NCBI GenBank assembly: GCA_964036045.1
Contig: OZ038389.1
Span: 38,573,998 to 38,637,997, forward strand
Length of the DNA stretch: 64,000 bases
Source of the DNA: Eutreptiella sp. 'Long Island Sound 2002'
Taxonomy: Eukaryota > Euglenozoa > Euglenophyceae > Eutreptiales > Eutreptiaceae
Direction: 5' to 3'
The notes beneath the pieces were generated by a model. The model saw nothing but the letters and a program-made list of their open reading frames with translations, made no database searches and was not told the DNA's origin. Positions 1 to 64,000 of the stretch are shown here, in pieces; position 1 is the first letter of the stretch; the number at the start of each line of letters is the position of its first letter. The translations under genes and the position numbers were made by a program.

Positions 1-567
1 TGTAAATACAGTTTAAGAGGGCAATAGGACGGTAGTTTGAGGGGGAGAAAGGGTCGCTTTTTTTATAAAGCGAACATATTTTCGCGCATAGCCAGTGCGG
101 CGGCAGCGGCGAGTGGAGGAGGCGGTTTAAAATGGAGTGGAAAAAACGTTGAATGGGTTCCGGACAGAGGGCCAGGATGTAGTTGTTTGTTTTGTCCGGT
201 CCCCCGGCTTTTGATGGCTTACTGTGTTTTAAATGGTTCTGGAACTCCTGCCAGGTCCCAGGAGGTATGTGGTCGTTCTTGGCAGAGACGGGGCATGTGG
301 GCGAGTGGGACAGGACCTCGTCGACGAAGTCCTGGGGGGGGGCGTAATCTGGATGCCCTCCAAGGTGAAGCAGGGTGTCCCCAAAGAATTTAGCTACATC
401 CGCCGGGTCACTCAGGAGCTCTTTGGTGGCTGGATCTCTGACTACGAGAGGCTCTAGGTCTTTAGGGCAGAGGGTGCGAGCAACAGTGGTTTTCATCTGG
501 ACCCCTCGGACCAGACTACTGTGAAGCTTTCTCTTCGCTTTGGTTTCGTCCGAGGACCGTAAGGTGT
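1..567 (-). pseudogene. LINE-A ORF2, linker and start of reverse transcriptase (broken, runs off left edge)
   Basis: Reading the minus strand past the endonuclease frame, recognisable LINE protein continues but hops between frames. One stretch (about 340-720) aligns by eye with the linker of the second LINE-A copy at 33.9-34.1 kb (a shared Leu-Gly-Gly end). The next frame reads KAGGPDKTNNYILALCP and then an LYKK...NYRPIALL motif at 1-70, which is the conserved entry to LINE reverse transcriptases. At least three frameshifts are needed: near 750, at a G-run near 335-345, and near 45. The catalytic palm lies outside the window. This is a dead copy, or one carrying homopolymer sequencing errors. 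Confidence 0.7.
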
Positions 568-2070
568 TTACCACGGACTGAACTTCCGCAATGTGCTCGG
601 GAAATGCTGGGGAAGAAGGAGGCCCGGGTGAGCGTAATAATTTCCTGAGCTTGCCGTAGCCCTCTTGGTCCTTGTGCTGCGGTTTCGGACGCGTGATTTT
701 GTGGTACGCAGACCCAACCTGCATAAGGAGAGAATCAGTGGCGGCGATGATCTCTTCCAGGCAGGGGCGTCCCGGAGGTCCCGGCACCAGTCAGAGATGA
801 GCCGTCTGCTGTTGGAGAATTGTTGCTTTTCGTCACTAGAAAGCTTCCGAAAAATGCAAGGGGGGAGTGGGGGCTGAGACAGAAGGATCGGGGAGGGGCA
901 CTGGAAGACCGCAACCACTGGGTGGTGGTCAGAGATGGTGTAGTCCGTGAGGATCGACGCATCCAGAAGGGGAAAGTGCGACACTAGGCGAGGGGACGCA
1001 AAGATGTAATCCAGCCTTGCTTCGCTGTCCCAGCGGTCGCTTGCGTAGCGGGTGTACTGCCTGAGGGGGGGGTGCTCTGACCTGAAAGTGTCCACCAACC
1101 TAGATGGGAGGTATTCCACCTCCCCCGTGAGCCAGTGCCACTCATGTAGATCGACCAAGCTGTGCTGGTCAAGTTCGGGATCCAGAACGCAGTTAAAATC
1201 ACCCCCCAGGATGTGATTGGGATGATCGTTGAAATAAGAAGCAAGAACTCGCTGTATGGTGTAGCGGTACGGAGCTGGGGCCCCCGTGCGCACCGGGGGG
1301 GAGTAAACTGAGAAGACGTGTAGGGGAGTTGCTTCCGGAAGGGATATTTTGGCACCACAGATAAGGCCGTCGCTGTCTCTGGGCGGGACACAGGTGGTAT
1401 ATCTCGCGATGCGCGGGCCTGCAATGACCGACACCCCGTGTTTGTGGCCGCAGACATTTGAGAAGACTTTAGCGCGGTCATTGCCGAAGGCGTACCGCTG
1501 TGGGAGGAGAGGGGGAGAGTTTAGCTCCTGAAGGAGTATAATGTCATATCCCTCGTTTACTAAATGCAAGATTGCCGCGGGTGTGTTCTGGCTGTTTGCC
1601 GTGTTGAAGGACACGACACGGATGGCCGGGACGGACGGAAGAGAAGGGGGGGGGCGGCGCAAGCGTTTAGGTTTGAAGGGCTTGTGCACTTGGGGGGGAG
1701 GGGGGAAGGAGGGTGTCCGAATGGAGGAATAGCGGGCACCCAGTGGGGAGTCCGGTGTCAGAAGCGTTGGTATGTGGGCAGGGTCCTCATTCTGTATTGA
1801 GGGGTCGGGTTCGCACTGTTCTAGTGCAGAAATCCGAGAGTGAAGTGCTTGTGCGTATGCTTTGGGCGAGTGGCGTAAGGCCGTGTCACAGGCAGTGCGA
1901 AGAGAGGGGTGTATAGCCAGGTCAGTAGAGACACTTGTGTCTGGGACCAATATTCTCGGATTGATGTGTGCTTGCTCCACAGGGAGAATCTCCGCGATGC
2001 GAGAGACGGTGGCAGTGAGGGAGGCACCGTGCACGCCCACGCGGGCGAGGACCTCTTGACACCGTCTCAT
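568..2070 (-). CDS. LINE-A ORF2, APE-type endonuclease domain
   Basis: This would be the target-cutting endonuclease of a non-LTR retrotransposon, which nicks DNA to prime reverse transcription. The exonuclease-endonuclease-phosphatase fold is visible in order: RVVSFNTAN, ILLQEL (metal-binding Glu), GGDFN, a DRWDSEARLDYIFAS segment and the terminal SDHHPV (catalytic Asp-His). The N-terminal 150 residues are Ser/Pro-rich and unrecognised. The frame is open further upstream to 2175, but only from a GTG; the first ATG is at 2070, so I chose that. The last 60 or so residues are read in a wrong frame after a shift near 750. A homologous domain occurs at 34.07-34.82 kb. Confidence 0.85.
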   Translation of the reverse strand: MRRCQEVLARVGVHGASLTATVSRIAEILPVEQAHINPRILVPDTSVSTDLAIHPSLRTACDTALRHSPKAYAQALHSRISALEQCEPDPSIQNEDPAHIPTLLTPDSPLGARYSSIRTPSFPPPPQVHKPFKPKRLRRPPPSLPSVPAIRVVSFNTANSQNTPAAILHLVNEGYDIILLQELNSPPLLPQRYAFGNDRAKVFSNVCGHKHGVSVIAGPRIARYTTCVPPRDSDGLICGAKISLPEATPLHVFSVYSPPVRTGAPAPYRYTIQRVLASYFNDHPNHILGGDFNCVLDPELDQHSLVDLHEWHWLTGEVEYLPSRLVDTFRSEHPPLRQYTRYASDRWDSEARLDYIFASPRLVSHFPLLDASILTDYTISDHHPVVAVFQCPSPILLSQPPLPPCIFRKLSSDEKQQFSNSRRLISDWCRDLRDAPAWKRSSPPLILSLCRLGLRTTKSRVRNRSTRTKRATASSGNYYAHPGLLLPQHFPSTLRKFSPW

Positions 2071-2397
2071 GTTACTTCTCCTGCGGTGGCACTGACGGGC
2101 AGGAGGGGGGCAGAAAGAATATGGGGACGGGTAGCATTCGGTAGACTCATCAGAGCTTCCCACAAGGGGAACCACAGGATTCTGTGGTCTGGTACACAGT
2201 GAGCACAGATCAGCCCGGTCAGGGCATACCTGGCGGTCACAGGGGTTAAAGAATTCATGTTACGTACAGGGGGAGTGGTAGAGCGATGGCCTTGCCATGC
2301 CTGAGAACATGCAATAATGGTGATGGAGGGTATCTGGGGTCTTAAGGCGAAGACCACGTCTCGTGTGCACAGAAGGGTGACGCCGAGTGTAGGTTCC

Positions 2398-2760
2398 TTA
2401 ATTTGTCTCATGTTGCCCTGGGTCAGGGGGCCCTGAGGATGTCGTATGGAGGCCCGTTCCTACACCAGTGTGACGGGAGACAAGGGATACCCTCGAATCT
2501 CGGGGAATGCGCCGCTTCTCCACTGTGTCATAGTCGCGAGCTGGGATTTGGTGCTTCCATTTGTCGCGGGCTTCCCCAGAAATTAGGAGGAGGCTGCGGC
2601 GTTGTAGGAAGACTTTTTGCCTTTTCTTAAAGAGGGTGGATCCGGGGAGGGGACGCGGTTCGAAAACCATTTCCGCACCTGACCCAAAGGAGCCATCCAG
2701 GACATAAGGGCCTAGCTGAGGGACGTCTACGTGGCTCCTCAGGCCACTGCCAGGCTCGTA
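2398..2760 (-). pseudogene. LINE-A ORF1, C-terminal extension beyond an in-frame TGA
   Basis: Directly after the TGA at 2761-2763 the same minus-strand frame stays open for 120 codons (YEPGSGLRSHVDVPQLG onward, ending GQHETN). The preceding ORF1 frame and this tail read as one protein interrupted by a single stop. It may be a stop mutation in a dead copy or a readthrough codon. No domain is recognised. Confidence 0.45.
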
Positions 2761-3792
2761 TCAAGCCACTGACCACATATTGGGGCATAAGAGAGAGGAA
2801 GGCAGGACCTGGGCGCAGGCAGAGAATGCCCGTAGCCCAATCGCTTGAATAAACTCTGGAGGGGACGGGTCAAAAGGTTCAACTTCTTTTGATTCTGGAT
2901 TGTACCTGAATCCGAAATGAAGCATTGTGCGGTGCCCCTCGGACAGCCACTGGTGATCTTCATCTGCACGGTAGGATATCACCAGGGCTTCTTCTTCTTC
3001 TGAGAAAAATTCATTGGATATGAAGGCTCCTGTTATTTCCGGGATGGGGTCGAAAATTTTCCCCGTTTGGAGGTGGAGCTGTGCGATCTTTTCTGTGAGG
3101 GAGAGGGGCTTGCTTGTGGACAAGTAATGGTCCCTCGCGAGACTTAGTTGTTCCGCGCTGCCGTAGGCAGTCGCCGCCTCGATGACTCGTGATAGGAAAT
3201 CCTGGGCTTCCGAAACTAGGGGGTTGGCGGGGGCCAAAAGGTTGTCACGCGCGGCCGTGTCGAGGCACTCGGGGTGAAAGACGAGCTGGGACACAGTGAA
3301 GCCTTCTGCAAGGAGCGCGGATTCGTAATGCGCGTATTTCACTCGGTAGACTCGCACCTTAGCCATGGGGGCACTGAACAAGGAGATGTGCCGAATTTTC
3401 CCAAGCAGGGAGACCCCGAACATTACATCAACGTCCGGCGTGGATGACGGGGCGTGTACTTCTACCAGTTCTGGATCAGGAGGTTCGGGGAGGGGGTTGA
3501 AGCAAGCCTTCACCGGGGAGGGTGGGGGAGGGGCATCCCTGTGCACATTTCGGGGAGAGGCGGAGAGGTCCATTTTGTGTCCCGGGTGTTTGGAGCGCCA
3601 AGAGGAGTATCCTCCCCAAGAGATCATGGCTCCCGTAGTGCCCCGATACGTGACCAGGTTCTTCTCTTGGAAGAGCATGTAACTCATGGAAGTGAGGGAG
3701 TCTCGTTCGGGGAGCAAGGGGTGTTGTGATAGTTCATGCACACGTAAAACTCGTGTTGTGTTCTGGGAATGGCCCCTAGGATACCGCACCAT
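2761..3792 (-). pseudogene. LINE-A ORF1, C-terminal half (frame-shifted from the N-terminal half)
   Basis: A 343-codon minus-strand frame overlaps the end of the upstream ORF1 frame at 3684-3792, the signature of a single frameshift. The first 35 or so residues shown by this frame are the out-of-frame version of the other half. The true junction is probably near 3690-3710. The protein has a Pro-rich segment near residue 90 (DAPPPPSPVKACF), then a mixed globular region with an acidic SEEEEAL stretch. I recognise no family. Position upstream of the endonuclease ORF and shared polarity argue that it is the ORF1 product of the same element. Confidence 0.6.
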
Positions 3793-5729
3793 CGCGCGGC
3801 TTCGCTAGTAAGGAGGGATTTCCACACGTTAATTTGTTTGAAGTCCGGCGTGGCCTGTTTGTATGCTTTTGAAGGTACAACTTTGAAAGTTTTGTCCTTC
3901 CCTAGATCGGAACCACGGATGCAAAAGACCTTGCCGAGCGTCCACAAAGGGTGTTGTAAGATGGTGGAGAGAAGCTTCTCGGCGAGGGGGGTTGGAATGG
4001 TGTAATCGAAGCGGAACATATGTTCGGATGATGATTGTAGAGGCTGTATGCGTTCCTCCGGAAAGAAAGCATTTTTGGAGTTGACCCAGATGTGGTCGTT
4101 TTCGAAATGGAAAAGGCGGTTGATGAGGACAAAAAAATCCCGGGCATTGCCACGGCGCCGCCTATACTCTCCTCGTTCTCGCTTGGATTTTTTGGAAAGC
4201 TCTTTTGGAGAAGAGACGGTGAAGTTCGGGAGCAAATGCCGTGCAACTTCGAATCGTAGCGTTGTGCGCACCGCGGCCACTTGGACGGTGCCGTCTACCT
4301 TATTTATGGCCCATTGTAGGGAGATGTGAGGGTGCATGATGTCGCCGTAGCGGATGTGTGCGTGGTGCTTGTGACGGGTGGAGAGGTGAAGGTGAAAATA
4401 GGGGTATTGAGGAGAGTCAAGCAAGTTGAGCCGCACGGAGCCATCGGGATTAGGTGATGGGTTGTACGTATTGGCATCCGAAAGCCGGTCTACTCCACAT
4501 ACCCAAGGGGCAAGGGAGATCATGCCGGGGTTCAAGGGGTTCATGTAGAGGGTCTCCGCCGAAAGGTTGTCTTCCATTCCCGGGAGAATGAACGAGCCTT
4601 CGTACACAACACCGGAATCAAAGGCTTCTTGCAAGGCTTCGTTGATGGCATGGGCCCACTCGGTCCATGTGTTGCCGTATTTGTACTTGGAGTTGTAGTA
4701 ATCTTGTGGGTGTGGAAAAATGTAGAACTTTGGGTGGTGATGAAGGATGTCATTGAGGTACCTAAAATTATCATGTCCAATTGTGGAGTAGGCATTGTTG
4801 CCGGAGCAATCAATGTCATGGAAAAAGGTGCACCCGTTGCTCGCGCAAAGGTCTATTGTCGGGTGTACTTGATCATAGATCACTTGCTTGTGGTGTTTCT
4901 CTAACACGAGTTGATGTGTATCAACTCCTAAGGTGTCATGGACATGCGTTTCTCCCCATAGTGCTTGTTGATCGTGTGTGTTGATCTCACCTTTATGTTT
5001 AACCAAGAATTTTGCAAAGACACCATCCGGGGCAAGGGAAGGGTTGAAGAAGGGCTTTCCGGAATTACCATCCGTTTCATCGGGATTAGGGTCTTCCCCG
5101 TCTTCGGCCTTTTCGTGTGTTCCTTCGGGAGACGGAATAGTGCTTGGCGTAGATTGCTCCTCACGTGGCGTTAAGAGGGAGTTGTCGGGCTCAACCTCAT
5201 TGGTTCTCCTTGCGTTGTCGTTGAGAGCGGCGTTGTTGTTCATTGCCGAATCTCCACACGGGTCTTCGCGATTCTCTTCTTGTTGTCTCAACTCTTCGGC
5301 GCCACAAGGATGGCTTCCTTCGGTGTTCTCGTGCGTGCCTTCGGGCATGGAGTCTTGCACCTTCTCGGAGTTGGTTGGCGGAGCGGGCGCTTGGGCTTGA
5401 TGTTGTGGTTCTTGGGCTCCTTTTCCTTTGGCGGTGTAAGCCGTTGTCTCGGCGACTGGGAAGAGTTCTTTTGCCACATCTTCGGGTTGTTCATCGTCTG
5501 AAATGACATTGGATGACGTGCCTTCCTCATGTGACGGGGAAAGGTCGAGTGAAGGCCGAAATGGGTCGTTCTCGCGCTTGGCGGGCGAGAGCGTAGGGAG
5601 AAGCCGACTTTGAGTCAGTTTGGCGTCCACTTTAGCCTGAGTTCGAGCAATGAAACTTTTCACGGACTTTAGCTGTTTGCTTTCGGTCTTGTCCTTTGCG
5701 GAACGTTCCTTGAGCCCAACTTGCGACAT
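3684..5729 (-). CDS. LINE-A ORF1, N-terminal part; large protein of unknown fold
   Basis: This is the first ORF of the minus-strand LINE, followed by the endonuclease ORF. The ATG at 5729 (MSQVGLKERSAKD) is preferred over a TTG two codons upstream. Residues 1-75 are Lys-rich and could bind nucleic acid. Residues 75-240 are acidic, Gln/Glu/Pro-rich and probably disordered. Residues 240-670 look globular, rich in His, Tyr and aromatic residues, with a basic KKSKRERGEYRRRRG cluster near residue 530. With the shifted half and the tail, ORF1 would reach about 1,100 codons, far longer than the usual 300-500 residue LINE ORF1. No RRM, CCHC or esterase motif is seen. Function as an RNA-binding ORF1p is inference from position only. 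Confidence 0.6.
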   Translation of the reverse strand: MSQVGLKERSAKDKTESKQLKSVKSFIARTQAKVDAKLTQSRLLPTLSPAKRENDPFRPSLDLSPSHEEGTSSNVISDDEQPEDVAKELFPVAETTAYTAKGKGAQEPQHQAQAPAPPTNSEKVQDSMPEGTHENTEGSHPCGAEELRQQEENREDPCGDSAMNNNAALNDNARRTNEVEPDNSLLTPREEQSTPSTIPSPEGTHEKAEDGEDPNPDETDGNSGKPFFNPSLAPDGVFAKFLVKHKGEINTHDQQALWGETHVHDTLGVDTHQLVLEKHHKQVIYDQVHPTIDLCASNGCTFFHDIDCSGNNAYSTIGHDNFRYLNDILHHHPKFYIFPHPQDYYNSKYKYGNTWTEWAHAINEALQEAFDSGVVYEGSFILPGMEDNLSAETLYMNPLNPGMISLAPWVCGVDRLSDANTYNPSPNPDGSVRLNLLDSPQYPYFHLHLSTRHKHHAHIRYGDIMHPHISLQWAINKVDGTVQVAAVRTTLRFEVARHLLPNFTVSSPKELSKKSKRERGEYRRRRGNARDFFVLINRLFHFENDHIWVNSKNAFFPEERIQPLQSSSEHMFRFDYTIPTPLAEKLLSTILQHPLWTLGKVFCIRGSDLGKDKTFKVVPSKAYKQATPDFKQINVWKSLLTSEAARWCGILGAIPRTQHEFYVCMNYHNTPCSPNETPSLP

Positions 5730-5762
5730 TGCCAAGAAAACGGCGTTGCGGAGCTAGGCAAA

Positions 5763-5774
5763 GGACGGCGCTCA
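5763..5774. repeat. Target-site duplication, left copy (12 bp)
   Basis: GGACGGCGCTCA lies just before the retroposed segment. The identical 12-mer follows its poly(A) tail at 7877-7888. Confidence 0.75.
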
Positions 5775-5884
5775 TCACAATGGTCACAGCAATTTACGAC
5801 AATTACGACAATGTTTCGCAAAAGGCAGAAGATGGATTGTAATACAATTCCTTTTCCCTTAACGTGGACGCTATATTATTACCA

Positions 5885-7438
5885 ATGTCGCTGAATCATT
5901 CCGCAACGCTGACGGCGATTTTGAATTCAATTCAACTCGTACCAGCGGATCATCACATCTCAATACTCCTTCACATAAATCGTCTGCTTTCTAAGAGCCT
6001 CGGTAAAAAATCTCCATGTCTGTTTAGAGAGCGCTGCCGCTTTAAACACAACTGCTGGTTTTCTCACAACGATGATTTATTACTCTGCCGTCAAACACAA
6101 ACAAACACGCCGAATCACGTTTCTACTCATTCCCCGTACGCCACAGGCAAAAATGGGCTCCCGGCCGAAGAAGAACTGGATGTACATTCATCTGGCAACT
6201 TTTCCAAAGGTACTGTCCCCTCCACCCTTGGCGTGCACACTGGGCCATCCACAACCACGTCAACCGCCGATAAATACTCCGAACACTCCTCCGCAGATTC
6301 ATCTGCAAGCTGGACTTCAGTACGGAGAGTCAAGCATTTCCGACAACCCAAAGTAGATTTACCAGATCAAACGAAGAGGTGCAAAGACTGTCAGTCTACC
6401 TTTGAACTCGAACAAGCGGCAGCACAATGGTTTTTGGACCGCGGACTACATCTCCCACTGCGCTGCAAGCAATGCAGAGCAGCAAAAAAAAAGCATCACC
6501 AAAACGTGCAATCGGCGCAACCTGCCAAAGTTATCCAATACCATCAAGGCCGTCAAATAAGCGAAGCTAAAGCATGGCACCCTCAAGTCCAAGCAGCATC
6601 TCTGTTATTCCCGAGCAACGACTCCAAAGATCCGGCGGATAATCCCACACACTGCCGAAGTAACTTCAGTCCAGAAGAAGTCACTTTCCAAAAAAATGGC
6701 CATGTTTCGCTTTCTGAGCACTCATTGCCTCTCCTCAACACAAGAGCTGTCGGCGAATCCAAGGAAAAGAGGAGCGAGCCTCGAGTGCCCCCTGAACCCA
6801 TTCAGGACGACATCGGTCCTACTCCAGCAGAGGAAAAAGTCAGACTTGATTTTCATGAATCATCGGACAACAGTGACGAGTTCCGCGCTGCCTCTGAGCC
6901 AAAAGGGCGTTTTTGGGACAACTCGTCAACCGACAATGAGCCTGAATCCGTGCCATCCGCGGCATCAGCGCCACCAACGTATTGGACATCAAGAACAATG
7001 GCCATATACGACAGTCCCAACAAACAATGCCAACTCTTTGAAGACGCATCGCTGCACTCTGCATCAGACTGCCTCCCTGCTCTGGAGTCGTCCAGCAACT
7101 CGGGCGCAGATGAACACGATCTTGCACACCCTCACGATCAAGCAAATTCTATCACCGCTCCTGAGTCTCCAAGCAACGTTGAAACAGATAAGACTGGATC
7201 CACCCTTCCTCTCAGTGATCAATTTCAAGTCGATGACAAACGTCTGAAGTCAAGACTTTGGCAACTACTTCACAACCGCCCTACATACTCTCGCTTGATG
7301 GCTAGAGCTTGGGTAAATGTGGTTCACGAGAACAACATCAGCTGTCACACAAATGTGAAATACAAAGCCTGGATGGCCATCCAACTGGTTCGAGAATATG
7401 AACACTTACGCCGAACAGAACCCCATTTGATTGGATAA
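5885..7438 (+). CDS. Zinc-finger protein, CCCH-like plus treble-clef CxxC pair (retrogene)
   Basis: The intact 517-residue frame starts at the first ATG (MSLNHSATLTA); an upstream GTG at 5864 is not favoured in a eukaryote. Near residue 45 a CCCH-like finger reads C-x5-C-x5-C-x3-H (CLFRERCRFKHNCWFSH), shorter in the first loop than the classical C-x7/8-C. Near residues 170-210 a second zinc site reads CKDC...F...Q.WF..RGL.LP.RCKQCR, matching the treble-clef/zinc-ribbon family often labelled zf-trcl. The middle is Ser/Asp/Glu-rich and probably disordered. The C-terminal 70 residues look helical (RLKSRLWQLLHNRPTYSRL). RNA binding is plausible from the CCCH motif. It lies in a retroposed insert and may be a processed gene still intact. 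Confidence 0.7.
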   Translation: MSLNHSATLTAILNSIQLVPADHHISILLHINRLLSKSLGKKSPCLFRERCRFKHNCWFSHNDDLLLCRQTQTNTPNHVSTHSPYATGKNGLPAEEELDVHSSGNFSKGTVPSTLGVHTGPSTTTSTADKYSEHSSADSSASWTSVRRVKHFRQPKVDLPDQTKRCKDCQSTFELEQAAAQWFLDRGLHLPLRCKQCRAAKKKHHQNVQSAQPAKVIQYHQGRQISEAKAWHPQVQAASLLFPSNDSKDPADNPTHCRSNFSPEEVTFQKNGHVSLSEHSLPLLNTRAVGESKEKRSEPRVPPEPIQDDIGPTPAEEKVRLDFHESSDNSDEFRAASEPKGRFWDNSSTDNEPESVPSAASAPPTYWTSRTMAIYDSPNKQCQLFEDASLHSASDCLPALESSSNSGADEHDLAHPHDQANSITAPESPSNVETDKTGSTLPLSDQFQVDDKRLKSRLWQLLHNRPTYSRLMARAWVNVVHENNISCHTNVKYKAWMAIQLVREYEHLRRTEPHLIG

Positions 7439-7863
7439 TTGTTCACTGTCGGTCTTCACTAATTCTCACACAGATTGGCCCAGTGTTGCTACGCCAGGGA
7501 CAGGGCGACTGCAGGTTTTCTTGTGTTTTCACATTCTTGTTTTTGATTTTAGCCACCGATTTTTTCATCGCCTCTGACCACCAATAATCGCCAAAATCCT
7601 ACACAAAAACTGCACACTCAACTGTTTCTTCCCTCTCACTGAAACAACTTCAGTGACCATCCAGCACTAAACCACATTGCCACTCACCAGGTCCACATAT
7701 TGCAAATTTAGGAAAGCCTGCTTGTAGCCCATGGTTTCAGTTATGAAAGTGCTTAGCACCTTGGGCAGGTTTAAACTTCTTTTTGTACATATGCGGCTGT
7801 CCGTCGGTGAACCTCGCATGGGAGCAATGTTTTGTGTTTCTTCGGCGGGGGACCGCCATGCCT
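7439..7863 (+). other. 3' untranslated region of the retroposed zinc-finger transcript
   Basis: AT-rich, no ORF, directly upstream of the 13-A tail. I see nothing coding here. Confidence 0.55.
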
Positions 7864-7876
7864 AAAAAAAAAAAAA

Positions 7877-7888
7877 GGACGGCGCTCA
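7877..7888. repeat. Target-site duplication, right copy (12 bp)
   Basis: GGACGGCGCTCA follows the poly(A) immediately and is identical to 5763-5774. Confidence 0.75.
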
Positions 7889-8094
7889 CGATTGCGGCGT
7901 TGCGCTAGGCAAATAAAATTGACGGCAAGGTTGTTGCGCTTGCCTCGGCTCCAAATTGCGGCTATTGGACTTTTGATGGTAATCCACGGCTTCACGGGAT
8001 CAGCCCAGAACTTGAGGAGCCCAGGATTTTCGTTAATCACCGAGCAGCCTGGACTGCTGGTGGATCCATCAATAAATTTCTGAGGGTCAATCGA

Positions 8095-8840
8095 AAAAAA
8101 ATAGACACTCAGAAAGTGATCCGCCGGTGATGGTTCTGGGAGGCGGCATGGATTCATGGGCACGTAGGCGTATATGGCGAGGCCCGTGGTGAGGTGGGCT
8201 ACTGGGGTTGTGGGCTGCAGGATAGGGGTGGCGTATACCCCTATTCCTTTGGAGATGATGTGTTTCGCTTGGGGGGACAGGGCTATGACTCCCTGCTCCG
8301 GCTGTCCTTGTGTGAGGTAGGAGTAGATGTAGTGGAGGATGTAGGCTGTGTCTGGGTTTAGGTCGTGGCAGGTGAGGGTTTGTGTTCGGTGCTCCGGTGT
8401 GTGGCAGGAGTGGTGGAGCGGATAGTAGGGGTGCTCGTGCTTGCTCGTTCTGCCTGGCTCGTACATGCTGTAACAGATGGCGACCCCTGCTGGGTCGGGG
8501 CAGGGCAATGTGGGTGTAGTGGTGAAGAGCCATTTGGGCGCGTGGTCGGGGTTCCATGCTACCGTGGGGTTAGTGTTGGTGCGGTGGAACCAAGGGGCTA
8601 CCCATGCGTAGGCCTGTGGTGGTAGGTGGGTTGTGGGGTGGGTGTGGTGGCGTGCTATGAGGTGTAGTACAGGCCATGGTGTGGTTGGTGCCTCGGGGGC
8701 ACCGGCCCAACATGTGCTTGGCATGCTCTGGGAGTCATGGGGGACCCGTGGTAGGTCTCGGGCGGTCATGTCGTGTTTCGGTATGCCGCATTTTGCCCCG
8801 TGGTGGATGACGGTGGTCTGCGTGTGTTGGCCGGCTTGCG
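8095..8840 (-). pseudogene. LINE-B fragment, region between reverse transcriptase and RNase H
   Basis: The minus-strand translation aligns by eye with the C-terminal part of the LINE-B copy at 62.3-62.97 kb. Shared landmarks are TPWPLLHLI versus TPWPVLHLI, TGYLFHLIYAYITQG versus TAYILHYIYSYLTQG, IGVYAAPLLQPT versus IGVYATPILQPT, and ARLPIPS versus CRLPEPS. A frameshift lies near 8750. Homology stops at a T-run (minus sense) near 8095, just where RNase H should begin. The open frame continues to 7771 with unrelated sequence. A dead, 3'-truncated fragment. Confidence 0.7.
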
Positions 8841-9594
8841 TGTGGTCTGTTTACGGTCAAGTCGCGGCTGCAGCTGCGGTGTGGTTGGTGCGCGGTTGTC
8901 TTGGCCGCCTCATGGTCGGCTTGGTTTGCGTGGGTTCCGTTGCGCTGCTGCCGGTGGTTGCATCGCCGAACTTCCGTGTTGGTGCTGGTTAGTTGTGTCC
9001 TGGTTTGTCCAGGTGTGGTGTAGTGTAGGTTGTTAATGTTGGTTGGTAGGGTTCGTAATGGTATAGTTGTGGTGTTCTGTTGTGTTCGTGGGTATGGTGG
9101 TCGGCGGGCGTGGCTCATCATGGTGTCGCCAACCCGTCAGACGCCGGTTCCGTTTCGACCCATGCATGCCCGGCCAGTTTGGTGTTGCCGGCGTGCGTGT
9201 GGTCTGTTTCTGGTCACGTCGTGGCCGCTGCAGCCCTTTGGTTGGTGTGCAGTCGTGTTAGCTGCCTCATGGTCGGCTTGTTCGGCGTTGGTTTCTTGGC
9301 GCTGCAGCGGGCGCTTCCGCAGTCGGATCTTGTTCGCGTAGGTGCCCTGCTGGTTTGGGTGTTGGTTGGTGCCAGTTGCGTTGGGCCGGCGTGGTACGTT
9401 TTGACTGTGCGCCGTCTCCGAACTGTGGGGGAGAGAAGTAACGATAGGTGGTTTGACAGCTGCAAAATTTTGTAAATTCCGTGCCTAGTTCCCTGTCCCG
9501 CCCTGGCAGCATTACATGCACAACTCATCATCCGGTACTTCGCAGTGCCCTTTGGCCGTCCTTTCAGCTTCGCCTGTGCCATTCATATGTACAC
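8841..9594 (-). other. G/T-rich stretch, probable decayed LINE-B upstream sequence
   Basis: The plus strand is A-poor here, so the minus strand is T-poor, the same compositional polarity as the coding strand of LINE-B. Only short His/Thr/Arg-rich minus frames occur (for example 8735-9121). No domain can be named. A more neutral segment begins near 9450. Confidence 0.35.
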
Positions 9595-10016
9595 CGCCGT
9601 CGGTGACAAGGCCCCGTCGGTCCCCCTTTGCGCTTCCCCGTGCTCCCCATGGGAGCCCCAGGGTGCCGTTCCGGCTCGGTGTTGCGGTGCTCGTGCTCGT
9701 GTCTGCCTGCCTGCCGTGCGCCGTATCGTGCCGTGTTTCACGGGTTATGTGGCTGGTGTGTCTGTGTCGCAGTGCTGAGTTTGGCAGTTAGGATGGTTAA
9801 GGCGGCTCGGCTCGTGCTTTGGTGCGGGACGCTCCGTCCGGTGTGGCCCGCTGGGTTCGGCGTAACACATCGGTGCCCGCTGGCAGGGGCCGGCGGGTTC
9901 GCGGGTCCCGTGTGGCGAGCCTGTGGCCCCTTGCGTGCCCCGGGGGGGGTTTCGGAGGAAAGGAATACTTGGCAGTGTTGAAGCCCCCCTCTCGCTTCTT
10001 GACGCTGTTAGCTTTC
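9595..10016. repeat. Long direct repeat B1 (422 bp), left copy
   Basis: Aligns without gaps to 27616-28037 at a constant offset of 18,021 bp, with about 21 mismatches by eye (near 5%). The similarity stops abruptly after GACGCTGTTAGCTTTC, where the C-rich element begins. It is best explained as one half of a very long target-site duplication around 10017-27615, or as part of a segmental duplication. Confidence 0.7.
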
Positions 10017-10039
10017 CCGGCCCCCGACCCGCCCCCCCT

Positions 10040-11515
10040 GCCCACCACATAGTGCCGCCCCAGGGGCTGCGCACGATGCCCGACCCCCCACCCCCACAAG
10101 GGGGACCGGAATACTCGGAAGGGGTCCAAGGGCCATACCCGCAACACCAACCCCACCACTAACAACGCCACCACCACCAGCGGCCCCACCACCACCACCA
10201 CCAACACCACCCCCACCACTACCACTGCCCACCACCCTACCCCACCGGGCCACAACCCCCCGTGCACGAACAGCACCAGCGAATGGGGTGACAACCACCG
10301 AGCGCTCCACCCGCATACCCCACCTACCACCACGGGCCAGCCCCCCCGTACGAGCCGTCCCCCCCGTACCAGGAACCGTATCCCCCCGGCCACCACGTCC
10401 ACGCCGAAGGGGCCCCCCGGTCCCAACCCCGCCAAGGACAGTCACTCGACCCATACCACCAGCCGCTGCCGCCACCACACCCCTACGTGGCGGATCCATG
10501 GACAACAGGGGACCTCCCCCCCCCCCCCAGTACCAGGCAGCACCACGCGAGGCGCCCCAGGACCCACCAATGCCTCCTGACTGGCCCGACTCGAGCGATG
10601 AGGCCCGGTCCCGCAAACGGCGGCGCTCCCGCTCCCCCCCCACACGGCACACTCGCCCCCGGCGCCCAGACTCCCCAAACCGCCACCGCGCCTCAACCAC
10701 TCACTCGCGCCGCTCCTGCTCCCCCAGGTGCCACCACGACCCCCCGGGACCCCGCTCCCACCGCTCCCGCTCCCCCGGGCGCCACCACGAGCGCCACCGC
10801 CGCCCCATGTCCACCTCCCCCTCCCCCCTCCAGCCGTACATGACCCCCACCCCCAGCCCCCGCCACCACCGCTCCCGCTCCCCTCGGCGCCGCCAGGCAC
10901 GCCACCGCCGCCCCACGTCCACCTCCTCCTCCCCCGACAGGCTCGCCGGGCTCCCCGTTCCCCCCGCTGCCCATACCCATCCACCACCCCCAGCCCCCGC
11001 CACCACCACTCCCGCTCCCCCAGACACCACCAAGCGCACCACCGCCGCCCCATGTCCACCTCCCCCTCCCGTTCGCCCCTCTGCCCGTACCCGTCCTCCA
11101 CACCCAGCCCCCGCCACCGCCGCTCCCGCTCCCCCAGGCACCACCACCCCCACCACCACCACAGGTCCACGTCCTCCCCTCGCCGCTCCAGGACCCCGGG
11201 CACGGACCCCTTCCCCTCCCAGGCCCCCGCCCATATCGCCTGGTGGTCTTCCCCCGCTTTGCAGGAGCTCCGCCGCCGGGTGAAGTGCGCCGGGGGAGCG
11301 GGAGGGCAAGATGGGGTGCACATGGTGCATACCTTCGAGGAGGTGCGCACCCGCACCCCCGCCAACCCCAACGAGGCCGCCCCGGAGGCCATCATGCCGC
11401 AAGTGGCATGGGGGGCCCTCCTCCGTGATGCGGTCTAGGGCCTCCGCTCCGCCTACACCTCCCAAGCCCTCCGCCAATGGCTCCAGGCCACCCACCCCCA
11501 GGCCTAGGCCATCGG
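10040..11515 (+). pseudogene. Pro-rich and Arg/Ser (RS)-repeat protein, frame-shifted
   Basis: Three overlapping plus frames each hold part of a coherent low-complexity protein: a Pro/Tyr/His-rich beginning, then an RS-like domain with repeats of HRSRSPGRHHERHRRP type (about 10610-11180), then a short globular tail (IAWWSSPALQELRRR...VHMVHTFEEV) near 11240-11438. The RS motif passes from one frame to another between about 10950 and 11000, so at least one frameshift is present. The DNA under the RS part is a tandem repeat of about 129 bp. RS domains are known from splicing factors, but here an ORF1 of a LINE-B relative is at least as likely. No RRM is visible. Confidence 0.45.
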
Positions 11516-12003
11516 CGCCCCCTCCCCACCCCGCCCCTCCCGCCACCACCACACCAGGAAGGGGAAGGACAAGGGCAAGGGGAGGGCAAGTGACACGAAG
11601 GGGCACTCAGGCAAGAGTACACGGAGGGGGCCCAAGTGAGGGCAGGCACCCATAGGGACAGGGCGCCGGAAGAGACACCACATGGGGGCAGGAAACCACC
11701 CAAGATCCAGGAAGGGGCAGGAGCGGGGACCAACGCACGGAGGAAAAGGGCACCACGGCAAAAGCCACGACCCACACCCAGGAAGGGCATACCACGACGG
11801 GGGGACCAGCGCCGCCCCACCCCCACCAAACGCCGCACGACGCCCGGGGGCGCACCCCCCAACACGCACCGCCAAAGCAAGCATCGGACGCCGTACGGAT
11901 CACACGAGCGCACACCCACCAGCCACCGGAAACCACACGGGGAATGGCGGGCACACCTACACGGGGAGAACGGGCCACACCAACAGAGGAAGCCGCAGGG
12001 AAC
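11516..12003 (+). other. A/G/C-rich flank left of the gypsy insertion
   Basis: T-poor sequence with a basic frame (11636-12118, RKPPKIQEGAGAG...) that runs into the gypsy LTR and so is truncated. In the pre-insertion allele it joined 25214 onward. Confidence 0.4.
12000..12003. repeat. Gypsy target-site duplication, left (GAAC)
   Basis: GAAC directly precedes the 5' LTR, and GAAC follows the 3' LTR at 25210-25213. Four to six bp is normal for Ty3/gypsy integrases. Confidence 0.85.
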
Positions 12004-14360
12004 TGAAGCCGGTTCGGACCCCCGTGGCCATCTTGGGGTCACTTGGGGTGTGTATCTATGTGCCGGCAAGCCGCCATTGGCTGATATCATACTCTCCCGT
12101 CCACCTGACCTAACCTGATGTGATAGTGTGATAGGTTTGGCCATTCCGGCTATGAGCGGCCATATTCAGTACCGAGGCGCCGCCAGCGGAGATTTATATA
12201 TCGAAATATCAGGAATCAACAGGGTTTTTTTATCATAATGTTTCCGTAATTTTTGAGCCTTCCGTTCCGACTGTCAATGTATCGGCGACTGTCAGTTGGG
12301 TCGCGATTTTGCGGTAACCGATTGGTTATCTGTTATTTCCAGATATTTTGGCGGAAACTCCGATGAAGGGTCAGATTTCGTCAGTAAAGGGTTCGTTGCT
12401 TCCGCAATTTTCTAAATATGCACTCGAAATTTTATTCTGAATTTTTCGCGATGTCGAAATCGGATTTTCGACTTCGACATCGCCGCACTTGATTTGGTCT
12501 TCTTCGAGTGGTCATACTCCTTTCCCTATGCCCGAATCAGGTTTCCCTTCTACTTGCCACCCATTTGACTTGGAGATATAAGGGAAACAAAAATGAATCG
12601 TGGGACCACTTTGAAGGGTCATATCTACGCGCGTGTGTGGGGAAAGAGAATAAGAAAGGTTCCGTTGCAAGCGCCTTGGTCTCAACTTAATTTAGGAAGC
12701 ATCAAACGCCTTTGGTGTGTACACATGCCCGGTTTCGCAAGGGATAATGGTCAAGAGGGTAGAAAGTGATATATAACTCTCGGACCGTGCAACCGAATAT
12801 TTTATTGCGACTTTCGAGTGTACCGCATGAGTGTTGGGGTTGCATAGATACTTTCCTTGGGTTCCCACGTATTTTTAACGTGAAGTTATGTCCATGGAGG
12901 GGCATGGCATACCATGGTGGGAGCCACTTTTGAGGGTATGTGTCATATGCATGGTATATGTCTTGATATGCTCACGCCCATGTTATATATCTTCGTCTGG
13001 CCGAAGAGATGGGGAGCCACACGTGACAAGGACTTTGCCCATGTCCCAATTGTGGAATTCAAAGCGCTAGACTAAGTCTACCGCGTATGTATTGCTCATG
13101 GTATGTTTGGCAAAGACATCCATGAGTGCACTCCCATTTTTATGGGGCATGTAGATAGGAGTGGCGAAGGTATCTTTATGCGGCCGATTGGGGATCCAAG
13201 TGGGGGAATTGTTCGCAAATGGTTCCAATCATTTGTGTATTGAACCATGCGCGGATATCATGGGTGAGCATAGAGATATACTATCATGACAACTTTGTAT
13301 TTGGACATATGTGCATGTTTTTGACCTCATTTTATGCTCATTTTTGTATTTTATGTGCGCAACTGGTCGGCTAACAGTAAAGTGCCTAGAGATCCGTGAA
13401 CTATGGTATGTTGCTCATATGTTGGCATATGCTTCCGTGTTGTACCTCACCATATGCCAGATCACATGGTCTCTTTGGCTTGGCACACGAGGCCTCACAA
13501 AATTAGGTCTCAAACTCATGAGCTGACTTGTGAAGCATGTCATGTACATAACCGGAGGGGTTTCGGAGCCAATGATGCGATATTCTTGGGCATGGATCTT
13601 TGGTTTATATCACCCTTGTATACTATCCTCCGGTTTGACACATGCGTGGAGCATTTGAATATTTGCCGTATGCATTTTTGAGTATATAATTGAATTTTGG
13701 GCATTATGGTGTGATTTGCTTGATTTTGCCATGTTGTGAGGTCATCTTCATGGGGCAGTTCTCCAAGCCCATTCGACTCCAAGTCCAACCAAGGTTATGT
13801 CAGGGTAGGGCATGGTCCTGAGTGCCACTCTAGGCCATGACACGCCACCTCCCCCATTGAGCTAGGATTTAGAGGCTTGGGAGTGAACACATTTTTTGGG
13901 GTTTGTGTAGTGACTTGTGACACATGGCATTCAGCCATCTCATTTGACCTGGTTCAGGGCAATATATTGGTGAGTCAAGGAAAGGTCTTGAGTCCAGGGA
14001 ATGAGGGGTTTATGGCTGTGAATGTGTAAGTGTACCTCTTTCCCCAACTTTGCTTTATTTGTGTTCATATGCCAATTTCAGGGCTTTCCTCTTTGGTGCA
14101 ATTCTTGTACATGCCCGCCACCGTGGGACGACCGGTGTGCGGAACGGAAGCCCGCATCGTGGACTGGATTGTGGATTGGATTATTGCTGTATTTGTGGGA
14201 TCTGGTTGCTGTTCAGGGTTGAAGGAGGATTTTATTTTCTATATTTTTGGATTTTGGACCCTGGAATTTGAGGAATGCAATCGTTGATCCGGAGTAAATC
14301 AGCAGGGGTAACAGGCGGAAGAGGCACAGCGGGGGCCGGTCCTGGTAGGGACCTTCTTTA
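12004..14360 (+). repeat. 5' LTR of the gypsy element
   Basis: Begins TGAAGCC and ends CTTCTTTA; the ends form an imperfect inverted repeat (TGAAG / CTTTA) rather than the common TG...CA. The long LTR has no convincing ORF. A TTTATATAT box near 12191-12199 is a possible promoter element. The boundary at 14360 is fixed by the primer-binding site that follows and by the end of identity with the 3' LTR. Confidence 0.95.
12188..12200 (+). promoter_or_regulatory. Possible TATA box in the 5' LTR
   Basis: GATTTATATATCG is conserved in both LTRs (about 23037-23049 in the 3' copy). It is a candidate for the element's own promoter. No initiator or mapped start can be judged from sequence. Confidence 0.25.
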
Positions 14361-14373
14361 TGGTAGCAGAGGA
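14361..14373 (+). other. Primer-binding site, initiator tRNA-Met type
   Basis: TGGTAGCAGAGGA directly follows the LTR and is complementary to the 3' end of the eukaryotic initiator tRNA-Met form ending CUCUGCUACCA (as in animals). The land-plant form would give TGGTATCAGAG, so this host's initiator tRNA probably has the AGCAGAG acceptor stem. Confidence 0.85.
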
Positions 14374-14472
14374 GTACCTGCTGCCCCTACCTACCGCCGA
14401 CACAGGGACTTGGGCCCCTATGAGCCCTGCCCAAGTACGCCCCGGGTGCGTATTGTGGACTCGGTGGAGACC

Positions 14473-15192
14473 ATGCCGGAGATTGGAGCCATAGAAGAGC
14501 CGAGACGTTCAAGAGCATGGCGAACTCCGGAAGTTGAAGCCCGAAGAGAAGTACGACATTCGGGAAGAGGAGGACTTAACATGGAGGATCTGGTCTCCAT
14601 GTGTGAGCGTCGCTGCCGAAAGGCATGCAACCTCCGCTCCACCGCGGAGGACTCTGAGGAGGCCGGCCATTCAGGCAGCAGTGGAGGACGGGCCCGGCGC
14701 TACCGGAAGTGCGGGTCACCCAAGTCCGCGGCAAGGGACGCCGGGGCTATGGATACGGACCCTAGCCTGGTCGGGCTGTGGGAATCCGAGGGGCACTCCG
14801 AGGGCTATCAGACAGCCCATGAGCAACCGTTGGAGTCGGAGGAGACGCCTGCGCCGATCGCCAGGGCGCATACGGCCCCCGAGCCCGCCCTGAAGCACGA
14901 CGCCGAGGGCTTGGAGAGGTCAGCCAGGGCCCGGACGGCACCTGTGCCCCGGCACACGGGACCAGAGACGGACGCCATAGGCGATACGCCCATGGGCGAT
15001 GAGTCTGAGGCGCCGGGAACCGCGGGATGCGCTGGATCAGGCGGAAGACACGCTGAGTGCCACTGCGAGCACGTGTCCTTCCTCATGGGCGAAGTACCCA
15101 AAGATGGGGATGGACGCTATCGTGCATCGACTCGACCGCCTGGACAACGGGAAGGACGGCCTAGAGGAGGACGTCGCCAGGATCCTGGATGA
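14473..15192 (+). pseudogene. gag N-terminal region (frame 1, before a frameshift)
   Basis: The frame is open from within the LTR; the first ATG beyond the primer-binding site is 14473 (MPEIGAIEEPRRS), with another at 14581 (MEDLVSMCERR). The protein is acidic, with Ser/Glu/Arg-rich disorder. It loses sense near 15100, where the main gag frame takes over, so a one-base shift probably lies between 14999 and 15190. Alternatively translation starts at 14999 and this is leader. I cannot separate these. Confidence 0.4.
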
Positions 15193-17389
15193 CCAGTCGG
15201 CCGCGGAGAAAGATATGGAGGAGCTGCGAGCGGAAGGGGACCGGTACCGGGAGAATCTGGAGCTGGCTCTGGAGAAGCAGCAGCGAGTGGTGGACAGCCT
15301 CCTCCACCTGGTGGAGGACATGTCGGGACGCCTGAAAAGGCTAGAGGAGCTACAGCCCCTCGCCTCGGGTCCGGAGCTCCCGGCAAAGCCGGCCACGGTA
15401 GAGCTGGTGGACCGGGTTAAGACCCTCAGGAGCGCCATGGAGAAACCCATGGGCGGCCCTGCAGAGGCACCATACGCGCCTCCGCGTGTTGACCCGGGTG
15501 CGCTGCCTTTTGTTCCCATGTTCAGCGAATCCACAATGCTCGGGGAACAAACGGCACCGGCTGGGTCCATGCGGGAAGGGCACGTAACCACGGACCCCAG
15601 GAGCCTGACGGTACAGATGTCCCATGCCGCCCAGAATCTACCCATTACGACGAATATGGTAGTTTATGCGGAAGACGAGATCCAGAACCAGACCATGCAG
15701 GGGCGAACCATGGGAAGCGCCGACGGACATGGTCGAGGCCACCCAGGCGGAAATCTGTGGGCGAAGGACCCCAATACGGGGATATGGACTGCCGATGGAG
15801 CAAGTACTTCCCGCATTCCAAACCCCATGGGTTCAGGCCCAACTGGACCGCACTCCATGGAGGAGAGGGATGTACGGGGAGTGTACTCACACCCCCCGGC
15901 CACAGGTGGTATCCGTCTCGGTGGAGTGGTGGCTGGGGACGTCGGAGACGCCATCAGGATTGACGACCTCAGGGGAATCAAAATCCCCTACTATGATGGC
16001 AACCCTTCCAACCTGGACGACTTCATCCTGGATTGGGAGGACTTCGCCGGGGAGGTCGTCGGCGAGATGCGGGGAGCGCCGAGGAACAAGTGGGTATGTC
16101 GGACCTTCCCACACCAGCTGGCGCAGGACCTGAAGGAGGAGCTGCGGGATCAGATCCGGGAAGGATTGATCCGTACGGAGCAGGCCTGCCTCCAGTGGTT
16201 GGAGGATGAGGAGCGGGTGGACGCTCCGAACCAGAAGCTGGAGGACTTGTGGTCCATCCCGCTGCCGCTGGACCGCGGTGAGTTGCGGGTCCGGGAGTGG
16301 AACCGGTATCTGCGGAAGTACCGCAGATGCCTCAAGCTGGTGGAGGACTGGAACGAGGCCAGCGAGATCCGCCACCTCCTGAAGGATGTCCTCCCCGGCC
16401 ACTGGAAGAGGCGAGTGGAGGACGAGGAGAAGAAAAGCTCCAAGAAGCGGGTGGCGGTCAGGATCATGGCGGCGGAGGATACCCATGCGGGTATCATGGA
16501 GTTCTTCAGGAGGAACCTGGGCAAGCCCAACCGGATGTTGGGACTGAAGAACGCCGTGTACGTGGAGGTATTTGGAGACTCCATGGGGCAAAGGTTGCTG
16601 CGCCTCAACAACGTGGAGTGGAGGCGCGGGGAGCCGCTGAGGATGCAAGTCATCTTCGCCCGCATGAGCCTGGACGAGATCCTGAAGTACATCACGGTGG
16701 AGTTGAAGCTCAAGGCGAAGAACGAGGCCCACGTGCAGGATCGACAAGGTCATGGACAACGAGGCCACCGAGAAGACCGCCATCATCGGGAGGTCCAGGA
16801 GGACACGGCCAACTCCGCGGAGGATGGTAGTGGAAGGAGCCAAGACCACTGGACCGGGTCCCGGGAGGATCACGAGGAGGCCCACTTCTTCGCGTTTGTG
16901 GCGCACAACGTGAGAGAACATGGGCAGGATCGGTCCAGATGGAACCGGATGGGACGCAAGAAGAACAGAGAGCCAAGGAGGATCGGGAACCCACCGCTCT
17001 CGTTGCGGGAGTACAGGTCTCAGCACGACAGGTGCTGGGTCTGTTATGGCAAGGGAAACAACCATGCACACGACCACCGTCAGTGCAAGGTGTATGAGGC
17101 GGACAAGAAGGCCTACTTCGCCGCCCACCCCGAGAAGAAGCCCAAGGAGCAGCGGATTTCCGATTGGAAGGCAAAGGGCGGAGACGGGGGAAAAGGCCAA
17201 GGCAAAGTCTCAGGAAAAGGCGGAGGAAGAGGCTATGGTGGTGGACCTGGCCAAGACCGACGAGTGAGGTCGATCGAGGAAGTTGCTGAGGACATGTTGA
17301 GGACGGCAGAGGAACTCAAAGCCCAGCAACGTGGTGGACAAAGTCCTGGCGGATCGCAGCCGGAAGGGGCTGCGGGGAGTCAAGTCTAG
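14999..17389 (+). CDS. gag: gag polyprotein (capsid/nucleocapsid)
   Basis: A 796-residue frame gives the structural protein that forms the virus-like particle and packages RNA. After about 40 residues comes a strong coiled coil (LDRLDNGKDGLEEDVARIL to RLKRLEEL, residues 45-120), then a Gly/Pro-rich linker. A helical capsid-like region (residues 330-570, with DDFILDWEDF, TFPHQLAQDLK and REWNRYLRKY) follows. A nucleocapsid zinc knuckle ends it: C-x2-C-x8-H-x4-C at about residues 678-695 (CWVCYGKG...HDHRQC), longer in its loop than the usual C-x2-C-x4-H-x4-C. The tail is Gly/Lys-rich. It ends at a single UAG, after which the same frame continues as pol. Confidence 0.9.
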   Translation: MSLRRREPRDALDQAEDTLSATASTCPSSWAKYPKMGMDAIVHRLDRLDNGKDGLEEDVARILDDQSAAEKDMEELRAEGDRYRENLELALEKQQRVVDSLLHLVEDMSGRLKRLEELQPLASGPELPAKPATVELVDRVKTLRSAMEKPMGGPAEAPYAPPRVDPGALPFVPMFSESTMLGEQTAPAGSMREGHVTTDPRSLTVQMSHAAQNLPITTNMVVYAEDEIQNQTMQGRTMGSADGHGRGHPGGNLWAKDPNTGIWTADGASTSRIPNPMGSGPTGPHSMEERDVRGVYSHPPATGGIRLGGVVAGDVGDAIRIDDLRGIKIPYYDGNPSNLDDFILDWEDFAGEVVGEMRGAPRNKWVCRTFPHQLAQDLKEELRDQIREGLIRTEQACLQWLEDEERVDAPNQKLEDLWSIPLPLDRGELRVREWNRYLRKYRRCLKLVEDWNEASEIRHLLKDVLPGHWKRRVEDEEKKSSKKRVAVRIMAAEDTHAGIMEFFRRNLGKPNRMLGLKNAVYVEVFGDSMGQRLLRLNNVEWRRGEPLRMQVIFARMSLDEILKYITVELKLKAKNEAHVQDRQGHGQRGHREDRHHREVQEDTANSAEDGSGRSQDHWTGSREDHEEAHFFAFVAHNVREHGQDRSRWNRMGRKKNREPRRIGNPPLSLREYRSQHDRCWVCYGKGNNHAHDHRQCKVYEADKKAYFAAHPEKKPKEQRISDWKAKGGDGGKGQGKVSGKGGGRGYGGGPGQDRRVRSIEEVAEDMLRTAEELKAQQRGGQSPGGSQPEGAAGSQV
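17387..17389 (+). other. In-frame UAG between gag and pol, candidate readthrough stop
   Basis: gag and pol share one reading frame, interrupted only by this TAG (context CAAGTC TAG AGGAGC). Downstream the frame is open for 91 codons before its first ATG (17663), which lies only about 43 codons before the protease active site. Stop-codon readthrough is the simplest way to make Pol. Confidence 0.6.
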
Positions 17390-20300
17390 AGGAGCCCCTA
17401 CGGGAGTGGGACCTCGGAGGTCTCTCCTCCGGAAATCAGTGGAATCCCAGAGAAAGCGAAGGCACATCGGGTGCCGAAGAAGGCTCCAGAAGAGCCAAAA
17501 CCACTGAGTTTCGCCACTCCCAACCCCTGGAGCGCCCTGCCAAGGGAAGTACATGTGGGTACGGGACATGGCAAGAAGGAAAGAGCGACTACGAAGAGCC
17601 CCGTGGACGGGCAGGACCAACCCAAGATCTACACCATCCGTGACCATACCCTTGAAGTCCTGATGCACCCGGACGTGCTAGAGTTGCATGCCGTGAGAGT
17701 CGTCCATACACCTCATGGCGACGAGCGGCAGTTGCACTTGAAAGTGCGAGTACGGTGCGGACGAGAGGAGAAGGTGGTGGATGTGTTGGTGGATACGGGT
17801 GCCCAGGTGAGCCTGGTCCGGAGAGGGTTGTTCAAGGAGGAATTCCTGCAGCCCAGCCGGAGACCGGTCCGCCTGAAGGTCGCCAACGGAGAGATTATGG
17901 GTGGTGGCACCCATGAGGCCACTATCAGTATGGAATTCTGGGAGCATGAGCGCTTGAACCGCCCTGATCAGGCGAAGAGAAGCACTCTATCCGGGAACTT
18001 CTACGTGGCCGACATTACAGATTGGGATATGATCATGGGGTATGACTTCATGGTGGTAAACGCCATTGGAGCCCTTCCCCATCGTGCAACGCTGGTCCGG
18101 GAGGATGATGAATGCCTCACATGGCTGTCCACGGACTATGCATGCGGATCATCCCAATGGAATGCTGAGGGAGAGGATCGGATCGTCCAAGCGGTGCAAG
18201 CTGTGGATGCCAAGTCCAGAGGAGACCGCAGAGTTCAGCTCACGGAGTATGGAATGGCGCCGCAGGTGTATGCCAGGATGATCCAGACGCTGGGAGCCGA
18301 AACGCCCGAGACGGACGTCTTTGCTTCCCGGGATGCCCCATTTCTGAGAAGGTGTAGGCGGCACTGGCATCGAGGAGACTCAGCCTGGCACAGGCATTGG
18401 GGTTTGAAGGAGTGGGGGCCCATGTATTGGCATGGCTCCCTGGACAATACCAGACGTACGGTGGAGAAGATCGTCGCGAATAGGGCGAAGGGGGTCGTGG
18501 TCATAACCGGCATAGGATCCACCCCATGTCCGCTGGAGGGTCTCAAGTCGACGCTGGACATCATCACCCTGAACGAGATGTCATTCGGGCCAGAGGAGGA
18601 GTTGTTCATCGACGCCAAGGGTGTATCAATGCCCTCCCCGGGTCAAGCGTGGGGTACCGAGGCTTTCCTGGTGGATGGGGCGCAAGCCCAGCCCACGGGT
18701 GATGAAGCATTCATCCGTAGGGTGGAGGCGGTGCCCATGAAGGTCATGTTTGAGCCCAAGGAGGGGATAGATCAGCCAATCGATGGCATTGACGTCCTGT
18801 CCCATGCCGAGATCGACGACGTCGTCAACTACATGCGGATGGGGATGCACGACCGTGTGGCAGCCAAGAAGAGGCGGGCCATGGTCACATCTCCGCATTG
18901 GTGGGATGACAAGATGTTGGTTACCGGCAAGTACGAGAAGGATGAGTTCGTGGCGAGGGTCATGGATCACATCGCGGACCAATACGATGGTCCGGTTGGG
19001 TCGGACCCACCAACGTGGGGTTTTCCAAGAGTGGGAAATGGTAGCGACCAGCACCAGCCCGAGGCCGCAAATTTTGGAAGATTATCGTCGGGAATCGCGA
19101 CCCAGGACGATGAAGACGGCATATCGGACGAGGAGAAGTCGGACTCGGACCCAGAAGAGGCCTATACCGCAGTGCGGTCGGTTGTATCGATACCGAAGCA
19201 AGCGGCGGAAGAGGCTCAGGAGAACCCGAAGGTCGCCGAGCTGAAGGAGGGGCTGATCAATGCCTATCCGCGGCTATTCAGTGGCATCGCCAACAAGAAC
19301 CCTCCAGATCGTGGGAGGTTTGGCACAGCGAGGATCAAGCTGAAGCCGAACCCCAAGATCTATCGTCATCGGGAGTACCAACTTCAGGGCGATCGGGCCG
19401 AGGCCATGAAGAAGCTGTTGGCCGAGTTCATTGAGCGGGGATGGATCGATCCCTCCGACAGTGAGTGGGCCAGCCCAGCCTTCATCGTGCCCAAGAAGGA
19501 GAAGGGCGAGTGGAGATTGGTGGTTGACTACAGAGGTTTGAACGAGCAGACCGAGCACGACTCGTACTCGCTTCCCCTGATCGACTCCATCCTCCAAAAA
19601 CAACAGAAAAAGCGGATTTTCACGGTGTTAGACCTGAAACACGGCTATCACCAGATGCCGCTACACCCGGACTCCAGGCCCTGCATAGCGATGTCGACGC
19701 CGCTGGGGCCCATGCAGGGGAAAGTGGTGCCTATGGGCGCCAAGAATGGCAACGCCGCTTTCCAGCGCATGATGGAGGACCTACTCGGTCCTGTCCGGTA
19801 CTGTGCCGACCCCTTCGTGGATGACATCATCATCGGATCCGGCACGGAGAACCCGACTGAGGACGAGCTCATCGAAGCGCATGAGAAGGATCTGCGCCGA
19901 GTGCTCAGCGAGCTGGACAAGCACAACATGGTGTGCAAGCCCACCAAAGCCTCACTCTTCGTGAAGGAAGTGGAGTTCGCGGGTCACGTGGTTGGTCACG
20001 GGCAACGCCGTCCCATGCCTGGGAAACTGGCGTCCCTGCACCACTGGGACAAGCCCCAGACCATCAGCGAACTCCGATCCTTCATGGGGTTCTGCAATTA
20101 CCATTCGGGCTATGTCCGGATGTATGCAGAACTGTCGGGGCTGCTGCACAAGATGTTGCAGGTGGGCAAGTTCGATGGCCGGAAGGGGAGCAAGAAGAAG
20201 CTTGCCTGGACCCCTGAGGCTGAGGATGCGTTCAACCGCCTGAAGGAGCGACTCCTGGGGCAGTTGGGGCTGTTCCTGGTGGACCCGGACAAGGGATTCG

Positions 20301-22390
20301 TGCCACGGACAGACGCCTCGGACTATGCCGTGGGGGCAGTCCTCGAGCAAGTCCGGGACGACGGGACACATGTTCCCGTGGCGTTTTGGAGCAGGATCCT
20401 GGCCGAAGGCCAACGCCGAACATGGACCGCGAGGGAGAAGGAGACATACGCCATTGTATGTGCGCTCAGGAAGTGGTCTGGCCACATCGGACTGCAGCCG
20501 GTGGTGGTTTGCACGGACCACCAGTCCCTACAGAGCTGGCACAAGGAGCATGTCGACACCCCCTCAGGACCAGCGGCTAGAAGGGCCCGATGGCACGAGA
20601 CGTTCGCCAAGTTCGACCTCAGCGTCGTGTACGTCCCGGGGAAGGACAACACTGTGGCAGATTGCCTCAGTCGCTGGGCCTACCCCGCGGGCAAGGCGTG
20701 GATGAACATATCCAGCCATGGCGACGCCGAGGAGACCAAGGAGGCCAAGCGCATCATCGAGTTGGAGAAGGCCATGGAGCAAGAGGGGGTCAAGTGTTTT
20801 GTGGTGATGGCAAACGGTACAGACCTGGCCAAGTTCCGGGGCGCCCGAGTCCAGGCTATTCGAGAGGAAACCCTCGAGCAATGGATGGTGGCCCCTGTTG
20901 AGCTGGTCAGGTCGGTGCTCACAGAGGACTGGTCGGATGACTATGCGGCATCCGGGCACTGGAGCAAGTACTGGAATGCCGTGAGCGCCCCGTCGGACAA
21001 CGAATGGCCCGAGGGCTTGACCGAGGATGGGGACAAGTTGTTCCTCAAGGACAAGGTGCTGGTGCCCGAGAACCGAGTGGAGGAGCTCATTGACCATTGG
21101 CACAACGCCCAGCTCATGCATCCTGGCCGAGACAAGATGCAGCAGGACCTGGAGTGGCGTTTCAAGTTCCCTCCGGGGTACTACGCCGTCCTGGATAGGT
21201 ACTGCAGCGACTGTGCCGTGTGTCGGGCCACGAAGAGCCCCAACCACTCCACAGCGGGCAACCCGGTGTATACGGCTATACCGGAGGCCCCTATGCGGTC
21301 CGTCGCCATGGATGTATTCGCCATGCCTGAGGTCACCGTGGAAGTAGAGATATACGACTGTGTCATCCTGGCGGTGGATAGGCACAGCGGGTATATCGTG
21401 GCGGTCCCTGGCAAGAAGTCCAAGAAGAAGGACAAGAAGGACAAGCATGGAGTTGGGCTGCAGGCGAAGACCGTCGCTAATGCCATGATCAGGCATTGGC
21501 TGACGATTTTTGATGTCCCAGCTGTCATCTGCAGCGATCGGGGCAGTCAATTTGTGGGGACGTGGTTCAAGACGATGTGCAAGCACATGGGCACTCAACG
21601 TGCCAAGACCGTGGCGTACCACAGCCGGTCAAATGGCCGGGCTGAGGTTGCCGGGCGGCAGATGTTCGAGAAGTTCCGCCAGCTGCACATCGACGAACCG
21701 GGCCAGAACTGGTACAATTCGCTGTGGAGAGTGCTCCAAGCGTATCATGACCTTCCGGGACCCACTGGACTGTCGCCCCATCGCATCCTGTTCCTACGGG
21801 ATCGAGTGTCACGCACTCTTCCGTGGTTGAACCGTGGCAAAGTGGCCTGGGATGCGAACGCCATGATGGCTGAGGCGGACGACACGGCGGCCAAGGTGTG
21901 CAAGGCACTTCAGGACGAGCATGACAAGAGGGCCAAGTACTTCAAGCAGGGAAAGGTCCAGAAGTATGCTCTCCAAGACACCGTGTGGGTGGAGCGGCAC
22001 CACAAGGATGTCCTGTCCAGGCATCGGCAGGCGTCTTGGTATGTGCCGGGGGTATTCGTGCGGAAGGTCGGGCAGGATGTGTATGCGGTGCGTGTGGGGG
22101 ATAACAAGATCCTGGACCGCGACCATACCCAGCTTCGTCCCCGAGCACCAGACCCCAGCGGACGTCCCGTCACTTTCGAGTTCACGGCCGGCGATGTGAA
22201 TTCGGACGACGAGGGTGAGGACAACGACTTCACCGCTGAGAAGATCCTGGCGGACAAGCCGGACCCGGGGACGCCTGGGGGGGGGGGCTTTATAAAGTCC
22301 GTTGGAAGGGATTCGCCGCATCCAGAGATTCGTGGGAGCCTTCGAGCAGCTTCGTGCCGAGGTATACCACGGTCTGGATGGACTATCTGA
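17390..22390 (+). CDS. pol: pol polyprotein: protease, RT, RNase H, integrase
   Basis: Counting from 17471, the aspartic protease motif DTGA is near residue 107. The reverse transcriptase carries FIVPKKEKGEWRLVVDYR, FTVLDLKHGYHQ and the catalytic FVDD at about 782-785. RNase H has TDAS near 948 and TDHQSL. Integrase has an HPGR...CSDCAVC zinc-binding region. Its triad is Asp 1281 (MDVFAMP), Asp 1356 (SDRGSQF) and Glu 1392 (GRAEVAG), giving exact D-D-x35-E spacing. An unusual spacer of about 450 residues lies between protease and RT and contains ETDVFASRDAPFLRRC followed by Trp-rich sequence. The last 35 residues are out of frame: the authentic end is the chromodomain at 22288-22458. All catalytic residues are present. 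Confidence 0.96.
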   Translation, partial: RSPYGSGTSEVSPPEISGIPEKAKAHRVPKKAPEEPKPLSFATPNPWSALPREVHVGTGHGKKERATTKSPVDGQDQPKIYTIRDHTLEVLMHPDVLELHAVRVVHTPHGDERQLHLKVRVRCGREEKVVDVLVDTGAQVSLVRRGLFKEEFLQPSRRPVRLKVANGEIMGGGTHEATISMEFWEHERLNRPDQAKRSTLSGNFYVADITDWDMIMGYDFMVVNAIGALPHRATLVREDDECLTWLSTDYACGSSQWNAEGEDRIVQAVQAVDAKSRGDRRVQLTEYGMAPQVYARMIQTLGAETPETDVFASRDAPFLRRCRRHWHRGDSAWHRHWGLKEWGPMYWHGSLDNTRRTVEKIVANRAKGVVVITGIGSTPCPLEGLKSTLDIITLNEMSFGPEEELFIDAKGVSMPSPGQAWGTEAFLVDGAQAQPTGDEAFIRRVEAVPMKVMFEPKEGIDQPIDGIDVLSHAEIDDVVNYMRMGMHDRVAAKKRRAMVTSPHWWDDKMLVTGKYEKDEFVARVMDHIADQYDGPVGSDPPTWGFPRVGNGSDQHQPEAANFGRLSSGIATQDDEDGISDEEKSDSDPEEAYTAVRSVVSIPKQAAEEAQENPKVAELKEGLINAYPRLFSGIANKNPPDRGRFGTARIKLKPNPKIYRHREYQLQGDRAEAMKKLLAEFIERGWIDPSDSEWASPAFIVPKKEKGEWRLVVDYRGLNEQTEHDSYSLPLIDSILQKQQKKRIFTVLDLKHGYHQMPLHPDSRPCIAMSTPLGPMQGKVVPMGAKNGNAAFQRMMEDLLGPVRYCADPFVDDIIIGSGTENPTEDELIEAHEKDLRRVLSELDKHNMVCKPTKASLFVKEVEFAGHVVGHGQRRPMPGKLASLHHWDKPQTISELRSFMGFCNYHSGYVRMYAELSGLLHKMLQVGKFDGRKGSKKKLAWTPEAEDAFNRLKERLLGQLGLFLVDPDKGFVPRTDASDYAVGAVLEQVRDDGTHVPVAFWSRILAEGQRRTWTAREKETYAIVCALRKWSGHIGLQPVVVCTDHQSLQSWHKEHVDTPSGPAARRARWHETFAKFDLSVVYVPGKDNTVADCLSRWAYPAGKAWMNISSHGDAEETKEAKRIIELEKAMEQEGVKCFVVMANGTDLAKFRGARVQAIREETLEQWMVAPVELVRSVLTEDWSDDYAASGHWSKYWNAVSAPSDNEWPEGLTEDGDKLFLKDKVLVPENRVEELIDHWHNAQLMHPGRDKMQQDLEWRFKFPPGYYAVLDRYCSDCAVCRATKSPNHSTAGNPVYTAIPEAPMRSVAMDVFAMPEVTVEVEIYDCVILAVDRHSGYIVAVPGKKSKKKDKKDKHGVGLQAKTVANAMIRHWLTIFDVPAVICSDRGSQFVGTWFKTMCKHMGTQRAKTVAYHSRSNGRAEVAGRQMFEKFRQLHIDEPGQNWYNSLWRVLQAYHDLPGPTGLSPHRILFLRDRVSRTLPWLNRGKVAWDANAMMAEADDTAAKVCKALQDEHDKRAKYFKQGKVQKYALQDTVWVERHHKDVLSRHRQASWYVPGVFVRKVGQDVYAVRVGDNKILDRDHTQLRPRAPDPSGRPVTFEFTAGDVNSDDEGEDNDFTAEKILADKPDPGTPGGGGFIKSVGRDSPHPEIRGSLRAASCRGIPRSGWTI
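22277..22287 (+). other. 11-G run that shifts the frame inside the chromodomain
   Basis: The frame before it reads FTAEKILADKPDPGTPGG, and the frame after it reads LYKVRWKGF. Together they form one chromodomain, so the homopolymer has gained or lost bases, in the genome or in sequencing. Confidence 0.8.
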
Positions 22391-22458
22391 AGAAAAAGAA
22401 TATTTCTTTCGATGTCAAGGACGTGTTGGTCCATTTGGTTGCTGCTGTAGCACCGTAA
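22288..22458 (+). pseudogene. pol C-terminus: chromodomain second half (frame-shifted)
   Basis: The frame reads LYKVRWKGFAASRDSWEP... with aromatic-cage style positions, then a helix (TTVWMDYLKKKNI), ending at TAA 22456-22458. With the AEKIL segment upstream it is a clear chromodomain. In chromoviruses this domain sits at the integrase C-terminus and steers integration to particular chromatin. Confidence 0.85.
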
Positions 22459-22841
22459 TGGTTCCTCCTTGGCATTTTGTTTGTTTCTGTGCTTGGGGAG
22501 ACAGGTGAGGGCGTTCATCCGGGAATTTTTGGGCTTTGATTGGCCATCTACCCCCTTCACTTGATCTCCACATATATATTTCATTGTGGTATACTTATTT
22601 AGGTCGACCGACGACGTTTCTCTATCTTTGATCCCCTTGGTCCATGTTGTAGATCAAGAGGAGACCGGATATGGCGTAGGGCACCGATTACCAGTGTCCT
22701 CATCCCTCCCCTGGGGCATGGGGGACGCCTATGACCTGTGTGGGGCCTCCATGTGTCCTTGGGACATGGGGGAGGGGGTTTGGACCCCATTGGGGTCCTC
22801 CCGTCCTCTCGTCAATGACTTCCGAGCGGTAACAACGCTCT
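22459..22841 (+). other. Gypsy 3' leader between pol and the polypurine tract
   Basis: No ORF is supported. It is a mixed-composition non-coding stretch between the pol stop and the PPT. There is no env-like frame. Confidence 0.6.
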
Positions 22842-22852
22842 GAGAAGGGGGG
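22842..22852 (+). other. Polypurine tract of the gypsy element
   Basis: GAGAAGGGGGG directly abuts the 3' LTR and would prime plus-strand DNA synthesis. Confidence 0.85.
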
Positions 22853-25209
22853 TGAAGCCGGTTCGGACCCCCGTGGCCATCTTGGGGTCACTTGGGGTGT
22901 GTATCTATGTGCCGGCAAGCCGCCATTGGCTGATATCATACTCTCCTGTCCACCTGACCTAACCTGATGTGATAGTGTGATAGGTTTGGCCATTCCGGCT
23001 ATGAGCGGCCATATTCAGTACCGAGGCGCCGCCAGCGGAGATTTATATATCGGAATATCAGGAATCAACAGGGTTTTTTTTATCATAATGTTTCCGTAAT
23101 TTTTGAGCCTTCCGTTCCGATTGTCAATGTATCGGCGACTGTCAGTTGGGTCGCGATTTTGCGGTAACCGATTGGTTAACTGTTATTTCCAGATATTTTG
23201 GCGGAAACTCCGATGAAGGGTCAGATTTCGTCAGTAAAGGGTTCGTTGCTTCCGCAATTTTCTAAATATGCACTCGAAGTTTTATTCTGAATTTTTCGCG
23301 ATGTCGAAATCGGATGTTCGACTTCGACATCGCCGCACTTGATTTGGTCTTCTTCGAGTGGTCATACTCCTTTCCCTATGCCCGAATCAGGTTTCCCTTC
23401 TACTTGCCACCCATTTGACTTGGAGATATAAGGGAAACAAAAGTGAATCGTGGGACCACTTTGAAGGGTCATATCTACGCGCGAGTGTGAGGAAAGAGAA
23501 TAAGAAAAGTTGAGTTGCAAGCGCCTTGGTCTCAACTTAATTTAGAAACATCAAACGCCTTTGGTGTGTACACATGCCCAGTGTAGCAAGGGATAATGGT
23601 CCAGAGGGTAGAAAGTGATATATAACTCTTGGACCGTGCAACCGAATATTTTATTGCAACTTTCGAGTGTACCGCATGAGTGTTGGGGTTGCATAGATAC
23701 TTTTTTTGGGTTCCCACATATTTTTAGCGTGAAGTTATGTCCATGGAGGGGCATGGCATACCATGGTGGGAGCCACTTTTGAGTGTATGTGTCATATGCA
23801 TGGTATATGTCTTGATATGCTCACGCCCATGTTATATATCTTTGTGTGGCCGAAGAGATGGGGAGCCACACGTGACAAGGACTTTGCCCATGTCCCAATT
23901 GTGGAATTCAAAGCGCTAGACTAAGTCTACCGCGTATGTATTGCTCATGGTATGTTTGGCAAAGAGATTCATGAGTGCACTCCCATTTTTATGGGGCATG
24001 TAGATAGGAGTGGCAAAGGTTTCTCCATGCGCCTGATTGGGGATCCAAGTGGGGGAATTGTTCGCAAATGGTTCCAATCATTTGTGTATTGAACCATGAG
24101 CGGATATCATGGGTGAGCATAGAGATATACTATCATGACAACTTTATACTTGGACATATTTGCATGTTTTTGACCTCATTTTATGCTCATTTTTGTATTT
24201 TATGTGCCAAACTGGTCGGCTAACAGTAAAGTGCCTGGAGATCCGTGAACTATGGTCTGTTGCTCATATGTTGGCATATGCTTCGGTGTTGTACCTCACC
24301 ATATGCCGGATCACATGGTCTCTTTGGCTTGGCACACGAGGCCTCACAAAATTAGGTCTCAAACTCATGAGCTGACCTGTGAAGCATGTCATGTACATAA
24401 CCGGAGGGGTTTCGGAGCCAATGATGCGATATTCTTGGGCATGGATCTTTGGTCTTTATCACCCTTGTATATTACTTTCCGGTTTGACACATGCATGGAG
24501 CATTTGAATATTTGCCGTATGCATTTTTGAGTATATAATTGAATTTTGGGCATTATGGTGTGATTTGCCTGATTTTGCCATGTTGTGAGGTCATCTTCAT
24601 GGGGCAGTTCTCCAAGCCCATTCGACTCCAAGTCCAACCAAGGTTATGTCAGGGTAGGGCATGGTCCTGAGTGCCACTCTGGGCCATGACACGCCACCTC
24701 CCCTATTGGGCTAGGATTTAGAGGCTTGGGAGTGAACACATTTTTTGGGGTTTGTGTAGTGACTTGTGACACATGGCATTCAGCCATCTCATTTGACCTG
24801 GTTCAGGGCAAAATGTTGGTGAGTCAAGGAAAGGTCTTGAGTCCAGGGAATGAGGGGTTTATGGCTGTGAATGTGTAAGTGTACCTCTTTCCCCAACTTT
24901 GCTTTATTTGTGTTCATATGCCAATTTCAGGGCTTTCCTCTTTGGTGCAATTCTTGTACATGCCCGCCACCGTGGGACGACCGGTGTGCTGAACGGAAGC
25001 CCGCATCGTGGATTGGATTGTGGATTGGATTATTGCTGTATTTGTGGGATCTGGTTGCTGTTCAGGGTTGAAGGAGGATTTTAGTTTCTATATTTTTGGA
25101 TTTTGGACCCTGGAATTTGAGAAATGCAATCGTTGATCCAGAGTAAATCAGCAGGGGTAACAGGCGGAAGGGGCACAGCGGGGGCCGGTCCTGGTAGGGA
25201 CCTTCTTTA
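22853..25209 (+). repeat. 3' LTR of the gypsy element
   Basis: Same length as the 5' LTR at a constant overall offset of 10,849 bp. Small compensating indels occur in a T-run near 23077 and near 23550. Short frames within it are shared with the 5' LTR by descent and are not genes. Confidence 0.95.
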
Positions 25210-25213
25210 GAAC
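25210..25213. repeat. Gypsy target-site duplication, right (GAAC)
   Basis: Matches 12000-12003. Confidence 0.85.
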
Positions 25214-26040
25214 GCCGCCGCACGGGGCACCAGCACGCCCTCACCGCCAGGCGACGACCCCGGCCGCCACAACGGCCACCTCACAGGCACCGGAAGAGGA
25301 CGAAGGCACAGCCACAGCAACCAGGGCTAGGGACCGGGACCCCCAGAGGACACGGGACCAAGGCACAGGCCCCCAGGGAGGGCAACCCCACGGACGCCTA
25401 CCCGACCCACCAGTCCGAGCGGCACGCCCAGGCCCCCACAGCACGGACCCAGCGAGACACCCACACCTAACCGCACCCTCCAGCCACCAGCCAGCCACAC
25501 TCTGGCCCGCACTCCGCACCACGACACTGGACAGCTTGACCTGCACTGACCCACCACGGCACAACGCCAGACCACGGCACGCGGCAGCACAGCGCGCCAA
25601 AGTGCAACGCGCCACAGCAAGACGCGATGCGACGCGGCACAGAGCGGCACAATACGGCACGACTGACCCTAAGCTGAAGGACTAACCGAAGCAAGCCACC
25701 GCACACCCCGGAAGGCGCCGCACCAGCACGCCACACACCGGCACCGCAGGCCACACACGGGGCCACCGAGCGCCCGGCAACAACGGTGGCGGACCACCCA
25801 GAAGTTTAAAAACCGGCACCGCAGAGGAGAAAGGACACGAACAACCCCAGCCCCCTGACCCAGAGCCACACACAGCCGCCTGGCGCAGCAGCCCAGCCGG
25901 CAGTGCCAGGACCTAACCCGGCAGGAAGGGGCGCCGAGCCCAACGTGTACATAGCCCACCCGACCCATGGGGCCGGACCACGGCCAAACAGAACGCAACC
26001 GCCAACAGCAGCCCGGAAGACCACACTAAATGCGGGCCAG
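25214..26040 (+). other. C/A-rich continuation of the split element
   Basis: T-poor plus strand. In the pre-insertion allele it followed 12003 directly. Only Cys/Trp/Val-rich shadow frames exist on the minus strand. No domain is recognised. Confidence 0.4.
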
Positions 26041-26440
26041 TGCGTGCGCCAGCCCAGGGCACCTAGGATTTTATGAGGTACCGAAATCCCCTAACTGAAC
26101 CGTCCGAAAACTGCCGCGATCGCGATTTACGGCCTGCCGCAACCAAATTTTGCCGAGGTCTTGGTGATTTGTGCCAAATCTGTGCGCATCTGCCCCGATT
26201 TAGATAGCGCCATCAGTAACATACGACGCTATCTAGTTGCTGTATTGAAACCACGTCGATTGGTTTACCGGAATTCCAGATAAACCCAAAATACGACCAT
26301 TTTTGCCCATCTTTGCCACTTTTGGGCCATGAACGGTCATTTCGATGATGTCCTTGTGGTGTCACGAGATTTCAAATTGATCAAGTTTGTCCCTAGTGCC
26401 CTGTGAGGCTAGGCAAGCAATGATTTGATGAAGGCAGAGG
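26041..26440. other. AT-richer stretch with no recognisable feature
   Basis: Composition changes sharply here to near-neutral. No ORF, tandem repeat or terminal motif was found. It may be a small unrelated insertion or non-coding part of the host element. Confidence 0.3.
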
Positions 26441-27190
26441 GAGGAACAGACAGCCCCCCCCCCCCCAAAAAAAAAAGAAACAACAGGGGGGGGAGGGGGG
26501 GGGAGCGCGAAAACAGCCCAAAGCCACCAAACCGCCCGCCAACACCACAAGAGGCGGCCAAACCCCCCACCCAAAAGGCACCGAAGACAGGACCCCCAAG
26601 GAGGCACAGGGAGACCACCCAGCCGAAACCGGCAACACCAAGCCAAGAACAGCGGCCCACTGGGAAAAGGGACACCAAAACATGCAGACAAACACCACGA
26701 AAAAAATTACAAAGAGCCAGCAGCCCAGCCCAAAAAAAAGGGGATGGGGGGACAGGGACCACAAGGCCCGGGACAGGGACACCCAGCAACCGACACGGCA
26801 AAGCAAAAAGAAAAAACGCAAAAAACACACCCCGACAACCCAGCCAAGAAGGGCGGGGCACAGCCGAGACCCAGGCCCAGCACGCAGGCCCACACCGCAC
26901 ACCGGAACCGGAAACGGCAGGGGGCAAGCGGAGCGCGCACGAAACCACACACATCCCATAAGCAGGCCGAGACCTAAGCCCAACCACGAACACCACAAAC
27001 AGCCGGCAAAAGAGGGACAACACCAGGAACCGTGCCGAAACACACCCACCCAAGACCCCAGGCAGGACTGGCGGGGTTAACAAAACCCACACCCAACCGC
27101 GACCCGAACCCAAACACAAACGCCGCCCAACAGTAGGAAACCCAGTGCCCACAGCCCGGGCACTGAGGCAGCCCGTGCCATGCAGGTGAC
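26441..27190 (+). other. T-depleted purine/C-rich tract with homopolymers
   Basis: Contains C-, A- and G-runs (26453-26505), and 60-base lines with no T at all (26581-26640). It resembles 53700-53850 in style. The plus frame 26425-26961 is basic, Lys/Pro/Thr-rich low complexity. No supported gene. Confidence 0.35.
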
Positions 27191-27615
27191 CCGGCCAAAC
27201 GAGATCCGGAGACCGTGGGTAAGGCTGCATCCTAAGGCCTGCGCTGCTTTGGCACTCGAGGCGGAGCGTGCGACACCCAAGCGGCTCGGAATCCTAGTAC
27301 CAAGAACGTGCATGCATACCATGGGAACGGGATACGCCAGGAAGTCCGGTGAACCTCTAGGGTTCCGCCCAAAGGACGGGACGTGCGCAAGCACGGGGGC
27401 ACACCCTCCCGGCGAGACAAGCACTTCACGCCGGCGGTGAACAGCCCTCCCGGTGTTGCCCAGGGCCCCTTTGTTGGGAGCCAACAGTCAGGTCTAGCGG
27501 GATGTAAGCCGCCTCCCCTCTTCACGCGCGGAGCCTCTTCCTGTTCGTGACAGGGGCGACGCCAGGGGGAACCAAGGGGCGCCTCTCCACGACCCAGTGC
27601 ACCACACCACCACAC
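27191..27615. other. Mixed-composition stretch before repeat B2
   Basis: No recognisable ORF and no poly(A) at its right end. Confidence 0.3.
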
Positions 27616-28037
27616 CCCCGTCAGTGGCAAGGCCCCGTCAGTCCCCCTTGGCGCGTCCCAGTGCTCACCATGGGAACCCCAGTGTGCCGTTCCGGCTCGG
27701 TGTTGCGGTGCTCGTGCTCGTGTCTGCCTGCCTGCCGTGCGCCGTATCGTGCCATGTTTCACGGGTTATGTGGCTGGTGTGTCTGTGTTGCAGTGCTGAG
27801 TTTGGCGGTTAGGTTGGTTACGGCGGCTCGGCTCGTGCTTTGGTGCGGGACGCTCCGTCCGGCGTGGCCCGCTGGGCTCGACGTAACACATCGGTGCCCG
27901 CTGGCAGGGGCCGGCGGGTTCGCGGGTCCCGTGTGGCGAGCCTGTGGCCCCTTGCGTGCCCCGGGGAGGGTTTCGGAGGAAACGAATACTGGGCAGTGTT
28001 GAAGCCCCCCTCTTGCTTCTTGACGCTGTTAGCTTTC
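27616..28037. repeat. Long direct repeat B2 (422 bp), right copy
   Basis: Partner of 9595-10016. Divergence of about 5% exceeds the gypsy LTR divergence, consistent with the gypsy having landed inside the older bracketed element. Confidence 0.7.
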
Positions 28038-28691
28038 TGCTGGGAGTGTGTCCCTCGTACCATTCTCGCAGGTTATATGTGCCAAATCCCCCCCAGCGTC
28101 ACAGGTTCCCGCGATGCACGTATCCCTTGATTCTCGCGTTGGAAGGTAACATTCTGGACGATTGTTCGATAACGTTCCCGTGGTCATCAGCCCGGCCGTG
28201 GGTCCGTTTGGTTGGCCGGTTGTCCGGTTGGCCCCCTGGCCCGGCCCTTTGCGGGTCCGGTTCGCGGGGGAGGAGGGTCAGGTGGAAGGACAGGTCCCTG
28301 TTTGGCGCCGTCCCTTTCTCTGTCGCAGGCGGGTTGCGGGGGTCCGGGAAGGGGGGCTCCTGTCCGGAGGATGTGGGAGGAAGTCGTTGGATTGTCGTTC
28401 GTGTTCGACACCATGGGCTGCTAAGGCTAGCCCCTGTTCTTTGGGTGTCCGTTGGACGCGCCGGGCAGGTGGACGTCTTCCCTGCCGGTGTGCCCGACCG
28501 ACAGGCGTTGTTGGAGTGTGTTGCGCAGGCCGCGCTTTGTGGGGTTGTACGAGGGGGTCCTCTTGGGCAAGGTTTGCTCGCCTGGAGTCGTCGCGGTTGA
28601 CGGCCTACTCTGCAGCCGTTGGTGTGACCTCCAATCCCGGGTTCTCCGGCGGGAGGAGGTGATCCTGCGGCCGCCGTGTCGTCTCCTCCCT
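28038..28691 (-). other. Decayed low-complexity coding tract, minus strand
   Basis: The minus frame at 28099-28857 is Pro/Thr/Arg/Gly-rich and continues across the left edge of repeat A1, showing that A1 belongs with this flank. No domain can be named. Confidence 0.35.
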
Positions 28692-29658
28692 TGTGTATGG
28701 CCGGTGCGGGATTCGCGTCGCGCGTGCGTGGCGGTGCGTTGTCGCAGCAGGTCCGGTGGCTCTCTTTGAAAAAGCCACACTTACACGTTTCTCTCACGCC
28801 AGCCCTCAACAGCCCTAACACGGCGCAACCAACCAGTGCTACCACACTGGCACTCACCAGTCACTTCTGCACATGAATCCCTCCCCCAAGCCACCCCCCG
28901 TGCTCAAGCCGTCATGCTCTAACCCCGAAACTGCGACCGTACAGCCTTCCGGAATCAGGCAGAGACCCCGGCTCTGCTGTTGTCTATAACGGGGCTGCCA
29001 GGTCTCATTGAGATAAGGCAGAGGAGGACAGCAACGTGCAGCGGTACTCAGCCCGCAATTGAACTTGGTTTTGGGCTCCCGCCCCTCCCTGAAAAGACTT
29101 GGCGCGCAACAGCCTTTCTCCCCGGCCTGGCCAGCCACAAAAGGCGCCGTTCAGTGCAAAAAGGTCTGGTGGCCGGTTGAGGCTCAGGGCCCTGGGGGGT
29201 TTCCCACGCGTCGCACAAGGGCGCTGCGGAGGGCACTGAAGATTTTGTGCACAAGGGCCGCGTGTGCCGCCTGGGCCCCCGTCTCAGTGCGGATTGTGGG
29301 CTGCAGTTGCTCGCGCAGCGCCAGCGCCCAGATCTGGTGGATGGCGAAGACTGGGCACAGGTTGGGCGCAGTGGGGATCTCTGCCGTCCGTTCGCGCTGG
29401 GGGATGGCTTCTAGCTGCTGCCGGCCATCGAGGTAGAACCTCCATGTCGCTGGCCACACCCTGGTGTGTGGCCAGCGGCGTCGCGCCCACCGCCAGAGGC
29501 AGTAGAGGGCATGGCCTGGGTCCCAGGTGCCGGCCGTCCCCGACACGATGGCGGTCAGGGGGTCGCGAGCTGGTCGTTGAGCAGGGGGGCGGGGCTGTCC
29601 GGCAGGGCCGTGGTCGCCGTGAGCATGCAGTCAGCAGCCTCCAAGCTCCAGTGGCTTT
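28692..29658. repeat. Long direct repeat A1 (967 bp), left copy
   Basis: Gap-free match to 34822-35788 (constant offset 6,130) with about 17-20 mismatches, near 2%. Its right end coincides with the T-run (29656-29661) that is the 3' tail of the minus-strand LINE-A copy 2; three T are shared by both. Interpreted as a long target-site duplication. Confidence 0.85.
29184..29546 (-). pseudogene. LINE-B ORF1-like fragment inside repeat A1
   Basis: The open frame contains ATWRFYLDGRQQLEAIPQ and APNLCPVFAIHQIWALAL. The same frame in A2 is interrupted by a TGG to TGA change (C to T at 35617 on the plus strand), so A1 preserves the older state. See the entry at 35685-36854 for possible identity. Confidence 0.4.
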
Positions 29659-29661
29659 TTT

Positions 29662-30694
29662 AAACCATCTCAACAAGTTCAGCCCTCTTGTGGTTCGGTT
29701 CTATGCTACATGTGGCCGTAGGGGTTGGCTGAACCAAGTTGTGACCCACTGCTCCCGACCGTGGCTGATTGTGGCTCAATCTGCCCCCTGTTAGGCGCCC
29801 GTGATGGTACAACGAGTGGGTGTGGCTCACCGTTTCTCCTACCATGGCATAAACCCTACATACAATCGCGGAAACCTGAACTAGGCACAGACTGCAGGAG
29901 ACCTGAGCTGTCACTCCCCTGTAGGTGATGCACCTACGGGCCTGGTTGGAGTGTGAGTTTCTGTAAAATTGAGTGGAGAACCAGAAAAAAAAAACAAGAA
30001 AAGTAGAAAGAAGACAAGATGCAAAATCCACAGTATCCTAAGAGGACAGGGAAGCGTGTAAACACCTCAGCCTGAGGCCAAACCACGCTCTGGTCAGTGT
30101 GAGGCTCTAATTTCCTAAAGCAGACACATCAAGAACAGGGGCAAAAACTTTCGGAAAAAAAAAATGGGGAACAAAGGAAAAGGGCAAGAGGTAGCCAGAA
30201 AATGGGGGATGTAGACACAGGAGGCAAGCAGAAATCGAAGCCCAGGTCACTTGCAGCCACGCAGGCAACGGTGCTGTCATCAAATTATCTCAGAACAGAC
30301 ACCCTTACTGCCGTGGTGAAGGTACTTGACTCGACGGGATGGTTGTCGATTCTCGCCGCTCTGATGCATCACACCTGGGGGAATCAAGGCATGGGTGGGG
30401 GTTGACGGACGGCAGGCAGGCGATCTCGGGGCATGCCACAAGGGCGGAGACGCCAGGGGGGGGGGGGTCAGCTGGCAATAAATGGACTGGGCAGATCAAG
30501 GGGGGGCATCCTGTCAGGGGGAGGGGGGAAGGGGGCATGTTGCTGTAGCTCTGAGCCACTGCTGGTAGTGAGTGGAAAATGGAGGCGAAGGGTAGGAGAG
30601 GGACGAGGTGACAAGTGCGTCATAGACCCGGTAAAGACTGAAGGCTGTTGATGGTCGAATCAATATCACGGGGGGCCGTGGGGTAAAAACTGGT
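29662..30694 (-). other. 3' untranslated region of LINE-A copy 2
   Basis: No supported ORF. Contains A-rich and G-rich plus-strand runs (29983-29999, 30155-30164, 30456-30466). Confidence 0.5.
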
Positions 30695-33600
30695 TTATGG
30701 AGAGCTGACGTCTCTTTTCCTTGTTTTGCTGACTACAGGAACGCTTTGGAGCTGGCACAGGTGGATCTCTGGTCCGTTTACGTTTGGCTCCTCTGGACGT
30801 ACCTGTAGTTCTGAGCGAAACTGCAGCAGGGATGGGGCCGGGGGGCGGTACAGGTGGGTTTTCTGAGTCGGGTCCCTGTCAGAGGTGCTGTAGGGTCCGC
30901 CTGACTCAGAGAAGCTGTTGTGGGATAGGGGGGGGGGCAGTGGTTCAGGGAGATGGCGATCTCGGCGGTGTTTGCACGCTGACTTGATTGTGGACGAGAG
31001 AGCTTTTCTTTGGGTGGGCAGGGAGTCATACACACGTTGTTTCAACTCACAAGAGGTAGTGAGGAGCTCGTATAGAGAGACCGGGATTAGGGTCCTGGCG
31101 AAATTACGAAGCTCCCCTCGCGAGCGGGGACCAGCCAGCCACTGATGTACCACAGGGGATATGCTGGGGCCCCAAGAGTCGGCAAGCTGGTGCAGAAAGG
31201 GTTTCATGTCATCACAGAAAGCCACACTGGAGACGATGTCTAGTGGATGATGTGTATCACACAGCGGGCATTGTCTGTCCGAAACATCCCAGAACGGGCC
31301 GGCACCGAGGATTCCCTTCACACCCATCACCCATTTGGCCGCAAAAGAGCTGAACCACGAGTGGTGCGGAGCCCAATCAAAGCTGAGTGGCAGGGAAATA
31401 CCGGTGTGTGCATGACGTGGATACAGACGGCGTCTTTGGGACCCTCCGACTTTGTGAATGTTGGGATTGCCGTTAAAAGTAACTGTATGCAGTCCCGGGG
31501 GCTGTTTATGGGCATCCAAGACAGCACATGCATATGAAGTATACTTAGCAAAGCCGTCAGCTACCTCGTTTCCTTGGAAACCCACGTGCGACTTGAGCCA
31601 CCCCCCTCCTATCGTGAAGAAAGAGGACTGGATGACTCCGTGGACTGTGTGGAACCATGTCCCTTGCGTGGAGGCCGAAGCCGGCGGGAACGGGCTTTTG
31701 GACAGGACCCAGTCCGTACAGTCAGCAAGCTGAGAATTATCTATGCAGAAAAACGCATGGCCCTTAAAGCCTACAGACTGGAGGTAGCGTGTGCACTGCA
31801 CGAAGGACCAAAACTCAGCATCCTTACTGCTGGGGTAAGGGCAGGGTATGGCCAGCGCCAGGACAGTGCCATCCGGCCAGACCATCACCGCCGCCGACCC
31901 AGTTAGAGGCTTGTCCCAGGATCCGTCGAGGTACACCCACAGCCAGCTGTCAGCCTGCGCGTGTTCAACCGCGTTCCTTACACTCACACACCCCCACGCG
32001 GCCACTGCTGATACCTGTGGTAATGGGATTTCCTCAGGGCATCGAAAGAGGTGGCCGAACGAGTTAGATTCCACTTGCGTCGACCTGTACGGGATGGCAT
32101 AAGGGGGGAGTGGGGGTGGGAGGTACAGGAGGGGGGGGGATATGGACAAGTGAAGGGCCGGCTGAGGTCCTGCTGGGTTGGGCTGCGGTGGGACATGCAC
32201 GCTGAAGTTATGAATGGCGTCTTTAATATGAAAAAGTGTGTTGTCGATATGAAAGTGCACCACAGCATAGTTCGGCGTGGGGTCATGCAAAACTGTCCCA
32301 TCATGCCAGCCAGAGTTGAAGTCGACGTATACGGTTTCACCTGGGTGCAGGTCAGCCACTTTACATGGATTCCAAGGCCCAAATCCATGGCAGCGTCCTC
32401 CTAACGCTTGCACCGAGTCAACGAACGAGTTTTCGAGCCAGTTGGCCCTCTTGTCGGTAGGCGCTCGACGAACCCAATGATTGCTTTGTGGGGGGCCCTC
32501 GTTGTTTAAATACCTGATCCAATAGTTGTACACCTGGGAGTGCATGAACGTGCGGAAGGGCATAAGCCCCAGGACGAAGCAGGGCGAAGAGCGGCTGTGG
32601 TACCGGTCCTTGGCGGAAAGCCTTCGGGGTAGTTTACCGAAAACCGCGATGTTATTCCAGATGAGGTGCTGCAGTTTAACTAGCTGTGCATCAGTGATAG
32701 GGCCAGCCATGAGCCGGTAGGCCATCGTTGGGATTAGTTGCTTGTTAACGAGGGAAATTAACTCGGACGCCGTGAGCTGCAGTGGCACCAGGTAAGCAAA
32801 AAAAGAGTTAATTTCCGCTCGTACGAATTCCCACACTCGTGTCGCGTGATCGGTGGTGTAAAAATACACCCCCAGGTATTTGTACACGGAATGCGGTCTA
32901 CCCGCCGTGTCCCTTGTAGAGACACGTCCGCCGTGAACCGATTGGACTACCGCATGCTGACTACCACGTAGCATGTGCAACTCCGTCTTTTCAACGTTCA
33001 TATCTAGTCCCAGCTGGTGAGCCGGTCCATCAAACGCTTCAAAGACTACCTGGATGTCGGCTAATGAGCGTGCCCGAAAAAGGATGTCATCAATAAAAGC
33101 ATGGATGCTTTTATCAAGGCCCCATTCCATTTTGGTGTCCAGGTAATAAAACATTAAATTAAGGTATAGCACAAAGAGGAGGGGACTGAGGGGGCATCCC
33201 TGCCTGACCCCCCGTTTCTGGTAATGACCTGCTGTAGCTATACCGTCAACGAGGGGCTGCTCAAAGGCGTGGGTGTACAAACGCTGAATAGATGAAATGA
33301 GCTCGTCCGGCCGGCCGTATCCCCGAAGTGTCCTCCACAGGGCCTTCAACGGGACAGAGTTAAAGGCCTTGTTGAAGTCCACGTACAGGTGGTACAGACG
33401 CCCTTTGGACTGGAGCATCCGGCTCACCACATCATAGATGTGGTCACCGCACGTATGGTTTTTAAGGCCCCCGTGCTGGCAGGGGTGAATCAGGCGATGA
33501 TTTGCGGTCAGTTTTGTAAGTGCCTGGCATTGCCAGACAGACGCAAGTTTAACGATAGACTGGATAAGACAGATGGGGCGGTAATTAGACACCTTCTTCG

Positions 33601-34117
33601 GGTCCCCTTTCTTGTAGAGGAGACACTCCCTAGCCTTTGCCCATTGTGGGGGGGGGCCATGGCGTAAAACTAAATGAATAGCAGAGAGAATAAAGGCCTG
33701 CAGATGCTCGGGGCAGAGAGAGATGACGTAGTAATTAACCTCGTCCTCTCCCGTGGCCTTGGAAGGGCTGGCGCGTGCAGTGGTGCTCCGTAGCCAGGAA
33801 AGCTCGGGGAGAGGGAGGGGCTGTGCGCCTACATCGGCAGGACACTTTGGTATATGACTAATGAATTGATCCAGGAGCTGATCTGGGACTTCGAAGTCAG
33901 GTTCTCCCCCTAGCTTAGAGAGGCACTCAGAAAAGACACGGCCAACTTGAGGAGGCTCAGTGGCCAGGTTCGGGGGGTCAGTTGACTCATCCCACAGGTG
34001 GACCTGCGTGCGCTGCTGCGGGTTCAGTGCTTGATCAACTGCCTTTTTAATCTTCCGGCCTTTGATCATGCAGTAGTGCAACGGTTTTTTTCCTTCTCCG
34101 TGCGCTTTTTGGTCCAT
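30695..34117 (-). CDS. LINE-A reverse transcriptase and RNase H (ORF2 main part)
   Basis: An intact 1,140-residue frame for the polymerase that copies LINE RNA at the nicked target. RT motifs in order: LLYKKGDPKKVSNYRPI near residue 165; motif A YVDFNKAF near 246; motif B RQGCPLSPLLF near 305; motif C AFIDD near 343 (IDD in place of the usual YADD). A linker follows, then RNase H with DGS (about 730), an acidic KDAEF, CIDNSQL and GNEVADGFAKY (about 850), so all four catalytic acids appear present. A CPLCDTHHPLD...C zinc-like motif follows. The C-terminal 150 residues are basic and Pro-rich. The ATG at 34117 is probably not a true start: the frame joins the endonuclease frame across a 7-T run at 34085-34091. 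Confidence 0.93.
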   Translation of the reverse strand: MDQKAHGEGKKPLHYCMIKGRKIKKAVDQALNPQQRTQVHLWDESTDPPNLATEPPQVGRVFSECLSKLGGEPDFEVPDQLLDQFISHIPKCPADVGAQPLPLPELSWLRSTTARASPSKATGEDEVNYYVISLCPEHLQAFILSAIHLVLRHGPPPQWAKARECLLYKKGDPKKVSNYRPICLIQSIVKLASVWQCQALTKLTANHRLIHPCQHGGLKNHTCGDHIYDVVSRMLQSKGRLYHLYVDFNKAFNSVPLKALWRTLRGYGRPDELISSIQRLYTHAFEQPLVDGIATAGHYQKRGVRQGCPLSPLLFVLYLNLMFYYLDTKMEWGLDKSIHAFIDDILFRARSLADIQVVFEAFDGPAHQLGLDMNVEKTELHMLRGSQHAVVQSVHGGRVSTRDTAGRPHSVYKYLGVYFYTTDHATRVWEFVRAEINSFFAYLVPLQLTASELISLVNKQLIPTMAYRLMAGPITDAQLVKLQHLIWNNIAVFGKLPRRLSAKDRYHSRSSPCFVLGLMPFRTFMHSQVYNYWIRYLNNEGPPQSNHWVRRAPTDKRANWLENSFVDSVQALGGRCHGFGPWNPCKVADLHPGETVYVDFNSGWHDGTVLHDPTPNYAVVHFHIDNTLFHIKDAIHNFSVHVPPQPNPAGPQPALHLSISPPLLYLPPPLPPYAIPYRSTQVESNSFGHLFRCPEEIPLPQVSAVAAWGCVSVRNAVEHAQADSWLWVYLDGSWDKPLTGSAAVMVWPDGTVLALAIPCPYPSSKDAEFWSFVQCTRYLQSVGFKGHAFFCIDNSQLADCTDWVLSKSPFPPASASTQGTWFHTVHGVIQSSFFTIGGGWLKSHVGFQGNEVADGFAKYTSYACAVLDAHKQPPGLHTVTFNGNPNIHKVGGSQRRRLYPRHAHTGISLPLSFDWAPHHSWFSSFAAKWVMGVKGILGAGPFWDVSDRQCPLCDTHHPLDIVSSVAFCDDMKPFLHQLADSWGPSISPVVHQWLAGPRSRGELRNFARTLIPVSLYELLTTSCELKQRVYDSLPTQRKALSSTIKSACKHRRDRHLPEPLPPPLSHNSFSESGGPYSTSDRDPTQKTHLYRPPAPSLLQFRSELQVRPEEPNVNGPEIHLCQLQSVPVVSKTRKRDVSSP

Positions 34118-34821
34118 CTTTCGTTAAGGTCCTGTAGCTTCCGCAACGTCTTTTTTCGCCCCTCCGTGGTCGAAGGGACAGAAGCCAGGGCCTGTTTAAA
34201 TTCCCGTTCCATTCGGGTCTCACGGTGTTGGGCCGACGGCCTAGTGATCCCGTGGTAGGCATTAGCTACTTGCTGAGTAACAGTGTTCATCCACTGGACA
34301 CATTCATCGAGGGATACCTGGTCCATGGGTATATTCTCCGCCCACTCTTCCAATGGACTCAATTTGCTGGTAAACTCGCGAATTTCAGCCTGCGTGAGCC
34401 GCCGAAACAGTGTGTGTTGAGGAGGGGGAGGGGGGTATTGTGGGGTGCAGGGTAGTTGGAGAGCACAGTGTATAGGGTGGTGATCAGAGGTCTTGTCCTG
34501 AACGCAAATGTCCGCGCTATCCAAAGTAAGGAAGGGAAGCATGAGAAGGCGGGAAGACAGCAGAAACAGATCGATGCGTGTATCACATGGGAGAAGCGTG
34601 GATCGATAACGGGTAAACTGTAACGTGTTTTGGTGCTTGCTACGGAACGAATCGACACCCTCCCGCTTGTCTTCAATCAGTGAGCTTAACCAGTTCCATC
34701 TGTTTACAGTAGATCCGTTAGTGTCGAGGGGAGTGAGTTGTGCGTTGAAGTCGCCCCCCAGAATCCATAGGGGGTATTTACCAAACAGCTTGTTGAGCTC
34801 CCGCTCGATCTCGGGTGGCCG
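34066..34821 (-). pseudogene. LINE-A copy 2 endonuclease, truncated at its N-terminus
   Basis: Contains WILGGDFNAQL, a TRIDLF segment and TSDHHPIHCAL, the second half of the APE endonuclease. The first catalytic residues (the Asn and Glu of the N-terminal half) are missing, so it cannot be active. The open frame continues into repeat A2 to 34908 by chance. It overlaps the RT frame by about 50 bases, with the frameshift in the A7 run (minus sense). Confidence 0.85.
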
Positions 34822-35788
34822 TGTGCATGGCCGGTGCGGGATTTGCGTCGCGCGTGCGTGGCGGTGCGTTGTCGCAGCAGGTCCGGTGGCTCTCTTTGAA
34901 AAAGCCACACTTACACGTTTCTCTCACGCCAGCCCTCAACAGCCCTAACACGGCGCAACCAACCAGTGCTACCACACTGGCACTCACCAGTCACTTCTGC
35001 ACATGAATCCCTCCCCCAAGCCACCCCCCGTGCTCAAGCTGTCATGCTCTAACCCCCAAACTGCGACCGTACAGCCTTCCAGAATCAGGCAGAGACCCCG
35101 GCTCTGCTGTTGTCTATAACGGGGCTGCCAGGTCTCATTGAGATAAGGCAGAGGAGGACAGCAACGTGCAGCGGTACTCAGCCCGCAATTGAACTTGGTT
35201 TTGGGCTCCCGCCCCTCCCTGAAAAGACTTGGCGCGCAACAGCCTTTCTCCCCGGCCTGGCCAGCCACAAAAGGCGCCGTTCAGTGCAAAAAGGTCTGGT
35301 GGCCGGTTGAGGCTCAGGGCCCTGGGGGGTTTCCCACGCTTCGCACAAGAGCGCTGCGGAGGGCACTGAAGATTTTGTGCACAAGGGCCGCGTGTGCCGC
35401 CTGGGCCCCCGTCTCAGTGCGGATGGTGGGCTGCAGTTGCTCGCCCAGCGCCAGCGCCCAGATCTGGTGGATGGCGAAGACTGGGCACAGGTTGGGCGCA
35501 GTGGGGATCTCTGCCGTCCGTTCGCGCTGGGGGATGGCTTCTAGCTGCTGCCGGCCATCGAGGTAGAACCTCCATGTCGCTGGCCACAGGCTGGTGTGTG
35601 GCCAGCGGCGTCGCGCTCACCGCCAGAGGCAGTAGAGGGCATGGCCTGGGTCCCAGGTGCCGGCCGTCTCCGACACGATTGCCGTCAGGGGGTCGCGAGC
35701 TGGTCGTTGAGCAGGGGGGCGGGGCTGTCCGGGAGGGCCGTGGTCGCCGTGAGCATGCAGTCAGCGGCCTGCAAGCTCCAGTGGCTTT
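34822..35788. repeat. Long direct repeat A2 (967 bp), right copy
   Basis: Begins directly at the 5' end of LINE-A copy 2 and passes without a break into the ORF at 35685-36854, which shows that A2 and its right flank were contiguous before the insertion. Confidence 0.85.
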
Positions 35789-36854
35789 CCTGCGGGTGCG
35801 GGATGATCTGCACTTGGTTGTAGTGGCCATTTTCCAACACGACCATGGCGATGGTGCTGGGGTCACGTTCGCGCGGCGCGGGCGCTGGGCGCGCCGTCTC
35901 CGGGTACCGCGCCACCGGGCTCGTGAGGTTACGCCCCCTGTCGCGGGCAGTCCCGCTTTCCCATGCCGCCAGGCCTTTGTGCAGTGGGATGCGGAGGTTT
36001 TCGGGCCTCGGCAGCGGGGCGGCCCGCTCCCAGCCCCCGGTGCTGGGCGCGGGCCTGGGTTCTGTCGGCGGTGCTATGAGCGTGTGTACCCAGCCGAGGT
36101 GTGGGACCCACACGCCCCCCTGGGCTGGTTGGTTGGTGTTGAACCACCGAATCCACGCTTCAACAAGGTCGTCGGAGACCTGTGCCCCGGGGGTGACGAG
36201 CGCCTGGAGCTGCCGCACAAAGATTTCGGTTGTTGCAGCGTTTGGCAGGGGGACCACGGCAAAGAGCCTGTCCGGGTTGACGTCACGGAGGTGTTCCCGG
36301 AGGGACGCCACCAGCTCGGTCGAGGGTGTGGTAGCGTGGATGCCGTATAGCGCTCTCAGTTCCGCATCGTCGAAGAGACCCGTGCCCCTTTGCTGCGGTG
36401 GCCGGGGGGTGGGGGGGGGCATGGTCCCCTGGTCCTGGTCCAGCGCGGCGCTATTCGGGGAGGGGTGCCGTGAGGTGGTGCCGGGGTGTCCCCCAGGCGC
36501 GTACTCCGTGGAGGGCTCCCGTTGCTGGGGCACCGAGCAGGTCGTGGCGGCAGGCAGTGGGTCAGCCGACTCCTGAGGGCCGGAGGTCTCTGTCATTTCT
36601 GCGTCCGCCCTTGGGCCGCTCGCGTCGTGCCCCGATTGTTGCGATGTGCCCTCCGTGCCTTGGCGGTTCGGGGGCTGTGGGGGGGGCTGTCCCCCCATCC
36701 CTTGTGCAGGCCTTGGGTCGGCCGCAGGCTCCCTTGGCCGCGTGTGCATAGCGTGTGGTCCCCCCGACTGCGGGTTGGCCGCTGACCCTGGGAGGGAGGT
36801 GGCGGATGAGCTGGACACTCCGTCTGCCGCCCGGCGGAGGCCCGCGTGAAGCAC
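35685..36854 (-). pseudogene. LINE-B-like ORF1 with possible cysteine-protease-like region
   Basis: The N-terminal 160 residues are Pro/Gly/Gln-rich; only GTG begins the full frame. A globular part follows (LFDDAELRALYGI..., VSDDLVEAWIRWFN, IAMVVLENGHYNQVQI). By eye it resembles the segment at 57.75-58.2 kb of the long LINE-B ORF1 (TAEDIHQILNM..., VHILNYRDTWWTVEW). The GHYN and downstream CPVF motifs recall His/Cys sites of Ulp1 or OTU-type proteases, but spacing is atypical and I rate this weakly. The frame breaks near 35690 and continues as 35676-35314, where TGG became TGA near 35617. No function can be assigned with confidence. Confidence 0.4.
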
Positions 36855-37666
36855 TGCCTGTCACTCGCGCCCGACTGGCGTGAGAATGGTGGGGATGTGC
36901 GCCCGTTCGGTGAGGGGCCTCTTGGACCGGCGTCAGGGATCGGTGGTAGATGATGTCCGTTGGGCGTGGGGGTCGCAGGGGCCCCCGTGTTCCCTGTCCA
37001 TACCCTCATGGAAGACGACTCGCCGTGCGGGGGGAGGCGGCGTGCAGCTGCGGCGACGGGATCGGCCAGGGTTCCGTTTCTCCCGGCGTTGTTCCGGAGT
37101 GCCGCCTTGCATCCCCGAGGTGTGAGGACTGCCCGGGCCCCTCCGCGGGGCAAACAGTCGTAGGGGGCTTCTGTATGTGCCAGAGGGGGAACCCGTTCCG
37201 GGTGGTGGCCCCCGTGGGCGTTCTGGGGAGTTACGGCGCGCCGCCTGCCTGGGAGGCTCCGGGACGTCTTGGGACCGCGGCCGCCGGTGGCCTGAGCCGT
37301 GTCCTTGGTAGCCCAGGACCTCTCAAAGAGATGTGCCCCAGCCCCCTAGAGTGCAGACCACTAGGATAGCTAGGCATTCATGAGAAAACCTAGAAAAATG
37401 TATAGGCTCTGGATCAATGTGAGCGCCTCAGTCAGTTCAGGAAATGGTGGATAAGTCCAATCAGATCGGGGGGTCAGGGATCCACACGACATCCAAAGTT
37501 CAATGCTTGGTTTTATAGGTCAAAATGCTTTGTCACCCCTTTTTGGATAGGCCAATACTAAGATAAAAATGTAGTATGCCTTTAGGCATCTCTAAAACAA
37601 CTAAAGCTAACCTTTTGGCGGGGAAATACATTTTTTCTTACTCACGTCGTGGACAGTGCGTTGTAA
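36855..37666. other. Upstream Pro-rich tract, then non-coding stretch
   Basis: To about 37150 the minus strand keeps a Pro/Arg-rich frame (36593-37153) that could be leader of the preceding element. From 37300 to 37660 the DNA turns AT-richer and I see no feature. Confidence 0.3.
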
Positions 37667-37685
37667 GTAGGTAGGTAGGTAGGTA
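37667..37685 (+). repeat. (GTAG)n microsatellite at the edge of repeat C1
   Basis: Nearly five units. The same tract occurs at 40267-40287 in copy 2. Confidence 0.85.
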
Positions 37686-38239
37686 TTTTCGGGAGCTCGC
37701 GATGCCTCTTTTGACAGTGCAAGAAGAAAGTCTTACCAAGGGGACGTCCTGTCCCTCCCACTGCCCTAGGTCATGTGCCTCTTAAGCCGCTCCTGCAGGT
37801 GCTTGGGAAGGCAGTGTCGCGGCCAACCGGTCCATGTGTCCCAGGTGGGAGGCTGTCCCCACATGTGTCCATGGGTAGGGCCACATGCCCCCTCCTTTGG
37901 GCGACAGCTCTGGGGGCTGCCCAGCCGTGTGGAGTATCTCTCACCACAAGGGGTATTGCTCCCGCTTGTCTACGGTACGACCGCCTCACCCTTGTGGCTT
38001 GAGTGGCGGGGCCGCTACGCTGGGTAGGCGACCCCCTCCTGGACTGTGTACCGGCTCGCCTGTCACCGGTTGCTTCCATGGCTCCGGGTGACGTTTGCCA
38101 TGGTCCCCGATGCAGCCTGGCCGGGCTCGGACCAGTGGCCTTGGGGTACCGCTCCTGCCACTGGCCCGGTGGGTCGGCTGGGTCGCCCCAGCGTGTCCGA
38201 CCCATGGGGTGTTGGTTCTTTCCTGTCCCTCGGCCGCCC

Positions 38240-39050
38240 TACGTGTCTGCGGTGTCCTGGGCCACTTGGCTCCTGTTCACCGGTGTGCCCGCTCGGTACG
38301 TTGCGTTGCGTCTGCGGTGTCCTGGGCCACTTGGCACTGTTCACCGGTGCGCCCGTTCGGTGCGTTCCTTTGCTTGTGCGGTGTCCTGAGCCACTTGGCT
38401 CCTTTTCACCGGTGTGCTCGCGTGGTTTGTCGTGTTTCGTGTGCGGTGTCCTGGGCCACTTGACTCCTGTTCACCGGTGCGCCCGCTCGGTGTGTTGTGT
38501 TGTGTGCGGGGTGTCCTGGGTCACTTGGCTCCTGTTCACCGTTGTGTCCGCTTGATGTGCTGCTTTGTGTGTGCGGTGTCCTCGGCCACTTGGCTCCTGT
38601 TCACCACTGTGCCCGCTCGATGCGTTGGGTTGCGTCTGCGGTGTCCAGGGCCACTTGGCTCCTGTTCACCGGTGGGCTCGCTCGGTGCGTTGCTTTGCGT
38701 GGTGCGGTGTCCTGGGCCACTTGGCTCCTGTTCACCGGTGTGCTCGCGTGGTTTGTCGTGTTGCCTGTGCGGTGTCCTGGGCCACTTGGCTCCTGTTCAC
38801 CGGTGCGCCCGCTCGGTGTGTTGTGTTGTGTGTGGGGTGTCCTGGGCCTCCTGGCTCCTCTTCGCCGGTGTGTCCGCTTGGTGTGCTGCTTTGTGTGTAC
38901 GGTGTCCTGGGCCATTTGGCTCCTGTTCACCGGTGTGCCTGGCCGTGGTGTCCCATCCCTTTGTTGTCCTTGGTGCTTGTGCGTGCGCGGTGTCCTGGCC
39001 CAGCTGGCGCCTGTTCACTGGCGTGCGCGCTGTGTGCGGTGTGCGTGTGC
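38240..39050 (-). repeat. 65-bp minisatellite, about 12 units, inverted relative to 48-50 kb
   Basis: The unit carries GTCCTGGGCCACTTGG and CTCCTGTTCACCGGTG, spaced 65-66 bp (for example 38253, 38319, 38384). Its reverse complement is the unit at 41.5-41.9 and 48.4-50.5 kb. Units diverge noticeably from one another. Confidence 0.9.
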
Positions 39051-39100
39051 CGTTGGTTGTTGTGTCTCTCTTCCTCCCCCCCTAATTTTTTTTCTTTTTT

Positions 39101-40104
39101 CGTGCCTTCTCGTCTTTTTTTTTTTCGGAAAAAGTAGACAAAACAATTTATTTTTTTTACCAAGAAGGGGGCGCGCGTACACTGCAGACACAAGCATGGG
39201 CAACTGGTGCAGTGGTGCAATAGTGTCGTGTTCTCTGGCGTGTGTCGTCGGTGCTTTGGCGGCCGCGCCCCAGGGGTGCGGCTCGCGCGTCCTGATGTAC
39301 ACGAGTATGGGTCAGGGTGGGTTTGGTTAGGTGCCTCTTTGCTTTAGGTGCTGGCTGGTTAGGTGGTCGTGTGGGCGGTGGGTGTGGGCTGTGGCTACGT
39401 TGCTCCCTCAGCGGGCCTGGTTAGGAGTCAAGGGTTAGCGGTTTTGGGGTGTGGCTCGGGTTGGATTCGTGTTGGGGCTTTGGCTGGGTTAGGCGGTGGT
39501 GACGCTTGCGGGCTTGGGTTCGGTGTCATTGGGCGTAGCGATGCCCGTTGGCGTGTGCGTTGGCGTCCTTCGGCTTCCGGTTTGTTTGGTGTCTTCCGGG
39601 CGGGGCCTGGTGTGGCGCCCCGCGGTGGTGGCTGGTTGGGCTGGTTGGGCAACGGGCTAAGGTGGCGGCGCCGCTGGCTGCGGTGTCAGGCACGTCGTGT
39701 TTTGTGGCGCGCTGGGCTCCTGGGGTGCTGTGGGTGCCGCCGGCGTCGGTACGCCGGCGCTTGTGGGGTGGCGAGGGGGTGTGTGTGTGCGGGGCTGGGC
39801 TTTGGGTGATGTCCCACAGGCGGGTGCCGTGTTGCTGCGTCTCCTGGAGGGTCTCCCGCAGGCGCTTGAGGAGATACGGGTGAATAGGAGAATAGTTAAC
39901 GCCGTAAGGACCGTACCGAGCTTGGGAGTATAACACCGTGCCTCTCGCCCTCTAACACGCCGTATAGGTAAAGAAAAACGCTTCGCGAGCGGCGTGTAAA
40001 AACCGAAAAATAGATTACTAACACGCCACGCCCTCCGTCTTGCACTCTTTCTCTTCCTTTGTCCTTCTCCATGTACCTCCCCACCAACCTTTGTGCCCAT
40101 TAAG
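39101..40104. other. T-runs and A-poor stretch with no gene
   Basis: T-rich runs (39080-39160), then an A-poor, G/T-rich section to about 39830. The minus frame 39526-39936 is low complexity. No supported gene. Confidence 0.35.
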
Positions 40105-40262
40105 ACACGCTTACTCTTGGGCTTCGCAAAAAACAAAGAGTCCACAAACCAAAGAGTGAGTAGCATGTGCCACCATACATGCATTCAGACACGCTTACTC
40201 TTGGGCGTCGCAAAAAACAAAGAGTCCAAGACATAAAGAATAAGTAGCATGTCATGAATGCA
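40105..40262 (+). repeat. 84-bp tandem repeat D1 (two units) with small hairpins
   Basis: Units begin ACACGCTTACTCTTGGGC at 40105 and 40189. Each has ACTCTT and AAGAGT arms about 16 bases apart, able to form a short hairpin. Confidence 0.85.
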
Positions 40263-40266
40263 TTCA

Positions 40267-41060
40267 AGGTAGGTAGGTAGGTAGGTATCTTCGGGAGCTC
40301 GGGATGCCTTCTTTGACATTGCAGGAAGAAGGTCTTACCAAGGGGACGTCCTGTCCCTCCCACTGCCCTATGTCAGGTGCCTCTTGAGCCGCTCCCCCAT
40401 GTGCTTGGGAAGGCATTGTCGCGGCCACCCGGTCCATGTGTCCCAGGTGGGAGGGTGTCCCCACATGTGTCCATGGGTAGGGCCACATGCCCCCTCCTTT
40501 GGGCGGCAGCTCTGGGGGCTGCCCAGCCGTGTGGAGTATCTCTCACCACAGGGGGTATTGCTCCCGCTAGTCTACGGTACGACCGCCTCACCCTTGTGGC
40601 TTGAGTTGCGGGGCCACTCTGCTTGGCAGGTGACCCCCTCCCGGACTGTGTACCGGCTTGCCTGTCACCAGTTGCTTCCATGGCTCCGGGTGACGTTTGC
40701 GGTGGTCTCCGATGCAGCCTGGCCGGGCTCGGACCAGTGGCCTCCGAGTACCGCTCCTGCCACTGGCCCGGTGGGGTATTGGTTCTTTCCTGTCCCTCGG
40801 CCGCCCTACGTGTGTGCAGTGTCCTGGGCCGCTTGGCTCCTGTTCACCGGTGTGCTGGCGCGGTTTGCGGTGTTGCGTCTGCGGTGTCCTGGGCCACTTT
40901 GCTCCTGTTCACCGGTGTGCTCGCTCGGTGTGTTGCGTTGCTTGTGCGGTGTCCTGGGCCACTTGGCTCCCGTTCACCGGTGTGCGCGCTATGTGCGGTG
41001 CGCGTGTGCCTTGGGTGGTTGTGTCCCTCTTCCTCCCCCCCTAATTTTCGTTTTTTTTTG
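40267..41060 (-). mobile_element. Dispersed repeat C, copy 2, with about three minisatellite units
   Basis: Same order as copy 1: GTAG/AGGT microsatellite, shared 500-bp body, 65-bp units (about 40815-41020), CCCCCCCTAATTTT end. It lacks a 30-40 bp segment present in copy 1 before the units. Confidence 0.55.
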
Positions 41061-41070
41061 CATTAAACAA

Positions 41071-41400
41071 ACACGCCTACTCTTGGGCGTCGGAGAATAC
41101 AAAGAGTCCGCAAACCAACGATCAAGTAGCATATGCCGCCATGCAAGCATTAAGACACGCTTACTCTTGGGCGTCGCAAAAAACAAAGAGTCCATGACAT
41201 AAAGCATAAGTAGCATGTCATGAATGCATTAAGCAAACACGCCTACTGTTGGGCGTCGCAAAATGCAAAGAGTCAACAAACCAACGAGTAAATAGCATAC
41301 ACCGCCATGCATGCATTGAGACACGCTTACTCTCCGGCGTCGCCAAAATCAAAGAGTCCAGGACGGGAAGAATAAGTAAGACGCCATAGGAAGCAATGTG
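41071..41400 (+). repeat. 84-bp tandem repeat D2 (four units)
   Basis: Units start near 41071, 41155, 41237 and 41321 (82-84 bp apart) with the same hairpin arms as D1. Arrays D1 and D2 flank repeat C2. Confidence 0.85.
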
Positions 41401-41504
41401 TAAAGAAAAATGTGTAAACAAAAACAAAGAGTCCGCAACGTCGCTGCAACGGTATGGTGCACGCGAGCACGCACCCACAGCCACACCGCACACACCACCC
41501 AACA

Positions 41505-41920
41505 CACCGAGCACGCACACCGGTGGACAGGAGCCACGTGGCCCAGGACACCGCACACAACACAGAACACATCGAACAAGCACACAGCACGCCGGTGAAC
41601 GGGAGCCACGGGGCCCAGGACACCGAACACGCGACACAACACACGCCACGCGGGCACACTGGTGAACAGGAGCCAAGTGGCCCAGGACACTGCACACACC
41701 ACACAACACACCGCACAAGCACACCGGTGAACAGGAGCCAAGCGGCCCAGGACACCGCCCACACAAAACGACACACCGGGCGTGCGCACCGGTGAACAGG
41801 GGCCGGGAGGCCCAGGACACCGCACACGCAACACCGCACACCGGACACCACACACACTGCAACACACCGCGACACCGGAGAACACGAACCAAGTGTCCCA
41901 GGACACCACACACACAACAC
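41505..41920 (+). repeat. 65-bp minisatellite, left part; includes the 360-bp TSD (41561-41920)
   Basis: About six degenerate units with CACCGGTGAACAGGAGCC cores. Bases 41561-41920 recur at 48338-48697 with only two mismatches and no gaps, while neighbouring units differ much more from one another. Confidence 0.9.
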
Positions 41921-42195
41921 GTGTGTCGGCGCGACGTGTTTCCGCGCTGTCCTGAACTTTTGGAATATTTGGTCGTAACTCGCATACCTGCGATTTCAAC
42001 TACCGTTGCCTACTGGTTTTGGCCTTCTGGTGTAATTCCACGTCGTTTGACGTATTTTGCGCCTTCTGGGGAATTGGTTTATTTTTCTGGGCATCCACGC
42101 TCCCTTGGTCGCCCTTTCCGCGTCGTCGCTCCTATTATCTGGGTCTTATTCTACAACGCTGTTGCCTTGTGCCATTATCGGGTCGAACGCCGCTC

Positions 42196-45100
42196 ATGAG
42201 AAGTCTCGAAAGCTGTCTTGGGATCGCCAATGATGCACTACTCTCTATTACCGTAATATCATCATTAACTACCACCGTCATTAATCAACAACTTCAACTA
42301 CTAGAACAAGATGAGTTGATCGGCTCCCTTGCACTTCATCACTCGCATACAGTGCCCTCCTTCCTCAATGCGCCCAACGTCGCGTGCTGCCCCTTCCACG
42401 AGAATGGCCTCAACGTACCGACGAACAACGCTCACCACTCACAATCCTCCCACTTCCCAATCTCTTATCTCAACCAAGTGGAATCTCCCTCACCATCCAT
42501 AAGCCCGCACCATTTTTCATCTAACTATTTGCCCTCTCCAAGTGCTTCTTGCACGACACAAGAGGTAATTGGTGCCGATGAGACCTTGACCTATGGGGAG
42601 CATGGATCGTCATCATTAGCCACCACCGTCAATAATCAACAACATCAAGAACGAGATGAGTTATTCGGCGTTGTCCATGTGCCGATCAGCTCCAATCAAC
42701 TCACCAACACTCACCACCTTCAATCCTCTCACTTCCCAATCTCCCATCCCGACCAAAAGGAATTTTCTCTACGACAACACCAATATTTGCAACACACGTT
42801 ATCCATTTTGAACGAACAAGACCGACTCATTAATACCATGGCCCCTTCGTGCACCACTCACGGACCTCATCATCAACCTTCCACAACGCCATTGTCCAAT
42901 ACACGTCCACCGTATGTATCTCCATCTTCGCCCGTTTCGCCACTTACCACTCATGAACCACTTGCTGCACCCCGCCAATCCCTTTCACCTTCAAAGGCCG
43001 TGTCATCCCGTTCTTCACGCCAAGTCAAACGCATGATGCGTGCCCACATCTGGCGCCAAAAAGTCCCAAAATCTAAATTCGTTGGTAGCCCCACTATCAC
43101 GGGCGTCACCGGGGACGAAGTGCAAGTGGATTTCGGCGACGTGACCCGGAGTTTTGACTATACGGTGGCAAAAAGGAAATTTCCCCAACTGCTCATAGAT
43201 TACTTCATGCACCACAACACCTCTCCCACTCACGCCTCACCCATAACTCCTCTTTCCTCGGTCGCTCATGCTCCAATGTCACCTTTCGCCAACCACCCAG
43301 CCCCTAATTATCCCCCCCATTGTCCCAGTGAAAATGTTGTGAACCATCTCTCCTTGGCACAACTAGACTCCGTGTCCGGAGTTCGTGGTGGCGCATATAC
43401 ATCCACTTTGAATGAATACGACGAGCTCAACCCCACGCCGACGACACCACCTACTAATTTTCCCAATCTCGTGAGCTTGTCCTTCAAGCTTCTTCAACAT
43501 GAAGAATGGAGCCGTTCGGTGATCACCCAAGACCTCAACGAGTTTCTACTTCTTGGGCTCCAAATAAATGAAGACTTGCGAAGACGCGTATTGCTCAATC
43601 ACTATTTCACGGGACATCTCGAGGTGCTCCCCGCTATTGAGAATGATCTACGACGGTCCATTATGACCGAAGCCAAGGTGTCTTACGATTCGCTTGCGCA
43701 CGACTCATGTCGGGTACTTCTGCAACAACGTGTCCGCGACCATGGCTCTCAATGTGGCCAACTGCTATTTAACTATTCAGTGGCTTGCCTCAGCACCGGC
43801 GAGGATTTAATGCGGTGCTCCACCCAACGTGAGTATTCCATGTCTCTTACGCCCCTTTTGAATGCTCAAGAGCGCTTGCTGCGTGGAGCTGTGGGATCCC
43901 TCCAACGTGCACGATATGGACAAATTTTGTTGGCTTCCGTGGAGTGTCAGGAAGAGCTACACCGTCATTCCTTGCTTCGCTCCCTTGTGCTAGCCGTACT
44001 ATGTCTGCAAGAGTTCCAAACCCGAACCTTGACTACTGACGAGTTACTTGCTGAGCACCTCCATGCCGTGTCCGCCCATCATCCATCCAACATCATGTCA
44101 CAAGAAACTGCGCATGCCTTGCATTATCACTATCACGAAGGATTGTACAATATACAGCGCAGCTCCTGGGTTGAGCGTTTCATTATCTCCCACCGGATAC
44201 TATTCCACCTCGAGGGCTCCCAGCGTTCCGCCTTGTTCCAAGAGCAGTTCCTTGCCTTCCTGACCATCCTCACGCTGGCTGAGTCTCAAAGGCGGCAAGA
44301 TGTGGCTTGCATTGAGCTGATTTGCTCCACCCGGCTGCGCTTTCGCCAAATGCGCGACATCTTACCCCTCTCTGTGGGTGTTCCATGCGGACTCGCCCCT
44401 TCCGGCTTCCATTGCACGACTGCTGCCCTCTGTTCACGTCACTTGCGGCGTGTACACTTAGCTTTGCTCGAACGCTACCGACGGGCCTATATCTTCGTTG
44501 AATGGCATTATGGATTTTCTAGCTGCTATGCTCTTTCAGCCGTCACCGCTCACCGCGCTATGCTGGATGCCTCTTCCTCTGACCTCGTTACTCTCATGAC
44601 GCAGGCCACCTACGCTCTTCACTACCGCGTGAGCGCTCCCCTTTTGGATCTCCACTCGCGAACCCTCACGCTAGCGGCGTCATGGTGCTCCAATGTGGCG
44701 ATTGCACTTGCCAAATGCACTGCACTACGAAACGCCACGGCCGCCAACTCCTATGCACAGGGATATCGTGATATTCTCTCAGTGTTCTACGACTTTTGGG
44801 CACATACCCATGGCTGGATGGCAGGGATGTCTACCGTTGTTGTGGAGACACAGAGCGCATACACGGAGGTACGGCACCAGTGTCACCTGCGCCTCCACGA
44901 GCTGGCCGTTATACCTGGACCAATTGCTATTGTACTTGCCTCCGAATGCCTAGAATCCATACGGCCCGTGTATGCGGGTATTTTCGCAGTCCTTGATGGC
45001 TCTGTCCTCCTGCTTGATGTGCTGGAACCCGACGAGGAGCTCCCCTTCTGCGCACCCATGGCTGATATCCATCTTCTTTTCGAGCACTTAGACGACATGA

Positions 45101-45606
45101 TAATCCTTGATTGCTATGGACAGCTGTGGGGCTTCGCCTTTCCTACTGAGCACGTCCGGGACAAGCGTTACACCAGTCTACAGGCAGAATGGCTCTATGG
45201 TACGTCATCAGTTATCTGCCCGACTTCCCTGACTGCGAGCGACCTGCCCATGCTCGGCCTCATGATTGATGAGGTTGTGTACCGGCCTCACCCGCCTAGT
45301 TTCGTCCCGCCCTTCGGCCTTTTTGGGATCCGTGAACTTGCCGGAAATACTTGGGTCTGCTGGTATGGTCCACACCGTGAACAAGAGGTCCTCCCCTGGT
45401 CTGAAGCGTTGGTGATGTACAGCAGCCCCTTAATGGACTATGTCCTGCCCCGGCTTTGCGCCAATCACTTCGATGGCCCTGACACGATGGTCCAATTCTT
45501 CGCCCTCATCAGCTCGCACAAGCCGCGATGTGCCCTGTCCTTGCTGCGCCAGCCCTTGTATCCACAGGACCCCAATGGCTGGTGGATTGCTCAGCCAACA
45601 ATCTAG
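42196..45606 (+). CDS. 1,136-residue protein of unknown function
   Basis: Intact frame from the first ATG (42196, MRSLESCLGIANDALL). It is open 59 codons further upstream only from a TTG, and that part is Cys/Trp-rich and probably leader. The N-terminal third is Ser/His/Pro-rich and contains a degenerate internal duplication: SLTTTVINQQLQ...DELIG...SSHFPIS and SLATTVNNQQHQ...DELFG...SSHFPIS. A compact segment near residues 290-340 (KSKFVGSPTITGVTGDEVQVDFGD) could be a small beta domain of SH3/tudor type, which is weak. The rest, about 430-900, is strongly helical with many Leu/Arg/Glu. The C-terminus has LDGSVLLLDVLEPDEELPF and GLFGIRELAGNTWVCWYG. I recognise no family. Confidence 0.6.
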   Translation: MRSLESCLGIANDALLSITVISSLTTTVINQQLQLLEQDELIGSLALHHSHTVPSFLNAPNVACCPFHENGLNVPTNNAHHSQSSHFPISYLNQVESPSPSISPHHFSSNYLPSPSASCTTQEVIGADETLTYGEHGSSSLATTVNNQQHQERDELFGVVHVPISSNQLTNTHHLQSSHFPISHPDQKEFSLRQHQYLQHTLSILNEQDRLINTMAPSCTTHGPHHQPSTTPLSNTRPPYVSPSSPVSPLTTHEPLAAPRQSLSPSKAVSSRSSRQVKRMMRAHIWRQKVPKSKFVGSPTITGVTGDEVQVDFGDVTRSFDYTVAKRKFPQLLIDYFMHHNTSPTHASPITPLSSVAHAPMSPFANHPAPNYPPHCPSENVVNHLSLAQLDSVSGVRGGAYTSTLNEYDELNPTPTTPPTNFPNLVSLSFKLLQHEEWSRSVITQDLNEFLLLGLQINEDLRRRVLLNHYFTGHLEVLPAIENDLRRSIMTEAKVSYDSLAHDSCRVLLQQRVRDHGSQCGQLLFNYSVACLSTGEDLMRCSTQREYSMSLTPLLNAQERLLRGAVGSLQRARYGQILLASVECQEELHRHSLLRSLVLAVLCLQEFQTRTLTTDELLAEHLHAVSAHHPSNIMSQETAHALHYHYHEGLYNIQRSSWVERFIISHRILFHLEGSQRSALFQEQFLAFLTILTLAESQRRQDVACIELICSTRLRFRQMRDILPLSVGVPCGLAPSGFHCTTAALCSRHLRRVHLALLERYRRAYIFVEWHYGFSSCYALSAVTAHRAMLDASSSDLVTLMTQATYALHYRVSAPLLDLHSRTLTLAASWCSNVAIALAKCTALRNATAANSYAQGYRDILSVFYDFWAHTHGWMAGMSTVVVETQSAYTEVRHQCHLRLHELAVIPGPIAIVLASECLESIRPVYAGIFAVLDGSVLLLDVLEPDEELPFCAPMADIHLLFEHLDDMIILDCYGQLWGFAFPTEHVRDKRYTSLQAEWLYGTSSVICPTSLTASDLPMLGLMIDEVVYRPHPPSFVPPFGLFGIRELAGNTWVCWYGPHREQEVLPWSEALVMYSSPLMDYVLPRLCANHFDGPDTMVQFFALISSHKPRCALSLLRQPLYPQDPNGWWIAQPTI

Positions 45607-47020
45607 GCACCGGTGTGCCCACCGACAGGAACCCCTGGACCTGGCTGCCCTTTGGCTTGCTGCCTCAGGCTGGATGCCTGTCTATTCTTGGCTGTGCGCG
45701 ACCTAGTGGAGTCATTCTAGCCCCCTATTTGGAATGGCTTCGTGTTTCGCCTGGCTGCAACGTACCCGTACTATCCCATGCCCGGCTACTATCCCATGAC
45801 GCCCGGAGGCATTCTGGCCCCCTGCTCCTGAGCAGTGCTGTCCCGAGTACCCAGAGTTCCTGGAGAACTGGGGAAAGGGTGGGAGCTGATGCCGGGCGCC
45901 AGCTTTTCGCTGGCCACGTCTTCGACGGGATTGGTTTGCTGGTGCTGCTATTTGACTGTGCCCGCGGATATGGCTGAAGACTTTGGGCTACAACTGGTGA
46001 TGCATGGCAATTCCAAATGCTGTCCTTATGCTGCTTGAGATCCTCCCCTATCGCCCTGGCGAGTGCTGTACCTTGGCATCGGCGTGTCAACCGACAGGAA
46101 CCCCTGGACCTGGCTACCCTTTGGCTTGTTGCCTCAGGCTGGATGCCTGTCTACTCTTGCTGGTGCACGACCCAGTTGAGTCATTCTGGCCCCCTATCTG
46201 GAATGGCTTCGCATTTGCCTGGCTGCAACGTACCCGTACTATCCCATGCCCGGCTACTATCCCATGACGCCCGGAGGCATTCTGGCCCCCTGCTCCTGAG
46301 CAGTGCTGTCCCGAGTACCCGGAGTTCCCGGAGAACTGGGGAAAGGGTGGGAGCTGATGCCGGGCGCCAGCTTTTCGCTGGCCACGTCTTCGACGGGATT
46401 GGTTTGCTGGTGCTGCTATTTGACTGTGCCCGCGGATATGGCTGACGACTTTGGGCTACAGCTGGTGATGCATGGCAATTCCAAATGCTGTCCTTATGCT
46501 GCTTGAGATCTTCCCCTATCGCCCTGGCGAGTGCTGTACCTTGGCATCGGCGTGTCAACCGACAGGAACCCCTAGACCTGGCTACCCTTTGGCTTGTTGC
46601 CTCAGGCTGGATGCCTGTCTACTCTTGGCTGGTGCACGACCCAGTTGAGTCATTCTGGCCCCCTATCTGGAGTGGCTTCGCATTTGCCTGGCTGCAACGT
46701 ACCCGTACTATCCCATGCCCGACTACTATCCCATGACGCCCGGAGGCATTCTGGCCCCCTGCTCCTGAGCAGTGCTGTCCCGAGTACCCAGAGTTCCCGG
46801 AGAACTGGGGAAAGGGTGGGAGCTGATGCCGGGCGCAAGCTTCTCGCTGGCCACGTTTTGGACGGGATTGGGTTGCTGGTGCTGCTATTTGACTGTGCCC
46901 GCGGATATGGCTGACGACGTTGGGCTACAACTGGGGATGCATGACAATTCCAAATGCTGTCCTTATGCTGCTTGAGATCTTCCCCTATCGCCCTGGCAGG
47001 TGCTGTACCTTGGGTATGTC
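45607..47020 (+). repeat. Three tandem copies of a 468-bp repeat
   Basis: GACAGGAACCCCTGGACCTGGCT-type landmarks start at 45624, 46093 and 46561 (periods 469 and 468). Each copy retains the same open segments in several frames (for example LLVLLFDCARGYG), and the copies differ by only a few substitutions. The third copy runs out at about 47020 into a frame reading GYVEKHSLVIADGYDLLHFLE. The repeats follow the ORF stop directly and may be amplified former coding sequence. Confidence 0.95.
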
Positions 47021-47173
47021 GAGAAACATTCTCTGGTGATCGCCGACGGGTACGACCTATTGCACTTCTTAGAAAACGCTGCTCCCGCTGTGCTGGCTGT
47101 GACTGCTTGCTGTACCCCACTGGTCGGTCATGATCCAACTGTTAGTCTTCTTTCGTACGGAGGTGGTGGGATA
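46976..47173 (+). pseudogene. Coding-looking remnant after the 468-bp repeats
   Basis: In one plus frame 65 codons are open (DLPLSPWQVLYLGYVEKHSLV... to SYGGGGI, then TGA 47174-47176). Composition is protein-like, and it may be the displaced C-terminus of the upstream ORF. No family is recognised. Confidence 0.35.
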
Positions 47174-47176
47174 TGA

Positions 47177-48317
47177 TCTCTGGGCAGGATCCCCTTTTCG
47201 GGGTGGACTGCTGGGTCGACAAGAACTACTGCATTGAGCGCGACGCCTTTATAGTCATTTGGGTGGTTGTAACGTCTGTATGCTTCGGCGTTTTTCAGCT
47301 TTGCGACTGGGCTCCTGGATTGGCTTGGGAGCATCGAATTACTGTACAGGGGTGGTGACAGTTCGTGTAAGTGCCAAGCTATGACCTTCCATCCCTTACA
47401 ATTTGGTGCTGAGTAGCTCGAGTGCGGTGTGGTAGTTTGGCTACAGGAGATTTGAAGACAAGCACTACTTGTACCGTGGGCGCCTAGCCTTCGCTGCCCC
47501 TAGGGGGCGCGCCAGTCACCTTCTCTACTTGGAGGCCGCTACGCTGCACACCCTTCCCGATCAGTGGTCCTGTGGTCCCTTCCCATGTCTCAGTTCTCGT
47601 TGTTTGTCCAGTTAGTCGTGCGTCGTTCATGTTGGTGTCGCCCAGGCCACTGCCATCGATCCTGTCGGTGCCCCACCTACCTCGTCGCCCACTTGCTCTA
47701 CCTGGCACTTGCCACGCTCACCGTCAAGCAACCCAGTCACCTGGGGCCTGTCCTGGGCACCCCTGGGCCCACATACGCGCGACGCTTTTCCGCGCATGAC
47801 CCCCATTTGAATGTGTACCGAAATGTGGCGTATCGCGCTATTCCTGCTCCCCACTCCCCTCCTTTACCCCACACCACACACAAACTGCCGCCAACGGTTC
47901 ACCTGTGGTGACAGTTTATGCATAGCTGCGCACGCAGGGTCTGGGAATGGCTGCCTTTTATTTTCCTGGCCTACCTGGACCTCCTGCACTGCAGTACGGC
48001 TGCCGCTGGCGAGCGTCCAGCCCCCCCCCCCCCCCACCACCACCTCTATATACAGTTTGTATGACGGGCTCCATTGCTTTCTTGCAGCCTTTCCGGCAGA
48101 TGCCCGCATGGACGGTGCCCCCACGTGATCTACCACTGCCCCCGGGCGTGGAGTATGGGGCGATCACCTCCCTGATGCCGCCTTTGTAAATTCTCAGTTG
48201 AACTCTGCAAATGTCCATACCCTGACCATATATGAGTGGGATGAGGGTGTGCTCTTTGTATATTGGGCTAACCCCTAGCCACCGACGTGTGGCCATGGAC
48301 TTTGGACTTGTGTTACC
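47177..48317 (+). other. 3' region of the retroposed element
   Basis: T/C-rich, with a C-run at 48021-48035. No supported ORF. Ends at the 20-A tail. Confidence 0.5.
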
Positions 48318-48337
48318 AAAAAAAAAAAAAAAAAAAA
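48318..48337 (+). other. Poly(A) tail (20 A)
   Basis: Uninterrupted A-run at the junction between unique sequence and the minisatellite. One or two of the last A could belong to the target repeat. Confidence 0.9.
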
Positions 48338-50490
48338 CACAGAACACATCGAACAAGCACACAGCACGCCGGTGAACGGGAGCCACGGGGCGCAGGACAC
48401 CGAACACGCGACACAACACACGCCACGCGGGCACACTGGTGAACAGGAGCCAAGTGGCCCAGGACACTGCACACACCACACAACACACCGCACAAGCACA
48501 CCGGTGAACAGGAGCCAAGCGGCCCAGGACACCGCCCACACAAAACGACACACCGGGCGTGCGCACCAGTGAACAGGGGCCGGGAGGCCCAGGACACCGC
48601 ACACGCAACACCGCACACCGGACACCACACACACTGCAACACACCGCGACACCGGAGAACACGAACCAAGTGTCCCAGGACACCACACACACAACACAAC
48701 ACATACCACACGAGCACACCAGCACAAAAGGGCCAAAAGGCACACGCAACACCACGCACAGAGCGTGCACACCGGTGAACAGGAGCCAGGAGGCCCAGGA
48801 CACCGTACACACAAAACCACACACAGAGCGTGCACACCGGTGAACAGGAGCCAGGAGGCCCAGGACACCATACACGCACCACCACAGACAGGGCGTGCAC
48901 ACCGGTGAACAGGAGCCAGGAGGCCGAGGACGGCGTACACACACCACCACACACAGAGCGTGCACACCGGTGAACAGGAGCCAGGAGGCCCAGGACACCG
49001 TACACGCAACACCACACACAGAGCGTGCACACCGGTGAACAGGAGCCAGGGTGCCCAGGACACCGTACACGCAACACGACACACAGAGCCTGCACACCGG
49101 TGAACAGGAGCCAGGAGGCCCAGGACACCGTACACGCAACACCACACACACAGCGTGCACACCGGTGAACAGGAACCAGGAGGCCCGGGGCATCGTGCAC
49201 ACAACACCGCACACAGAGCGTGCACACCGAAGAACAGGAGCCAGGATGCCCAGGACGCCGTACACACAACACCACGCACAGAGCATGCACACCGGTGAAC
49301 AGGAGCCAGGAGGCCCAGGGCATTGTACACGCAACACCACGCACAGAGCGCGCACACCGGTGAACAGGAGCCAGGAGGCCCAGGACACCGTACACACAAC
49401 ACCAGACGCAGAGTGTGCACACCGGTGAACAGGAGCCAGGAGGCCCAGGACACCGTACACACAACACCACACACAGAGCGTGCACACCGGTGAACAGGAG
49501 CCAGGAGGCCCAGGACACCGTACACGCAACACCACACACAGAGCGTGCACACCGGTGAACAGGAGCCAGGAGGCCCAGGACACCGTACACGCACCACCAC
49601 ACACAGAGCGTGCACACCGGTGAACAGGAGCCAGCAGGCCCAGGACGCCGTACACGCAACACCTCACACAGAGCGTGCACACCGGTGAACAGGAGCCAGG
49701 AGGCCCAGGACACCGTACACGCAACACCACACACAGAGCGTGCATACCGGTGAACAGGATCCAGGAGGCCCAGGACACCGTACACGCAACACCACACACA
49801 GAGCGTGCGCACCGGTGAACAGGAGCCAGGAGGCCCAGGACGCCGTACACGCAGCACCACGCACAGAGCGTGCACACCGGTGAACAGGAGCCAGGAGGCC
49901 CAGGACACCGTACACGCAACACCACCCACAGAGCGTGCACACCGGTGAACAGGAGCCAGGAGGCCCAGGACACCGTACACACAACACCACAAGCAGGGCG
50001 TGCACACCGGTGAACAGGAGCCAGGAGGCCCAGGACACCGTACACACAACACCACACACAGAGCGTGCACACCGGTGAACAGGAGCCAGGAGGCCCAGGA
50101 CACCGTACACACAACACCACACGCAGAGCGTGCACACCGGTGAACAGGAGCCAGGAGGCCCAGGACACCGTACACGCAACACCACGCACAGAGCGTGCAC
50201 ACCGGTGAACAGGAGCCAGGAGGCCCAGGAAACCGTACACACAGCACCACACGCAGAGCGTGCACACGGGTGAACAGGAGCCAGGAGGCCCAGGACACCG
50301 TACACGCACCACCACCCACAGAGCGTGCACACCGTTGAACAGGAGCCAGGGGGCCCAGGACACCGTACACACAACACCACACACAGAGCGTGCACAACGG
50401 TGAACAGGAGCCAAGCGGCCCAGGACACCGCACACGCAACACCACACACAGGGCATGCACGCTGGTGAACAGGAGCCAGGAGGCCCAGGA
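48338..50490 (+). repeat. 65-bp minisatellite, about 33 units; first 360 bp are the right TSD copy
   Basis: The unit is CACCGGTGAACAGGAGCCAG / GAGGCCCAGGACACCGTACA / CGCAACACCACACACAGAGC / GTGCA. The period is exactly 65 over most of the array. The minus strand has no stop in any of the three phases, which creates giant spurious frames. The pre-insertion array would have run from 41920 directly to 48698. Confidence 0.95.
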
Positions 50491-51014
50491 CACTGTACAC
50501 GCGGCACGGCACACCACACGAGCAACCCGCCACCAAAACGAACCCAGCCCACGCCGCCCTGCAGGAAAGAAACACCATGTCAGACCACCAAGACCAACCT
50601 TCCAGCGAAGGCCAACCCAGCAGGTACGAAGAGGGTAGGCAGGCAGGGCAAGGCGGCGAAGAGGGACAGAGGGACGAGGCGGGGAAAGGGAGAGGAGAGA
50701 AACCAAACCCCCCCCCCCCCCCAACGTACACACACCCCACTGCCGCGCACCGAGTCGCAGCCGGGCGCCAACAGGGCCCGCCATGGAGCCAAACGGGCCC
50801 GTCAGAGAGAGGGTGTGTCCCCGCGCCTGCGCAGCAGCACGCCCGGGCAAGGAGCGCGCGCCACACGCAGGCCAAGCAGGGCACACGCGCAGCACCGCAC
50901 GCCAGCACGCACCACGGCACAAAACAGGACACCACCACGGCAAACACCCACACCCGACGACGAACGAGCCGCCAAGAACAAGTCCAAGCCCCGCAGTCCC
51001 CACAGCGCAACAGC
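50491..51014 (+). other. T-poor low-complexity tract with a C-run
   Basis: Contains a C-run of about 15 at 50708-50722. Basic, Pro/Thr-rich plus frames (50455-51114) without any domain. Confidence 0.35.
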
Positions 51015-51420
51015 CGCCGTCCGGATGGACGTGTGTGCGCCCGGCAGGGTACCCAAACCCTGCCGGCTACGAAACAGCCGCCGTCTGGACGGACGTGTGT
51101 GCGCCCGGCAGTGAACCCAGCCCCTGCCGGCTACGAACAAGCCGCCGTCCGGATGCACGTGTGTGCGCCCGGCAGTGAACCCAGCCCCTGCCGGCTACGA
51201 AACAGCCGTCGTCCGGATGGACGTATGTGCGCCCGGCAGTGAACCTGGCCCCTGCCGGCTACGAAACAGCGCCGTCTGGACGGACGTGTGCGCTCCTGGC
51301 AGTGAACCCAGCCCCTGCCGGCTACGAAACAGCCGCCGTCCGGAGGCACGTGTGTGCGCCTGGCAGTGAACCCAGCCCCTGCCGGCTACGGAACAGCCGC
51401 CGTCCGGAGGGACGCGTGAG
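51015..51420 (+). repeat. 64-bp tandem repeat, about six units, with inverted-repeat arms
   Basis: CCGTCCGG-type starts at 51017, 51081, 51145 and 51209. Each unit holds CCGGCAG...CTGCCGG arms 12 or so bases apart (hairpin) and the constant GTGTGCGCCCGGCAGTGAAC. Confidence 0.93.
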
Positions 51421-54064
51421 CACCCGGCGGGCACGCACTGCCTGTCGGACGGGCTACCGGACCACCCGGCCCGCGCCACCCGGAGGGGTGAGTGCTCAGT
51501 TATTGCAAACCACACGCCCAACGGTACCACACCCAACACCACCCGCAATGACACACCATCACCACCACCATACACGCCCACCCGCCTCCACACACCCAAG
51601 GCCCATCATCAGGGCCGCCCGCCGACACCAGAACCACCAAGCAGTACAGCCACAACCACCACCACCAGCCAGCCCACACTGGCCCGACCACACCCGCCAC
51701 CAGCCGGCCAGACACGTCAGAGAACCCACCATCACGCCCGACCACACCGCGCAGGCGACGCACCCACATCCAGCACCCAACCCCAAGCACCCACACCGGC
51801 ACCATCCACACAGAGCATACACCAGCCACGCACCATCAGACAACACAAGCTGCCCACCAAGTACACGTCCACGCGAGCACCCGCGCCCAACCACGCCCAC
51901 CAAGCGCCCAGCGCACCGACCCCCACCACCAGCGCCACACACAACGGCACAAACCGCACACAGGCAGCCACCCAACGCCGGCACCAACTCCACGGGCAGA
52001 AAGGCGGACAAACCGCCGCCATCAACACACCCGCACCAACAAGCGCACCTAAGATACCCGGTACAGGCCACACACCCCGAGCGCCACACCACCAGCCGCA
52101 CCAACCTCCGGCTGACCACCCACACCGAAGAACCCAACATCGCGCCCGGCCGCACTGCCGCCCTCTCCTCTCCGCCAGCCTCTCACCGGCGGCCCCGCCA
52201 CCCAAAGCATCACCAACAACACCCTCCCCCCCGGCAGCACTCACGACGCCGTCGCCAGGCACACCACCATCCACCCCGCACCACACCTGCAACATCCCCA
52301 CGCTCAACGCCACCCCCAGCACCCACACCGGAAACCGCCAACACCGCCGTCCCACCCTTACCACATGCAGCACCGTCACCATCGACGTCGCCAGCGGCAC
52401 CACCATCAGGCCCGACCACACCGCACGGATGACACGCCCACAACCAGCACCGAACCCCAAACACCCACACCGACACCACCCACGCCGACCAGACCCCACA
52501 CCATCCACGCAAAGCACACGCCGGCCACGCTCAACCACACAACACAAACCGCCACATGCACGGCAACAGCGCACCGGCCGCCCACAGACCCCCCGCACCC
52601 GCACCAAGTACACACCAACACGAGCACCCGCACCCAACCACGCCCACCAAGCGCCCGGTGCACCAACACCCACCGCCACCACCACACGCACAGGCAACCG
52701 CCCAACGCCGGCACCGACTCCACGGGCAGACAGGCAGACAAATCACCTCGTCGGCATGACCAACAACACCATCACCCGATCCACCACCTGCGGCACCAAC
52801 GCCACCATCGCCCGTTGCACCAGCGGCAACCCCCCCTCCAGCCCCCCACCACCCGTTCCCAACGCGTCACCTACGGCACACACCGGCCTCACCGTCACCC
52901 GGTGCATCGCCTGCGTCAGCCTCGCAATCTGCACCACCGACGACACCACCGCCCACAGCACCCCCAGCACCACCCTACGCAGAACAGTACCAGCGGCGCC
53001 ACCAGCCGGCACACCATCTGCCACACCCACATCAACATCGCCACCACCCATGAAATCACCCGCAGCGCCCTCACCATCGACGTCACCTGCAGCACCCTCA
53101 CCGCCAACATCACCAGTTACGCCACCACCCACTGGACCACCTACAGCGACCACCGGAGCTGCAGGCCCCCCCAGGGCCCGCCCCGTCACCTATGACACCA
53201 TCAGCGTCACCAAATCCTTCGCCGCCCGGCGCATCACCTGAAGCACCCACGTCAACAACACAAACCCGTTTCGACGCCTACAGCACCCCCCCCGTAGGCG
53301 TCACCAGCATCTCCTCCACCCATTGCATCACCCACAGTGCCCCAGCCAAACCCACCGCGCCTTCGGCGCACACATACCCGACACCCACACAAACCAGCCA
53401 CGCCCACACTGCCCACCGGCCCATCAGGCCACGCCATGAACACACCCACACGCACGCCCGCGCCCGGCCACGCAACCCAGGCACTACCCAGGAGCCGCGA
53501 CCACCCACGCAAGCGCCACGCCACCACTGCCGCCAACCACCCGCCGTCAGCACCCCCCGGACCGGCGCCCTGGAAACCGGAAGCCTGGGGGCCGGCGCAC
53601 ACACAGGGAGCCCAGAGCGCAACAGCCATCCGACCCCCGTCCCCCACGACACCCACGCCCACATGGGCGCCGGCACGGGCACACAGCGACACCCAGGCAC
53701 AGCACCCCAGCCAGCCCCCCCCCCAAAAAAAAAAAACAAAGCAAAACAAGCCAGCGAAAAGAGAGGAGCAAGGGAAAGCCAGAGGAAGAGACCGCGGGGA
53801 GAGCAGAAGGCAAACACGCAAGCCCACACACGCGCGCCCCCCCCCCCCCCCAGCCAACCCGACCCTGCATGTCCCGCACCCTCCCAGGAACCGCAAAGCC
53901 CAAGACCACCCCCCAGGCACCACCACAACAGACCACCATGAGGAGCCGCCGAGGACGACACACGACACACCGCCGCCAACCACAGGGACGACACCGACAC
54001 AAGCCCCACCCCCACAACCCACCGCACCCCCCGCTGCGGCGCGCCAACACACAATGGTGCCCCC
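51421..54064 (+). other. T-depleted Pro/Thr/His-coding tract upstream of LINE-B
   Basis: Plus frames of up to about 400 codons (51227-52432, 52365-53195, 53192-53941) are all Pro/Thr/His/Ala-rich low complexity and overlap in several phases. T is only about 5-7% in sampled lines (for example 52201-52260, 54001-54060). It may be the 5' leader or a disordered ORF1 of the downstream LINE-B. No motif supports a gene call. Confidence 0.4.
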
Positions 54065-56581
54065 ATGGATGCGGTAAACCCCAAAAACCCCCTTCAGCCA
54101 GCCAACCAGAGACCACCACGGGACGCACCAAGGGGACACCGCGGAAGACCCAGCCAGAGTGAGGCCCCGACACCCGCTACCAGCCGGCAGCCTACCACGG
54201 GCCCGACCCACACCGGAGCAAATAGCCCCCCCCCCACCGTGGAAACGATACACCCCAGCCACACACCGCCACTCACCACCCGCGGGCGCCGCACCGGGGC
54301 CACAACACGCCCAAGATGCCGCGACCCACCGACCCGCGGACCCCGCAAACGCAATACCCCGCGCGTGGCCCATACACGGCGCTCCCCGCACCACTGGGCC
54401 CACTCAACGGTGGGCCGACACCCCCAAGCACCAGACGACCACACACCCTGGTTGCGACACTCCAGTCCCACACACCCCGCCCCAGGGGACCCCAGGCCCA
54501 ACCCCACACCGGCCCCGCACGGCCCACGTACTGAAACACGCCAGGAGGACGACCAAAAGACCGCGCGGGGCTGCCCCACACCGCCAGAGGACCAGCCACG
54601 GGCGACAACCCACCCCACCAGACCTGGACACGGTGCCCCCCCCCCCCACCGGGAAGGCCACCACACAACACAACACCACCATACCACACCGCACCCCCCT
54701 CCCCCAGCCGGGGACATGGGACACCACAGCCCACCAACACAGGAACAAAGCCGCGCCACGCCGACTCCGCACCACACCCCACCGGCCCCACCACTGGAAA
54801 CCCCGCACACCTCACGCCAGCTCAGCGCCCACCACCGGCCACAACCCGAACCGCACACAGGGGCAACACCACCGGCCAGGACAGTCACCAGCGAGCAGCC
54901 ACACACCACAACCACGCCAAACGGCGCGCTGCCCTGCACACCGGCGCACGACCCCGCACCGGCCGCCGCACATGCCCCGAGCACCAGCATCACACGCCCA
55001 CCGTGCCATGAAGCAGCACCCCAACACGTGAACACACACGATGACCCCATGGCCCTGGACATCGACAGCCTGCTAGAGCTGGAGCTCCAACACACGGAGG
55101 ACACGCAGCATCATATGGACCTCACCCCGCCGGAGCTCGAGCCCGCAGCAAGCGGCCCCGCGGACCCCAGCCCGCATAATGCCCCCCCGCGGCCCCCCCC
55201 CCCGCGAGCGGGCGCCCTGGACGCACCGGTCCAACGCCCTGCGGCGCCACCACCCCACCCAGGAAGCCAGCAAAGGGCCCGCCGAGTACCGGGCGTCCCT
55301 CGAGCCCGACCTGCCCGACGTCACGGGGCCGGGACTCCACGGGTACACCACCGCCCCCCCCCCCCTCCAGGCACCCCCACACAAGAATGGGAGGACGAGT
55401 ACGCCGTCGACGTCACCGACATGACGGCATATGTGGAAAGCGTGGAGGACCCGGAGCAAGACACCGTCCTCAGCCTCCTCGCCTACCACAGCTGGAGATG
55501 GGGCCACCAGGTCACCCTCCAATGACTGCAGGACGGACCCGGCCAGTGGTCCCCAGAGCAGACGGCGAAGTGGGACATCGTCCTCCAACTCACCCCCAAG
55601 GGCTTCTACATCCTCACACACAGCGGATTACCCGACGCCACACCCAATGCACAGGCGCTGCCGCTAGCCCAGCCCCAGGAGGACGACGCAGACGCACGCG
55701 CCCCGGAGGGATGTAATTGGGACCCCCCGACAGCCACCACTGAACGCATGCCGCACCGGCTCGCCAAACGTCACCTCCCCCACGACTACCATGCCACCAA
55801 CGACTCGCGGGGACGCCGCACACTGCCCCTGCAGTGGGCATCACCCGAAGGCACCTTCACGTTGGGGGAAATCCTCCCCGGCACCGTGGCGCTCACGTAC
55901 CTGTGGCTCCGGGACGCGGAGACGCACACGCAGCCCCCCGGTACACACCTCCGCCTCACCCTAGAGGGAGAGGCCGCCGTGGAAAACGTCCACACAGCGG
56001 AGGGAGAGGACTACGTGACGGCGAACGCGGACACCACAGTATGGCTGCACGCTCACGAGCACACCACACCCCCCACCGTAGTACCGGGGTCACACCCCTG
56101 GCACGTGGTCATCGTGCGACTGCCCACAGGGGCAGACACAGGAAGCGCCCAACAGGGATGGGCGGACAGATGGGCACACGTGTGCGCCTCCCTGCACGAA
56201 GGGCTGCACAGACCCTCCCTCACCAGTCACTACCTCGAGCCTGCCCCCACCACGGCCGAATCCCACACCGGGGCGGCCCCCCCCACCGGAGTCTGGGCCT
56301 ACACGCGCACCCTCCACCGCAAGGCGGCGGAAGCCCTCAAGACCGCCATCTCCAACCACCAGGGCCTCGTGAACATCCCCCACGATAACACGCAAAAGGG
56401 CTACACCCTATGGTGGCACCACCCCGCACCAGAAAGGGGGCCTGCAGCCACCGGCAGACCAGCCTGGTATCGGCCCAGACCTCACAGCGATCGCCCACGC
56501 CGTCGCCGCCATGGCCCAGCAAGTTGGGGCGCCACCCCAATGGGCACCATCCATCGTCAAAGAAACGGCGGCACGCCATAA
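54065..56581 (+). pseudogene. LINE-B ORF1, N-terminal part with an in-frame TGA
   Basis: Starts at ATG 54065. The first 330 codons are Pro/Thr/His-rich. A TGA at 55523-55525 follows WRWGHQVTLQ, but the same frame continues LQDGPGQWSPEQTAKWDIVLQ... and stays open to 56581, so one stop mutation (perhaps from TGG) is the simplest view. Beyond it lies a globular part (SPEGTFTLGEILPGTVALTYL, HPWHVVIVRLPTG). The frame shifts near 56455, where the next frame reads GIGPDLTAIAHAVAAMAQQV. No family is recognised. Confidence 0.55.
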
Positions 56582-58886
56582 CCCAGCTTTCGCACACTTC
56601 CGGGGACGCCCCATTCATCCCACCGTACCGGACCTCGACCTCCCTGCCCACGATGCGTGGGCCGTCCACATTTTCATGCCCCACGACACCGCGCCAAAAA
56701 CAGGGGATGTGACGGCACGCATCACCAAACAACTCCCCAATACCGCACTCCACTACGACATACCAACGCCAAACGTCATCGTCACCCACAACACGGGTCG
56801 CGACCACTACTACCTCCAGGCCACGCATGAGCGCTCCCCCGTCACCATATACACCTTCACCACCTACCCTGGCCTCCAGCCACCGCAACACCACCCGCGC
56901 CCGACATGGAAGCATCCACTACACGTCGCCCCGACCCCGCGCAAAAAGCCCACCCACCACGCGCCCCCTCCCGCCGACAGCACCGCCCTCCACACAGCCC
57001 GCAGACAGGCTGCGGCACACCACCAAAACCACCTGCTCCCACGAAATAACGCTGGACCCCGCACCGTCACCGAGGCCACCCACAGAAGCACCTTGAACCT
57101 ACTGGCCCGCAAGCTGCGACCCAATTTGGCACTGGAGGACACACTCTGGATATACTATGGCGAAAGCCGCACGGCACGGGTGGCGGATCTCCGCACCATC
57201 ATCCCCCGCCACATCCAGCGCACGGTAGGGCCCTTCACCGTGTATGCGGTACCGCATCCCATAACAGCCCAATGCACCCACTGCAACCCTCGGTGCGCGC
57301 TACCATGCGCAGGCGCTCTGCAGCAACCCCTGCCCACCCCTACCTACAGGGGGGGCATCTACCTCGGCACTAAACCCGGAGACCCACACCCCTACCTCCT
57401 GCCTGCAGCGGACCGCCACCACGCCATACCGCTACACCTTGTCGAGCACCTGGCGGTGGGACCATCCGCCTTCCAGAAGCACCCCCCCCACACCCCATTC
57501 GACGGACGCCCGCCAGATGAGCCGACGCACGCCACACCTGGACCCAAACGCGCCATCGCACTCCTCACTTTAAAGGCAGAAGCCAACATCCCCCGAGACC
57601 TGGAAGGGGAAAACCACCTCATGGTGGAAGGGCTGACGGAACACGTCCTGATCGCAGCCATGTACGCCACGGCGTCCGCCTCCCGCCTCTGGCAGGACCG
57701 CCCCTCCCCACCTCTAGCCCAGGCAGCGCAGGACGCCCCCGACACGGGCCCTACCGCCGAGGACATCCACCAAATCCTCAACATGCGAGCACCCCCGAAG
57801 ACCCACCCCCAAGTCCGCCCCATCCAGCTCGTCAGCTGGGACGCCATGGACGCCCCCCCGACCACCACGGAGGTCCACATCCTCAATTACCGGGACACCT
57901 GGTGGACGGTGGAATGGGACGACCACGGGAAGGTCAGACGGGCAACGGCACACGCCCCAGACGACAAAGTCGCGCCCCCACCACGCGGAGGGGACCGATT
58001 GCGACTCGCCGCACGCATCCTCCACGCCCCAGAGGCAGCCTCGGAAGCGCTGCACTACGCCCTCTACTGGGCGCAGGGGGCGCCAGAAGGCCCCCTCCCC
58101 CCGGAACGCACCCCAGCGTGGACACGCCACGCCACCCGCTACACGGCCCACATGCGCCGCCACGGGGCAGGCACCCGGCACCGGCTCCTCACCTGGCCTA
58201 CTGACCCGCCCGACGCCCTGCAGCAGGCCGAGGAAGTGCTTGGCCTCATGACCAAGCAAGTGTTCCAGCTGAAGGACCCCGGCCCCACGTCAAAGCCTGA
58301 CGTCCCAGCCGCCCGCGAACACCCCGTGTCTGCACTGGGCCAAGCACCCGTACAGCAGCCCCAGGGTGCACCTCCCCAACGGGGACAACCCGCTGCTCGG
58401 CGCCGCCAAGGTGCGCAGAAGCGCGAGGCCCCCGCACAGGCCAAACCCGCGCCCAAGCCAAGAGCCGAGTCGAAGAGCTGGACCAAAGAGGAAGCCTCTG
58501 CCCTGTATCCCGAATACGCCATCGCTACCCGGGTGCAGCTGTCCTTCAAGTACGCCACAGCCGCGGGCCCCTCCAAGCGGATATGGGCCGCAGGGGAGGT
58601 CAAGCACCGGTACCTCGTCACCGGGGACCACCAGGGATTCAAGATCCACGTCAAGTGGGACCCGGCCACCCCCAACGACAAAAAGGTGGGGCGCACCATC
58701 GAACTCTGGCGAGACCGAACCGGTCGTGAGATGGTCCCCATGCAGCTGTGCACCCCCGACATGGAGCACCTCACCGGCACCCAGTACACGGGCGAAGTCC
58801 ACAATGCATGGCCCCTACCCCAGCCCCAGAAGCGGAACCGCAAGGCACCCGCAGCTCAGGGCGTCATCGACCTCCTTGACGCCTGA
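56511..58886 (+). CDS. LINE-B ORF1, C-terminal part
   Basis: The frame is open from about 56440, and the ATG at 56511 is probably internal. It holds 791 residues: a His/Pro-rich part, a Cys-containing CTHCNPRCALPC segment near residue 255 that may bind metal, then TAEDIHQILNM...VHILNYRDTWWTVEWDDHGK near 425-480. That last region is similar by eye to the decayed ORF at 35.7-36.2 kb. A basic, Ala/Gln/Pro-rich linker (610-665) leads to a final beta-rich segment (KRIWAAGEVKHRYLVTGDHQ). It ends at TGA 58884-58886, after which the same frame leads straight into the endonuclease. A nucleic-acid-binding role is inference from position. Confidence 0.6.
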   Translation: MAQQVGAPPQWAPSIVKETAARHNPAFAHFRGRPIHPTVPDLDLPAHDAWAVHIFMPHDTAPKTGDVTARITKQLPNTALHYDIPTPNVIVTHNTGRDHYYLQATHERSPVTIYTFTTYPGLQPPQHHPRPTWKHPLHVAPTPRKKPTHHAPPPADSTALHTARRQAAAHHQNHLLPRNNAGPRTVTEATHRSTLNLLARKLRPNLALEDTLWIYYGESRTARVADLRTIIPRHIQRTVGPFTVYAVPHPITAQCTHCNPRCALPCAGALQQPLPTPTYRGGIYLGTKPGDPHPYLLPAADRHHAIPLHLVEHLAVGPSAFQKHPPHTPFDGRPPDEPTHATPGPKRAIALLTLKAEANIPRDLEGENHLMVEGLTEHVLIAAMYATASASRLWQDRPSPPLAQAAQDAPDTGPTAEDIHQILNMRAPPKTHPQVRPIQLVSWDAMDAPPTTTEVHILNYRDTWWTVEWDDHGKVRRATAHAPDDKVAPPPRGGDRLRLAARILHAPEAASEALHYALYWAQGAPEGPLPPERTPAWTRHATRYTAHMRRHGAGTRHRLLTWPTDPPDALQQAEEVLGLMTKQVFQLKDPGPTSKPDVPAAREHPVSALGQAPVQQPQGAPPQRGQPAARRRQGAQKREAPAQAKPAPKPRAESKSWTKEEASALYPEYAIATRVQLSFKYATAAGPSKRIWAAGEVKHRYLVTGDHQGFKIHVKWDPATPNDKKVGRTIELWRDRTGREMVPMQLCTPDMEHLTGTQYTGEVHNAWPLPQPQKRNRKAPAAQGVIDLLDA

Positions 58887-59920
58887 CGGGGCCAGGGACA
58901 GACACGGCCCGCCCCCCCAACTACCCGTCCCCAGAAACCGGCACCTGCGGAAGCCCACGCCCGCATCAACATCCTCAACGAGCCTGCGTTCACCTACAAC
59001 CCCAACAAGGCCGCCACACTGCAAGCCATGCCCGGGCCACACCCCCAAGGCGCAGACCTCCTGGGGTTCCTGGAGCAAGCCCTCCGCAGAGCGGACCAAC
59101 CCGAACCAGCACCGAACCTGGACCCGGAGGGGAACAAATATCACGCCCACTGGCAACAGGGGGGGGCCCCCCTACCACAAGACGTCGGGCACGGTGCATG
59201 CCCACCCCGACCTCGGAGTGGATGGTCGCCTCGGGGCGTACGAGTGCGTGGGGCCCGGATGGCAGCTAAACGTGCTACTCACGCACATCCCATTCGGGGA
59301 GGAGACCAAGGACTTCCTGGACACCCTGAGCCTGGCGTACCGCCGACTCTCCATCCTGGCACCCACCATCATCATAGGCAACCTAAACGCCGCCCCCACC
59401 GACGACGACCGCACCGGCCCACCCACAGCCACCAACATAGCTGTCCGGGACGCCATGCACCAACTGGGCCTCACCGACCTGACGGCAGGACTCACCGACA
59501 CATCCTCCCATTACCCCCACCAAGCCGGCACCCACCCATCCCGCATCGACACGTGCTACGGGGACCCAACCACGGTGCGCGTCCACGAAGCAGCCTACGG
59601 GGACCTCCCGCCCACAGGCACGGGCCACCGACCCCTCTACATTGACCTCATCATCCCCAACGTACCCCCAACCGCGGCCACCCTGCAAGACGACACCCTC
59701 CCACCGGCACTGCAGTTCCTGGCCGAGGACGACCACGGCGCCTGGCACAGGTATAAGAGGGCCCTACACGCCATCCTGCGCCGCCCGGATGCACCGACAC
59801 TCACTACCGCCATGCGCCGGGCGGCACAAGCATGCGGCATGGAGCGTGACACCAGCCATACGGGAGCACCACCAGACCTCACCCTCCAAAAACTCGTCCA
59901 TGACATCTGGACCACGAGAG
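58887..59920 (+). pseudogene. LINE-B endonuclease (APE-like), frame-shifted
   Basis: The N-terminal part (RINILNEPAFTYNPNKAATL, DLLGFLEQAL) is read in the ORF1 frame up to an 8-G run at 59159-59166. It then continues in the frame of HKTSGTVHAHPDLGVDGRLG, with IIIGNLNAAPTDDD (the GDFN motif as GNLN), SRIDTCYGD and GHRPLYID (the SDH motif as GHR). Both metal/catalytic motifs differ from consensus and the ILxxQE glutamate appears as FLEQ, so activity is doubtful. A second shift lies near 59915, before the linker ELATLLRPSTPEARDLDAHL. Confidence 0.65.
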
Positions 59921-59921
59921 G

Positions 59922-62515
59922 GAACTCGCCACCCTGCTACGCCCGAGCACACCGGAGGCACGAGACCTTGACGCCCACCTCCGTGCGCTCCTCACCAACC
60001 GCCGCCACCAACTCCAGGAATGGCACGCCCACCGCACAGCGGCCGCAGCCCAGGAACGCGAAAGATACGGCAGAAACGACACGCCGTACAAGTCCCTGCG
60101 GTACGTCAGCCGCATCCTGGAAGACACGGGGCGCCGTACCATCCACGCGGTGCGCATCCCCGAGGGAGGCCTCACCAATGACCCCGACGCCGTCCTCCAG
60201 GCAGTCCTGGACAGCTTCCAGGCACAACACGGGGACGCCCTTCCCGAGCTCGACCCCCACACCAGAAACACCATCCGCGAGCATGTGCCCAGGGTCTTCA
60301 ACCGGGAACAGCGGCGCGGCATCGAACACGACCCTTTCAGCATCTCAGAACTGCAACGCGCCCTAGACCGCCTGAAGAAGGGGGTCCTGCCCGGCGTCGA
60401 CGGTTTGCCGGCCGAAGCGTACCAACGCCTCACCCTGCCCGTCAAACGCCGCCTGGCAGCCCGCCTGTGCGACATCGTCACGGGCGCCACGCCCATCCCC
60501 CCTGAGTGGGGCAACCTGGTCCACCCCCTCTACAAAAAGGGGGACTGGGCGCAGCTGGGGAACTGGCGGCCCATAGTCTGCGCCAGCACCGAGGTCAAGC
60601 TGGTGTGGACGCTCATCCTAGGCCGCATCGCGCCGGCGGTCTTTGCCCACGTGCCCGCCGGCATGTGGGGAGCCATGGCCGGCAGGTCCCCCCACGAGGC
60701 CATCTTCCTCCAGGACACCGCACTGGACATGAACCCGTACGAGATGGTCATCGCCTCCCTCGATGTCCAAGGCGCGTTCCCCCACGCCCCACAACGGCTC
60801 CTCACAGAGGTATGGGATGCCATGGGCCTCCCATTCCTATCCTTCATGACCGGGTACATCCAGACCCGACTCTACGCCGTCATCACAGCCGCAGGCCTCA
60901 CCCCCTGGACCGGCACAGACAGCCGGGTCCTCCAGGGAGGCGCCAAAGGCCCCTTCCTCTACCTCCTCGTCACCCTACCACTGGCATTCGAGCTAGCACG
61001 GGTATACCCGGGGTACGCCCCATACCCGCTACGGTCCCCCCTCATCAACTTCGCGGACGACAACCTCCTAACTACGGCTACCCGCCACCGCGACCCTGAG
61101 AACGCAGGGCTACCAACGACCACCGAGCAAGCGTCAGCCATTCTCCAACTCACCACAACCTACCTGGACGCCCACCAGCTCCTAGTGCACCCCCGCAAAT
61201 CAGTCGGGCTGGCCGACGCCAGGACCCCCACCTTCCACATCCGGAAAGGCGAACCCCTACACCTGGAAGACACCACAGTCCACCTGGGAGTCACACAGGC
61301 CACACGGCACCACCACATCACACTCCCAAGCAAGCTGGAAGAGCGCCTCGCCCGGCTACCCCAAATTGCCAGGGGGGACCTCCTGTCTACGCAGGGCCTG
61401 GTGTACTTCATGCAAGCCGTGCTCAACGCGGCCATCGGGTACCAAGCCCTGCACCTCCCGCGCCCCCAAGACGCCCTACGCCACGCTCGACAGCAAGTGA
61501 CGAAGGCATGGGCGCAACACGGAGGCTGGCCCACGTCTTTCCCCAAGGAGGCCATGATGGCCCACTGGCGCTACTACGGAGACAATACAGGCGCCCTGGT
61601 CCAGATGGCCTATGCCAAACATGCAGCGCACCTCCTACACAGGGTGACACACAACCACCAACCCCAGGTTCGCGAGCCGGCAGCCATACACATAAAAGAA
61701 GCGCAAATGGCCCGCAACACCTGCCCCCGGTGGATACTGGCGCAACACGGCGTTCCCATCTCCGTGGGCACTGGCATCTGGTCCCAGCTACAACCCCTCC
61801 TACCGCACCACACACACGCCATCCTGACAAACCACCACTGCGATCAACAGGGGCCACTCGTGGCCACGCACACCGACATCCACCGACACCCGGCAGGCGA
61901 GGTGGACACCCTGCGCCTCGTGGGGGCCACCGTCACCATAGTGCATATCACTCCAACACAGATGAGGATCATGACCCAATGCGGCGCCCACCACGCCCCG
62001 TTCCTTTCCCACCCACAATGGCCAGCACGCCACGTCTTCCATGCGTACCTCCGCGCATGTGCTACAAAGGCAGGGCGCAACATGCCGGGGCCCAAGGACA
62101 TCGACACGGCGTACACAGCCTTCCAGCGCCAGCACCCCCGGCCCCGCCCGAGCGAGCACGAGACCCCCAACTACGGCAGCACGACGCAGGAGGAGCCCCA
62201 CCCGTCAGCCGAAGGCTGGACACCACCCACCATCCTGCTACTAGCACCAAACGGCCACAAACATGCTACCCGCACTGTCAAGCGACACCATGCCCCCTGG
62301 TCCATCCCCAAACACAATGCAGCGGAGACCGATGTACCACCAGTCAGACACAGTGACCAGGGCATACCACGCACGTGCTGGCACTGCGGCCTGGCAGCCC
62401 TCGACACTCCGTGGCCCCTGCTACACCTCATTTCCACCCACTACCACACCCCCACCGCCTCCGCCACCGCCGACCAGCAGGCATGGCTCTCCCTCTGGTT
62501 TCACACGGTACCCCC
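59922..62515 (+). CDS. LINE-B reverse transcriptase
   Basis: Frame open through ELATLLRPSTPEARD and then 60150 onward. RT motifs: ISELQRALDRLKKGVLPGVDGLPAEAY, VHPLYKKGDWAQLGNWRPI, motif A SLDVQGAFPHAP (near residue 204 from 60150), motif B LQGGAKGPFLYLL (near 262, lacking the usual SP), and motif C NFADDNLL (near 300). The catalytic aspartates are present. A long thumb/connection region follows with a CWHCGLAALDTPWPLLHLI segment also seen in the fragment at 8.1-8.8 kb. The open frame continues wrongly to 62996; the true reading changes frame near a C-run at 62511-62515. Confidence 0.9.
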
Positions 62516-64000
62516 AGACCATCCAGCACGTAGCCTGGACCCAAATACCCACGGCGACATGGACGTTCACCAACGAGCGGGCAGACCCGGACAGCGTGGC
62601 CATAGAGTACGACCGCTGCGACCCACACCGCGCAGGACCTCAGGAGGCACCCATGCGCCCCCTACAGCACAAATGCCCCACCCTCCGCGGCAACAAAGAC
62701 GACAAGGAGCGGCGACAGACCATCACGTGCCAGAAGTTCCACCCCAATACGGGATACCTCTTCCACCTGATTTACGCGTATATCACCCAGGGGCGCCCAG
62801 ACAGGGGCCTTCTCCGCCTCACCCCACGAGCCCAGGTCATCATCACCCAGGGGATAGGCGTCTATGCGGCGCCACTACTACAACCCACGCAAATCACCGG
62901 CAGAACCGCCCAAGGGAACCCCATCTACGTCTATCACCCCACAGCAATCGCCCGCCTACCCATACCCAGCGACACCGACATCATCTACTTCACTGACGCA
63001 TCCGGCACCCAGCAACGCACCCCCACGGTCGGTTGCGCCTCCGTGCGCATCACCCGGCACGCGGACGGCCTCCACCTGGAACACCACACCGGGGCCACCA
63101 TCTTTGGGGCGTCCTCCCACGGCAAACTGCGCACCATGGCGGACGCCGTCACCGCCACAACGCCACCCACAACAATCCGGCCCCGCAACATCTGGGTAGT
63201 CGTGGACGCCACGGTCTACATCCACCTCACCAGACGCCTTGCGGACCTGCCCCTCCCCAAGGCACTCGAGTCCGGCCTCACCACACAAGCGTTGGGACTA
63301 TGGATGGCCTTCAGGGGCATGCACCCCCAGGACGCCCTACACATCGTCAAACAGGAGTCACACCGCTACGCATACGGCAATGGACGCGCAGACACGCAGG
63401 CCAAACACCAGAACACCAGCCACACCACAGGGCTCGAACACGTGCAACTGGACACCCCACACCACAGCCACTTGCAGCATCTGCCCCTGATACCCCCGGC
63501 GACACAGCCCCCCCAATGGATGCCCGAGGACACGCCGTACACAGATCGAGACAAGCAGTACCACTACCCCACACCCATCCAGCAACTGGCCACCACACTG
63601 GGCCACCCAGCGAACACCGAACTCCTCCGACGCCTCGAAGACTCCGTCCACACCCCCCTCTACTACTCCGCCCTGCGCCCGGATAGCCCCCCAGCACACC
63701 TACAAAAATCCCGACTCCAACTCGCCCTTGAACAGCTTCCCCTCCTCACCCGATACCACCGATGGTATGCGCGCCGCTCGATCCATGTCCCCGCAGGATA
63801 CACCAAATGCATCTGTGGCCACGCGGAAGAAGAAACCTGGGACCACTTCAAGGGGTGCCCCCTCCACAGAGGACTGGACACCCTCACAGACTGGAACCCA
63901 ACCCACACCATCACACAGCACGCCGGATGGCTGACGCAGTCCCCGGCGACCCAGCAACTCACCACCGTCCTCAAGCAGACGGAGGTACTCGAGGCGGTCC
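62516..64000 (+). CDS. LINE-B RNase H domain and terminal zinc motif (open to window end)
   Basis: In the third frame (for example ATG 62653) there is no stop up to the window edge. The connection region (GYLFHLIYAYITQG, GIGVYAAPLLQPT) leads to RNase H: IIYFTDAS, then SSHGKLRTMADAV where the second catalytic Glu would be expected but Lys stands, then WVVVDATVYI and YGNGRADTQAK. The C-terminus shows CICGHAEEETWDHFKGC, a C-x-C...H...C zinc motif common after RNase H in LINEs. Four catalytic positions would be Asp, Lys (instead of Glu), Asp and Asp, so RNase H activity is probably lost in this copy. Confidence 0.85.

What the first reader, a model, noticed from the sequence alone, without database searches (positions are those of the whole stretch)
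41561..48697. A 6.4-kb poly(A) element bracketed by a 360-bp target-site duplication
The 360 bp before the element (41561-41920) and the 360 bp directly after its 20-A tail (48338-48697) match without gaps and with two mismatches. The left copy ends where unique sequence starts and the right copy starts where the poly(A) ends. That is TSD geometry, but LINE-type TSDs are usually under about 20 bp. Near-identity cannot come from the minisatellite itself, because its units differ much more among themselves.
Basis: partly seen in the sequence, partly recalled or inferred. Interest (0 to 1): 0.9.

Follow-up and report, generated by a model that had tools for sequence, protein, structure and literature searches.

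The report
Retroelement with giant target-site duplication
A jumping gene copied through RNA landed in a repeat array and doubled 360 bases of its target instead of the usual 15 or so; untouched versions of the site elsewhere in the genome carry the 360 bases once, so the doubling came with the insertion.

Summary
Confirmed, and the target-site-duplication (TSD) reading is supported. The two 360-bp blocks match 358/360 and abut the element and its A20 tail; the next best 360-bp placement in the window matches 229/360. The element (41921-48337) belongs to a family with 26 listed 3'-end matches at >=93% in a 2.28-Gb eukaryotic genome. It has a 1136-aa ORF with no domain or outside homologue found, a long 3' region and poly(A). 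Of 21 copies read at both ends, 17 have short TSDs (about 5-25 bp), 2 are ambiguous inside arrays, and 2 are long: this one (360 bp) and C2:111.88 Mb (421-423 bp). A LINE in the same window (29659-34818, minus) has a 970-bp duplication. All three long cases pass a paralogous empty-site test: sites without the insertion carry the block once. AA precedes the target in 12 of 19 copies, both long ones included. Best explanation: ordinary target-primed reverse transcription whose second-strand break lay hundreds of bp away, as reported for L1 in excision-repair-deficient human cells (PMC5223499). New variant of a known kind. Host not identified; partner LINE and cause of the distant break are inferred.

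The parts
41561..41920 (+). left copy of the 360-bp target-site duplication
   Evidence: 358/360 match to the right copy; one copy in paralogous empty sites
41921..48317 (+). retroelement body; 5' end shared by family members, most of which show an extra GAC just before it
   Evidence: 21 genome matches to its first 2 kb, 17 of them starting at base 1; junctions
42196..45606 (+). 1136-aa ORF (ATG), no known domain, no homologue found outside the family
   Evidence: pN/pS 0.33 among 8 young copies
45606..47013 (+). three tandem copies of a 469-bp unit in the 3' region
48318..48337 (+). poly(A) tail, 20 A
48338..48697 (+). right copy of the 360-bp target-site duplication; at both positions where the copies differ, three empty paralogues agree with the left copy
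41483..41560 (+). outer left part of the 65-bp minisatellite target
48698..50502 (+). outer right part of the 65-bp minisatellite target
   Evidence: first 200 bp
29659..34818 (-). 5'-truncated LINE (endonuclease remnant and RT, short A tail), second long-TSD insertion in the window
28689..29658 (+). 970-bp duplication, copy at the 3' end of the LINE
   Evidence: 98% identity to partner; single copy in three empty paralogues
34819..35788 (+). 970-bp duplication, copy at the 5' end of the LINE
28761..29162 (+). 402-bp dispersed repeat that sat in the LINE target before duplication (also at 34891-35292)
   Evidence: missing from paralogues that match block positions 1-72 and 474-968 side by side; present in both window copies

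Best explanation
The 6.4-kb segment is a member of a non-autonomous, LINE-type (poly(A), target-primed) retroelement family whose ORF encodes a protein without known relatives and no recognisable reverse transcriptase. A LINE-encoded enzyme nicked the bottom strand at the AA of 41559-41560 and copied the polyadenylated RNA from that 3' end. The top strand was broken 360 bp further right (at what is now 41920/48697) instead of about 15 bp. Filling in both ends duplicated the 360 bp. Shown: the duplication accompanied the insertion, single-copy empty sites exist, the target context is the one common in the family, and two further long-TSD insertions exist. Inferred: action of a LINE in trans, and a distant second break as the cause.
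For: Match and boundaries. Family with fixed 5' and 3' ends and A runs. Empty sites for this insertion, for the 421-423-bp case (C2:111872850-111873973 matches 1-1123 at 94%, while the filled site splits into 1-823 and 401-1123) and for the LINE's 970-bp case. AA directly before the target in 12 of 19 unambiguous copies, both long ones included, against 6% AA dinucleotides in nine 5'-side loci. No short TSD at the two long cases of the family: the end of the left block does not recur at the start of the 3' flank (by eye). 5'-truncated copies with short TSDs. Precedent: passages and tables of PMC5223499 report L1 TSDs of hundreds to thousands of bp in NER-deficient cells, mostly at typical endonuclease sites, and propose a distal nick.
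Against: Only 2 of 21 copies read at both ends are long; the frequency is poorly bounded (exact 95% interval 1-30%). L046 and L047 lie in arrays where short and long cannot be told apart. 7 of 19 copies lack the AA (L023, L029, L031, L033, L035, L038, L048). The LINE family gave no second long case in the 6 of 15 other copies with an interpretable search (L054, L058, L061-L064), in a weak test: lists were capped and flooded by repeats, and the own site of L052, which was in the query, was not listed. No partner LINE sharing the element's 3' end was found. The second-break sequences show no obvious motif (by eye, no test). In PMC5223499 long TSDs are not confined to repair-deficient cells: the passage of the table for complemented XPD+ cells also shows one of 1,612 bp.
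Confidence: 0.82

Rival explanations
1. The 360-bp block was already a tandem duplication (normal array growth) and the element happened to land exactly between the two copies.
For: The target is a tandem array, where unequal exchange duplicates units. The C2 case also lies in a region with another copy about 8 kb away.
Against: The three empty paralogues read hold one block and 20 more rows have spans that fit one block. An insertion at such a boundary would still leave its own ~15-bp TSD, which is absent. The same geometry recurs at two targets that are not tandem arrays by Tandem Repeats Finder (C2:111.88 Mb; the LINE target), again with single-block empty sites.
Confidence: 0.03
2. The long duplication arises in replication-associated or template-switch repair of the 5' end (the cDNA end is joined to a re-replicated or sister copy of the target) rather than by fill-in of a wide stagger.
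For: The unambiguous TSDs fall into two size ranges (about 5-25 and 360-970 bp), which can be read as two pathways; 5' junctions show extra or shared bases.
Against: No inverted or foreign pieces were seen at the long junctions. The sample is too small to call the distribution bimodal.
Confidence: 0.12
3. The flanking blocks are terminal repeats of the element itself (LTRs or Penelope-type pseudo-LTRs, as described in PMC3846280, passages read).
For: Direct repeats bracket a coding retroelement.
Against: Other copies have unrelated flanks and the block is part of the host repeat in empty sites.
Confidence: 0.01
4. Assembly artefact (collapsed or misjoined array).
For: Long near-identical repeats are hard to assemble; no reads could be inspected.
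Against: The right copy carries two bases not found in the left copy or in three empty paralogues, and the junctions agree with the family's ends; three loci on two contigs show the same geometry.
Confidence: 0.02

Closest known systems
L1 insertions with long TSDs in NER-deficient human cells (PMC5223499; abstract, passages and parts of tables seen)
   Same: Inserts mostly with poly(A) and mostly at typical endonuclease sites, with direct duplications of hundreds to thousands of bp
   Different: Experimental insertions in repair-deficient cell lines; here they are resident copies in a genome, beside short-TSD copies of the same family
L1 insertions in HeLa cells with extremely long TSDs (Gilbert et al., as cited in PMC2912911, passages; class of TSDs >20 bp in PMC4245944, passages)
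   Same: Same class of 5'-end outcome
   Different: PMC2912911 says that full-length inserts there had TSDs of 10-17 bp and that radical alterations went with 5' truncation; here both long-TSD copies of this family begin at the family's 5' end, while the LINE is truncated
HAL1 (half-L1), non-autonomous LINE derivative encoding only ORF1p (PMC5753468, passage)
   Same: Coding but RT-less element that depends on a LINE
   Different: No kinship of the 1136-aa protein to any LINE ORF was found
Drosophila HeT-A (recalled, no call)
   Same: RT-less poly(A) element of about 6 kb with one ORF and a long repeat-bearing 3' region
   Different: HeT-A joins chromosome ends; this family sits at sites with TSDs; no CCHC knuckle in the ORF

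Membership tests
LINE-type (target-primed) retroelement product | Poly(A) or A-rich 3' end joined to target | tested here: met
   A-rich runs at the 3' junction of the 21 copies whose 3' end was read
LINE-type (target-primed) retroelement product | Variable-length TSD | tested here: met
   About 5-25 bp in 17 of 21; 360 and 421-423 bp in 2; 2 ambiguous
LINE-type (target-primed) retroelement product | 5'-truncated copies | tested here: met
   L037, L038, L045-L048
LINE-type (target-primed) retroelement product | Nick at an endonuclease-like site | tested here: met
   AA before the target in 12 of 19 copies against 6% AA background; 7 of 19 lack it; no enzyme known
Autonomous LINE | Encodes reverse transcriptase and endonuclease | tested here: not met
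   No Pfam match up to E=1 for the long ORF (at 0.01); no [YFLM]xDD in it
HAL1-like element | ORF homologous to ORF1 of a LINE | tested here: not met
   One homologue found, another copy of itself; sensitivity limited to shared 5-residue words and 7,981 scored candidates
Processed pseudogene of a host gene | Intron-bearing source gene elsewhere | not tested
   Multicopy family with pN/pS 0.33 among young copies argues against a one-off retrocopy
Long-TSD L1 insertion class (PMC5223499) | TSD over 100 bp with single-copy empty site | tested here: met
   Paralogous, not allelic, empty sites

The most novel reading that the evidence does not exclude
In this genome LINE machinery has two discrete outcomes, a ~15-bp and a several-hundred-bp second-strand break, so that LINE activity naturally generates segmental duplications of 0.3-1 kb. 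The long class may reflect a second cleavage set by a host repair step, as after loss of NER in human cells, and long-TSD insertion is then a steady source of duplicated blocks, in minisatellite arrays among other places.
Probability: 0.3. Interest if true: 0.75.

Novelty: new variant of a known kind. Interest (0 to 1): 0.6.

Why it matters
How the second strand is cut in LINE integration is still poorly understood (so the abstract of PMC6895275 in the listing). PMC5223499 tied long TSDs to missing excision repair in cultured human cells. Here three resident insertions with 360-970-bp TSDs, each checked against empty sites, stand in one genome, two of them beside short-TSD copies of the same family. 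That gives a natural genome in which the size distribution of second-strand breaks can be measured. It also shows one way in which a LINE insertion doubles a block of target DNA, including another repeat lying in it (the 402-bp repeat).

Tried and rejected
AlphaFold2 on the C-terminal 716 aa from a single sequence gave mean pLDDT 34 and was not used. No relative of the protein was confirmed in viral contigs or genome contigs or in phages, none in PDB or NCBIfam; the Rfam (gathering threshold) and tRNA scans of the window were empty. An LRR ORF in L041 was searched in the hope of naming the host; it returned mixed names (plants, bacteria, a dinoflagellate) and did not help. A look for a partner LINE through diverged 3'-end relatives (L039-L041) listed only ORF positions and lengths in the fetched 6 kb each; no RT test was run on them. 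Rows L003, L006 and L008 are invalid (wrong strand) and were redone. The mismatch list for L021 is out of register by two bases; the 423-bp, 98.1% alignment is used. One search failed on a file name and was redone. Considered and rejected: pseudo-LTRs, prior tandem duplication, chance, assembly error (see rivals). In-print check for long or large TSDs: searches; I opened passages of PMC5223499, PMC2912911, PMC4245944 and PMC3846280 and of PMC5753468 (found by one search); the other listed papers were seen as listings only, and the library misses most subscription journals, so I claim no absence from print.
Full report
Observation. The two 360-bp blocks (41561-41920, 48338-48697) differ at two bases, without gaps. 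Of all other 360-base placements in the window on both strands the best matches 229/360. The left block ends where the element begins, and the right block follows a run of 20 A. The joined outer flanks give an array edge with the spacing 72, 67, 65, 65, 86, 120, 65.

Genome. The window is C12:38573998-38637997 of a 2,280,300,865-base assembly in 2,205 contigs; the longest contig met here has 200,966,160 bp. The host is a eukaryote by size and content; it was not named.

The element. The first 2 kb have 21 matches in the genome, 17 of them starting at base 1. The last 400 bp have 26 matches at 93% or more, three of them partial (40 of 187 candidates scored). The ORF reads 1136 aa from its ATG; the one database homologue found is another copy, 1130/1136 identical, standing for a cluster of 28 members (7,981 candidates scored). 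No Pfam family up to E=1, no PDB or NCBIfam match up to E=1. Among eight young copies the first 3.5 kb hold no indel, and the ORF part shows 27 synonymous and 28 nonsynonymous distinct changes over 782 and 2,440 sites (pN/pS 0.33, binomial p 1e-4, no correction for mutation bias or shared descent; three of the changes are stops). Three older copies carry stops and indels. The protein therefore seems to matter to spread; its role is unknown. Downstream lie three 469-bp tandem units and, on the plus strand, no ORF of 150 aa or more inside the element.

TSDs of the family. Both ends were read for 21 of the 26 matches. Short, about 5-25 bp, in 17: L009/10, L011/12, L013/14, L015/16, L017/18, L019/20, L023/24, L027/28, L029/30, L031/32, L035/36, L037, L038, L033/42, L043/44, L045, L048. 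Several were measured by eye on printed junctions. Three of them (L015/16, L029/30, L033/42) lie in arrays, where the short reading rests on the junction match. L046 and L047 lie in satellites and are ambiguous; the short reading of L047 would be about 27 bp. Long: the window (360) and L021/22 (423-bp alignment at 98.1%, two of which are the AA before the target). Among the 19 unambiguous copies no TSD between 26 and 359 bp was seen. L025/26 lacks a readable 3' end and is not counted; five 3'-end matches were not fetched. Two of 21 gives an exact interval of 1-30%.

Target context. AA stands directly before the target in 12 of 19 unambiguous copies, both long cases among them (window ACACAA|CACAG; L021 AGGGAA|GAAGG), against 6% AA in nine 5'-side loci; L023, L029, L031, L033, L035, L038 and L048 lack it. 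The LINE of the window reads CAGG|AAAGCC, where the A may belong to target or tail. Initiation thus looks alike in short and long cases; what differs is where the other strand was broken.

A second long case in the window. A minus-strand LINE with an RT ORF (30695-34117) and a truncated endonuclease part (34066 onward) lies between 28689-29658 and 34819-35788, which match at 98% over 970 bp. Fifteen other copies of this LINE, read at the 3' end only, share its end TGTTGAGATGGTTT (one with a changed base, one changed upstream) followed by a short A-rich run. For 9 of these 15 the 3' flank was searched for a second copy nearby, informatively for 6 (L054, L058, L061-L064), and none was found upstream; L053 and L060 were swamped by repeats and L052 did not even return its own site; 6 were not searched.

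Empty sites. (a) This insertion: window 41380-41920 joined to 48698-48897 matches 20 loci over at least query 6-741 at 93-96%, one over 1-697, and 18 at 90-91%. Three read in full (L070-L072) align over 941 columns without a gap, hold one block and no element; at both positions where the window's two blocks differ all three agree with the left block. (b) C2:111.88 Mb: the joined 1,123-bp query matches C2:111872850-111873973 over its whole length at 94% and others at 73-83%, whereas the filled site is split into 1-823 and 401-1123 (40 of 390 candidates scored). (c) The LINE: in a capped list (40 of 2,236 candidates) only the two window copies match all 970 bp; dispersed relatives match 1-72 and 474-968 side by side. 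Three of them read (L067-L069) run from the outer left flank through one block into the outer right flank without LINE sequence. Both window copies hold the same 402-bp repeat at the same place, so the block was copied as a unit after that repeat had landed. All these empty sites are paralogous, not allelic.

Mechanism. Ordinary target-primed reverse transcription with a distant second-strand break explains all three. PMC5223499 (abstract, passages, parts of tables; [quoted passage not shown] its table for complemented cells also holds one TSD of 1,612 bp. PMC2912911 (passages) gives 14-16 bp as the usual L1 peak and cites extremely long TSDs in HeLa cells; PMC4245944 (passages) treats TSDs over 20 bp as a class of their own. 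Whether the host here has weak excision repair was not tested.

Verdict. It is a natural instance of an outcome known from cell culture, with a newly described RT-less coding element family as carrier.

Noticed in passing
insertion sites of the element family: 6 of 21 sites lie inside tandem arrays (units 52-85 bp; window, L015, L029, L033, L046, L047), while 0 of 80 kb of more distant flank does (period >=20, >=5 copies). The control is small, comes from 20 of the same loci, and leaves out an array nearer to the L025/26 copy and the other arrays of the window.
   Followed up: partly
window:12004-14360 and 22853-25209: Direct repeats of about 2.36 kb at 97.2% flank a Ty3-type pol ORF (17471-22390 +): an LTR retrotransposon.
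   Followed up: no
window:41380-48897: The edge of the 65-bp minisatellite with its left shoulder belongs to a dispersed repeat with at least 20 other copies at 93-96%.
   Followed up: partly
L039, L040, L041: Sequences 70-75% alike to only the last ~200-260 bp of the element, ending at about the same 3' end: old 5'-truncated relatives or a family sharing the 3' end.
   Followed up: partly
C4:66324559-66325653 and C4:66333765-66334688: A family copy is interrupted so that element bases 1077-1095 occur on both sides, which fits a 19-bp TSD of a later insertion (coordinates; not read).
   Followed up: no
window:37667-38173 and 40269-40775: 507-bp direct repeat at 93%, each starting in GTAGGTAGGTAGG, followed by 65-bp arrays in the opposite orientation.
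   Followed up: no
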